Shown here: positions 1 to 64,000 of the stretch, one piece after another | Layout: every line of letters begins with the position of its first letter | Numbering within the stretch: the first letter of the stretch is position 1 | From: Membranipora membranacea | Taxonomy: Eukaryota; Bryozoa; Gymnolaemata; Cheilostomatida; Membraniporidae | Assembly: GCA_914767715.1 (NCBI GenBank) | Contig: OU612075.1 | Span: 1,114,001 to 1,178,000 of the forward strand | Direction of reading: 5' to 3' | DNA length: 64,000 nt | The notes under the pieces: generated by a model | The model's database searches: none | What the model saw: only the letters and a program-made list of their open reading frames with translations | Told to the model about the DNA's origin: nothing | Made by a program: the position numbers and the translations under genes

Positions 1-632
1 TTGTTCAGGTCAGTAACCCACCAGGCTCTAAAGTCAGGCAGATGCAGGACTTTCTAACTAAGTACACAGGATTTTCTCCTCCGCTCTTTCATGGTAGAGG
101 GATATTTAACTACAGTTTTGGATTGCTGCCGTATAGAAAACCTATCACAACAGTGGGTGAGTGGCCTCTGATATATTTACTTGAAAGTTGTGAGATGATT
201 CACTGACTGGAGTGCAAATGAGAAGTGATATATTTTCCCCTATAAAATCTTGAAGTTGTGTCTTCTATTGACAAAGTAAGACAACTACGCACAGTGTCTA
301 CAGAATAGACAATAAAATCAGAAGTATGGGACAGAACCAAACCCCTGATAGAACAGCCATCTCTACTAACTCCTCCTTAATGATTTCATAATTCTTTATG
401 GATTATATTATTAACCCTATATCATACTTTGTGGTTGATTTCCACTTTAATGATTTCGAAATTGTTTATTTTTATAGTTGGTGAGCCGATCGACGTTGTA
501 GCCAACCCAGACCCCACCAGAGAGGAGATACAACAAGTGCACAGTGACTACATCAAAGCACTGCAAAAATTATTTGAGGATCATAAAAAGGAATTCGGCA
601 TACCAGACGTCAAACATCTGCAATTTATTTGA
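1..632 (+). CDS. DGAT2/MOGAT-family acyltransferase, 3' end only (last two exons)
   Basis: Two exons are visible: 1-156 (already open at the window edge) and 478-632, joined in phase (GTG G | TT GGT) across a GTGAGT...TATAG intron and ending at TGA 630-632. The peptide carries the C-terminal DGAT2-family signature [26 protein letters not shown], then an EEIQ..H..Y...L..LFEDHKKEFG tail. The family transfers acyl groups from acyl-CoA to mono- or diacylglycerol at the ER membrane to make triacylglycerol. The complete paralogue downstream on the same strand has the same intron position and phase in this region, so the two are tandem duplicates. The N-terminal part with the HPHG motif lies outside the window. 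Substrate (diacylglycerol, monoacylglycerol or wax alcohol) cannot be decided. Confidence 0.9.
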
Positions 633-1836
633 TCAATCACGGAAAAGTTCTGCCGAGACAGCTATGACAAATGTACTTATAGCAACTATGATTTATCGCC
701 AAAGACGATCCATAACTACTTGCACTTATGATCTCTATTTGAATTATAGCCATTTCGTAGCATTATATAGTAGAGTGATTAAAATGATAATAATTCATGG
801 TATTTCTTCAAGTTTTTCTAAATATATTTACCAAAATACAACTGTGTAGCTTATACATTGTTTGCCATGTACGTAACCTGCAACTCAATACACAACAATT
901 AGCGTGTGATACACAACATGGAACACACAAAATGCAACGCACAACATGCAACACACAACATGCAATGCAAAACCTGCAACACATAGCCCTCGCTCATGAC
1001 AAATGGAACCTTGCAATCATGTAACCTGCACACAGCATGCCAAAATTCTCTCTACCAATCATGTAAGCGCACCCTCCAATATTGTCAGTGACTCTCTGGG
1101 TGTCTGCTGACCACAAGGAATCTCTGAATTCAGTTCAATTAAATGCTGCCAAGTTAAAGTGAGAGATATAGTGGTAGTGTTGAGAATGAATATGACCTAG
1201 TATGACCAATTTGCTGGAGTTCTTTCTTTTCTATTGCCAATCTCCCACTTTCCTTTAGGAGGGATTTTTGATCCGGGTGTAACTTTGCACCTGATAGAAG
1301 CTACTTATAATATATCTATATTGTTACACTCTTTACCACCCGTCACAAATTTTGACTCTCTTTTCTGGGGATTTATTTATCCTAGACTGGAAGGCTATAT
1401 CTTGCAAGGATTAATCTTTGAGTTAGCATCTAAAGGCACATATTCATCTACAGATAAGCTCCTGATGTGATGAGATATGACCAAAGGGCATCACATTGTC
1501 GTTTTGATGGCCATTGTCCAACCTGTATATAGGATGTTTATAGGATGACGATATATAGGATGTTGTTGACACTATAAATCACACTAAGCGCTAAGATAGT
1601 GTATGCAGAATGCTATCTTCACTGCGTGCCCATAACCTTGCCCTTTCAATCTAGATTACGACTGTAAAGAGTACCATAACTGAGTACGAGAATGCTGTGA
1701 TCTTCTGCCCGGATTTGGCACGAAAAACAGATAATTAAGTAAATCACTGCCTTGAAACATTTTAGTCAGGGATCAAGGCACACACGCTTATTATGAGAAT
1801 GTTCAGTCATCACAGCTCGGCTGCCTTGGCGCCATC
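633..1836. other. Intergenic spacer between tandem acyltransferase genes
   Basis: I see no exon with family motifs here. At about 890-980 there is a short degenerate tandem repeat built on a CAACACACAACATG-like unit. The promoter of the downstream acyltransferase gene should lie in the right half, but I cannot point to a specific element. Confidence 0.5.
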
Positions 1837-4800
1837 ATGTTGAGAAATTTGCTACAACTTGAGAAGAGAATGCAGTTTTTGGGTATACAGTTTGCACCTC
1901 TGTGTGTACCCTTAGAGAGACGTCTGCAGATACTGGCTGTCGCACACTACATCACAGCCTTTCTGTGTATGGGCACCGTGTGTAGTATACTCTGTGTTAT
2001 CACACTATTTACCAGGTAAGTCTCTGTTTTTCTTAATTTCGTAATCATTCATCCTTTCAAATGTTTTCTGAAAGAAGAGTAGTCAGATTTCAATTATTTT
2101 CTCTTTACTGCAAGTGCTAGCATCCATAGTACCCGGCCTGTGCCCTGTAAGTATTAGCGCTGAAATTCTGGCTGCTTTTCATATATTCTAGACTAGCGGA
2201 TCTTTTTCAGTTTGTCAGATGTACAAGATCAAGTAATGTACAAACGCAAAGTTGACCTCAGGTTATTTTAGCCTCATTCCAAAGGGGGCTGACTTCTATG
2301 AATGGCAGACCAGAAAATAATTAAGCGTGGCTGTCTGAGGGGTTGATTTTGACCAAAAGGTTACAAGTTTCAATGATATTATGGATTATGCAGTTACTTT
2401 GACTCAGAGACCCATAAGGTCTTAAGTAGATCAAGTTTGATCCATTATGCCGGCAGTCCGATCATTCCCATTCTACTGGTGAGCTGTCGGCCTTTTGCCG
2501 GCAACTCAAAACCTAAATGCAGGCAAATTGGATCATGTTTGATCTAGGTCTTATGTACGATGTACGAGTATTTCATTCCAGAAGTTCAATGTTTAATTCT
2601 GGGCCAGTAAAATGGTGTCACTGTGCCCAGTTTAGGTTCTTAGAGCGATATAAGCAGCATGGCTCAGGATAACCTACCGCCCGCCGACAACAACCGCAAT
2701 CCATGTTCACTGGTACAGGCTAGGGGCGCCATACTACTGACATTTGCTGGATGAATAAATGTATATATTCATATATTTATGGTATATACATATTTAAATG
2801 TATATAGGTATTGCTAACTATCACTGTTTACCATTAGCGTTGTGTAGGTTTTTCATGTACTTACTAATACTGTTGTGGAGGTATGACAAAGGAGTATAAA
2901 CTTTTATGCTCACAAACCGATGCACATTAAAATAATAGTTCTCTGTGAGTAGCTTTTCCTGATTAAAGTGAGTGCAAAAGTGAGAATGCATAATATTTTG
3001 ACTTTGCATGGACAAAACTGGGAGGATGGGGTTTTGGGTGGTGCAGTGTATTGCACAGTCACACCCTCCACTGCACCAAAACACACTGTCACCATTAGGC
3101 TAACGAATTTAACTCTGTGTATACTCTTTGTATTGAACATGTTCTTCTAACGATGGGTTCATCAACAAAAAAGCTCATCGATAAATATGATATGATCACT
3201 GATATACATTGATATCAATATATATGAATTCATATCAATGGATATGATAAAAGAATGAAAATAACCATTAATGATGATTTGATATTGATATTGATGTTTA
3301 TTAACAGATACTGGCCTGTCGTGTTGATATATGCTCTGTGGATGATTTACGATCGTAAGACACCAGCTCAGGGCGGGAGGCGAGTTCACTTCATCAGAAA
3401 CTGGTCAATATGGAGATACATGGCAAATTACTTCCCTTTGTCTCTCGTCAAAACTAGCGAGCTGGACCCGAAAAATAATTACCTCTTCGCTTGTCATCCA
3501 CACGGGATATTTAGCTGCAGCCACTTTTGTAACTTTGCCACAGAAGGTAGCGGATTTAGTGAGACCTTTCCTAACATTACTCCTCATCTGATGGTTCTGC
3601 CTGCCGGATTCAGATTTCCAATATTTAGAGACTACTTCTTAACAGCAGGTGAATTCAATTTTAAAAAAACTTTTGTCAATCCAGTTTACAATTTCAGTGC
3701 TAATACTTGACGCTAATCATCTTTGGATCATCTGAATTCATAAATTAGATCAGCAACCGGGCAAAGTTGATCACTCTTCATGGTTCGGATAGGTATAAAG
3801 TTATATCGTTATGTATAATTGTTAATGATAAGGACTGACTGGGCGTGCTATTACGTACTTGTTATGTAAGTGTGTCTCAAGTCTTGTCTTGTTTATTTTG
3901 TTATCAATGTTGTCATGTATTCCAAACCATAAATTAAACTTCTCATCAACTTATAAAAACAGTGTATACATTCCGCCTGTTCATCTGTGGAGGGGAGTAT
4001 CGATATAATTTCAGGTTGAATATTTATATTATTGTAACGATAATGGCTGTCCTTCTATTCAGACGATGACTGCACGGAGGTGCGTGCTAGGAAGAGGTTG
4101 TATAGTGACGAATAGGTTTCCAAGTCATAAGTGCCACTCTTCAACCACTGACAGCCTTAAATCAGCGTGAAGCATATCGCCGGAGCTGCAGTGGTTGATG
4201 ACAGCCTCCTCCTGTATAGAGCTATACCATACAGGAGGGTTCTTTTTTCTGCATGTTCAATGTTGTTGTACATACAGAAGACCTCCATTATTTTGAGTCC
4301 TGCTCTGAAGTGACTATGTGATCAGTCAAAGTAGAAACGACTTTTGGTCCCGGTATGGTAGACGAGCTTACCACTGAGCCAAACTGATTATACATTGTAC
4401 ATCACTGTGTATTTCTGGCCGCTTTCCCCGTTCCTGCAATGCTGGCTTGCTCCCTTAAATTCAGCTTCTAAATAATATACAGATTAGCAACTTGACTACC
4501 ATGGGTAGTGGTTACAGTGATGTTTCTATTGATGAGCACGTTGTGTAGTGGGTATGTTTTACCCTCGTTATAGGTGTCTGCTCATGTAAAAAGGACAGTC
4601 TTCACTACCTGCTGACTAAGAAAGAAGGCACTGGACACGCTGCCTGTGTAATAGTGGGTGGAGCTGTGGAAGCCCTGGAGGCCGCCCCTGGCAGACACTC
4701 GCTGGTGCTAGCTAATAAAAAAGGCTTCATAAAATCAGCCATTCAGACCGGGTGAGAAGGTAGAATTTAATTTCCACAGATCACCTTGACACAAAATTAG

Positions 4801-6395
4801 GGAAATTATTGCTTTGTGGGTAATTTAAATATTGCAATGTTTTTGGCATTGTAGCAGGACTGTAGTTCATGCTCATGTACATAAATTCAGCCTTCAACTC
4901 ACTTTTATATATAGTGTACATGGTGTTAAGCAAACTTACACTGTTAATCATCTGCCCATTAATCACGACCTCACAAGGACGTCAATGCTCTTACTACAGC
5001 AAAATGTTACTACAATGCTCTCAGTATGTAGGGTGGCTAGAGAGTGCAGAACATGTGATTAAAATATAGGGCAGCAAGGGTAGTCATTAGGCTACTCTTG
5101 ACCAAATTGGTGAAATGGGTACCTTAATTATGTATAAAAATTCTCTCACATAGGACTAGGAGTTATAATTATCAGTTTGATATCCACCTTTGTATACCTG
5201 TTACCCTCTCCCAGTTTCAATTAATTCTTTATAAGAGCTAAAATAAATAGCTTTTCAGCTTTCTCCCTCCCGGCAATCAGAGCAACCACCAGTACAGTAC
5301 GATGTTCATGCAGAGTAAAGGTATAGGGTTCTCATGCTGAGGAAAAGTTTTTCAATTTGGCATACCAATCAATCCTCCAAACACAATACGTCATCATTTT
5401 TTCCCAACTTTTGCCATAAATTGTTTGGCACGTTACGCAAAACATACGATGGTCTGCCATATAAAAAGTATATATATATATATTTTTATTTATCACGCAC
5501 AGCGCTCTTATTTCAGAGCTTTCCTGGTTCCAGTTTACAGTTTTGGAGAAAATGACCTTTATTCTCAGCTGACTAGTGACAGAGCTAGAAGCTATCAGGA
5601 CTGGATAACTAGTAAAATCGGCCATTCACCTCCAATGTGTTATGGTAGAGGGTTATTTCAATACTCATTTGGAATCTTGCCATACAGAAAACCGGTCACC
5701 ACTGTGGGTAAGATATATGGCTGTATATTTATGGTATGCCAGACATTAACAAAAATGAGGAGTGTTGAGAAGTTCCTCAATCAATGCTTCATGGCATAGG
5801 AAACTCAAGTAACTGGCTAAAGGGTTCAATTGAATAAATTTTTCTGCAGATTATCAAAATAATTTGTATTTCGTAACCTAAAATAGTTTATGCTTTGGGA
5901 CTAAAAGTCCTGTTTGTACAATTCACCCACCTGCGCTGAGATATCAAGGTTGCTTTTGAAAAATTACTCACCCTCTGCATAGTAATCCTAGCTCTCATAT
6001 AGATATTGTGGTTTTGAAATAAAGGATAATTCTCATGTGTAAGTTGTGTACACCTGTATTAAAGGAGGATAACTCAACATTCATAAGTTGTTGGTTTGAG
6101 TGGCATTTCATGCACACAAATAATCTATTTTCTGATATGTTTTACAAAGCAGACAGACCTAAGTCAGGTAAACAATTGATTACTGTCCACTCACTGCTGA
6201 AAACTATTCTGAAAGTTCAGGCACTGATATTATCTTGTAGTTGGTGAGCCTATCCCAGTAAAACAGAACGAGCAGCCCTCAGCTGAAGAGATAGATCATC
6301 TGCACTCACTGTATATAGAGAACCTTCAAAGACTATTTGAGACTCACAAACATAAATATGGAGTAACCTTTGATCAGCATCTTATCATCATCTAG
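1837..6395 (+). CDS. DGAT2/MOGAT-family acyltransferase, complete, 5 exons
   Basis: Exons 1837-2015, 3308-3648, 4574-4751, 5517-5707 and 6241-6395 (stop TAG) join in phase to 1044 nt, or 347 aa, the usual length for DGAT2/MOGAT proteins. The N-terminus has the family start (IQFAPLCVPLERRLQ) followed by a hydrophobic hairpin, about residues 25-75, expected to anchor it in the ER. Exon 2 has the catalytic HPHG in ACHPHGIF. Exon 3 has VVGGAVEALEA; exon 4 has LVPVYSFGEN, HGRG-like YGRGLFQYSFG and PYRKPVTTV; exon 5 has VGEPIPV and the LHSLYIENLQRLFETHK tail. The family makes tri- or diacylglycerol from acyl-CoA. The start could instead be the internal ATG at 1870, just before QFLGIQFAP. It is a tandem paralogue of the partial gene at 1-632. 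Exact substrate is not determinable. Confidence 0.92.
2427..2546. mobile_element. Small non-autonomous inverted-repeat element (MITE-like), copy 1
   Basis: This lies in intron 1 of the acyltransferase gene. The ends are imperfect inverted repeats: TAGATCAAGTTTGATCC at the left, and the complement of that pattern (GGATCATGTTTGATCTA) at the right, with GCCGGCA/TGCAGGCA just inside. It is flanked by GGTCTTAAG (2418-2426) and GGTCTTATG (2547-2555), a 9-bp imperfect target duplication with 8 matches. A related copy with the same ends is at 25948-26081. No coding capacity. Confidence 0.6.
4208..4238. repeat. Perfect 10-bp hairpin within acyltransferase intron 2
   Basis: CCTCCTGTAT (4208-4217) and ATACAGGAGG (4229-4238) are perfect inverted copies around an 11-base loop, followed by a T-rich stretch. 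It resembles a bacterial terminator but sits inside a eukaryotic intron, so I attach no function to it. Confidence 0.6.
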
Positions 6396-7453
6396 AGCAG
6401 ATGTACATCGCCAGTATACGTAATCCCAACCATTCTAACTTCCTCATTTATCCTAGAGGAATAAAGTGTTCACTGTAGAAACAGTCTGATGCTTTTGCAT
6501 AATTTTTCTTATACGTATATTGGCATCTAAATCATTTTGAAAGAGTGGAGTTCAAGGCTAGCTAACATTAACTCATCATCTTTGCTTTATTCAACCTCTT
6601 ACTTTAGCTAGCCAAAATTAGTGCTAGCTAACATTAAGACCACCCCAAACTTGCTCAACTAAACTCTAGCTAATATATACTACTCTTGGGTACTTACACC
6701 TCACATAAGCACTGAGATTATTATATGCATGTGCATCGCTAAACTAACTCATTAGCCTTAGTATTTTTTTAGTAAATTGAGGCTAGACTCTCCAGGTTAT
6801 TAATCCAAGCTGTGTTTATCTGATATGAATCAAGTGATCAGTGCGGTTTGTCCATCCAGTCCAGTAAAGGAGGAGCAATATTTGAAATTTAGACAGATGG
6901 TTAAAAAATTGATATTTTAATAACCTTATTTTTGATGGACAACTATAATAATCTACGCCTTGGGTGCGGTGGAGGCATGTTTTCTTGCTCACATATAAAG
7001 AGCAATATGCTGTCACTTTAAAAGTCTATATGCATGTATAATGATACTTATATGTTTATGAGATAATGTATATACTTCATATTTTCATATGTCCGGCAGC
7101 AGAAGTTTTCTAAAGATGCATCCTAAAATAAAGATGTCAATTTATTCAGTTAACTAAAATTTTTAAAAAAACCAACGTTTTCACACAAAACATTTCGCTA
7201 TTAACGGTTCAAAAAATAAAATAATTAACAAACTATCTCTCTTATAATATCGAGGAGTGACAAAGTCAATCTTCTACTCCATTTGACTGACTTATACGAT
7301 CCTAACTTAATAATGTATACCAGTCAATAAATAAAACTTCTAACAATTAAATTAGTCTTACCATGTAAAATCATACTTGATTGATGTTCCAGAAAACTTC
7401 AAAACTGGTACTGTAATCATGGGTTTTACATGAGAAGTTTGCAAACTTAACAT
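6396..7453. other. Convergent intergenic region
   Basis: This separates the + strand acyltransferase gene from the 3' end of the - strand metalloprotease gene. AATAAA at 6460-6465, 65 bases past the acyltransferase stop, is a plausible polyadenylation signal. A short direct repeat GCTAGCTAACATTAA occurs near 6558 and 6622. TTTATT at 7141-7146 is an AATAAA on the minus strand, a weak candidate for the other gene. No exons seen. Confidence 0.5.
6460..6465 (+). promoter_or_regulatory. Probable polyadenylation signal AATAAA
   Basis: Canonical hexamer 65 bases after the acyltransferase stop codon (6393-6395). The position fits, but the motif alone is common in AT-rich DNA. Confidence 0.5.
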
Positions 7454-7563
7454 TTTAGCAGCAATCACAGAACTTGCTAGCAGCGGTTACAGGGCTTGTT
7501 AACAGCGATCACAGGACTTGCTAGCAGTGATCACAGGACTTGTTAACAGCGGTTACAGGACTT
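7454..7563 (-). repeat. Five 22-bp tandem copies of the gene's terminal codons including the stop
   Basis: Read on the minus strand, the last coding bases (Lys-Ser-Cys-Asn-Arg-Cys-stop plus one base) are repeated five times as exact 22-base units. Unit starts are 7563, 7541, 7519, 7497 and 7475. Each unit begins AAG(T/C)(C/T)CTGT and ends in TGY followed by TAA, TAG, TAA, TAG and TAA in turn. Because 22 is not a multiple of three, the first three units place a stop in all three reading frames. The first unit is coding and the rest form the start of the 3' UTR. Confidence 0.92.
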
Positions 7564-10019
7564 TTTGCACGTTCTGGATACACTCTTACTGCCACAGTGT
7601 CCTAACTCCGCCCACTTTATACAGTTATGTGATGAGTCTCTACATGACGTCGTGTCTCCTGTTGAAGAGCAGAGCTCACATGAGAGAGGGCACGACTTCT
7701 GAACGCTCGCGACTTTACAATGACCTACAAAAAGGAGCATCACTAAGTCTGAGTTTGAATACTACGCTGTGTTTTGAATATTTTAAACCCTATTTAGGCA
7801 TAAAAATTCACCAAATATTTTTATTGGAAGTTTGATGAGCTACGGACTACGGTTGTATGACTGAATGAAGAGTTTACCATTCTTAGCCCAGTTACTGCAA
7901 GAACTTCTAAAATCGCGACAGCGCTTTGGCAGTTTTCTTCTCTGATTTGGGCTGGCGGTGGCCGTGTCAGCATTGTCTTCTTTTTTTGAAGTTGTGCTGT
8001 TTATCACCGTGGTTACTGGTATCACTTCATGTTCAAGTGCCAACATGGTGGTCTGGTGTTGTGGCTCATGGATGACTTCATCATTGCTTGGCAGCATAGT
8101 ATGTGAGGTGTTAGTGTCACTGCAAAGTTTGCATACTTTGAGACATTGCTACAATACACACATGTAATTAGATTCGTAATAGTGCTACAAACACTCCCTA
8201 TATTAACAATATTACAGACTGCTTTTTTTAAGTCGATATCATTATGAATAACAAACATAGAGTGCAGTTCACTTAATTCAAACCTCCGGGGACCACCAAA
8301 ATTTGTTCTAATTAGGCACAGTTTGACTTAAATGACATTAGAATGCATTGAAATCTGGCTGAAGGGACCAAATTTCCTTGTATGAATTCAAAGGAATTTT
8401 GAAATATAAAGATTACACTGTATTATAATGTGTTCATATGAACCAAGGTTAAGGGCAACAAACAACAACAGTTAAGTGGCTTTTCTTTGGAGAAAGCTGG
8501 TGTCCGGAAAAGTATTTTTGTAACTTTGGGAAGGATATGAGAATGAGGCTATGGGATAGGAGGATTAATAAAAGAAATTAACCATTACTCGTCACATGTC
8601 AATCAGTTCTTATAGATTTGTCTCCTACTTTTAGGACTCGCACAACACAATAGAATATATCAGTTACCTTTGTGTCTTCATCTTCTGTATTACATCCATG
8701 TTCAGATATAATGCCTGCACATGTACTCAGTACACCAGCAGGGCATTCCTCCTCAGTCTGGATTGTGCTCTCCTTATCAGTCTGGATTGTGCTCTCCTTA
8801 TCAGCTGGTGAGCAAAGGTCACATGACTTCATACACAGGTCACTGACTACTTGACTCGTTGTGCAGTAACCTAACTCCATCCACTGTTCACAGTTCTTGT
8901 TTCCGTCATTGCAAGCTGAGTGGCAAGAAAATAATTAAGAGCGTAGATTTCAATTGGAAATTACCTGAGAAAACAAAGATTTGAAAAGTGAAACTTTCAA
9001 AATTCCAGTTACCGGGAGGATAACCTATATCTAGCATCTCGTGCTTTCTTTCTTGTCAATGACTTAGACCAAATTCATAAGCATGCCGTTCCGTTTCACC
9101 TACTTTGCGACTAGTAAGTTCATCGCAGCGTGAACCCTTGTCTGCACAGATTGAAAACCTTGAAAGTCTCTTTGAGATCCTAACTAGCTCAAAATCAATA
9201 TTGTAATATTACATATACATCCATACTTGAGTAAGCTGTATCTGATTGCGTGTGTCTTTCTGTGTCAGATAGAAAGGCAGGAGGTGTAACATTCCTCTGG
9301 CTGTTTGGTTTTCTTGAGACTCTGTCAATCTCACTATCAGTGGGTCTTAGTGCATTGGTCGCTGTCGTGCTGATCCTTTCTCTGTCGCTTGGAGAAGTGG
9401 ATCCTTCACTGCGTCTGGTTGTGGTTCTCCTTCGTGGTTTACCAACTAGTGATATACTTGGTACTAGAGCAGCACTAGTACTGAGTACTGTAGTATTACA
9501 CGTCCCGCATGATCGAGGGCATCGTCGTCTGGTCTCCAGGTCTATGCCACAGTCACCGTTAGCAGCATAGTGCAGACAACTCTCATGTGAATCTCTGCAT
9601 AAACCTGGTGAAGCTGTAACAAAAAGCATGCTCAAAACTGATTACCTAATGCCAGGACATGCTCTGAGTTCAACTTTGTAGCCAGAGTTCCTATAACAAT
9701 TGTACTTTCCGCCAGTTCAGTAAATCAAGCTACCCTGTTATCATATTGCATTTGATGGAATAGAAACGTAGCATTAGCCTTACAAACCTAAGATCAGACT
9801 TACATGTTACAGGGTGGATGACGGTCTCATAGGGTGCGTTCTGCTCTGTAGGGCGGATAGACTCTCTCTGACAGACTCCACAGCTGTAAGGACATCTTGA
9901 AGTCATGAACTTTTCCTGCCCATCTCTGTGGCATTCTCCGACTGCCTGCCAGTAAGGGCAGAAACCGTCCAAATCATAACATTTATTCTGTGTGTAGGAG
10001 AAATACTCAGGTGTCACTC
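7543..10019 (-). other. Five ShK (ShKT) domains at the metalloprotease C-terminus
   Basis: Six-cysteine ShK patterns, each with the C...C..W...G.C......C..SC..C spacing, are found in exons 10019-9804 (ending CPYSCGVC), 9613-9227 (CPRSCGTC), 8915-8668 (CMKSCDLC), across 8119-7878/7724 (CPLSCELC) and in the last exon (CKKSCNRC, then TAA at 7543-7545). A basic, Ser/Thr-rich linker follows the second. The linker after the third has an exact 24-base internal duplication (8755-8802) encoding DKESTIQT twice. Confidence 0.9.
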
Positions 10020-13000
10020 CTACAGGTTAAGTAAAATTGTCGGAAAATAGGTAGAGGTGTAGTACATTGTATGTGGTTGGCGGGCGGGCGGGCGGATGAG
10101 CGGGTGGGCGGGCCGTTGTATGAGGTAGGCAGGCGGGCGGGTGGTTTGGCGGGCAGTCAGGTAGGGTTGCAGTACGTTGTATGTGGTAGGTAGGGGTGTA
10201 TAATTTTTATGTGCTATGACGTTTAAGTGCTCTGAATACAAGAGAAATGCACAGCGAAGGGGGCTGGTTGATAGAACAGAAAGGAAGAAAACACTGACTG
10301 TACTTTTTTATTTCATAATTGAGGAGTCATCAAGCTCCACTAAAGGGGATTATTATTACAAAACTTGGACTCTGAATTTTTAGGTTTGGGACTGATGGTT
10401 ATGATCAGAGAATCCAGAAAGAAAGTCAGTCTCAAAACTTGACAAAACTGACAAAACTTGAAAAAGGGCAGAAAATATGCTCTGAGTCTGTGTTATTGAT
10501 AAATAATGTAGCTTCGAGCTATGTAAGTTATTCTTATCGTTACTTACTCATCATGATCTGTATTTCACACACAGTAAGTATCACATTGATATCCATGAGC
10601 TGTACGCTGATATAACTACCTGATAGAGAACTCTCACAGGTAATCACTGCAGCTCCACTCCTACCTCCCGACACACCTGTATCAAAAAACCTTCATACTC
10701 TCAGTACAATAAATAAACGATAGGGATTGCCCTCTCATTGGTGATCAAAAGAAATCTGATCACATATCATTAACATTTTACAAATTATTATTACAGTATG
10801 GATTATCATGATCTGTGGTTACAAATAGATTGCTCCTACCTGGGCGGAGTCTGAGAAATTAAACTAGGATGTGTAATTACCCTCTCACACCATAACAACT
10901 CCTACCTAAGTATCATTTATGATTGTATGGACGGGATGGGGTACAGGTAATTAACATCATATCGGTATACTAAAAGTGAAGCTGCAGCCTTCACCATTTC
11001 TGACTTCTGAGCCAGTCATACAGAGAGAGCATATCTTGTATTTTTATTTAAGCCATTGAATATCCACTTACGTACCACCTCTGTAATGAAAGCACAGCGG
11101 GTTCTCAGTGAAATCTGAATTATTACCGATCCTCACTTCAAAGTTCCTCAGTCTGTCAGCTGGAACAGAGTACATAGATGTTCAGAGGAATGATTGTATA
11201 AGGGAATGTTCTCAGAATATACTGCACCCACTCTGATTTGTGTGGTCTATAGTTTAAAGTCCCAGTCAGTTGAGAAGATGATTCATTGGGATGATCAGAA
11301 GTGTAGAAGCTCAAACAACACATAATCCAGTTGTCTCCTCTCGACTGTCCTAAAATTAATATCTATGCCCGAAGGCCTTCTTCTGCTTGGTTTAAGAGTT
11401 AAAAATATGTGCTCAAAACGTTGAAAACGCAAAATAAGATGTATATAAGATTTAAGATTAGATTTAAGTATTTTTAGAGAAAATGATGCAATTATAGTCG
11501 TAGTTTTCAACTCACAGCAGCAGTCATCTCTGTTATAAATGATGACAGCCTCTACTTGTGTCTCAGAGTATTTAGGTTCTAAGTCTACTCTTATCCAGGG
11601 TTTGTCTTCTCTTAGTGTATGTGTACACGACCCATGTACCGCTGTATAACACAACGTAAATAAATATATGTCGTTTCCTGTTGGCGGCCTCTATTTTTCA
11701 GTCATCAGACAGAGCCAAAACTTGCGGCGATGTTAACCAACTTTTAAACCAACCAACTTCGGGTCATCGTCTGATGCTCCACGTGATATCACCTATTGTC
11801 ACAGGCCTATGGCAGAGCATGGAAATAGTATTAATTCTGATGTTTAATCAGTGGACTGCAGCTGTGATGTATCCATAGCTGAAGTAAAATACTTTACACC
11901 TGAAACTTAAATTTCCAAGATATGTATCTATGTATATATGTATGATGTAATATGTAGCTTTATTTCGACCATCAAACCATTTAGATGTGGAGACATTCAA
12001 AGTTACCATTATAAGTCTTCTGGTATGAAAAATATGATTTCTTAGTGACCCGATGAACCCATGTTAATTATAGCATGCACATGATAAATGAGGAGCAGGA
12101 CCCAATACCAACACAACTAGAGTCAAATTAATAACGCACACAGGTAAAAGGGCGCACAACTCTCCCTCTATTTAAAACCCAGCCTTCACTCTCCACCATT
12201 AGTCTAGGCAAGGAGTTAGAGTCAGAGAGTCACAGTCTCGAACTCCTTGGTCTAGGCGAAGGTTATACTCACCATTTTTAGTCTGAGGCAGACCAGTAAC
12301 CGGACCATCTGTAGCCTTCCAGGCTCCCCACTCCTCCTCACTCTTATATGTAGAGCTCTGTACTACCATCGAGCGCCAGCCGACATTCACTGAATAATGA
12401 CCACAAGCACAACATTCACTGAATAACGACACAAATTAGTGTAAGAAACCAGAACTTTGCTGCGAATGAAATTCAATCCGGAAGGAAAAGTGTTGCTTAT
12501 TTGTTGAATTTTATTTAGATCTTGGTGAGTCATTATTGAGATACCAAGCTTGACTCAATGAACCTATAAAAGCTATACAGTGGCTTTATGTCGTTACCTG
12601 GAATGGCTGTCGGTGTCTTGTCTTGTATTGTGGGCGTCTCTTCTTTAGATACACATTTGCTGCCTTTGGCGCTGAGCCATCTTTCGAAGGACTGTACAGC
12701 GCAGACAGACCAATCGTGGTCCTGCCACACCCCTCTCCTCATCACCCCCGAGTAGCAAAGTCTAGAGTTACGCCCCTCGTAATCATCATTCACTCCTAGT
12801 CTGAAAGTAATGACAGATTCCTCGTTAAGATGTTTATATTCTTAGTGTGGCACATGGCAATTTTATTCTCGCTTAATTCTGGAAGCAGCTTTATGTTTCT
12901 GCATTACAAAAGGGTCCACAAACTAAATGTCCACTTTGAAGTGGGTTACTTTGAAGGCAAGCTTTATACAGGAAAACGAATCAAGGAACGGTTTGAGACC

Positions 13001-16000
13001 ATTACATAGTACATTGGTGGATATTGTGGACAATATTCTGACACACTTTTTGAAAACAATAATAACTGCCAATTGGTGCTGAGAAAACTATTGAAGAAAT
13101 ATGTTCTTTGACAGTATTACCTTCAAATAACGCTCCATAAGAAAATGTACAAAATGTCTAAACTCACAAGGATAACTTGTTTTAAGAAACTCACGGATGC
13201 ATGCCTTCATGGGCAATAAGTCTTGCAAACGATGCCATCTGGAAGTTCACATGGCTGACACCAGCACATCTATCATTCCCATGGGAGGAGCAAACTCCCG
13301 CTCTCTGGGCTGTATTAAAACATTATACTGACTTTGTCAGGGAACCTTATGTTAACGCTGTGGCATAGATATGTCTACTCAATGATTCATAGTTGGCATA
13401 GTAGACCCGTGAATTAGTAGGTGATTTGGACAAACTATAGAAAATGCATTGTAGCCTGCACTAGTGAGGTTACTGTTTATCTTTGTAGCTGAAATTTTGT
13501 TTGTTCAATCAACCAGGTTGTGCATTTAAGCAGTCTGAAAACACCTTCAAGTTGCTCAAACACAGAAGCTTGCATACAAGATAAATGCTCAGCTGTGAAC
13601 ACTTATTGTATGACTTACCCAAGCCAACTCGGCCTTGCCAGATGTTCGGTTGCCTGCAAAAAATGATAATGCACATTAAAGAATGTGACAGCGGGAAATA
13701 CAAGGTCACTTTTTCTTTCCATTTTTATGATGAAGTTTGCTGGCACGGCAGGCATGATCACAAAAAATAATGGTATTAAAAAATAACCCTGTTAGGGCTG
13801 GTTGCTATGTGTTTCCCAAATATTTAAGATAAATCTTAAACAGATATAAAAGCAGACCTTGTTAGTAGTTTTCTCCTCACAGAATCAGGTAAAACAACTC
13901 CATGCTAAACGTTATGATCATACCTGAGTGTGATGTGAAAAGCACAACTGATAATCTAGCACCACCCAATGACTAGAATTTCCAAAGCTGATACCCTTAA
14001 GAATTTACTTCTTACCAATCTTAATCAGGTGATTTATGTATGCTACAATGGATAGGGGAGTAACAAATCTAGTTTGACAATTACTACATCAAACACTGAT
14101 GAAAGAGAAGGTTACATTGAATTATCACCCCTATCGTGCTTGTAATGAAGGCTTGTTTAGGTATAAGACCATAGATAGATAGATTCAAGCCTGTTTCTTA
14201 ACTTACGATGATAGAATAAGAACCTCATCCCAGGTGTTGTTTTCTCTGAATGTATCCTTGACCCAATTACATAACGTGGCTGGATTACTCAGCTGTAAGA
14301 ATAACAACTACTCTGGTTAATGAGAAGATACTTAAAATCTGCGGCTCTTAATGAATCAAACCAATGATTTACAGACATAACAGTTACACAAGCCGTCTTT
14401 GCAAGCTTGTTGGTTGGAGGGAGAGGGGGTGGGATCCAACAATGCTTGTGAATACATGCTAAGGAAACACAAGCCTGCGTCGCGTCCGCATTAGTGACAA
14501 ACTCTAATGAACACATTTTACGTACTTCCTCCTCAGAGATTGAGTCCCTTATAACTATAAACTTATCTTCAAATCATAAATAATAAACAGGCATGATATA
14601 AGACTCTGATATTTCTGTTCATAAAGTATTTCTTACACTGTTTGAGCTTTTAAGCGGAAGCTCATCTTGTAATAGAACTACATCTTTGATCACGAGCCAC
14701 ACATTAAACCCCAAGCTAGGATTAAGATACCACAGCTGTGCCTGTAATATAGAGACATCACATCATCACTTTTAACTTTTAACAATGTCTTCTATCTTCA
14801 TGACCGGAAAATATACCCTTAGCAGCTCAGCAAATTAATATCTGAGAGAGACTGGTTGTTCTAACATCAGCCTTAGTTTATTCACTGCTGAAGCGCCGAG
14901 CGCCATTAAGGGCTGGCTGTGGTTTATATCAGATATTTAATATTGATTGCCACGCCCTGAAGTTTGAACAAAATACCTGTTGATTAGTGTCACTTTAATA
15001 TTGCAGATAAGTCAGAGAACATCAGTGTCAATACAGTAGAGTAACAGGTGGCCGGATGTAAATCCTACACCTCATTCATACACTTTGAAGGCTAGAGCTT
15101 TCCTCAATGGGGCTGCTTACTTATCCTACTTACATTGTTAAAAGCTAACAGGATATGGTGAAGAAGACTCTGGGTAGACTTGGATATTTGAAGCTTGAAA
15201 TCATCTGAATAGTACTGTGGAATAGATATGAGATGACAGAAATTAATTGTGTTAATCACTGAATGAGTTTATTTCGGTAATGATGTCAGGAACACATTAC
15301 AATTAAGGCGCTATCTGTGAATTAAAAAAAAAGGGACATCAGTTATTTAATACACGAATACTAAAAGGTACAAAGCTATCGAGAAAACGCGCCTAATTAA
15401 AAGCCTCAGCGGTTATTTCTGCATTTGACCCCAGTGACGTTTTAGCAAACCAACATTATCAGTCGCAGAAAGCTGTTGTTGAAGTTTTTCACCAAGTGTA
15501 AACTTCAGTGGCTATGCCGTAGTTCGCGATGGAGAAATCTGCTGCTTAATTTAGCATGTTAACACAATGCAACTCAATACCGATGGGTATGAACTATGTC
15601 GATAACCAAAAACGTCATATTAAAGTTACACTAATCCCACACGCTCACCTGGTCGACTATTATTCCAAGTTCCACAAACACATTCCTTCCACTAGGAGCA
15701 TCAAGCTTGTAAAACTTGGGAACCTGAATATCTTCTGGTGTAAATCGTTTCTCTCTCTTCCCAAACATGGATGATCTGTTAGCCAGTGTCTCTGAATGTT
15801 TCTCTGTAATAGGAAATAGGTAGTAAACTATTATCCGCAACCATTTGTAAGGCCTTTCCAATAGTGTATCCACCAGTGAAAATGAAATGTTACATTCAAG
15901 GTATAACATCATTTCAATTCTCTATAATTCCCTATAATTTAAAATTTGATTCATAATTGGATTAAAATTTATTCATAATTGGTTTAAAAATTGTTTCATA

Positions 16001-18454
16001 ATTGGTTTTAACTTTTTTATGATATACCAACATTCCCTCTCGTTAAATATGTTCTCTACCATTTTTCTTCATTATAAGAGATCAATGCTTAGCTGGGTGG
16101 AGGGACGGGAGGGGACAGAATGTCATGGCTGTGGTCCGACGAGTAAGCAGATGATCTTTTGTAATGCTTATTCTTGAATGACCAATAACGAGAATGCCAA
16201 GAGCAGACGTATAATAATGACATTTATTTGCCTTAAATCTATTTAAATAACAAACTTACCAAACTCAGAAGTTGGAGCTACACTCAGATCAAGGACTGCT
16301 TCATGAGCGGCTCTTTTACGCCGACTCTTCTTCCACCCTTTCTCAAAGATTACATAATCGTTCGCGTTCGTGGTGATAAGTCCGTGCTACAAAAGTACAA
16401 CATTAATTAAGGTAATTTCTTATTATAATATTTCCAAAAACAATTGTCTGCTGACACTGTTACTGCATCAGTTCTTTCATTCCTCCCCATTTTCATATCT
16501 AAACAAATAACTCTCTAAATAAGCAGACAAGTTTGAGTTAGAGTTTTTATATTTCGATAGCAGTAGTATGTTGCAAGCGAGGAGTATTTAAATATCTTTT
16601 TTCACTATTATAGTTGCTTTTTATTTTGTCTTTTTTTCCTTTCGGTCTGGCACTAAATTTAAAACATTTTCCTCAAAATGATTTAAATTGCCAAATAAGG
16701 TATAAAAAAAACATCGGAGAAATCATTAGTTCTTGCCGAGCCTACCACATCACCATTACATGTGGAGAGGCTGACCATGCCGTACTCAGATTCGTCCCCT
16801 CGTGCTGTCCCTACGTAATAACAGTCTGATCTAACTTTGTTATGCCTTCTTAGTATCCGTCCATCTGATGATCTAGTTGTGATTTTACTAGCCCTAAAAT
16901 GAGTCAATAAAGTATTTGAATAGTCAGCAAAGTCGATTGAACCAGTTGCCAGATAAAATAAACTGGTTCTCATACACAACCTTAACCAACAGAAGGATGC
17001 AAGGAGAAAGCATCTACACCGCCTACCAAGAGAAGAGCTGACGTGATATGGAAGTCATCATCAGCAAAATCAGATTAAAATATTTGAGAGCAAAATGTCT
17101 TGTTTTATCTATGACACTCAAAAACAATAGAAGGCTCTCCGTAATAACTAGACATACACTATTTAACCATCAGACAACTAATCGCTCACCCTTTGGTAAA
17201 CAACATGTTGTTCTTTTGAACATCAACATGCCAGCGTTTGCCGAATGCCGCAAATCTAAATTCCAATCTATCATCGTTTTGCTTGCTTGCTAATTTCTGT
17301 TCTAGGTCTAGGGTTTCCCTGAAAGGAGGCACTAAAACAGTGAAAACAAAAGTATAATCTTATTCTCTGCCAACAACGATAAAATATAGAGGTTCCCACT
17401 CAATACAGGCCAGTAGTTCTAGGGGAGGCTCAAGAATGTTAAATAGAGTGGTCTAAAAATGCTATAATTGATTATTCCTTATCAGAATCAGTTCATTTGG
17501 AACTTCCATTTGCTATTTATATCATTAAAACGCATTGGAGGCACAGAAATTGGGACTCAGGAGGAGCTTACAATACCCAACCTGGTGTTACTTCACACCC
17601 TCAAAGATTTCCGCCTCCCCTACTATTTTTCCTAAACTACAGACCTGATATAGAAGGCGTCTCAGTATCTTTATACCTTAGGGATGTAAATGTTAGGTAG
17701 AGTTCAGTATATCTAGCTTAGGGGTGATTTAATGTTAGCTACATTAAATATAATACTATAAATTAAAAGGTTTGAGTAAATATTAGCTGCATCAACCTGA
17801 GCTTCTGTTTCAAACATGTGCGTAAAGGAGAACTTTTCCTCCTGCAAATACTTTGCACCTCTAGTAAGGTAGTTCAGATACATTTTTGGTATTGGTACGA
17901 GGGAATAGTTTTCCCTTCAAGTGAAAAAAAATCTTAAACATACAAATTCTTAATAGTTTGAGTTCGATATAGAGGACTTTCAGAATGTCGATGTCATATA
18001 TACTTACGGAGCTGTGAGCGAAAATGCCCTAAAAAGCAGAATAAACATGTGTAAGATAGACAAAATTTTAGTTCAGTTCATCATGTATATTAATGGGTTT
18101 GATTGTACATCATATAGACAAAATTATGCCTATGTATAGGTTTATGGTACATTATCTGCTTTGTTGTATTGGTACACATGTAGAGATCTAGGAGCTCTGC
18201 TCAAGAAGGAAAAATAATCTATAGTCTGTATCGGGAATGAAATATCGATATACTATAAATCCTAGACTTGACACTTTATATTTTTGTATTATGGCTACAA
18301 ATAACAGAGGCAGAAAAGCTTGTCCTCCGACAACAAAGTAAAGATAAATCCGTTTAAACTTACAGTCAAAGCTGACAGCCCTTCCCATAAACTGTAATCC
18401 TTTGATATGAGTAGTGATGAGACAGAGAGCCTGGAATATAAACAAAGCAATCAA
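7543..18454 (-). CDS. Secreted ADAM/ADAMTS-like metalloprotease with FTP lectin domain and five ShK domains
   Basis: Exons, 5' to 3' on the minus strand: 18454-18364 and 18028-18008 (tentative), 17331-17190, 16893-16746, 16386-16260, 15803-15649, 15214-15134, 14741-14637, 14292-14207, 13955-13924 (tentative), 13309-13195, 12800-12598, 12389-12273, 11641-11516, 11159-11076, 10676-10548, 10019-9804, 9613-9227, 8915-8668, 8119-7878, 7724-7543. Nearly all junctions agree in phase, giving about 1010 aa. Order: signal peptide, M12B-type prodomain ending in a furin site (RRKR), catalytic domain with HEGMHPLGVND, fucolectin-like FTP domain, Ser/Thr-rich linkers and five ShK domains. The likely role is zinc-dependent cleavage of extracellular proteins, with glycan targeting by the FTP domain. 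The 8915-8668 to 8119-7878 junction does not agree in phase, so a small exon or different splice site is missing there. ShK domains here are appendages of an enzyme, as in many invertebrate proteases, not evidence of a venom peptide. Confidence 0.85.
8755..8802 (-). repeat. 24-base coding tandem duplication in ShK linker
   Basis: Two identical 24-base units, 8755-8778 and 8779-8802, repeat the octapeptide DKESTIQT in frame between the third and fourth ShK domains. It is a length-variable linker, probably recent since the copies are identical. Confidence 0.9.
10058..10192. repeat. GC-rich GGCG minisatellite in metalloprotease intron
   Basis: A tract of GGCGGGCGGGCG-type units lies between two near-identical flanks (CAGTACRTTGTATGTGGT-like sequences near 10058 and 10171). 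It stands out strongly from the AT-rich surroundings. The reading frames through it are repeat artefacts. Confidence 0.8.
10548..12389 (-). other. FTP (fucolectin/tachylectin-4/pentraxin-1) lectin-like domain exons
   Basis: Four phase-matched exons. 12389-12273 gives NVGWRSMVVQSSTY...AWKATDG. 11641-11516 gives CTHTLREDKPWIRVDL and VIIYNRDDCC. 11159-11076 gives DRLRNFEVRIGNN. 10676-10548 gives YISVQLMD and VILTVCEIQIM. This is the F5/8C-like fold family that binds fucose or other glycans in eel fucolectin. The HxxREDxPW...RVDL and NRxDCC...RL signatures are well kept. Confidence 0.9.
12598..15803 (-). other. Reprolysin-like catalytic domain exons
   Basis: Exon 15803-15649 ends in VELGIIVDQ, the first strand of M12B catalytic domains. 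Later exons give LLHHILLAFNN, LGFNVWLVIKDVV, and ATLCNWVKD with WDEVLIL. Exon 13309-13195 encodes AGVCSSHGNDRCAG and ends at the zinc motif HEGMHP (13197-13211). The next exon continues LGVNDD, then a Met-turn candidate SGVMRRG and WSVCAVQSFERWL, like the end of ADAMTS catalytic domains. The usual third zinc-binding His is Asp (codon 12785-12787), giving HExxHxxGxxD. The 32-nt exon 13955-13924 is inferred only from phase and an AG acceptor. Confidence 0.85.
16260..17331 (-). other. Metalloprotease prodomain exons with furin site
   Basis: Exon 17331-17190 encodes EFRFAAFGKRWHVDVQKN, matching the AFG-x-x-x-H-L-x-L pattern of M12B prodomains. Exon 16893-16746 encodes DCYYVGTARGDESEYG followed by VSLSTCNG, the typical cysteine-containing prodomain core. 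Exon 16386-16260 encodes HGLITTNANDYVIFEKG and then KSRRKRAAH, a canonical furin cleavage site before the catalytic domain. All three join in phase. Confidence 0.88.
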
Positions 18455-20649
18455 GGCGAGAGGAGATAATCACAGCAGGTTTACACTGTGCGACAAATTC
18501 CCCCTCTTTGCAAACTTATTTTGATCCGTATTTACGCATAAAGTGAATTCATACAACATAATATGCAATGTGTGGCAACCGATAAACTTAAAAACAAACT
18601 ACACTGCCCTGGTTATTAATGTTGCAACAGTCCTGATGATACAAAATTGTTTAATATCATAAATAAAATCTACACACATGAAGGTTTAGGCCTACCTGAG
18701 TTATTATCCATAGCTGAATCATGTCACTGATATTTATTATCAAAGAGAAGCTAAATATTGCATGGCCTCTCTTATCTAGTTCTGTGGGAGGTCTTTAATC
18801 CAATATCCATCTACAGCCGCTGTTATATTGAGCAAGTGAACCTATCAATATTTAAACTGATCGTCAGTTTTTGTGGAGGCTGTTTAAAGAATTTATGACC
18901 TTCTAATAATAACAGTCATGACCCAGTTGTGTTAACTTTTGCCACTGTAATGAGATATTTAATGGGTTAATTTAAAAGTTAACAGCTGCTGTTTCCATTA
19001 TTTTTTAATCACTGTTAGGTAATTGGCTAAAGTATTACAAGATGTCAGAGGAAATTGCTACTAACAGACTTTACAAACATGTGGATTTACTGAGAAGTAT
19101 AAACTTCATTATATTGTGGCCTTTTGAGAAAGATATAGACCAGACACTATAGTATATATATATAAAATGTATACAATGTGATGATGCAGAAGTTTTACGT
19201 CTAGCCGAAATAGCGCAAGTTTTCAATAAAGGCTAAACATTGTTTTTTTGGCATTTTAAAATTGATAAGAGTTTCTGCATTAGACTCCCCAGCTGGGCCA
19301 ATCTACAAATCTGACGATGTTAGAATCCTTGATGCGTCTCACTCTAATTAGCACTCATGATATTATTTCCCACATACAGCCCAACTACTAACCCAGAAGT
19401 GCATGCTGAGTTTTCAGCACATCCTACATCTTACATTATCTGAACTACATTATCGTTTGTCATTCAAGGTTTAGAGTTGTCCATCCCTTGTGCAATATGA
19501 ACAAAATCGGTTAAAAATAGCCACTGTGAATCTTTTGCTGTCTTGACAACGGGCTTGCAGAAGAAATTACAAAGCCTTTTTAAACAATTGTAAACTGTCT
19601 TTGACAGATTTACCAATATACTGCTATGTTAACTGGACCGAGAATTGATGCTTTCATTTGACTGCAGATGAAAAGCACAATTGTGTCAGCAATTTAGAAG
19701 ATCATGGTCCAAACAAATCTTTTTGTGTAGGTCGGCATCCAAATATGACTTTGCAGCATACTCGTGATACATGTTCAGCTTATTGGTCAAATCATCAACA
19801 TTGTAAAATTATCAAATTCAACTCTGATAAAGTTTAACTCCAATACCATGAAATTTTTCGCTGGTTCCTATGTTTTAGTCAGTGAGTGAATTAGATCTGT
19901 AAACTAGAAACACTGCTGAACGAGTCTGCATAATTTGGTAAATGACAGAAGTAGAATAAAAAAGCCTCAGTTGGCATTAGTAAGATGATAAAATCACTCA
20001 ACCTATGGAAGATTTTACCCAGCAGAGGTCTGTGTCAGATTTGAGGTGCCAGCTGACAGGTGAAGGTTTGAGAGGCTCCCTTGGACTGTCACTTGTAGGA
20101 CTGAGCACCTGTGCAGATATGTCATTACTATTCTCATCATCATCATCTGTCCCAGAATCCTTCTCAATGCCTCTCTTCCCAACAAAGAGTAAAAATGTTG
20201 GTTAGACAGAAACCTTCTTATCTAAAAATCCCAGGTTCATAGGTTCAATGATTTGTATAAGGTTGTTTGGCTGGGGTGAACAGTGGAAATTGTCTCATCC
20301 TTGATGTTAGGAAGACAACTTGAGAATAAAATATACACCTACATTTTACTAGGGAGTTTGGGATTTGGTCCCAAACTCAATCAAACTTCAATCAAGCTTG
20401 ATAATTCTCCAAATAATCGGATCATTTACACTCTCCCGCTTTGATGCTAATGACTAAAATCGTTTACAAAAACAAAATGATAAGTGTATTCCTTGGTAAT
20501 TGTGTTGATTGTTGCTTTTCAAATGCTCATCACTTAGTACAGTTGTATATAATTTGTTTTTACTTCACCAATGAACTAAACCTTTAGTTCATTGGCTTCA
20601 CACTGCATGACAATCCACTTTAAAGATTATGTTATTTTTTATCTAACAG
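18455..20649. other. Region between metalloprotease and WD40 genes
   Basis: The upstream region of the metalloprotease gene (minus) meets the upstream region of the WD40 gene (plus). I found no WD40 exons here, so the N-terminal half of that protein appears to be absent. The only coding-like stretch is at 20037-20190, listed separately. Confidence 0.4.
20037..20190 (-). other. Candidate minus-strand exon with acidic tract (unassigned)
   Basis: The minus strand is open and protein-like: GTDDDDENSND, then LSPTSDSPREPLKPSPVSWH and LKSDTDLCW, followed directly by a GTAAAA donor. The plus strand of the same stretch also has an ATG-initiated frame (20005-20205) with a serine run, which could splice in phase to the first WD40 exon from a GTGAAG donor. 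I cannot tell which, if either, is real. No family recognised. Confidence 0.3.
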
Positions 20650-21839
20650 AAATATGGACACAAGGAAACCTGCTAGCGACCTCCAGTTATGATGGGGAGG
20701 TGATTATATGGAATATGATATTTGGACATATTTCTGTCATCTCTTCTCACCAGACGACCCAGATTACATATCAGACTCTCGTAAGTCAACATTGAGAGGA
20801 TAAAAGTAAAACTTCTATTTTGATGCAGCAACACCAATAAAATCATAACATAGAATTCACGGCAACGTGGGAGGAAACTGCGGATGTTCAGTATTCAATT
20901 TTTACTGCTATAGTTATGCGATTATGATGATTCTTGTTGTATGCAAGTAAATGATGAAATCATATTATATGTTTTGATCACATCCTCATCATGTTGGTAT
21001 AAACTGTCAAGTAACCAAGTAACTAAGTACTCTTGTTAGATATGCCACACATCCACACATGCCACACACGGAGTCTTTGAAAATGGTGCAAGCCTACCGG
21101 TAAAAACCTCCAATAGCGAATAGCGATATATGTTAAATCTTAAAGTCATAATGTAAAATAATATTAATAACCAGATCATTGCAAAGACAATCATGGATTG
21201 CAATCCATACACTCTATAATACTCATTTTTGTTGTGTGCCTTCCAAAACCTCATTAAATTGTTTTTATAAGCTCCGTCTGGGAATGTGTGTGGTAGCGCA
21301 GCTGGACGTTCTGAAGTATAAATATCCCTTGCGTTTTTTCCATGTGAACCAAAATGTTTTAAGCTCAACAGCATGCCTGCAAATATAGGCACTTTATTTT
21401 TCCTTCTTTTCTGCGTTCTTTAAGCAATAAAGATTTAACTAACTAACTAACACACATGAGTGTATCACTGCATATTTGTGACTTGAATAGCAACTAAAAC
21501 TCTGAAAAGAGGACAGCAGATTTTTAAGTATGAGTTGTCTTCCGTTTTGCAACTTTCCACTTTTCTCATTTACTTTATTTTCAGTGTTGCCACTTTTTAC
21601 ACTTTCACTTCAAGAATCCATCCTTTGCTCATTGACAATTGATTCAAGAAAACTGCCACGATTGAGCCCATCTTCAGTGTGTTCCTCCATCTGTTACAGT
21701 TTACTATGTATCTTTTTGTGTGTTTCTCCCGTTATCATTGAGTTGATGTTTATATATGTTGTATAAGTATTTTTGGACATTGATTGCCTGATTGAAAGCT
21801 GATTCTTCTTCTCCAATGAGTCAGTAAGGACGTAGCCTT

Positions 21840-23160
21840 GCCCTGCCAAAAGACCTGTTGCATTTTCCTTGCAAGCTTACTATCGTGATGTTATCAGCCA
21901 TATAATGAAGTACATAGTAGGCAACAAAATGCTTCACCCTCAACAACATGGATTCAGAGCTAAACTGAGCTGTGAAACCCAGCTGGTTGAATTGATATCG
22001 GACATCTCGAAAGATCTTGATGCAGGAAAGGAAGTTGATGCATGCCTGCCTGATTTTAGCAAAGCCTTCGATAAGGTAAACCATCCAAAACTCCTCCAGA
22101 AGATGAAATCAGCTGGTATAAGTGACCAAATCACTAACTGGACTGCATGCATCCTTCCTCAGAAACCGAACCCAAGCTGTCACATTGCAAGGAGTCTCAT
22201 CTGATCTATGTGCTGTGACCTCTGGTGTACCACAGGGCTCTGTCATTGGCCCATCCCTCTTTCTGCTTTACATATACGATCTTCCTAGCTCAGTTACATC
22301 CCACATGAGACTCTTCGCAGATGACACAATCATATATGCCACGGCTGATAAGTCACACCAGCTCAAGGAAGATCTGCGCAAGCTGGAGAAATGGGAACTC
22401 GACTGGAACATGAGTTCCACCCCTCCAAATGTGAGTTTGTCCGTTTCAGTAGAAAACGCACAAAGAAAGAGCCCCCCTCCTACCAACTACACCAGGAAGT
22501 CATCCCCAAGGTTGACACCATCAAATACCTAGGAGTAAAAGTACAAGAAGATCTGAAATGGAACTCTCATATTGAGTACATTACCAGCAAAGCCTCTACA
22601 ACACTAGGCTTCATAAAGAGAACCATACCGCCACAGTCCACCAACTTTCGTGTGAAAGCCTAAAAACATCTAGTGCGTCCAGTCCTCGAATATGCATCTA
22701 GTGCATGGGATCCTCTCCCGAAGACACTTGCCACCAAATTTGAAGCAGTACAGAGAAGATCAGCCCGTGCTGTGTTCAACATATCCCGAACCAGCCATGC
22801 CTCAACTACCAGTATCATTCAGAAACTGGACTGGGAGAAGCTCGAGGACCGACGAAACCACAGGCGTCTCTGCCTGTTTAGAGCCATGCACTTCCAGGAG
22901 GTGAACACTGACATCAACGACTATGTCCGTATGACTGATCGACTAACCAGCGCACGCCGCCACAACCAACAGTACCGAGTGGACCATCACAACACCAAGT
23001 CCCACATGAACTCGTTCTACATCAACACGAGCCGCTCTTGGAACCAACTGGATCCCCAAAGCAGATATCTCTGCCCCCTGGGTAGCCCACGCCCGTCCCT
23101 CACCTGGTTTTCTGGCAATTGAATCTCGGAACATTAACGGACCATGAGCTGCCACATTTC
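21840..23160 (+). mobile_element. Decayed non-LTR retrotransposon (LINE), reverse transcriptase part
   Basis: RT motifs run in order: FSKAFDKVNH (motif A) near 22055, SGVPQGSVIGP (motif B) near 22230, FADD (motif C) near 22315, then KYLGV near 22530 and VRPVLEYASSAWDP near 22680. Coding shifts frame at least twice (near 22120 and near 22400), and one in-frame TAA follows FRVKA at about 22663. No endonuclease domain is seen, so the copy is 5'-truncated and dead. It belongs to the Jockey/CR1-like group of LINEs by its motif style. It sits between two WD40 exons. Confidence 0.88.
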
Positions 23161-25947
23161 GAGAACCTTCTACACTAAGAAGTGGAGATTACGTCGGCAA
23201 GTATCAAGTATGTGTAAATTTTGATGAAAGTTACCCTTCCTTTTTTTTTGCAGAAACAGCCAAAAGCTCAGCCATTTTATTTTTGCATGATGATTGCTGG
23301 TATAAATAATATTTCTATATTCACCCACAGTGGATGGTGATGGGACTGTCAATCAAGTGATGTTTATGAAAACTCGAGCTTATAACAAAGGCGCTGAGTC
23401 TCTGATAGCCTCAGGACCAAGAGGGTGTATACACTTCTGGATTGTGTTCTAAGGTGGACATCTGCTAGCCAAGTTCAAAGGAGTAAGTGCTGTCACTTTT
23501 ATTTCGTTAAACTTGATGGAATCTATATTGGTATTGTTGTCATATTTTGTTACAGGACGGAGATATAACATATTTGAGAGCTACAAATCATGTGGGTCTA
23601 GACCTCCGAATATACGATCGAGTGACTCTATTTAATATCTATTTCTACACTGTTTCTCTGTAATCTGTCCATTGACAAAATCTAAGGGGTGGAACTGCAT
23701 TGACTGCGTTGAGTGACTCTCGATGGTATTCCACTCTGCGCACCCCTTGGGTACCAGCAAACCCAGTAGTCTGAGTTAAACCAAGAAAATATACCTAAAC
23801 CTGAAGTTTATTTCATTATAGAGCAAGCACTCTAATGTTATGATCACAACGTTAGTACTGAACGGTGGAGATCAGGTGTTATATAGTGGAGATAGCTTTG
23901 GATTTATACACTGCTGGAATGTATCAGAATATGGACTCAATCAAAGAATAACTAAACCACCAGAGCGTAAGTGTCAACCTGATTGGCTGTAGAATGTGTA
24001 TCATATGATGTAAAATCATATTGAAATATTCCTAGGGTCTTCACTGCTAGGGTGCTTTAAGTAGTACAAAGTTGCATTCCAATTGTGCCCATACTACCGC
24101 AGGAAACACAGCCAAACATCCTTAGACTTCCAACCTTGGACTGCAAAATGACCGTCCTCTAGTATTGAAAGCTATGCCCATAGAACTATCTTTGTCAACT
24201 TTGTTATACCCATATGTAATGAGATATGGGCATGACAATCCAGGAACACAATAACTGAGCTTCTTCCAGCCTTTTGATCAAAGACAATTTTTGTCTTAGC
24301 AATTGCTGTCTCATAAATATTTATAGAGTGGAGTGATCGACTGCACCCTGTTCTCAGTTACGTACAAAAATCTTATTTATCTTTCAGTGATTACAACATG
24401 GCGAGCCCATATGGAGGTAATAAACTAACTAGATTTTATAGATGAACACAAGCTGCTGATCACAGCCTCCAATGACTGCTCCGTCAGACTGTGGAACAAA
24501 GATGGTGACTATATCTGTATGTTGGAATGTTAATTATGTCTCATCAACATCTCTAGGTCTTAGATCGATCAATTTTCTTTTAAAGATTCTGTAATGTCTT
24601 TGCTCAAGAAGACTGTGTCAGGGGCAGAAAAATCTATCAGCGAGCTAGTTTTCTAAAAAATTAACTTAATGTAGCGGAAAAGGTAGATTGAGCTGTGCAG
24701 TAAATCTCAATAACTACCAAGTTGTGTTAATTGTGATGAGATAGTGATTGTCTGATATTTCCTATGATTTTTCCTCGGACTTTCCCGATTCAAATAGTCA
24801 ACATGTGCTTCACAAATTGAGCGATATCTTACTTTAATGATTTGTTTGGCTAGACAGATTAGTATCTCTAAGTGTTATTTATACAGACATGACGTCCTGC
24901 AGATATGTTTTAGTGTAAGTGTAATTCATTCCTGGTCAGTTTGTTCATCAAACTGTTTAATAATATTGTTTTATATAGTAGTTTTTAAAGACTTACCCAA
25001 AGACCAAAGCATGTTATAGTCAGGCAGTTCCTTATGATAAAGTTGTGTCAGATTTGCAGGGTAAAAAATTCAATGCTCTATATGAAATATTGATAGTGAA
25101 AAAGAGTGCCTGTCATAAGGGAAGGTAAATCTCCTTCTCTACATTATGATGTTCCAGTCTCCCGGATATGCAACACAAGGAAATTTAATAAGCACTTATT
25201 ATTTAATGAGAAACATTTAATAAGTAAACTAATAAGCACTTCCGGGAGACTGTGACATCATAATGCAGAGAATGAGAGTTACTTTCCCTTTGTACAGGCA
25301 CTCTTTCCACAATCAATAATTCATGCCAAGTAGAGCATTGAATTTTTCCACCATGCAAATCTGACACAACTTTAATATAAGTAACTGCCTGACTATAACA
25401 TGCTTTGGTCTTTGGGTAGTCTTTGAATTAATTTTCTCAAACATATTGTTTGATATTTCATTCATTTTGCTTAACCTCTGCTATTACTATATTTATAAGA
25501 TATTGCAGATATAAGATTTATGTAACACAGAGATGATTTCAGATCTGTCCCCTTCATAGTACTTGTATCTTCATTGCAGATCTTTTATTTACAAAAACAG
25601 GTTTTTTTTGTTCTAAACAATAGTAGTTTACTTATCTCTAGTGCTAGGACCAGTATATTTTGGCAAAATTTACCATCATGCTCGAGTCTTCCAGATGGTT
25701 TCGACAATATAATTCACCAAAAAATTTTCTCCATAAGCTCCAAAGGTACTCAGGTCACATATGAGGGAGGAGGGGGGAGGGTCTGAAGGCTCCGACATTG
25801 AAGGCTCTGTGACAGGGCCAAGAAAGCCAATAACAGGGGTCTGTGTCAGGCTGGATTATTGTGACTTGTCTGTCCCAGTAACTTACATGTCAGATAGAAA
25901 TGATAAGAGGCATGTTCTGATATCAGCCACCCCCACCCACCCTCGAC

Positions 25948-26081
25948 TAGATCAAGTTTGATTTATTTGCCAGCATTTGGAGTTGCTCCCCCACTGGTCA
26001 CGCCGCTGGCTGCATGCCGCTGTGACGTGACCAGGGGAGGAGGCGCGTCTTAATGCAGGCAAACAGATCAAACTTTATCTA
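25948..26081. mobile_element. MITE-like inverted-repeat element, copy 2
   Basis: The ends TAGATCAAGTTTGATTTATT and (complement pattern) AGATCAAACTTTATCTA match those of the element at 2427-2546, and both have TGCAGGCA inside the right end. The interior differs and contains its own inverted pair CACTGGTCACG/CGTGACCAG. No clear target duplication at this copy. Confidence 0.5.
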
Positions 26082-26512
26082 CCCCCCTTACCTAACCACC
26101 ATTAATATTTGTTATATATTCTCTAATTATAATTTAGAGACAGGTCGACTTCAGCTTGTAACCCGAGACATACTGGTATCAGGTAAGATATCGCTATGTG
26201 TAGCCTGTACTTTACTCTCCCCTGTATCAGAGGTTTGTTAGGGTGCACCCTGCCCCCCACCCTGATAAGGGTGATAGTTGAGTACAGGATTACACCATTA
26301 ATATTGTTATATATTCTCGGCGTATTGTAGGTACATTTGGACAGCCAGAGCCGTGGGATATATACAATGTTAGTACCTGGCAGCACCCTATGGCTCCGTT
26401 TGATATGCTTGTTGACCCGATGTCTATGCCTGAACATCCGGTGATTGAGGGGAAGATAAACACACATCAAGTCGTACACGAGGACTCAGCTGCTAACTCT
26501 GACGGGGAAGAG

Positions 26513-26730
26513 GTATACATCATATACATCATATACATCATATATATCATATACATTATATACATCATATACATCATATATATCATATACATCATATACA
26601 TTGTATACATCATGTACATCATATACATTGTATACATCATGTACATCGTATACATCGTATACATCATGTACATCGTATACATCGTATACATCATATACAT
26701 CATGTACATCATATACATCATTATGTATAT
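26513..26730. repeat. ATACATCAT microsatellite, copy 1
   Basis: A degenerate repeat of ATACATCATAT units starts exactly at the donor of WD40 exon 26331-26512. The same repeat recurs at 29686-30095. It seems to mark the breakpoints of the 3.2-kb tandem duplication. The Ile-Tyr and Met-Tyr frames read through it are artefacts. Confidence 0.92.
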
Positions 26731-26879
26731 GTTATTGTATGATCACATGAAGCTTGTTAGTATGCGTAACTCTGACATATTTAACTATGAAATGATTATC
26801 TATCAGAGATACACATAATAGAGGGGATTTATATTTTATTTTCCCTCTCCTGAGCATGTCCTATTCATCTATAGGACTT

Positions 26880-29690
26880 TTAACTGCCAATAGCTACAAT
26901 GCTACCAAACTAATCAGGGTCATCATCAGAGTGGCTTATATCGCAAAAGAGAGACGTAACAACCACAAGTTTTGGTTCCTAAAGATACTGATTTGTTGTC
27001 ATAGAGATTAGTTTCGTTATCACTTCTTTTCATTTTATTCTAATTGTAGGAGATACAGAGAGAGATCCAGGCCAGACTGAACCACGCCCGACAGACTTTC
27101 CATGTAGACGACGCTACGATAGCCAAACAACTCAGAGACAGAACGTTTACAGCTACACCTAAAGTGAGCAAAAGGTTGGTAGTGTTCCTCAGCTGTACAT
27201 TCAGGTCTTATAGCTATGCGAACAAAATCACTAGTAGTTCGCCAACAATATATTACACTAAAACAAGAATCTCATTTTTTGTTTCGAGTCGACTCCTTTT
27301 CTAAACAAGGCGCACCAGCTGTATTTAAGACTGCATGTTTAATGAAGCCAAATAATGTTGAAAGAAGTCAATATTTAAAAATATTTATTGAATGTTAAAT
27401 ATAGAGACAGATCGTCTTCAGCTTATAACCCGAGACACGCCGGTATCAGGTAAGATATCGCTATGGGTAGCCTGTACTTTACTCTCCCCTGTATCAGAGG
27501 ATTGGTGGGGGCGCACCTTGCTCCCCCTCCCTGGTCACGGTGATAGTTGAGTACGGGATTACACACTGTATAATTATGTAGAATTATCATTTCTCTGTCT
27601 TATTACCTAATCACATAGTTTTTTTACAACACAGAGTTAAAAGCAGTTTTCTTATCTACCCATTATTACCATGAGTTCCACATTAAAACTGTGTCAGATA
27701 TTATCAGGAGAGCTCCCTTATACACATGGTGACCACAAAATCCCCCAGAAAAGCCAATAAGGGCAAAATCTGACTCGATAATTTAAAATTCATCACAAAA
27801 AGTTCAAATAAGAAATTGTTATGCTTTGAATATTCTTTTCACCACTTAAAGTAAGACTCTTTAGTTACACGAAAAAACTTATCAATGATTTATAAAAATA
27901 TTTTGTTACTTTGACCTCCTGCTTTACTTTCCCCACTACTTGTACGATAGTCCTAGTCAGCTCTAATATGAGCCTGAATGTCTTATAGTAAAGCTTCAGC
28001 CTCTCCATAGTCTAAGGGTCCAGACTACGCTCTCCAATGTCTGGACACCCAGACTAGCCTCTCCCATTCTTTGCTTGTGATCTTCAATGTCCTGTCATGT
28101 CTGATTGAGAGTCTGATCTTGATCATTACCCTTATCTTGTTTTGAGAATTTGCCGATATGTGTGCACCATATGTTCCGTACTCCTCTTAGGAGCAGCCAA
28201 GTAGAATGATGATGCTGATTTAATATTTTGAAACAGATAATTGTGATATTACCAAAAAATAGTTACCAAGTCAAAAGTTGTGAGTCACAAGTTTAGGAGT
28301 CCAAAACAAAACACAGGAATAGGGAGTCTTTTTATGTAACAAAACACAAATAAATGGCGTCTAAACCTATATATAGATAAAATGCCAAATTTACAGTTTA
28401 GGAAGATTCCGACACTTATGTGTTTAGTTGCTGCTGCAGTAAGGTTCTTTGTTTACAACCCACAAGGCATTAGGTAGCTTGTCGCTTTTCAGAAGTTAAC
28501 TTTAGGGTCATGATTCACTTCATTTCAAGTGACGAGACACGAGTCACAGTCCAAGTCAGGTTCAAGTCACAGTCCAAGTCACAGTCCAAGTCCAAGTGAG
28601 GCTCATGCTCAGTCATTACTCACTCTGGTGCCAATCCACAAGACCCTTGTCTTTACTCATCTTCACAATTTACCAACAAGTGACTAAATTAAGCTAAAGT
28701 CTTAATTTTGACGACACTTTGAGTCAACAAATTGTATCATAGCAGGTTTCAGATAATGTTGTGATTACGATAGAAATTGAAAGCTCCATAACCCCGAATG
28801 TCTATTGACAACTGTTTGAGTTCGCGCCTGGCTGAAATATAATAATTTTACTGATATTTATGTCAGTGTTCCAGACCTAGCATCAAGTCATTCTGAATGT
28901 TAAAGGCTTCTATTAGTTACAGCTTCTATCCTTTATAATTAACACATTTGATCACCTTGAGCCAAAGCGAAGCTCTCTTTTGTTTTTGTTATACATCGGC
29001 GCAACAGGCTTCCTGCCTTTAAAAGTCGTTCCTGAGAAAGCGTAGCAGCATGGGCAGCGGCTTTTGAGATGACACTCATATTTGTGTACGAAATAGTCTC
29101 ATTATTCAGAAAACACAGTGGAGTGAATTCAAGCGGTACTGTTCCTCTCTCCCGCGGAGTATGATTGTGATCCTGTCTTATCAAAGTCTATTCTTATTTC
29201 AGACTACGTCAGGAAAAGCTGAATGGTAGACCGGGGAGGTCCGAGTGAGTATCAGATGTTACGATGTTACGATCTCAGTACTTGTCCATAGCCTGACGCT
29301 CCACAGCTCAAAATTAACAAAAACAATCCCTTCGATTTCTACGCTGCTGAAGATGTGGGAGCATAACTCCTAAATATGAGGCCTTCGTCAGCATACTCTC
29401 ATATCCTGGATTGCTAGGTGTTTATTTATGCCTGAATGTTTTTGCCATCTGGGAGGCCACAAGTAAGTCAGTGTAGGGATTCTCTTGTATTAATGGTGGA
29501 CGATCTCAAACTTTTTTCCTTTACTATCATGGTGACTTCAAACTGTCAGCTTGCAGGCTCTTTCTTGTTTTATTTTTTCAAATCATAGAAGTTTCCATCA
29601 AGAAGCTTTTGCCTGTAAATGACATGTAGCTTTGAAGGCAACGATACTTTCCAGACTATTTATTTTGTTGTATGCTGTGTAAATTATACA
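26880..29690 (+). repeat. Segmental tandem duplication, left copy
   Basis: This is collinear with 30110-32897 at an offset of 3207-3210 bases, with small indels. It contains WD40 exon copy 27050-27174, a 45-nt exon copy 27405-27449 and last-exon copy from 29203. In the last exon, seven bases present in the right copy (GCACACA) are missing after GAAAAGCTGAA, so this copy shifts frame and stops early. Confidence 0.92.
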
Positions 29691-30095
29691 TCATATATAT
29701 CATATACATCATATACACTGTATACATCATATACATCAGTACATCATATACACCGTATACACTGTATACATCATATACATCATGTACTTCAAATACATCA
29801 TATGCATCATACACATCAAATACATCATATGCATCAATTGCATCATATACATCATATACATCATGTACGTCAAATACATCATGTACATCATATATATCAT
29901 ATACATCATATACACCGTATACACTGTATACATCATATACATCATGTACTTCAAATACATCATATACATCATATGCATCAATTGCATCATATACATCATA
30001 TACATCATGTACGTCAAATACATCATATGCATCATACACATCAAATACATCAAATACATCAAATACATCAAATACATCATATACGTCACATGCAC
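29686..30095. repeat. ATACATCAT microsatellite, copy 2
   Basis: About 410 bases of ATACATCATATAC-type units with higher-order structure: a block with ACACCGTATACACTGTATAC and GTACTTCAAATAC variants occurs twice (about 29745-29830 and 29910-29990). It lies at the junction between the two 3.2-kb duplicates. Confidence 0.92.
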
Positions 30096-30109
30096 CATTA
30101 TGCCTATAG

Positions 30110-32897
30110 CTGCAATGGAACTTAACTATCAGGTTCATCATCAGAGCAACTACTAAAGGATTCTATCACAAAAAAGAGAGACGTAACAACAGTTCCTAAA
30201 AATACTGATTTGTTGTCATAGAGATTAGTTTCGTTAAAATTTTATTCTAATTGTAGGAGATACAGAGAGAGATCCAGGCCAGACTGAACCACGCCCGACA
30301 GACTTTCCATGTAGACGACGCTACCATAGCCAAACAACTCAGAGACAGAACGTTTACAGCTCCACCTAAAGTGGGCAAAAGGTTGGTGGTGTTCCTCAGA
30401 AGCTGTGTATTCCGGCCTTATAGCTATGCGAACAAAATCACTAGTAGTTCGCCAACAATATATTACACTAAAACAAGAATCTCATTATTTGTTTCGAGTC
30501 GACTCCCTTTCTAAACAAGGCGCACCAGCTGTATTTAAGACTGTGCATGTTTAATGAAGCCAAATAATGTTGAAGGAAATCAATATTTAAAAAAGATTTA
30601 TTGAACATTAAATATAGAGACAGATCGACTTCAGCTTATAACCCGAGACACGCAGGTATCAGGTAAGATATCGCTATGTGTAGCCTGTACTTTACTCTCC
30701 CCTGTATCAGAGGTTTGTTTGGGGCGCACCCTGCCCCCCACCCTGATGAGGGTGATAGTTGAGTACTGGATAACACCCTATATATGTAGAATTATCCTTT
30801 CTCTGTCTTATTACCTAATCATTTTTTACTACACAGAAAGTTGAAAGCAGTTTTCTTATCTACCCATTATTACCATGAGTTCCACATTAAAACTGTGTCA
30901 GATATCATTAGGAGAAGCTCTCTGGGACACATTGTGCCCACAAAATCCTCCAGAGAAATCAAAATTCTGTATGAAAAGTTCAAAATAGAAATTGGTATTC
31001 TTTGGATATTCTTTTCACCACTAGAAGTTAGACTCTTTAGTTACACAAAAAACATATCAATGATTTATAGAAATGTTTTCTTACTTTGACCTCCTGCTTG
31101 ACTTTCCCCACTACTTGTACGATAGTCCTAGTCAGCTCTTATATGAGCCTGAATGTCTTATTAGTATAGCTTCAGCCTCTCCATAGTCTAAGGGTCCAGA
31201 CTACCCTCACCAATGTCTGGACACCTAGACTAGCCTCTCCCATTCTTTGCTTGTTATCTTTGATGTCCTGTCATGTCTTATTGAGAGTTTGATCCCGATC
31301 AATACCCTTGTCTCGTTTGTTGAGAACTTTCCTGTATATCATAATATATATTCTGTACTCCTCTGAGGAGCAGGCAGGTATCCACGAATTGACACCTGAA
31401 TGAAATGATGATGCTGTATTGATATTAGAAACAAAATATTGTGATATTGCCAAACAGTAGTAACCAAGTCAAAATTTGTGAGTCGCAAGTTTAGGAGTCC
31501 AAAGCAAAACTCTGAGCCAAGAATGAGGCGTCTTTTCAAGGCGCAAAATTTACAGTTTAGGCAGATTCAGATACTAATGTGTTTAGTTGCTGCTGCAGTA
31601 AGGTTCTCTGTTTATGACCCACGAGACACAAGGCATTAGGTCGTATGTCACTTATCATAAGTTACTCATAATGCCACATGTTATTAATTATAATAAACTC
31701 TGTGTTAAACTTTGGTAGTAAGCATAACATGTTTTTTTTTGCTGTTTTCAGAGGTCAACAAGTTACCTAAAATAGAATTCTTTTGTTATCTGTACACTTC
31801 TAAGAAAACCTCTATAAATAAATAAATAACGTTAGGGCCATGATTCCTTGTCTTCAAGACCCATGTCTTCACTTATCATCACAATTCACCAACAAGTGAC
31901 TAAAGTAAGCCAAAGTCTTAATTTTGACGAGGCTTCGAGTCAACAAATTGTATCATAGCAGGTACCAGATAATGTTGTGATTACAATTGAAATTTAAAGC
32001 TCCGAAACCCCAAATGTCTATTGATGACTGTTTGAAATAGAATAATTTTACTGATATTTGTGTCAGTGTTCCAGACCTAGCATCAAGTCATTCTGAATGT
32101 TTAAGGTTTCCATTAGTTACAGCTTCTATCCTTTATGATTAACACATTTGATCAGCTTGAGCCAATTCTCAACTCTCTTTTGATTTTGTTATACATCTGC
32201 GCAACAGGCTTCCTGCCTTTAAAAGTCTTTCCTCAGCAGCAGCAGCATTGGCAGCGGCTTTTGAGATGACACTCATCTTTGTGTATGAAATAGGCTCATT
32301 ATTCAGAAAAAACAGTGGAGTGAATTCAAGCGGTACTGTTCCTCTCTCCCGCGGAGTATGATTGTGATCCTGTCTTATCAAAGTCTATTCTTATTTCAGA
32401 CTACGTCACGAAAAGCTGAAGCACACAATGGTAGACCGGGGAGGTCCGAGTGAGTATCAGATGTTACGATGTTACGATCTCAGTACTTGTCCACAACCTG
32501 ACCCTCCTCAGCTCAAAATTAACAAAAACAACCCCTTCGATTTCTACGCCGCTGAAGATGTGGGAGCATAACTCCTAAATATGAGGCCTTTGTCAGCATA
32601 CTCTCGTATTCTGGATTGCTATTTGTTTATTTATGCCTGAATGTTTTTGCCATCTGGGAGGCCACAAGTGAGTCAGTGTAGGGATTCTCTTGGTGGACGA
32701 TCTCAAACTTTTTCCTGTATTACCAACAACTTACTGCCGTGGTGACTTCAAACTGTCAGCTTGCAGGCTCTTTCTTGTTTTATTTTTTCAAATCATAGAG
32801 GTTTCCATCAAGAAGGTTTTGCCTGTACATGACATGTAGCTTTGAAGGCAACGATACTTTCCAGACTATTTATTTTGTTGTATGCTGTGTAAATTAT
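30110..32897 (+). repeat. Segmental tandem duplication, right copy
   Basis: Right-hand copy of 26880-29690, holding exon copies 30257-30381, 30618-30662 and the intact terminal exon 32400-32571. Both copies end at the same sequence (CCAGACTATTTATTTTGTTG at 29651 and 32861). After that the left copy runs into the microsatellite and the right into unrelated DNA, as expected for unequal exchange at the microsatellite. Confidence 0.92.
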
Positions 32898-33218
32898 TTG
32901 TGCTTCAGATTTTTTTCCAACAATATTTTGTTATTTATAGATTTTGATGAATCTTTAACTTCAAAGCCGTCCGATAAATTGATTAATCCGACCAATCAGA
33001 TCAAATTTTACTTTTTTACCACAGCGGCTGCCCTTTTTCAAAGTGCCAGTCTAATATGCCTCAATGGCAGTTCTTTCTCAAAAATAAATTATATATACTC
33101 TGATAATAAAGATTGTCTAACTACCTGAGGTGACGTTTTGGTGCCTATTGTTTTTGTCAAATTGAAATCTGACGAGTTGTTCTGAAAGCTTGCAAAGTGA
33201 CAATTGACATACAAATAG

Positions 33219-33240
33219 TAATAATAATAATAATAATAAT
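33219..33240. repeat. (TAA)n microsatellite
   Basis: About seven perfect TAA units. No other structure nearby. Confidence 0.9.
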
Positions 33241-33724
33241 CAAAAAATTATATTTAGAATCATCATATTATTATTGTTGAACTCCGAATCGCACACTGAC
33301 CGGATAATGGAAGCTAGGAGGTCTGGGATATTGTTGTAGTTGATATGAGGAGTTTAGAGACGTTGACAGTTGACTCTGTTTTATCATCTGTCGGCTATAT
33401 CTCTTGATGTTATTGCATGGTTAGCTAATTTGTTCTTGTCCTTATGGTCTAATGTTTACTTTATGTAGCCTGGTAATTTGTGAGCAGAGGCGTCCTGAAG
33501 TCCTGCAAACAGGGGAATGTTCGCTAGTTAAAAAGATTTATAAAAAAGAAAATCAAACAATAAAAACAACTGGTAAAATTTTTCTTCTTATAAATATATT
33601 GGTCAATGTCGTCTATTTTCTTACTAAATTTACATTAATTTGCCTACTACTGACTAGAGAACAGAACTAGAGAACATCAGTCTGCTGGTAGAGAACATAA
33701 TTGAATGTGAAAATGGGAAAACAG

Positions 33725-35440
33725 ACTCTGTCCTCCTTTCCATCCTGTATGTCCTATATTACTAGATAATGACCCAGAGAGTTATGTAACATCTCTGTGA
33801 CCCAAATCTACCCACAGCACAGCTGGGTCAGCTTTCTGGAAGAACAATCTGATGCTTTTATTTACGTCAAGGACAAAGTTACCCCCTAACACAAATGACA
33901 GGGTGGGCTAGCCGAAATAAATGAATTTAATATTGTGAAAAAGTCGAAGGTATTTAAGCAAACGCAGGCATGCTTTAAAATCCATATAGTTTTGTTTTAT
34001 TAATATCATGTAGATAAACACTTAATACATTTACTCCTTGTATTCTGGTGTCCCTCCAACATGTCAATAACACCAAGTGATATCTGGTGTATCGAAAGAT
34101 TTGAGATCCATCCTTGGTGCTGCTAGGGAGAACACTGTACATAACATTCTGTACGCAAGGATTGGCTCTACTGTAAAACTCCTATAAAGTCCATAGTCTC
34201 ACATGCGTAACTGTCTTGGTTATTTGGTTATTTACCTATACATCATTGTATATACTGGTGAGGTAATAATTTTGATATTTGGTTAATACAGTACCAAGCT
34301 TTCAGCTGTCAAACCATTCAGGATGGTGAAAGTCCACGAGATAGCCAACATATACTACTGGTAAGTACCACTGATAGGCTCATACTGTAATAGCCAAATT
34401 ATATGCTTATAAATGAGCCATTTCTTGTAAATTACTTGGCTTTCCAAATCAGTATTATTCTCATTTTGCTGAAAAGTTGGGAATTATCCCGAAAACAAGG
34501 TATGTCCTCCTTTTCATCCTGTATGTCCTATATAACTATATAATGACCCATAGAGTTATGTAATGTATCTGTGACCCCAATCTACCCACCGACCAACTGG
34601 GTCAGCTTTCTGGCTCATACATATAATGCTATTATTTATAGCAAAAATAGTTACCTCCTAGCACACATGGCAGGGTGGGCTAGCCTAAATAATTGAATTA
34701 AATATGTGTAAAAAGTCGAAGGTATTTGAGCGAACCCAGGCGTGCTTTAGAATTCAGCTATTTTTGTTTTATTAATATCATGTAGATGAACGGTTCATAC
34801 ATTTACTTCTTGTATTCTGGTGTCTCTCCTACATGTCAATAGCATCCTGTAATATCTGGTGTATCGAAAGATTTGAGTTCCACCCTTGGTGCTGTTGGGG
34901 AGAACACTGTACATAACATTATGTATGCAAGGATTGGCTCTACTGTAAAACTCCTATAAAGTTCATAGTTTCACATGCGTAACTGTCTTGAATATTTGGT
35001 TATTTACCTACTCATCATTATATATACGCGCGACAGAATGATTTTGATATCTGATTAATACAGTACTAAGCTTTCAGCTGCCAAACCATTCAGAATGGTG
35101 AAAACTCACATGATAGCCAGCTCATACTACTGGTAAATACCAACAATAGGCTCATACTGTAATAGCCAGATAATATGCTTATAAATGTGCCGTTTTTTCT
35201 ACATTACTTGGCTTTTGCAACTCAGATTTTCTCAAATTAGTTGAGTTTTGTAGGAAAATTAGGAATTATCCCAAAAACAAGCTATGTCCTCCTTTTCATC
35301 CTGTATGTCCTATATACCTAGATAATGACACAAAGAGTTATGTAACATCTTTGTGACCCAAATCAAGTATAACTGGGTCAACATTCTGGTGCAGCAATGT
35401 TAATAATTATCCCCTAGCACACATGACAGGGTGGGGGGCA
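33725..35440. repeat. Tandem repeat of about 780 bases, two copies plus a partial third
   Basis: Anchor sequence TCCTCCTTTYCATCCTGTATG recurs at 33731, 34505 and 35287 (spacings 774 and 782). The whole unit is conserved between the first two copies. Each of these has an exon-like 69-base stretch (34292-34360 and 35064-35132) flanked by an AG and a GTAAGT or GTAAAT, encoding KLSA.KPFRMVK. I could not connect it to the WD40 gene, whose stop lies upstream, so coding status is open. Confidence 0.85.
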
Positions 35441-38400
35441 GGTAAAAACAATCTAGAAGATATTATTTTTCTCAAAATTGGTGAGCAGCAAATTTTTTTT
35501 CAAGCTGCAATTTAATGTGCTGCAATAACTTTTTGGAAATGCCACTAATTTAAAGATTGTGTATCGATGATTTTGGTGACACCATACTGGGGAACCGTGA
35601 ACCATTAGCTATATCGTAGCAGCTCAAATAGCATAGAGAAAGGGGTATTGATTAATGCCTATCTACCTGAATTTGGAAATCCAGCCAGGATGGAACTCAT
35701 TTTCAGAGCAAGAAAAAAATTGTTTAAATGCAGTAACTAAACTATCCTAAAAAGTATTCTCCACATTTTTTGGTCCACTTTCCCAATGAGAACAATCCTT
35801 AACATTTCAAACATTGCTATTCATCTCATTTGACTCCTCCGTACCAACTTGTTTTCCTGTATCAAGGCTATTAGGTGAAAAGTATTTCACATATTTATTG
35901 AGGATTTGATATAAGAGTGATATAAGTATGCTATGAGCGGACAAGTAACACAAATCTTTTTGAAAGTATAGAAAAATGAAGATTAGCAAAATTAGAACAT
36001 TTTATGATAATTAAAAAGAACATCTAGTCAGTCATTTCGTCGCAATCATTTTACAACCGCTGTTTATAAAGTAAAGTAAAGGAATGTGAGAAAGGAGATA
36101 CTCTAAGACAACATAAACAATACTCTAAAAGCATTAAGTATCACATTGAATGTTAAATTGATGTGCATGAATAAATGGTAATAATACAACTGGTCACAAC
36201 TTAGTAGAATGTTTAGAATTTTAATTCGGTGTGGCTGTTAGAGTTACATAATTTGATCAGATGGAGATGTGTTCATATCATTGGAGAACTATAGCGGTAT
36301 AAGACACATGAAAATGACCTGAATTCCATCTTACATGAAGTTGTCTATCTTATATGTGTGACAAGACAACTCCTACACGTTGTTATACCTTTCGTAACCA
36401 GTAGGTTTTAGGTAATCATCAGTTCCACTCATTTAAATAAGCTCACTTTATGAGTAAGCGTGTCTGCAGATTTACAAGACTTTCCTGGCCAGTAAGTGGT
36501 GAGTAGGCGAGCAGGTGAATAAGAGAGAAAGCTTCCTTGTGGCTGATTACAGATATTATGTTACTCTCAGACACATACGCATCTTGGGATCGAGATTTCT
36601 CAAACTGCAGACAAACTTCTTCTTCAAATAAAAGAATAAGACACAAAAATCAGTCTGATGTAACATGATAAATTTTATATGACATTAGTTATGAATACCA
36701 CCTTGACCTCATCGTTCCGTCAAACTAAAAATTCATCAGATACAACTACTGAGTATATGTTCTAGCATCTGAACAGTTGTGATGTTAATACCAACTTCGC
36801 ACTGACATTGTATCTCAATGTCCTCAATCTTCTTCCAAAGAGATTGACTGCGGTCAGATCTTCGAAGCAAAATTGGGTCTGACTTTTGATCAATACAATT
36901 TGCGGTCAGCCTTATTTGTTTGTAGTTACCGATAGACCTGACAATGGCAGGTCAATATTTTACTATCTCTTCCCTGCCACGATTTGATAGATGACGTGTT
37001 TAACTGCGTAATTATTGAAGCAAGCAATCAACAACCAATCAGCATAGAGGATCGTCCAGATCACTCTGGCAAAAGACCAACAAGTTCGATGTCCACTTAA
37101 CACGAGTAATCACTCATGCAGATCCCCCGATTAACCACTCGTGACCCCAAATCGATGTAAAAATCGGCTAATGTAGCCATGGCTTTATTTGTTTGTAGTT
37201 ACTGATAGACCTGACAATGGTATGTCAATATTTTACTATCTCTTCCCTGCCAAGATATGACCCTATGAATATCATAGTTTATACTTAAAGTGGCAGACAA
37301 CCACAAAAGTTATATTTTGATATTTGATGCGTAATGATGCACTTCTTCAAAATTTGGATGTCATAAATAAATGTTAAATTTGAAGATTTTATTTATTTCA
37401 ATTACAGACTCTCGTCCGCCATTTTGTTTCAGTAACTCAAATACCCGTACTCTCCAAATAAATATATTATTGGGAAAAATTGATGTATAAAAGAATTTTT
37501 TTACTCGAATCGAGGCAGTTTTCTTTTGTTGTGTCAATCTTAATATATAAACAGTCATCTCAGTTACAAAATCATCTAAAAGAACAATCTTATTGCTTTT
37601 AATAACAACAATTCAGCATTCTCTTTGAGATTATAACAGCTTCTCAACCTGATTCAGTTTAATGCAGCCATGGGGTGGAGGGGCTACTGACTGCCCTGTG
37701 GTGCATATCCAAAGCTTATACTTTGCATATCTATTGTTAAGTATGTTGCCTACTGGTGAAGGTTTGTTGTATCTTGATACGTGTTTAGTGGTGCCAGTGT
37801 TGTCTTCTACTTTAAGTCTTCAAGGTTGAACAAGAATTACTTACAGGAATAACTTTTTGCTTTTATCTATTCTAGATTCGCAAGTTTCAATTATCAGTAT
37901 CTTTAACTACAAGGAGTTTTGAAGTGATATGATAGATTTATACCGGCTTACCAGAATATTTAGATTTTCTTCTCAGAAACAGCTGATAACTCCTGATCTA
38001 TGGCTCATATTCAATATATGGTCTGCTTATGCCCACATCATAACTCAGCTATATTCTATAACACACAAACAGTTAATGGTAGAAGCCATAATATGTAACT
38101 TTATGGTGACCTTGTGTTTAATCAGCCTAACATGATAGGGCTACCCAACATACAGGAAACAAGCTTTTGCATAACTAGTGGTCTGTTGTCTGTAAGTATG
38201 GAGAACTGAAAACTGACTACTAACAGTGGAAGATTAGCTGCCAAGCAAGGACAGACAGGTTGACATATAGTTTAAGTGCTTAAACTCGGCCCGTTTGATG
38301 GAAGCTTCAGTTTATGCAATCAGTTATCCCCACAGCTATCAGCAGACTGTCAGCATCCAATCAGTTAGGCCTGCGCAATTATGTTATATTATATAACTTG

Positions 38401-38447
38401 TAAATAGAATCCTAACTTTCTTTTCCCTTATACTCTTGTTCTACACT
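35441..38447. other. Gene-poor stretch with a 76-bp direct repeat
   Basis: No exon recognised. A direct repeat (TTATTTGTTTGTAGTTAC...CTATCTCTTCCCTGCCA) occurs at 36910-36985 and 37183-37258, about 93% alike by eye. Near 37980-38045 there is a sequence (AACTCCTGATCT...ATATGGTCTG) that also occurs near 40565 and 40863, probably the tail of a retroelement family. Confidence 0.5.
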
Positions 38448-38450
38448 ATG

Positions 38451-38632
38451 CAGTGCTGGCAGTGCTAACAGTGCTAGCAGTGATGGCAGTGCTAACAGTG
38501 CTGGCAGTGCTAACAGTGCTAGCAGTGCTGGCAGTGCTAACAGTGCTGGCAGTGCTAGCTGTGCTGGCAGTGCTAACAGTGCTGGCAGTGCTAGCTGTGT
38601 TGGCAGTGCTAACAGTGCTAGCAGTGCTAACA
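38451..38632. repeat. GCAGTGCTAACAGTGCTG minisatellite
   Basis: About 180 bases of 9- to 18-base units alternating GCAGTGCTGG, CAGTGCTAA and CAGTGCTAG. Open frames on both strands (Leu/Ala/Val runs) follow from the repeat and are not evidence of a gene. Confidence 0.92.
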
Positions 38633-38774
38633 ATGCTGCAGTAAACACAGATGACTCACGGTTCACATCAACTTAAAGGTTAAAGGTAAGCAGCTTCATG
38701 GCTGTTCCATTGATTTTATAACTTTTAAGCTTGAGTGAAGCCCTTACCTTTTGAGATACACACACATGACTCAC

Positions 38775-38915
38775 CTGTCTTCTCTTGAGGTCATTAGAGT
38801 CCCTCGTGTTCGGCATTCTGAGGAGGTTAGATTGTATATACAAGTAGGCAGACCACCCACTGAGAAATGATTGTATGATATATACAGCTTCTCCAGCTGA
38901 CTCAGCCCGGATAGT
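38775..38915 (-). pseudogene. Relic leucine-rich-repeat exon
   Basis: On the minus strand this matches the LRR cassette exons of the ROCO-caspase gene: acceptor context TTTGACAG, LSGLSQLEKLYISYNHFSVG and GLP at the start, and AGACAGGTGAG donor context at the end. It is 141 rather than 144 bases. The second half has lost the SLRVLDL reading through compensating indels. It lies 15 kb from the functional array in the same orientation, with no Roc domain following it. Confidence 0.75.
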
Positions 38916-39449
38916 CTGTCAAATGAGTATAAAATGTTGTAATATGCAATCAAGGTGTACAAGATTCCTAATTATTTGTCAACTCAACATAAAACCTAGT
39001 CTGAGCCCCCCAGACTTCCCCCTCCCCCGCTTGACGGCCCCCCAGCGGTGCAAATTAATAGATAAGCAGATATCATAAAATGTTTCCTAGTTCCTCTTTT
39101 CTATTTAATTCTATTGACTGTTTTTTAAGGCCCTGACTGGGATGAAGCTGTGCTGAACGCTTGACTTGACGGTGCATTTTAACTTTGATTGGAGTATTTA
39201 GCACTGGGGGATGACCTTTTAGCGGAGGTAAGGAGCAGACTGGCGTAGCGGACCCTTATTTATCACAACAGACCTTATATATTCACTCCAGTACATCACA
39301 CTGCTGATTTTAGGAGGAACATAAATACATACATACATGATTATGTTTTAATTATGTCAATATTGTAAGGAAAAGAGTCGAATAGCTGACTGAGTACATT
39401 AATTGTTATTTCATAAATATTGATATTGATAGTTGACTAACTTGGGATG

Positions 39450-39800
39450 CTTCAAGTCTGCCTGATAGTGTCTTCGACTGCAGCTAGCATATTCCAGCAC
39501 TGGTTTAATGAGCTGCTTATGTGCTCTGGCTCAGCTTGACTGGGGAGGGATGGTGCATGGATAAAGCCTCGAGGACTTGATGCCCTGGCAGTAGTGAAGT
39601 CAATGTGAGCATTCCAGCACAGGTCTGATTGGATCGTCACTCCCGGATATCTAATGAGGTCTGTGTGGGATCTGCTCATTGTGGATAGTATACTTTCTCT
39701 GTTCTGCCGGCTTTTTTTCCCGACTGAAGCGTATCACTTCCCACTTGAAAGGATCGAAATGCATGTCCCAACCAGCTTACTATTCTCTAGCGAGTTAAGG
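39450..39800 (-). mobile_element. LINE reverse-transcriptase fragment
   Basis: Minus-strand frames give MHFDPFKWEVIRFSR, then RYPGVTIQSDLCWNAHID and RGFIHA, equivalent to the FHPSKCEFVRFSR...KYLGV...LGFIKR section of the LINE at 21840-23160. Frameshifts separate the pieces. It is a short dead relic. Confidence 0.75.
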
Positions 39801-40074
39801 TCTTGTTGCAGCTGCCTCTGCCTTGATAGTTTTTAGAAATTAGTATGTATGTATCTTTTCCTCCTAGAGTTCAGCGTCCAACAACTCCGTGTAGTCCTAC
39901 AGATAAAAATGCACAAGATAATTCTTGTATATTACCATTTATGGTATCATAAGCAGGCCTACTACTATTAATTAGAAAATAATGTAGTAGCTGTATCCTA
40001 GTATTGGTATTGCAAAACACATTCACACACTGTTAGCCAAATGAGACACTCATTTTATTTAAAATTTCCTTAGT

Positions 40075-40590
40075 GTTCATGTCAGTAGTATTATTGGTAA
40101 GGCTAACAGAGCACTAGGGTTTCTCAAGCGACGTCTTAGATGGGGTCCTGTCAGATCAAAATCACTCGCCTTCAAGACTATTGTTAAGCCTACACTGGAA
40201 TATGCTGTACAAGTGTGGCCCCACATCAGGTAGCACTCCAGAAAAAACATTGAGAGGGTTCAACGGGATGCAGTAAAGTAGATTTACTTCCTTTATAAGA
40301 GAGATAGTGTAACAGAGTGTATGTGTGATAATTGTAAACCGACTTAGCTAATTAGACGTGATGGGCTTGATACTCAGTTTTTGCGTAAAGCTGAAGCTAA
40401 GTCTTCAAGGTGAACTTATCAGACTACACTACATTCGAAGTACACATGATTATAACACCTGTGGTAAGTCAGTTATCAATCACTTTTTACTTACTTATTA
40501 TCCTTTCAGGTCATGTGAATTACAGTTTTCATCATATGACTCAGATTCCCACATATTTCCCACAAACTACAGACAACTCCTGATCTGAGG
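40075..40590 (+). mobile_element. LINE reverse-transcriptase C-terminal fragment
   Basis: The plus strand reads KANRALGFLKRRL, IVKPTLEYAVQVW and ERVQRDAVK with an in-frame stop between them, typical of the thumb region after the RT domain of CR1/Jockey-like LINEs. It is opposite in orientation to the 39450-39800 relic and is a different insertion. Confidence 0.75.
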
Positions 40591-40776
40591 ATCTCAATCC
40601 ATCTATGGTCTGATTCCTGTTCACATCACACAATGACTAAAAATTATAGCAGGTGAGCAATAAGATAAGGTTGAGGTGACGGCAACTTAGGTTGAATGGT
40701 CATGATAAGACTTCTCAATTCACAAAATGCAGCTGGTAAAATAATTTATTTCTATAACTTCTGGTAGAAGTGGAGC

Positions 40777-40799
40777 GGGGGGGGGGGGGGGGAGGGGGG
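40777..40799. repeat. Poly-G tract
   Basis: A run of about 17 G followed by AGGGGGG. It could form G-quadruplex DNA, and its true length is likely uncertain in the assembly. Confidence 0.85.
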
Positions 40800-42057
40800 C
40801 TCACTCACCTGCGGATGACGAGTTAAAATTGTATGATTTGGATTCTCTCTTTGTCTTACATGGCAGATAACTCCTGATCTCAATCTATCTATCTGTGCAC
40901 TGCTCACATCATTCATCAGCTAGAGATTGGAGAAAATGATCAACAAATTAGAATAGAGGTCATGATATTTGACCTTGTGGCGTCTTTGGTTGGATCATCA
41001 CGTTGGGACTTTCCAAGTTTACAAAAAGATTATTTATCTTTGCGGAGTGGGGCTTCCCTGTCTATTAGAGACAAACTGGACGTGTGAGATGATCGACAGA
41101 ACATGATAGAATATAAGACAGAGAATTTTTGTAGTTTTTGCAGTATATACGTTTAAAAATGTCTGTTTCTATTTTATGAGTTGCTCATTTATATATCCTA
41201 ACACTGTGTTGCGTTTTTATTTTGACAGACTTGATTCCTTTATGTTGATGTATCATATAAGCTATTGGTATATCATGTTTGTGCTCATCTAGGGAGCTTG
41301 GAGAATGGTTAATATTGCTGCTCAGGAATGTTTAATGTATGAAGTGTAGAAGTTGAGTAATTGGAAATGATATACCAGCTTGACTGACGGGGACTGAAGG
41401 GACTGAAACTGATTCTCTTTACTAACTGTTTTACCAATGAACTCCCTCTCCCCCATATATTATAACTCACCATTTTATAATACTGCCAAACGCATCTATT
41501 TGATCAGTTCTGAGATACAAGACCTGGACCTTTGCCTGTTGGACAAAAACTAACAACCCTACATGGTACTTAGCCTGAAATTGGACTGAAAAGAGAGAAA
41601 CTGGGCAACTGTTGAGTTTTCAGCCTCATCCGCTGGAATTGAGAACAAATTTGTGTCTTTGGCTTCTGGATTATTCAGCATTCACAAAGTCATGACCTCC
41701 CATAATATACCAACAGAATTTAATGCCTTATTATACTCACCACAGCATTCACCACATCTCTAATACTCATAAGTGTGACATTCTATACTTCCTCTACATA
41801 CCTGGTACACCTTCGGGATGCAACCATCTGATAATCTGATAATCTGATAATCTCAGAGACAGCTGTATCTGGTGATCTGATTCTTGTCAAGGTAAACCAA
41901 GAAGTAACTCCTTGGGTAAACAACACCGTCATCCAGGTTGTTCCTATAATATACAACTGTAAAAGTGAACCACATATAAAAAACCTAGTCTGATATAAGA
42001 CAAGATATTAAATCCCCTCCCCTCCCCTCCTCTCCTCACCCCTCACCACTAGCCAGT

Positions 42058-42107
42058 GGGCAGGTGATCGCAGGCTGTCACCTAAGACAGCCTGCGACTA
42101 CCTGCCC
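42058..42107. repeat. 22-bp hairpin
   Basis: The arms 42058-42079 (GGGCAGGTGATCGCAGGCTGTC) pair with 42086-42107 at 20 of 22 positions across a 6-base loop. It is GC-rich in an AT-rich setting. No coding sense. Confidence 0.85.
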
Positions 42108-42238
42108 AGACTACCTCACCGCGCTGTTACAGATATCTCAGGGATAAGAAATTACTTGGGAATTAATCTCTCTGAATGAATGGGACAATTACAATGTCAG
42201 CTGTGTGCTGTAGGAAAGTTCCCCTTGAAGTAGGAAAG

Positions 42239-42294
42239 CCCCCCTTGAGTTTTTGTTTTTTGTTGTCAACTAAAGAACAAAAACTCAAGGGGGG
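42239..42294. repeat. Perfect 19-bp hairpin
   Basis: CCCCCCTTGAGTTTTTGTT (42239-42257) and its exact reverse complement (42276-42294) flank an 18-base spacer. A partial direct copy of the left arm (CCCCTTGAAGTAGG) sits just upstream at about 42221. It resembles a foldback transposon end. Confidence 0.88.
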
Positions 42295-44150
42295 CAGTCA
42301 AACTTTGCCTAAATCCCAGGTTTTGGAGTAGACCTGTGCTCCCAGCAACAGATTAGGTATTTTGGCCTCATCACAGGTAAATTGAAAAATTATTTTGCAG
42401 AGGAATGCTTACAAAGGTCTGAGTAAGCAGTCATTGGAAAAACAAAATATAATGTTATAATAATGTATGTCAATTCAGAATGTGTGTCAAAAAAATTGAT
42501 AGAATAATTTTAAAACTTACACACTGAACCAATTGAGTAGTTCTTATACTATAGTGAACCTATCTATATAGGCTATCATTATCTAGACAATAGATCAAAA
42601 TATGCTCAGAAGATAGAAGAAAAACTTTTAGATACCTCTGTACCAAGTGAAATGTAGTATGACTAGCAGCAAGGAGGACTGTCCTTGGTCAAAGCAAGGA
42701 GTACCCCTTGCTAGAAGAGTAGTAGATCTGTTTTGTCATATTTAATGTATGGAAATGATCTGAATGGACTAGCTGTTCTCAGGAAACAACATATAATTGG
42801 TTGAAACATTGTGTTTTTAACTATGATTGGCTCATATTGGAAGGTATGAAACACACAGGTATCAAAACTATGCCTTGACAATAAACATACAATTTTGAGT
42901 AGGGGCACACAACTTCTTTCAAAAACTTTGACCATGCATGAATTTTTTCTGGACAGTGGACTTAAATAAAAATACATACATACGCCATACACAGCAGCTT
43001 TGTTGAATCCAGGGAACAAGTCTTTGTAACATGGTGATGCTAATGGGTTTTTATTACCGCGGTCAATAATATAGTGAACATTTGTGGTATCTGGTAAAAT
43101 ATTTTGGAAAGAAAATAGAATTGTTTCTTGGTAGGCCCACTCTTTGAAAGCTGCCTCATTGGCTCTTATTCATAACCAAGTGGGAGACTTTAGTTAGGGT
43201 CAAGGGTCATGTCATAAGTTTTACACAGCCTCATTGTTATATCTGGATTTTGACATTTTAATTAAGGTTTCATTACCAGAGGAATGTCCGGACCTTTATA
43301 AGTAGATTGTGTTAGTTAAAAATAATGAGCAATTAATTTCCCTGGTATGTTAATAATGTTTCCTTTTTATGCTGTGCATCACTAATGAGTATCATATGTA
43401 ATGTAATGTTCCGCTAACTATTGTCAGTTGTGATATCAGGATCGAGAATAAAAGTAGCAATTCTATCAGCTCACGCTTTCCTTATTAACATCTCACACTA
43501 TCCAACTCATAAGAATTCTCCCAATATAACTCACCATCGAGACACAACACTGAATCATTACACACAGCATAAATACAGGGCATTATCAGACATAAAGATG
43601 TAACTATAACACCAGCCAAAAGACATATTTTCAGTTACATCATCATCAAATTAACATTGGTTTATTCCGCATGATGATTGATTGGATGCTTCGGAAACTT
43701 AATCATTCCATATTTTGATTAAATAGACCACATATTTTCAAATTTACTGAGTGTTGGGAAATACCACAACACAAGTTGACCACTAGTAAATATGATTAGC
43801 GTTTCACTAGAGTTACGATATTTATTAATCATACATTTATCTGTACAGAATTCTGATGCCGAAAAGCTTCTGAATTGATATGAATATACATTATTATGTT
43901 AGGTCAGATAAAACGCTATGATAATATTTGCACTCTATGACACTTACTGGGTGAAATATAAAATATAAGTACGATCAGTCATCTACTGCAACTCAAATAA
44001 AATAATACAGCGTTCCCCAACACTCTTATACAATAAATAATACAGGGTTTCTGAGTATGAATGTAAAGGAAATCATTGATTAAAATCATATATCATTCCA
44101 CCTCAAAGTAGTAGCAAACAAACTTAACAGTGTCTTTACATGAAGCTCTC

Positions 44151-47100
44151 TCATGGAGCTAGAGCAGCTGGAGCAGCTACTGGAGCAGCTACTGGAGCAG
44201 CTACTGGAGCAGCTACTGGAGCAGCTACTGGAGCAGCTACTGCAGCAGCCGCAATATCTGGAGCAGCCGGAGTAGCTGGAGCAGCTGGAGTAGCTGGAGC
44301 AACTGGAGTAGCAGGCACTCTTCTCCTCTTAAGAACATTCCATCTGATATAAGTGTTAGTTCCAGACTGGGGATTATTTATGTCATCGTCTGCTATACGA
44401 TCTGTAATATGACAATAACAGTGGCTAACTATGGTATGTTATTTTGGCCCCATTTAATTAAAAAAAAGAATGAGTAAATGCTTGATAACAAATGTAAATA
44501 TTACTTTATCACTGCACTTTAAGTATGACAGATCCAAGATCTCTGGAACAATCTATTAAATAAATCACAAAGAAAAACATGCGGTTAAGAGCGCTCTGCA
44601 GCACAGACAGAGAGCCAAATATTCTGTATTAAAACCAGAAAACCTGATTGTATATCATTTACAATAGGGTAAAGTATATCAAAGCTCTGTAAGATATGTG
44701 TTGAGCTGGGGACTATCATCGTCATTGTTTGTTATAGAGCTCATGAAGTAGATAATCGATTTCAGACCTATAAATTAACAAATACAATGGTTGTGCCATA
44801 AAAAACTCAGTCAACGACAACCAGAGAATTTGGTGTAATGAAACCTCAAAAAGTCACAAGTGTACGTGTAGAGTCATTTGTTGAGGGGGCAGGCTTGATG
44901 CAAAAAATTTGTCTTAGATCTTTAAAATGTTCTACTCGAGATAATAGGCCACGAAAATTTTGAATAAATATCCTTAGATTACCTAACATAAGGTCTGATA
45001 TCTAACCACAGCAAGCAGCTATTCATCTGAACCCTGACTATCATCTGTACCAAAAAACTTCAATGATAAGACAGCCAGTACTCTACTCACCTGGTAACCA
45101 TTCTAGAGTAGTATCAGTATTACCATCAGGATATCTGGGATCTGTCAGAGATTGTGGATGTTCACCAGCCTTTCTCATATTAACTCCAGGTCTGAGGTAT
45201 AACTTTCTCAGATCTGTGAATGTGTTGGATATTCGAGGCATCTGAGCGAGATAGACTTCCTTCTGACCTGGATATAGAGGCAGATACTTCTGAGTAAGCT
45301 CTACTCCATATCTACTGACTGCTTCTCTGATCTGCGTGGTAAAAGAAAAGGTAGTTTAACAAGATGCATATGATTCGGGCCAAAAACAACAGAGAAGCAA
45401 AGCGATGATGCTCATCATGTCATAAAATTTGATTGTCTGAATTGTAGTCGCATGTGTTTTGGTGTTTTTGCTTGTCCTTGCACAGTTAAGTTTGGATTGT
45501 CTAGGCTTGCTTCACATTATGTTCACAATTTCATCAAGTTTTTTTCATTCACAATGTTTTTCATGCCCATCAACCACTTACCAATTCAGCTAAAGCTACA
45601 ACATCAAACTGTCCAGCAAACTTGTAAAATGTCACAACTAGTGCTCTGATGAGTGTTGATCCTGTGCCCGATGATCTGACAGAAGCGAATGCTATAAAAT
45701 ATATATAAATCTGAATTTAGGCCACTTGATGGGACTGATAAATTTTATAACAACTCTAGGATGCGGAGGGAAGGCGTTGTTGTAGAATAAAGTGATTCCA
45801 ATAAACTACCATATATTCTCATCTTCAATATCATTGCCAGCTTTGAGCTTATTTTGCTCATTTGCTTCAACTTTAATTTCATTTAAGATCTGTAACTTAC
45901 TGTCAAAACTTGCTTGCATGATTAACAGATCAGCCACTGATATTGTCTCGTTGATACTGTCTACTTCAGGTAATAGCTGTATGACATCACTTCCTGTCTG
46001 ATACAGATCTCCTTCTCTAGGTGCTGATGATGTCACTGCTAGATCAGAGGTAGTGGGGAGAGGTTCAGGTGCAGCTGCACTCAGCTCTGAGATTGAGGGA
46101 ACTGAGTCTGTAGTATCTAACAACATCTCTCTGCTACCTGTAAGGACGATCACCAGAAGCTGATACCAGAACCAGATATCAGAAGAATACAGTCTAGGCA
46201 CATAGACAGGAAAACATGTAAACAAGAGTGAGCCCTGTTAAATTTGGTAGCAAATTGTTCAACACTTAAGGTGTAGCTAGACAGGCCCACGAAATCGCGT
46301 TGTTGATGCCAAACCACGCCGTTGGCCATGCTAACGATGCGTCTTTTCAAAGACCAGCATGTTCGTGTTGTTAACCACGTTGTGAACCTACGCTTCTGTC
46401 ATTGGCCAGTTGGTACAATAGAGCGTATTTAATTGGCCATTACTCTTACTCATTGGTCATGGCTCATTGGCCACTCACTTAGCGATGTTGTCACAAGGTG
46501 GGTGTGTTTAGCCTATGAAGCCACGCCTACCACGCGTGGGAAGACAATTCCACGCATTTTGTGGGCTCATGTAGCAAGACCTTTACCATGCATGTGTCAT
46601 GATTGCGAAACCTACTGCACTTATTATACCTGCTGATTACTCTGACATATCTGCCCTTGACCCTGATATTCACAACAACATTAAACCTTACACTCTCTTA
46701 GCTCAGAAACCTCCTGTACCGGTTTATCCAATATTTAACACATTTGCGTAACTAATTCATAAAGAAGCTTTTAATTGGATGTGGACAGTTGGCTACTCAA
46801 AGAGCTCATGGATTGTTATTGTTACACTTACTTCCACCACAGGCTTGTATTATGAGTAGCTTTGGTTTGCCAGTCATGGCTGGAAAGTTCCGAGCAGACA
46901 AGAGGTTGTATATGTCAGCCAGTTTTACTAGTTTACCGTCCACACCCGCTACACAGCCTTCCAAACCGTGACTTGCGATAATCAGTACAAACACTCCGAG
47001 GTTCTTATAGACAGATTCACCTGTTTCATCCACCAGTTGTGTCTCCCTATGGATTGTATCAACTATTCCCTACAACAGAAAAAAGCAAGGGTCCTCAAGT

Positions 47101-50100
47101 ATAAGCACATACCATAGATAAGAAAATCATATTATATTTTCAATTCATTACTAAGGATATTAACCTTTGCTGTGTAGTTCTCATGACCACCTGCAACAAC
47201 AAACCCAAAGTCCTCAAAAAGAGTTCTCATATTTCTATAGTCATGTTCTGAGCCTTTCCTGTATGAGCCATTGGGCAGTTTGTACTCATTAGATATTAGG
47301 AGTGCTCTCCCTCGTGTCTCAGTCATTGTATACTGGAAATAAAAGGAAACAGTATCAATGCAAGCGATGTTTGTTCCTGTTATAGTTGTCTACGCAGTGA
47401 TTTATCTGCAGAAATCACTCAACACAATTAATTCTCATGAGTAATAAGATCGGAAAAAAGAGCCTCCAGAAGAATGCGTATTGTTTACAGAAAAAATCCC
47501 CAATGACTAAAAAGTTAACCACAGAAAAACGGCTTTCATGCAATATTATAAAAGGCAAGTTATCATCGAAGAAGAGATGAAGATATACAGCTGGAGTTAG
47601 TGTAACCTGATTGGCTGAGAGTCCGACATTATTTGTCTGAGGATCCAGAATTATAAAAGCTGGTTTCTCTCTCATCTCCTTCATTATCTCCTCAATCATT
47701 GCTCTGTCTACGGCTGCAGCTTCTGGAAGAGAGAGAAAAAACAGATCACTTAGTGATCTTTTGAGTCTGATAGAGAAAATTAAGTGAATAACAAGCTTCT
47801 CCATTCTCAGAATATCTAACACCTCACATGTCACCTGACACCATCATCACAAAGACTGTTTAAAAGCTTTAACCTACCATTAGGTACTGCTGGTACAGCT
47901 GGAAGACGGATCAGGTAGTCTTTGATTTGACTCTTCTCGGCAGCTGTCAACGCAAAACCTGTCAAATGGGAGGAATTTATAATTATACAATGGCTCAGAG
48001 CATGACAGGTATACAGTAGATCCGGTAATTTGTCAATAATTCAATACTATTCATAAAGGCTACTCACACGGATATCTGAGTGGTGAGGGCACTGTGGGAG
48101 GTCCTCCCTCAGAGCTGTCGTTACCACATGGTACTGGATCGATTCCTGTGAAGTTATCCAACCGCTGGCTGAAGGGCTGGTCTGTCTCAGGATCCTCTGG
48201 TGGTCTGTACCAGTCAGGATCTAACTCTTCAGAGCGGAGACAGTGAGCGCAGTAGAATGTACACACAGGATGAGCAGCTACCCAGACCGATTTCAATTTG
48301 TTGAGAATCGTTTCTAATACTTCAAAGACTCTCTTCCAGGCTGCATCAAGCTGTTCTACTGGTGTGTCAGTGCAGAGTAAGATCTCATGCCTGATGTGAT
48401 TGTGAAGGAGAGTTGTTACGTTCTGACCATGAGTAACAGATGATCCATTCTTTGCAGCTTTGATCTGATAACGATGATCAGTGAAAAGGTTCAAAAAGGA
48501 AACTACAAGCAGGTGGTAGACGTAAGATGGTGGAGGTAAACTATCAAACCTCACAGCCATTTTTATTCTCAAAAGACCGGCAGAAGGAGAACGGAGCACA
48601 ATGAGATCTGGTGAGAGGTAGGGGATGATGTACTCCTTTCCATGATTTCTCTGGATGGGTCCACAAAGAAGATAGAAAGTTTTCAGAAGACAGATGGCCC
48701 TGTTTTCAGGAAAAGACAGACTCTCAAATAGACCTCTAAGCAGACGCTCGTCAAGGACACCACAACCCTTGAAGGTATCAACAAGCTCGCTGTACTTCTC
48801 GGCAGTAACTCTACGCCTATCAAAGTAAAAGGGCCTGAAAGTAGCCACTCTTTTGTCCCACATTTCACCACGACGGTGATCAAACAGTGTAAGTATCACC
48901 TTTGTGATTTCGGAGATATTGTGGAAGACAACATCGCTCAGCATACTTTCGTTCTCAAACCACATCAACCTGCCTTCATTATGCATATATCTGATTACAA
49001 TCAGAGGGCCTTGTGTGGGAAAAGATTTCAATATATCCTCTACTCGAATGAAGGGCTCAAGCTGGTCATCGATAAAACGTGCTATTTTCTCCCAAATAAA
49101 GGGAATTTTGGTCGAGTGCCTGTTACATCTCAGAATCAATGCGTCGAGTAGAGAAAGGATATTGTCCACCTCATCCAAATTTTTGCCAAATTCAAATATG
49201 TCCTGCAGACTGAATATCTTCACACCTCTTGCTGAGAAGTGATCAATCGTTGTTATCATCTTTCTATCCTGTAACTTTTCCTTCCTTTGTTTTTCCTGCA
49301 GGATGACTGCCTCTTCTGCAAGCATCTCATTCCGAAGTTTCTCAACAGCATCAAGCAGCTCAGCTCTCCTTTCATCAAAGAGTTCAGGAGACAGTTTGTC
49401 TTTATGAGTTAGGACGAGAAATGGAGGACCCAACTTGGGACAGGGCAGGTACAAATGAGCGAGATATTCAACACACAGCTGTTTAGTGGCCTCTTCAATG
49501 TTCTCTGACCTGACTAGCTGATCAAACTGCTCCATGTTTATAACCACAATCGGGATATAATTTGGCCTAATAAGCATCTGGTATGATATGCGATAAACTT
49601 GGTCACCACCAAAGTCAAACATTCTCAGCATATTCTCACCCATGGATACCTCATTGACTTCAAACACTCTTGTAGTCTCATCGTCCTCAGCAGACTCATC
49701 TCTATGTGTGAGCTCTCGTGTCCGACTCTTCAGACTTCTTATCAGACTAGTTTTTCCTGCCATTCTGTTCCCGATGACTGCTGCAGAAATGATGGGTCGC
49801 TTGACACCAGATCTCTCAGCTAGATCTGTGTAGTATTTCCTGATTGCAGCTAATCCTTGATCACAGACTGCATATGGAGGAGATCTGAGATTAAAGCATT
49901 CACCACAGTCCAGCTCTATCAGGTTTGGTAAGTCTATCACTGCTGGATGAAGCTCCTCTAGAGATTCTATCTGAGACAGATCCAGATGTGTGAGAGACTT
50001 CAGTCTTGTCACCACAGCAGGCAGAGATCTGAAGTCGTCGTAGCTGAGATCTAACTTTTCTAGCCGGGTCAGACCATCCAGGCTATAAGAATAAGAATAG

Positions 50101-53100
50101 ATGATATGAGGGTGATGTCAATGAATCAATTAGAGACAAACCAATAATCTGTATACAATAATGTGGATGACACTAAAGTGGGGACTGACAGACTTACACA
50201 TTTGATGTACAAATCAAACGTTAAAATTGCTGACACAACCTAGCCTTGTCACGCCTTGTCATTTTTGTGGTTTTTTTTGTGAAAAAACCAAAACCCGTGG
50301 CCGCGTGACAAGACTAGACACAACCAACTATGATGGGCCATGTTTATTTTCTGCATTTAACGCATGAACTGAATTCTAACTTTTCTAAATTGTATACCCT
50401 TTATACCATCCACCAATATTTTTCAAAGTTATGATTTTGGCTTTTAAAATGATTTGATTTGAGGTTGTTGAACCTGAGATATAACTTCTCTAGTCGGGCC
50501 AGACTATCCAGCCTATAAGATTAACAATAGATGAAATGAAGGTGATGTCGATAAAGCAATAAGAGACAAAACATTATTCTGTATAATAATGTAATGTGGA
50601 CTGACAGACTTACACATTGGATGTAAATACCCAATGCTAAAATTTCAGACATAACTACCTATGATTGGCCATATTTTCTTTCTGCATATAAACTTTTCTG
50701 GATGGTCTACCCTTCAAACTATCCACTAATATATTTCATACGCCATGAGACCTTTGATCAATATCTTTGTTGGGATATCGGGGTGTTTAACTACAAAAGG
50801 TTGCAAATTTTTGGTTAATTTTTTGCAGACTCAGACTGCCAAATCTGTTAAAACTATGTTAACTGGTGGGGATCATTTTATATGTTGTAATTTAGAATTA
50901 GAAGTTTTGATAATATTAATTCCTTTTAAGATAGTTGGGTGATTTGTATCATAGCAGGATGCGGTTGAATCTTATCAGAAGTAAATTGTAGGATAAAGCT
51001 AAAGTGACCTGTCTTAAAAATTAAGTTGAATAGGGTTGTGTTAGGAGTTTTTTCCTCAGATTATCAGATGAGACCATGAATATGCAATTTATTATTTATG
51101 TTATCACTGGAGCAGAGTGCACATTTTTGGCTGATGGCCAGGGAAATTAGGATAGAATCTAAACACAAAGATATTATATATGCATCTTATGCTCAACTAC
51201 TTAATTGAACCAGTATTTAATTTAATTTAATTAGATAACCACTATATCATTTATTACGATAAGTATTATTAAAAGACAATCCAGCTTTGAATTTAGTACA
51301 CATACTACATAGGTCATGCCTTAAATGATTTTTTGAAAGAAAAACTTTGCATTTTAATTTCATAATAATCCAAAACAATCCTACATTTAAATCAATACAC
51401 CTGGAATTTTTATGTAAGGAAAATTCCCCACATCCTCCTGCGCTGAGCTTCAAGGCGTTTGATGAGGTATTTATCTTTTAACATATATTTTATATTTAAT
51501 TTGAATCGTTATAGAAATACAGAACTTCAAACACCTATTTCTAAAATAATATAGGGCAAATCTTTGGCTATCCTAAAATATGAGGAAAAACGCGGTAAGC
51601 TAAAACTCCAGCAAAAATTGTATTCTGCTCCTTCAACGGTCAACATTAATTTTTGCAGGACTTTGATTTCACCTGATTATCAAGAGACATAACGTCAACA
51701 AACTGAACTATAGGAAAGTTTACTATTGAAAAATAGGAATCAGGAGTGGTGTAAAGGTGAAGACTTCTAACTTGAATACAACACACCTCGCAAGCAGTAA
51801 AAAGATACCCTCTGCCTCTTCAATATTCTTTGACTTTACTCATATTTATTTTTATTATCCCCTGTCTATACAACAGTTCAAACACCCAAATCTCTCAGCA
51901 TATTCAATGTTTGTGACAAAATAAACCATCAAACCAAAGAATTACCAGATCTTTGGCGGGCAAGGGTATGGAGAGCGGTTTGAGTACCATGGGTCCAAGC
52001 ACCTGTATCCTAGAGGGAACAGCTCTCTCCACATTGAACACTTAAACTTAGACCATGAAAATTAAATTGGAAATTCCTCTATACTAATTTAACCACGCTG
52101 GTCAAATTTAAAACCGAAGCAGGCATGACAATGCCATTAAACTTACCTCTTGTAACCAAAAAATATTAAAAAAACATCGCATGAGCTAGCAAAACAAAGT
52201 CTTTAAAGCATTAATTTGAATTGAGGGGATAAAAAAAAACTAATAAACATTGTGGTTCATTCTTTTGATTTAATTAACATGGAGAAAGGAAATACAAAGA
52301 CTATCCTCAATCTCCCCCATCCCATCCCCGCCCCCTCCCCCGTCATTATTCTACCTGTCAATAAAACATACCAAACTTTATTGTTGACTTCGCTGTATAT
52401 TTTGCATGTTGATGACTGGTTAATTGGTAAAAGAAATGCATCTATTAATTTACTGACTCCGCCCATGATAGCCTGTCAGTAATATTATGTATGATCAAGA
52501 TGTAAAATGTTCAGGTTTCCTGACACATCTTATATTATAATTTCAAACATCAAATTACATTAAAAAATTAGAAACTTTAATTTTACTCAATAAAATCATA
52601 ATATGTTTTATTGATTGTTGTATCTATCACAGGACCAGGTTGAGACTTCACCAGTCATCTTTTTAGGACCGTCAAATTTTCCTATTCTAATTTAAATGCC
52701 CCTGCAAACCGCTGACAGTGTAGTGAACAATTTGCATCCCTTTCTGTCTGATATGAACACCATTACTATAAGAACTGATCCTATAAGAGCCTCATGAGTC
52801 AAAAATTGAAGCTGATAAAATATGAAGTTATAAAATTGATGATAATCTATTCCATTGGAACCCGCCTATTTGAAAATTCAATTGGTGGTTTTTTTAGCAC
52901 AGACCGAGATGAGGCTACACTGATTTTCTTGTCTCAAATAATTCAGCTAAAATAAACTGCTGTCAAATTGTACCAAATTGATACCTCCTTATGTTTTATG
53001 ATAAATTAATACAAACAGAACTGACTCTAGATGAGATTGGACAAGAGAGCTACTTTATTAGTCTAGTTCTGATCCATCATCCCCCTACCAAATTTTACAT

Positions 53101-56100
53101 ATATCTTAAGTATGCACAATTGGTGAGCACAAAAATAGGAATGTGGAATAAATAATTTTGGTCAAGCTGGTGAAAATTGAAGTTTTAAAGTTGTTGATAT
53201 TTTGACTTTTTCGGAACACAACTATTTTTCGTCACAGCTTATTTATTTGGCTAGTTATGATCCATCATCTTCCCAAATTTTAGTTTTACCAGAATGCAAA
53301 ATGAAATTTATGATGACAAAAATAGGAATTGGGAATAAAAAAATTTGGTGAAGCTGATAGAGTGTGAAGTTTTAAAATTGTGGATAATATATTCTTCTGG
53401 AACCCTCCTATCTTTTTATACAGCCTCGTGAGTCAAAAATTCAACTTCAGATAATCATGGAGGGAAAAAGCATTCAAACTTATCTGTAGCTCTTATCTAA
53501 TGAGATACACACACCAGACTCACCTGTCATCTAGAGATGATAGATTACAGTTAGTCAGATCCAGCACTCTGAGGGAGGTAAGACTGGATATAACAGGAGG
53601 CAGACCACCCACTGAGAAGTTATTATGTCTTATATTCAGGTTCTCCAGCTGACTGAGCTTAGACAGTCTGTAAAATATGTACAAAATAATGTTATATGCA
53701 ATCAAGACGTACAAGATGAAAGATTCCTGATTAAATTATATCCTATAATATAAACACGTGTCACAAAATAGCATTATATCTTTACCAATTTAAATCATAT
53801 ATAAAAAGGATGCAATTTAAAAATTCAATCAGTGGTTATTTTAGCACAGACCGAGATGAGGCTACACTGATATTCTTGTCTCAAATAATTCGGCTAAAAT
53901 AAACTGCTGTCAAATTGAACCAAATTGATACCTCCTTATATTTTATGATAAATTAATACAAACAGAACTGACACTAGATGAGATTGGACAAGAGAGCTAA
54001 TTTATTAGTCTCGTTCTGATCCATCATCCCTCTCCCAGATTTTACATATATCTTAAGTATGCACAATTGGTGAGCACAAAAATAGGAATGTGGAATAGAT
54101 AAATTTGGTGAAGATGATAGAATGTGAAGTTTTAAAATTGTGGATAATATATTCTTCTGGAACCCTCCTATCTTTTTATACAGCCTCGTGAGTCAAAAAT
54201 TCAACTTCAGATAATCATGGAGGGAAAAAGCATTCAAAAAAATCTGAAGCTCTTATCTATTGAGATACACACACACCAGACTCACCTGTCATCTAATGAT
54301 GATAGCTGACAGAAAGACAGATCCAGCACTCTGAGGGAGGTAAGACTGTATATTACAGAAGGCAGACCACCCACTGAGAAGTCACTATCTCCTATATGCA
54401 GCTCCTCCAGCTGACTAAGCTTAGACAGTCTGTCAAATATGTACAGAATAATGTTATATGCAATCAAGGCGTACAAGATGAAGGATTCCTGATTAAATTA
54501 TATCCTATAATATTAACACGTGTCACAAAATAGCATTATATCTTTACCAATTTAAATCATATATAAAATGGATACAACTTGAAAATTCAATTAGTGGTTA
54601 TTTTAGCACAGACCGAGATGAGGCTACACTGATTTTCTTGTCTCAAATAATTCAGCTAAAATAAACTGCTGTCAAATTGTACCAAATTGATACCTCCTTC
54701 TGTTTTATGATAAATTAATACAAACAGAACTGACACTAGATGAGATCGGACAAAAGAGCTACTTTATTAGTCTAGTTCTGATCCATCATCCCCCCTCCCA
54801 AATTTAACATATATCTTAAGTATGCACAATTGGTGAGCACAAAAATAGGAATGTGGATTAAATAATTTTGGTCAAGCTGGTGAAAATTGGAGTTTTCAAG
54901 TTGTTGATATTTTGACTTTTCTGGAACGCAACTATTTTTCGTCACAGCTGCTTTATTAGGCTAGCTATGATCCATCATCTTCCCAAATTTTAGTTTTACC
55001 AGAATGCAAAATGGAATTTGTGATGACAAAAATAGGAATTGGGAATAAAAAAATTTGGTGAAGCTGATAGAGTGTGAAGTTTTGAAATTGTGGATAATAT
55101 ATTCTTCTGGAACCCTCCTATCTTTTTATACAGCCTCGTGAGTGAAAAATTCAACTTCAGATAATCATGGAGGGAAAAAGCATTCAAACTTATCTGAAGC
55201 TCTTATCTATTGAGATACACACACCAGACTCACCTGTCATCTAGAGATGATAGCTCACATTCAGACAGTCTCAGCACTCTGAGGGAGGTAAGACTGTATA
55301 TAACAGGAGGCAGACCACCCACTGAGAAGTTATTACCTCCTACATGCAGCTCCTCCAGCTGATTAAGCTCAGACAGTCTGTCAAATATGTACAAAATAAT
55401 GTTATATGCAATCAAGACGTAGAAGATGAAAGATTCCTGATTAAATTATATCCCATAAATTGACAAGCCTCACATTGTTTCAATCAAAAAATAGCAATAT
55501 ATTCTTACCAATTTAAATCATATATAACATGGATACAATTTAAAAATTCAAGTAGTGGTTATTTTAGCACAGACCGAGATGAGGCTACACTGATTTTCTT
55601 GTCTCAAATAATTCAGCTAAAATAAACTGCTGTCAAATTGTACCAAATTGATACCTCCTTATGTTTTATGATAAATTAATACAAACAGAACTGACACTAG
55701 ATGAGATTGGACAAGAGAGCTACTTTATTAGTCTAGTTCTGATCCATCATCCCCCCTCCCAAATTTAACATATATCTTAAGTATGCACAATTGGTGAGCA
55801 CAAAAATAGGAATGTGGAATAAATAATTTTGGTCAAGCTGGTAAAAATTGAAGTTTTAAAGTTGTTGATATTTTGACTTTTCCGGAATGCAACTATTTTT
55901 CGTCACGCATACTTTATTAGGCTAGTTATGATCCATCATCTTCCCAAATTTTATTTTTACCAGAATGCAAAATGAAATTTATGATGACAAAAATAGGAAT
56001 TGAGAATAAATAAATTAGGTGAAGCTGATAGAATGTGAAGTTTTAAAATTGTGGATAATATATTCTTCTGGAACCCTCCTATCTTTTTATACAGCCTCGT

Positions 56101-57873
56101 GAGTCAAAAATTCAACTTCAGATTATCATGGAGGGAAAAAGCATTCAAACTTATCTGAAGCTCTTATCTATTGAGATACACACACCAGACTCACCTGTCA
56201 TCTAATGATGATAGCTGACAGCCAGACAGATCCAGCACTCTGAGGGATGTTAGTGAGTATATAACAGAAGGGAGACCACCCACTGAGAAGCTATTATGTC
56301 CTATACGCAGCTCCTCCAGCTGACTAAGCTCAGATAGTCTGTCAAATATGTACAAAATAATGTTATATGCAATCAAGACGTACAAGATGAAAGATTCCTG
56401 ATTAGTTTAATATTTTGCACACAAAACTGGTGCGCCAGTTTAGGTAAAAGTTCATGTATTGCCAAATACCCAAAATATTGCATTGACAACTGATGAATGA
56501 ATTAGAAATAATCATAACAATAATTACAATGTCAATCTAATTCTACTCACCCTGTAAGTGATCCACCGGTATACCTCAGATAGAGATGTGTAAGATGAGG
56601 AGCTATAGACCTCAGACTATCAGGTACCTCACAGTCATATATAAACATGTGAGTTATAGAGTGAGATCCTACTCTACTCTTTATCTCACTGATAGTCTGA
56701 GGTTTGGTAGTAACTCTGATCTCACCAGCCTCACCTCTACGTCTTATAGACAGATCACCACCATATCCTAATGTTGATACACTCTCTACCTCTGTCTCTC
56801 CGCTGTGTCTGTACCAGACTCTATATTCTATAATATAATAATATTAATCATATATAATCAGTGCTGTCATCCTAATAAGGTCTTGTTAATGTGTAATCTG
56901 GTATTTATCAGATTATACTGATAATCATCTTGTCCCTTGTGATGTGATATGATTATGGGCTATTAGCATCTTATGATGTATGAGATCAAAACTCCTAATA
57001 TTATATTAAGGTTTTCTGTACAGCCTGACACTTCCTGGTATAAACAATTGCTGTGGTGATGGTCTTACCAGGACGTTGGTAGGTAATAAAATAACTTATT
57101 GGCTTCTGTATAGAAATAACCAACATAAAAATAAATTCTTGTTAATGTGTAATCTGGTATTTATCTGTTTATACTGATAATCATCTTGTCTCTCATCATA
57201 TGATATGATAATATGATTATGGGCTGATTAGCTATTAGCTTATTATGATGTATGAGATCACAACACCGGACTAAATAAAAAACCGCTGTACTGTATAGCC
57301 TCCCAATTCCTGGTATGACCAATTGTTGTGGTGATGGTTTTATCAGGACTTTTAAAGGTAGTGGTTTTGAATAAATTATTGGCTTCTGTATAGAAATAAC
57401 TAACAGACAATTTGAATGTCTGTTTTCTGTACTGAAAATATAATTGCGTGCAAATGACTAAATAATGTTGCGAGATGGGAGCATACCCTATTGATTTACA
57501 AGCTCAAGATTTGGAATCATCATATCTTGTCGAAAACGAAATGGAAATTTTAATTTCATCTGTCTACTTAGCTCCAAAATGAGATCTGCCTTTGATTGCC
57601 CCAAACCTAGTGAGAGTCCCCTGAGTAAAGTACAGGGGGTCATAATAGTGAAGAGGTTTTTTTTGTCGTTATGAAGCTTGTATGAGCGGGGGGGGGACTA
57701 AGCTGGTATTAGCAAAAAATTTGTAGTTACTTACTCGGTTCCTCATCCCTGTCCTCATCCTCACTCTCAATCTCAATCTTATTCTCATCCTCATCAACAC
57801 CATCACTCTCACTCTTATTTTTTCTCTCACTTTTACTCTTCCTGTTGAAAAACCGAGCACTTGCACCGAGCAT
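44151..57873 (-). CDS. LRR-Roc-COR GTPase fused to a caspase (ROCO-caspase), 15 exons
   Basis: Exons on the minus strand: 57873-57735 (coding part), 56827-56551, 56338-56195, 55377-55234, 54429-54286, 53667-53524, 50082-48068, 47958-47878, 47722-47607, 47332-47165, 47069-46832, 46137-45901, 45691-45582, 45331-45091, 44401-44151. All 14 junctions agree in phase and total 4449 nt, 1482 aa plus TGA. Rough order: acidic Lys/Glu-rich N-terminus (1-46), unique segment (47-138), LRRs (about 139-400), Roc (about 430-620), COR (to about 1000), linker, caspase p20 (about 1069-1203), linker, p10 (about 1283-1400) and Ala/Pro tail. No kinase domain and no death or CARD domain is seen. The expected role is a GTP-regulated, LRR-sensing caspase in cytosolic death or immune signalling; that role is inference from the domains. 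Confidence 0.9.
44159..44315 (-). repeat. Coding minisatellite giving an Ala/Pro/Val tail
   Basis: Twelve-base units (GAGCAGCTACTG on the plus strand) are repeated about six times and followed by degenerate 12- to 15-base units. Read on the minus strand in the ROCO-caspase frame they give VPATPVAPATPAAP and then VAAP repeated, ending ALAP and TGA (44151-44153). The matching plus-strand frame (Gly-Ala-Ala-Thr) is a shadow. Confidence 0.9.
45091..47332 (-). other. Caspase domain exons (p20 and p10)
   Basis: 47332-47165 has ETRGRALLISNE (conserved Arg of the S1 pocket), RKGSEHDYRNMRTLF and HENYTAK. 47069-46832 has IIASHGLEG (catalytic His) and LLIIQACGG (catalytic Cys, the same pentapeptide as caspase-9). 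46137-45901 is a Ser/Glu/Pro-rich linker with several Asp residues that could be processed. 45691-45582 has FASVRSSGTGSTLIRAL, aligning with the YSWRNxxxGSWFIQAL region of p10, with the second pocket Arg kept. 45331-45091 has IREAVSRYG and QMPRISNTFTDLRKLYLRPG. All catalytic and P1-Asp pocket residues I can check are present, so the enzyme is probably active. Confidence 0.92.
48068..50082 (-). other. Roc-COR exon (last LRRs, Roc GTPase, COR)
   Basis: A single 2015-base exon encodes LDGLTRLEKLDLS-type LRRs, then Roc. The P-loop is GNRMAGKTS (GxxxxGKS/T), the switch II region is FDFGGDQVYR (Roc proteins usually DFGGQE) and the G4-like motif is LTHKDKL. COR follows, with sections such as FSARGVKIFSLQ, IVIRYMHNEGRLMWF and YYLLCGP-like FYLLCGPIQRN. 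The layout is as in MFHAS1/LRRK-type ROCO proteins, in which GTP state controls dimerisation. It ends in a donor after ...RYP and splices in phase towards the caspase. Confidence 0.9.
50232..50324. mobile_element. Foldback MITE in ROCO-caspase intron with 8-bp target duplication
   Basis: The arms CTAGCCTTGTCACG (50240-50253) and CGTGACAAGACTAG (50304-50317) pair at 13 of 14 positions, with more complementary bases inside (TTTGTGGTTTTTT/AAAAAACC). Direct repeats GACACAAC at 50232-50239 and 50317-50324 flank it, the mark of transposon insertion. It has no coding capacity. Confidence 0.75.
50456..50512 (-). pseudogene. Relic duplicate of the start of the Roc-COR exon (LRR part)
   Basis: On the minus strand an acceptor (TTATAG) is followed by LDSLARLEKLYLRFNNLKS, paralogous to LDGLTRLEKLDLS at the start of exon 50082-48068. 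The neighbouring intron sequence (50513-50700) also duplicates 50083-50225 at an offset of about 430. No donor or continuation is evident, so it looks like a dead partial exon. Confidence 0.7.
50513..53523. other. Long intron of the ROCO-caspase gene
   Basis: This is the 3' part of the 3.4-kb intron between the last LRR cassette and the Roc-COR exon. Apart from the duplicated segment at its low-coordinate end and partial LRR-intron repeats from 52860 on, I see no further exons. Confidence 0.5.
52860..56400 (-). repeat. Tandem genomic duplications carrying the LRR exons
   Basis: The introns between LRR exons repeat along with them. A block beginning AGCACAGACCGAGATGAGG occurs near 52900, 53845, 54606 and 55568. 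A second block (TTTGACTTTTCNGGAANGCAAC) is present in the longer units only. The near identity of intron sequence argues for recent duplication. Confidence 0.92.
53524..56338 (-). other. Tandem array of four LRR cassette exons
   Basis: Four 144-base exons (56338-56195, 55377-55234, 54429-54286, 53667-53524) each encode 48 residues, that is two LRRs. The pattern is LSxLxQLEELxIGxNxFSVGG then SLTSLRVLDLS..QLSSLDDR. Every one is phase 2 at both ends (AG | A), so any number can be added or skipped without frame change. Exposed positions differ between copies while the framework is constant. Spacing is 762, 948 and 961 bases. Confidence 0.93.
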
Positions 57874-59908
57874 CGTAGCTGAAAGCAGATAGTATATGTA
57901 ATACAGTCCCCAGTGAGAGATAAAACGGGACATGGATTTCACGAGTCAGAGACAATGACTGATTAGCTCGAGTTTTATTCATTAGTCTGTATTTTGACTG
58001 GAGGGGAGCAACTCCAAAAGCTGGCAGATGGACCCCAATTTAATTACCTCCCAATATATGCTAATCTATGGCGAACATCAATCTGAACTAAGTTTTAAAC
58101 TCACATAGAGATTTTGTTCCATCCTTGAATTTGGAGAATTAGGTGCAATTTTTCAATAACAAAACACACGCCATATTTACTAATGGTAAGACAATATAAT
58201 ATGCAATCAATGCACAAATATTTCAAACACATGTATCAACAATTTGAAAGTTCTTTGAAACATCTTTCTAATGCATTAAAATTTACTAGATCCTACACAA
58301 GTTTACACTTACTAGCTAGAAAGACTAGACTTAGAAACAAGAGTTAGAAAAGATACTAGTGGATAATGTTATACAGTCTATCTGTCTACTGTCCGGATTC
58401 AGACAATGATCTACGATGTACAGATAAATGGAACAGTCTGTGCCACAATGTTTAGGACGGGAACACAAAAGGAGGGCTAGATTTATTCAAAAAAGCTCAA
58501 TGCTGCAGATCCATTATCTTTGGTCATTCAACATTTTAATACAAATAGGTGCCGGGCCTGAATCTCAAGCACTCTTCACTAACCTCTATCGTAGAGTAGA
58601 GATGAGAATACTGATAGAGATGTTCACCACTAGGATTGCTCTGTGCTGAGTATATCTGAAGTCATTATGTGTAGTGATTTATCAATGGCGAGATCAGATC
58701 ACAATGTCCTGTAAGTAATGTGGGTATAAGATTATCAAATGTCTGAGGGGAATATAGACCGAGACTGATACTGGGTAAGATATTTAATCACAGTTTGAAA
58801 TATAAATGCAAATTATTAATTAGCTATTGATGCAACAGCATAGAGTTTGTTTCAGTAATGAAAATAATCTGCCCCAAAGTCCAAGGTTCATCTTCTGTGA
58901 GATGTATCCATAAATGCTACCTGATGCAGACTAAATCTGAACATTGGTTCTAGAACTAAGACACATTTCGTTTGACTGGTACATTAAGTCTGGCCTCAAA
59001 GTGGATCAGGTCTTGTATTTTGTTTTCTACAATGGTTATCAATCTTCTAACACTCACTGGTATGTTAGGGAGGCTTCATGCTGAGTTTTTCTGAAGGTAT
59101 CAGTGACCAGTTGGGGTTGATGATATCACAGCTTTGATAATCTCCAAAGTCGATCTTCTCACTATAAGATTTGGTTCAGTAGTAAGATCTGCTCACATTA
59201 ACTGTAATTTAATAAATGAGTATTTGATTATGGGCTTATGGGATTAAGCCGCATTCATAAAAAGGCTGTATAACCGTTTCAAGGGGAGGACAACTCATAA
59301 CACTCACACCGGTTTTCAGAGATAATATAGTTGTGTGGTTGATGGATGCGCACCATTTGGCGTTGAGTGTATCAGGTCTGAGCCCTAGGTGGGACATGTT
59401 GTGTATGCCTGGCTGCCCTTATAAGTCAAATCTACATCGGCTGTAAATCTTATGATACTTACTGATATGTTAGGTAGGTTCTGTGCTGAGTTTTCATGAG
59501 AAGAAATTATCAATCAATCCAATTTGGAGTTTTCTGTTGCTAAGCTCGGTCTACACAGTAAGTGCCACCAATGTAAGCTGCTACAGAAACAGACAGGATA
59601 AGAAAAACACTAAGCATCTAGAGATGGTAGGACTACCCGGTCAAAGCACAGAACCCTTAGTGCATAACTCCACCGCTCAGATACGTCAGGAAATATTTTT
59701 AGCTAAGATTGCCAATATAAGTTCATTTTTAAGTTTTGCTCCATAGAATCTACATCTCAGGGTCAAATGCCTAACACTGAATGTTAGGGTTTAAAATTTT
59801 AAAGTTTTTAATGACAGCTGAATGATTGATGACATTCCTATAAGGAAATTCCCCTTATATCACAAGTTACTTCAAGTACCATGATATCATTGTGTCAAAA
59901 ATCGACAC

Positions 59909-60023
59909 TGTTTTCTGTGGTTGAAGATAATAACAGCTAGGAATGTTAATATCATTATCTATTGAATCAACATCCCACTCTTCTGTGGTACTCACCAAAT
60001 ATAACAGATTGGATAATTACTGA
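59909..60023. repeat. 115-bp direct repeat, copy 1
   Basis: This matches 60751-60865 at an offset of 842 with only a few differences. It contains on the minus strand a potential donor (ATTTG then GTGAGT). It could be a duplicated non-coding exon of the neighbouring minus-strand gene, but nothing else supports that. Confidence 0.88.
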
Positions 60024-60490
60024 ACAGTCTGTGGTGACAGTGGTTGATTTTCTCGGTATGTGACGTTATGTGAACAGCCTTCTAAATGTTAGCAATTCAA
60101 GCGTGGTCTACAATAAATTACAAAACAACAATAAATCACTGTGATTTGTACAACTGCATGAACATGAAGTAATGTTAAAAAACCTTTTAAGACCATACGC
60201 TATCAGTATGTTTATCAAACTCATAAACATTCAAATGTAAGATCTGCTCACATTCATTGTGAGTGATAAATATGGGTGAAGGTAAGGGAAGGCTTAAGTT
60301 TATAAACTGGGAAACAAAATCTGAAAATGTCAGCTATCTAAAAGTTAGCCTCATTCATCGAATGGTGCATAGAAATAGAATAATCATTATCGGCTTCCCC
60401 ACAACTAAACATCACAGATCAGTTTCAAAATATTATAAGCAAGAAATTACTGTCTATGAATGGCTATAACACATTATATCCCTTACCTTG

Positions 60491-60594
60491 ATCAGTGACC
60501 AGTCAACAGTGACCAGTACCCAGTGACCAGTGATCGGTGACTTTTTTCAAGTACCTAGTGGCCAGTGACCAGTGACCAGTACCCAGCAATCAGT
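60491..60594. repeat. GACCAGT minisatellite
   Basis: Degenerate units of CAGTGACC(AGTACC) in two blocks with a T-run between them. Confidence 0.88.
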
Positions 60595-60750
60595 GTCTCT
60601 GGAGATTTTCTTCTCAGTGTAAGATTTAGTTCAGCAGTAGAACCTGCTCGACTCACTGTAATATATCACAGATTATCAGAAGATTGAATTTGGCAGCGGA
60701 AACTTTCAATATTGTGTCAAAAAATTGAAGTAATATTAGAATATTGTTGC

Positions 60751-60865
60751 TGTTTTCTGTTGTTGAAGATAATGACAGCTAGGAATGTTGATATTATTAT
60801 CTATTGAATCAACATCCCACTCTTCTGCGGTACTCACCAAATATAACAGATTGGATAATTACTGA
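60751..60865. repeat. 115-bp direct repeat, copy 2
   Basis: Second copy of 59909-60023. The region between the copies holds a CAGTGACC minisatellite. Confidence 0.88.
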
Positions 60866-61100
60866 TGGATTCCCTGTAATGTTCCTCCCCCTTTTATTAC
60901 AGACAGTCCTATTCTCTCACACGGAACCACATTTCCCACAGTTTGATTGGATAAAACAGTGAACACCTCACATCTCTTATCTATAATAACCAGTCTGTTA
61001 TCACAGCATGGCTACTTATAGTCAGACTCAATATTCTAACAATGACCCTCTTAGTACTGATAAAGCAAACTGTCTATATCATGGTGTTAAGCATAGACAT

Positions 61101-61147
61101 GGTTTTTATGGTGTCTATGGTGTCTATTGTGTCTATGGTGTCTATGA
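61101..61147. repeat. GGTGTCTAT 9-bp tandem repeat
   Basis: Four to five units of GGTGTCTAT with single-base variants. Confidence 0.88.
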
Positions 61148-62357
61148 TGTTAAGCACCATATAAGGGTACACATATCATCATCACAGTGGAGACCAATGG
61201 TAGTGTAGCTACAGAACCAAACATGGTCATTTAGGGGTCGGTCGGACGAAGGCCCATATCTTTTTTTCATAGCTAAAATCTGAAAACCTGACAACTATCA
61301 TAATCATGCTTCACTGTTATCATGCTAGCTGAGTGATATCAGCGTAACAAAATTATACAAAACCCCAGTAGGGATTTAAAAAAATGGCTTTGTTGCAGAA
61401 ATCATTTATTTATCTCGAATCAAAATGAATTGGCTCTCTGTAGTTAAGTTTGTATAAGGAGTACAGCTTCAGCTTGATGAAACTTTTCTGCCAGTAAGGA
61501 AGTATTATAAGATTTTATTGCAGCGCACACTTCCTTCAATTTCGAAATAGGCATCTAGTTACAACTCTTGCATCTGCCATTTGCCTCAAAGGCATCTGGT
61601 TGTTTAAAATACATCCGGAAATAAACCTTTTAGATGCAGGATACTGTCCTAAACCAATCTGAATATTACTGCACTGAACCCATCTCATCGTACGTTACGA
61701 GCCACTGAGTAAAATCATATTATGCAAGCTGGCGTAAAATGACACATTTATAATACTCTCTACTTGTGGAAAAGTTTCACCAAGCTAGAACTCTGCACTC
61801 TCTACTTACCTCAATATTCAACAACATTAAATTGTAGCAGCAGTATTGATACACTGATAGGGATGTACGTCTCAATCACTCTTACAGGACAGGTCTGCAG
61901 AGTTTATCTGATGTCACCATTTGTAGTGATTTATCAGCTCACAATCTACAGTAAGTAATATATAATAATAATTATCTGATCTCTGTAAGTAATATATTAT
62001 ACATACAACAGTTATCTGATGTCTGTAAATATAGTCTGATACAGGTTGAAAGGTTTACAGGCATTTGGTAATTAATGGTGAAAAAATAATGGTTCAGGTT
62101 GAATATAGTCTGCCCTAATGCCCGCTGTTGCCTGTTCCTCATCAAACACCCACAATCTGACTCTGACACTGACTATGGTAACTTGAAACCCTCAAAAACA
62201 CCCAACTCAGTCCAACGCTGCAAATGTTTGGGCCACTTGACCTATAAATTGGATATTTTTGAGAGCTTACCAATAGCTGAGAGCCAATACATCTCCTAAT
62301 ACTATCATATTGGCTGAGATACTGAATAAATTTCACCTTATCCTGCCCTACAGTTGC

Positions 62358-62429
62358 CTGTATTTGGAGTTGCTCCCTTCTACCCAACAATAAGTTGCCA
62401 GCAGGAAGACAGAGCAACTCGGAATACAG
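62358..62429. repeat. 18-bp inverted repeat
   Basis: CTGTATTTGGAGTTGCTC (62358-62375) pairs with 62412-62429 at 16 of 18 positions across a 36-base loop. The left arm shares TTTGGAGTTGCTCC with the inside of the MITE copy at 25948-26081, which hints at a common element family. Confidence 0.75.
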
Positions 62430-64000
62430 ATATATTTTATTTAACCTGTTCTAACCCATCTCTACCCTATCATACGCTAACCTGTCATACTTGGTATAAA
62501 ATCACCAACGGATGTAAGAGTTTGAAATGATTGAAATATTGTATATTTCTGCACACTGATTCAATGTTAAATCTTTTAGCACACACTACTCACCCTGCTC
62601 CTTGCCATCTGATCAGTCAGAGAGGAGAGAAGAGAGCACTGATACAATCTTACAGGTAAGTTCTGTAGAGTTGACTCGATATGCAGATGTTGTTCAATAA
62701 GATCTATCACCTACTGTAAGTAATAAATGTGTATAATTAAGATATGACTTGTGAGGCAATGCTCTAAATTATTCTGTTAAACTGCAGCAGTTTGGCGATC
62801 GCTAGTGGTGTCAGTCTTGGTATAGGTCGGATATAGCCGAGGTGCAAGGTTTATGTATACGCTCATTCACAATCACTAACTTACCTTGTCAGGATAAGAT
62901 GGTATAACTTATTATATTATATTCACTCACCGGACAGTTACTATTGGAGAGAGAGAAGATTCTACACCAGTCAATATTAGATTATACCAAGTTCTAGAGG
63001 AAGGATGAAGCTCACAGGCACAATGCTACTGGGTCGTTGATGACAGCCAGCTTGGTTTGAAATCTAAATAAGGAAGTTTCTCTCTATATCATGTGATATT
63101 AGACTCGAATATTGAACACAAGTTAAACTTGGTACCACTTATCAAAAAAAGCCTGTGACCACAAGTTGAGCATTTATAACATTATTGCATTGATTCAGCA
63201 AAATGTTGAGTGCTTAACCACAGTCTAATATTGATAGCGGTTTTAGGCTGATAATATAATGCCTCTAACACGAATGAAATAAGGGGCGCCTGTACAGCTA
63301 ATATAAAAACAATGAAGCGAAGTCATAGATAACGGGTACATAAATAATGCTCAAGCCTCCTCCCTGTTTTTGAGGAATGGTGTCACTACTACACCCACTG
63401 TGTCACTCATAGGAAATATCAACTGATGATCAATTTGCTAAATTACTGTTATACCACTATGTGCAGATTTTTTTTGCACAGAACCAGATGTAATTCAAGG
63501 CAGGCTCTACTTACACTTATAGAGAAGAGATTATTGATACAGATGTACTACAAGCAATCTGATAGGGAAGATCTACTGGGTTTATCTGAATGTCACCAGA
63601 TGATAGCAGGCGTCAGCAGGTGTCAGCAGGTGCAGTATTTTTTGCTGAGAATCTATCACTGTCAACTGTTGCAAATATACACATAAATAGTATTTGTGAG
63701 TAAACATTTTATGTGCTAATAGACACAGAGACTGCTGGTACAAAACTAGTGGTTTGTTGAGGTTGGAGAATTTGTTGTCTGCTAGTGAGAGGAAACTTCA
63801 CAGTGAACTTCATCTGTGTTGACTTGTAAGAAGTTACTCCCCCTTCTCATTGTTGACAATCAGGAAAGTGTGTATTGGGTATAGTGTGTACTATGATGAA
63901 GCCACAACACTTATCGAGTACCATAAATAGTTAGCATTTTTACTTATTTTCTTTTTATTATTTCACTTGGGCTTTCATAGAATTGAGAATCTATAATAAC

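Follow-up and report, generated by a model that had tools for sequence, protein, structure and literature searches.

The locus analysed here lies in a window of 64,000 nucleotides of the bryozoan Membranipora membranacea (contig OU612075.1, positions 1,114,001 to 1,178,000 of the forward strand; positions below count from the first letter of this stretch). It raises the question of whether one animal gene encodes LRRs, a Roc-COR GTPase and a caspase, and of what such a protein would do. We consider it quite probable that the product is a single-chain sensor, switch and executioner, in which variable LRRs and a Roc-COR GTPase would trigger the caspase of the same chain.

Gene model and domain content of the locus

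The initial annotation had proposed a single minus-strand gene of 15 exons read in phase, and this stood when the model was independently rebuilt: the same gene was obtained, from 57873 to 44151, with 14 introns that are all GT-AG, phases that agree throughout and a product of 1482 amino acids. The frame of the model had the top codon score in 15/15 exons, and its sole stop is the final one. It should be noted that exon 7 supplied the training data for the codon table, which leaves 14 of the 15 exons independent in this test. Exon 7 itself comprises 671 codons, inside an open frame of 685 codons. The last exon is uncertain, and an alternative one at 44767-44680 likewise closes the frame. An AATAAA motif at 43826 is located 325 bp beyond the stop of the model. 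The Rfam search at the gathering threshold gave no match in 38000-64000. The features of the locus, with the evidence for each one, are the following:

57735..57873, minus strand: exon 1, start codon and acidic N-terminus, residues 1-47 (gene model, paralogues)
56551..56827, minus strand: exon 2, conserved N-terminal domain preceding the LRRs (tblastn match to Watersipora P0002, paralogues)
56195..56338, minus strand: exon 3, LRR unit 1, 144 nt, phase 2-2 (gene model, Pfam)
55234..55377, minus strand: exon 4, LRR unit 2, 144 nt, phase 2-2 (gene model, Pfam)
54286..54429, minus strand: exon 5, LRR unit 3, 144 nt, phase 2-2 (gene model, Pfam)
53524..53667, minus strand: exon 6, LRR unit 4, 144 nt, phase 2-2 (gene model, Pfam)
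52814..56419, minus strand: tandem exon-intron units of 0.76-0.96 kb bearing the LRR exons (repeat comparison)
48068..50082, minus strand: exon 7, last LRRs, Roc, COR-A and COR-B, residues 331-1003 (open frame, profiles)
47878..47958, minus strand: exon 8, COR-caspase linker (continuation of exon 7 similar to that in Watersipora)
47607..47722, minus strand: exon 9, COR-caspase linker (AG/GT and frame in 10/10 paralogues)
47165..47332, minus strand: exon 10, start of the caspase large subunit, p20 pocket Arg1093 (11/11 copies, including the window copy)
46832..47069, minus strand: exon 11, p20 with catalytic His1158 (SHG) and Cys1201 (QACGG) (11/11 copies)
45901..46137, minus strand: exon 12, inter-subunit linker, Asp1263 (in 11/11 copies, read by eye)
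45582..45691, minus strand: exon 13, caspase small subunit, p10 pocket Arg1288 (9/9 resolved copies)
45091..45331, minus strand: exon 14, end of the small subunit (KLYLxPG) and extension (resolved in 7/11 copies)
44151..44401, minus strand: exon 15, low-complexity Ala/Pro/Val tail and stop, uncertain (gene model)

The order of domains first read from the sequence, LRR, Roc and then a caspase with both subunits, was confirmed by the order of the Pfam matches, the catalytic His and Cys and the P1-pocket arginines. In the whole model, the Pfam check of the 1482-aa product recovered the LRRs (LRR_14, 2.1e-34) and Peptidase_C14 (1.2e-26, residues 1075-1358, near the full family length), whereas Roc was borderline and COR remained under the cut-off. 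Roc scored 26.7 bits in the whole model and 28.2 bits in the Roc-COR piece, for a cut-off of 27. Matches to COR-A (E 0.015 in the window piece, one of four members) and COR-B (E 0.0014 at best, two of four members) were in the correct order, both below the curated Pfam cut-offs.

Other evidence for the GTPase module came from its motifs and from solved structures. The features of Roc in Roco proteins (P-loop, DxxG and a [NT]KxD-type motif) are present in the model, where the P-loop lysine is Lys441, and the P-loop GKT, DxGG and TH.D are kept in the model and in P0001 and P0002, two predicted proteins of Watersipora subatra described below. When Roc-COR was searched alone against the PDB, the profile matched the Chlorobium Roco protein CtRoco (3dpu) at 3.6e-9, starting in the LRR-Roc linker; the profile of the paralogue A2 gave mostly LRR proteins (best 60 of 523 matches). 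Predicted structures had a mean pLDDT of 41 for the exon 7 product and 37 for P0001, too poor for use.

The Pfam scan of the whole model showed neither a protein kinase nor a death domain (E 0.01), and CARD, DED and NACHT/NB-ARC (STAND NTPase) were also absent from its matches. For the exon 7 product, P0001 and P0002, the PADLOC anti-phage families gave no match, and all NCBIfam matches were under the cut-off, mainly LRR together with one weak small-GTPase match.

Regarding the protease, the best PDB match of the window caspase among the matches listed was CED-3 of C. elegans (2e-19), and that of P0001 was caspase-3 (among the 60 best matches). In the alignment with CED-3, Arg1093 and Arg1288 fall on the arginines of the P1 pocket; we take the roles of both arginines, as well as those of His1158 and Cys1201, to be the ones of known caspases. 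Judged by these alignments, the caspase is of metazoan type with its catalytic residues present. As a whole, the sequence data support one gene coding for LRR, Roc, COR and a caspase with both subunits, with COR recognized weakly by profile.

The gene family in Membranipora and its relatives in Watersipora

The genome of the same species (339,339,785 bases, 18 contigs) was searched with the Roc-COR piece, which was found in at least 72 places on eight contigs, the window gene included (72 of 233 candidates scored); 71 of these 72 places were free of internal stops. Peptidase_C14 was found in at least 145 places (140 of 515 candidates scored), and 53 of these 145 have a Roc-COR upstream within 12 kb. 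A caspase was located downstream on the same strand, at 12 kb or less, in 52/72 Roc-COR places, and 50 of these 52 pairs are spaced by 687-2155 bp; in the remaining two, 5.4 and 9.8 kb apart, the caspase could be part of another gene. The control placements (upstream on the same strand, and on the opposite strand at either side) gave 0/72 each. Furthermore, 20/20 Roc-COR loci taken with flanks of 1.5 kb are followed on their own strand by a p20-start exon; nine of them, the window gene among these, had been unpaired in the 12-kb test. Together, 52 paired loci and nine recognized by inspection give 61/72 Roc-COR loci with caspase support. The initial annotation has to be corrected in this respect: the window gene is one member of a large, recently duplicating family and not an isolated case.

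Ten other copies on the same contig were compared with the window copy (A1), which makes 11 copies in all. A2-A6 share 97-98% DNA identity with the Roc-COR exon of the window, and B1-B5 about 74%. The AG/GT splice sites and the frame of exons 7, 9, 10 and 11 were kept in 10/10 paralogues; exon 12 was also kept in 10/10, with length differences that are multiples of three. Exon 1 conserved its ATG, donor and frame in the 5/5 paralogues that matched, again differing in length by whole codons (the other five of the ten were under the match limit of 60%), and exon 2 conserved AG/GT and frame in 7/7 matching paralogues, three of the ten giving no match. Exon 8 presented AG/GT in 5/5 A-type paralogues; in the five B-type ones the identity was 46-48% and no donor was found at the aligned end. 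Exon 13 was resolved in nine of 11 copies, with B4 and B5 excluded, and exon 14 in seven of 11, with A2-A5 excluded, in both cases for ends that were not splice sites or for loss of frame.

The stretch of A2-A5 aligned to exon 14 contains 1, 9, 9 and 8 stops, and the C-terminus of these copies is either different or broken. The same copies share 98% of the Roc-COR exon and merely 79-81% of exon 11. Because of this disparity in identity, modules seem to have been exchanged between copies. With respect to the active site, 11/11 copies keep both catalytic residues, His and Cys, as well as the p20 Arg, and the p10 Arg is present in all nine resolved ones.

In Watersipora subatra, another bryozoan, five predicted proteins were all the matches at E 0.001 among 7992 candidates scored. 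A complete caspase follows Roc-COR in P0001 (1105 aa) and P0002 (1835 aa); P0003 ends within p20, and P0004 and P0005 stop just short of the caspase. With the chain ended at these points in three of the five models, the caspase may be an optional part. P0002 matched exon 2 and LRR exons by tblastn, and the continuation from exon 7 into exon 8 resembles that of Watersipora (motif PL[RK]xPC..LT..E). P0002 has Lys in place of the p10 Arg, and Asp1263 has no aligned counterpart in the Watersipora proteins. The name 'MFHAS1 homolog' is assigned in databases to P0001 and the MFHAS1 name to four of the five relatives; P0002 is 'uncharacterized'. The initial annotation had regarded the architecture as undescribed in animals; fused proteins were already deposited in databases.

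Selection on the modules and competing readings

The LRR exons of the window are four units of 144 nt in phase 2-2, each within a tandem exon-intron unit, and the introns of these units share 90-95% identity; therefore, the number of units could rise or fall with the frame intact. In the 11 copies 30 such exons were found, from 0 to 4 per copy over some 9.4 kb of sequence, or 8.3 kb for the window copy; 29 of the 30 were usable: one of A2 was dropped for lack of a donor, and B4 gave no LRR exon. Exposed positions of LRRs are defined by the LxxLxLxxN rule; here they were set after four of the 29 exons had been seen, the other 25 being unseen beforehand. At the 10 exposed positions the mean pairwise pN/pS, calculated from raw proportions without correction for multiple hits, was 3.28 (2.5-4.7 in a bootstrap over exons), compared with 0.55 at the other 37 positions and 1.11 across all 47. 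The observed pN at the ten exposed positions was reached by 0/10000 random sets of ten positions.

The introns of the window offered a second comparison. Exposed codons of its LRR exons vary at 11/20 first and second positions, against 71/536 intron columns (p 2e-5), and the other codons at 12/74, similar to introns; third positions were also above introns (12/47, p 0.03). Between window units, nonsynonymous sites differed more than introns with p < 0.05 in four of six pairs, these values being uncorrected and the pairs non-independent. These analyses show that variation is concentrated at the strand residues of the concave LRR surface, which are under diversifying selection; the sensor evolves rapidly, in the manner of immune receptors.

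A different situation was observed in Roc-COR and in the caspase exons. In 11 copy pairs chosen from 55 possible, the dN/dS of Roc-COR was 0.26 (A1-B3 and A2-B3), that of exon 11 was 0.10-0.16 and that of exon 13 was 0.11-0.23, the last two in four diverged pairs each. Among close copies Roc-COR gave 0.29-0.91. Exon 10 exceeded 1 in three pairs, with few changes; B1-B3 gave 0.76 in exon 13 and 0.94 in exon 14, and B1-B2 presented seven nonsynonymous changes and no synonymous ones in exon 14. Between diverged copies, Roc-COR and the caspase are shown to be under purifying selection.

The use of such a family could be other than antimicrobial defence, namely recognition of self and non-self by the colony or removal of cells in development. 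Allorecognition is plausible in a colonial bryozoan, and the available text of Kaur et al. 2021 (PMC8195603) names bryozoans among the colonial animals with allo-incompatibility. The diversifying selection on the LRR face fits this use and defence alike, but a set of at least 72 loci on eight contigs resembles more an immune receptor repertoire, and we regard this alternative as rather unlikely.

A real chain whose caspase acts as a scaffold or regulator, instead of as a death protease, is a doubtful alternative. Catalytically dead relatives of caspases are known, and some of the relatives described here vary at key sites, as seen in the Lys that P0002 has for the p10 Arg. Against this, the catalytic His, Cys and pocket arginines are found in the resolved copies, and the low dN/dS of exons 11 and 13 in diverged copies argues in the same direction.

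It is very improbable that the model joins two adjacent genes, a Roco gene ending past COR and a caspase gene beginning at the Met of residue 1071. An in-frame Met does occur at the caspase start in the model, in P0001 and in P0002, and P0004 and P0005 end just before it. However, the introns from the Roc-COR exon to the first caspase exon measure 109, 155 and 274 bp, which leaves scant room for a gene end and a promoter. In the motif scan of the minus strand no AATAAA was found from 48567, within the Roc-COR exon, to 43826, and the interval between exon 7 and exon 11 has neither AATAAA nor the weaker ATTAAA, which occurs at 46775, 46433, 45877 and 44458, all downstream of exon 11. In addition, 10/10 paralogues keep exons 7, 9, 10 and 11 with their splice sites and frame, 61/72 loci are colinear, and fused proteins are predicted in a second species. 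The lengths and phases of the introns, the lack of AATAAA and the colinearity of the loci led to rejection of the two-gene artefact.

The least probable alternative is that the whole gene was acquired from a bacterium of the same architecture, which is described in bacteria in the available text of PMC8195603: the gene is intron-rich, the solved structures that come nearest to its caspase are CED-3 and caspase-3 (among the 60 best matches), and recent bacterial transfer was rejected, as none of the 49 stretches matched by two conserved peptide patterns in a prokaryote genome collection was confirmed by tblastn and the Roc-COR piece gave no tblastn match in plasmids.

Proposed mechanism and comparison with known systems

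Returning to the single-chain sensor, switch and executioner, we infer the ligand, the nucleotide control, the self-cleavage, the cell death and the role in immunity or allorecognition. The diversified concave face of the LRRs would bind a non-self or an allogeneic self ligand, and this binding would shift the nucleotide cycle of Roc-COR and change the monomer-dimer state. Two chains brought together would pair their caspase domains, which would cut themselves in the inter-subunit linker, with Asp1263 as the candidate site, and the active caspase would then lead to cell death or inflammation. Roc-COR would occupy in this way the place of the CARD/DED prodomain of initiator caspases.

The initial annotation had assumed a dimerisation driven by GTP. 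The available text on CtRoco describes it as mainly monomeric with GTP and dimeric when nucleotide-free (PMC6337361), and because of this GTP-driven dimerisation is not the default expectation; with CtRoco as a guide, the paired state would be nucleotide-free or GDP-bound and not GTP-bound.

If the proposal is true, one chain does the work of the receptor, the adaptor and the caspase of an inflammasome or apoptosome, while animals usually divide sensing, relay and killing among a receptor, adaptors and a caspase. The family is large and variable enough for a receptor repertoire. It would also offer a compact system for the study of the control that a Roco GTPase exerts on the enzyme joined to it, an open question for LRRK2, and it bears on which functions of the prodomain an initiator caspase requires and on how bryozoans tell self from non-self. 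To our knowledge, the genes of bryozoan immunity and allorecognition are poorly known.

The novelty that had been claimed holds in part. LRR-AP-GTPase(Roc)-COR proteins of bacteria, with at least 24 C-terminal effector domains that include caspase, were already described as conflict systems in the available text of Kaur et al. 2021 (PMC8195603). On the other hand, no description of an animal LRR-Roc-COR-caspase was found in a limited literature search, which is a weak basis for absence. The Roco reviews PMC6337361 and PMC6320773, in their available text, distinguish three groups, none with a caspase, and the word 'caspase' is absent from that text. As far as these sources reach, an architecture already known from bacteria appears to be new for animals.

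The likeness to the bacterial proteins is considerable, as described in the available text of PMC8195603: in both, LRRs are followed by Roc-COR, with a variable C-terminal effector in bacteria that may be a caspase, and one bacterium can have several paralogues. The domain order equals the bacterial order AP-GTPase-COR-caspase, in a comparison made with the description in that paper and with no bacterial sequence. The Membranipora gene differs in being intron-rich, in its metazoan-type caspase, in the large size of its family and in its tandem LRR exon-intron units. The parallel with the bacterial design makes convergence testable. We give an even chance to the broader view that the main innate repertoire of a colonial lineage consists of one-protein 'ROCO-caspases', in dozens to perhaps two hundred genes, with a GTPase clock and germline-diversified LRR arrays made by duplication of exon-intron units, reached independently of bacteria.

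Among animal proteins, MFHAS1, of Roco group 1, shares the order LRR-Roc-COR; it consists of LRR and RocCOR alone according to the available text of PMC6337361, whereas the Membranipora model continues into a caspase. LRRK1/2 and DAPK1 also place Roc-COR in a multidomain protein linked to an enzyme or to death, but with a kinase and/or death domain and without a protease. CED-3 and the initiator caspases share p20/p10, the catalytic dyad, the pocket arginines and a long N-terminal part, which is a CARD or DED in them and LRR-Roc-COR in the Membranipora protein. Finally, NLR receptors and lamprey VLRs have an LRR sensor with a diversified concave face, and the NLRs also form an expanded gene family with an NTP switch; in comparison with them, Roc-COR replaces NACHT/NB-ARC and the protease is carried in the same chain.

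Caspase-like sequences in the genome

In the genome to which the window belongs, 145 Peptidase_C14 places were found with 140 of the 515 candidates scored, which represents a large caspase expansion. For 92 of these 145 places, no scored Roc-COR place was present within 12 kb upstream; therefore, this genome still contains caspases of different architecture, or Roco genes that were not scored.

At another locus, L001 (C4:18270899-18271708), a whole caspase-like domain is contained within a single open frame (6e-36), and FDSS occupies the position of the usual catalytic QAC stretch. L001 is thus probably a catalytically dead relative of the caspases.

Elements of the window and the end of the ROCO-caspase gene

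The following features were located in the window:

3228-3707, plus: diacylglycerol acyltransferase exon (Pfam DAGAT, 4e-41)
8602-9641 and 11298-11690, minus: two ShK-like exons, one of them scoring under its Pfam threshold, together with an exon for a galactose-binding sequence (F5/F8 type C-like)
21836-22529, plus: pieces of reverse transcriptase coding sequence (RVT_1)
38920-38774, minus: decayed LRR exon, about 5 kb beyond the 3' end of the ROCO-caspase gene
44401-44151 and 44767-44680, minus: two candidate last exons of this gene, with similar starts
around 52472 and 50512, minus: two decayed LRR exons, inside the large intron preceding the Roc-COR exon

Since the RVT_1 pieces fall in two overlapping frames, they probably correspond to a broken retrotransposon. 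The resemblance between the beginnings of both candidate last exons suggests that the C-terminus of the ROCO-caspase is duplicated or alternative. The candidate at 44401-44151 ends in 12- and 18-bp repeats encoding Ala-Pro-Val. Regarding the two intronic LRR exons, one carries an early in-frame stop and the other is cut short.

ROCO-caspase variants

The ROCO-caspases L021, L022 and L026, of the C9 group, present TGHG as the catalytic His motif, whereas the window gene presents ASHG, and their p20 start is longer than that of the window gene.
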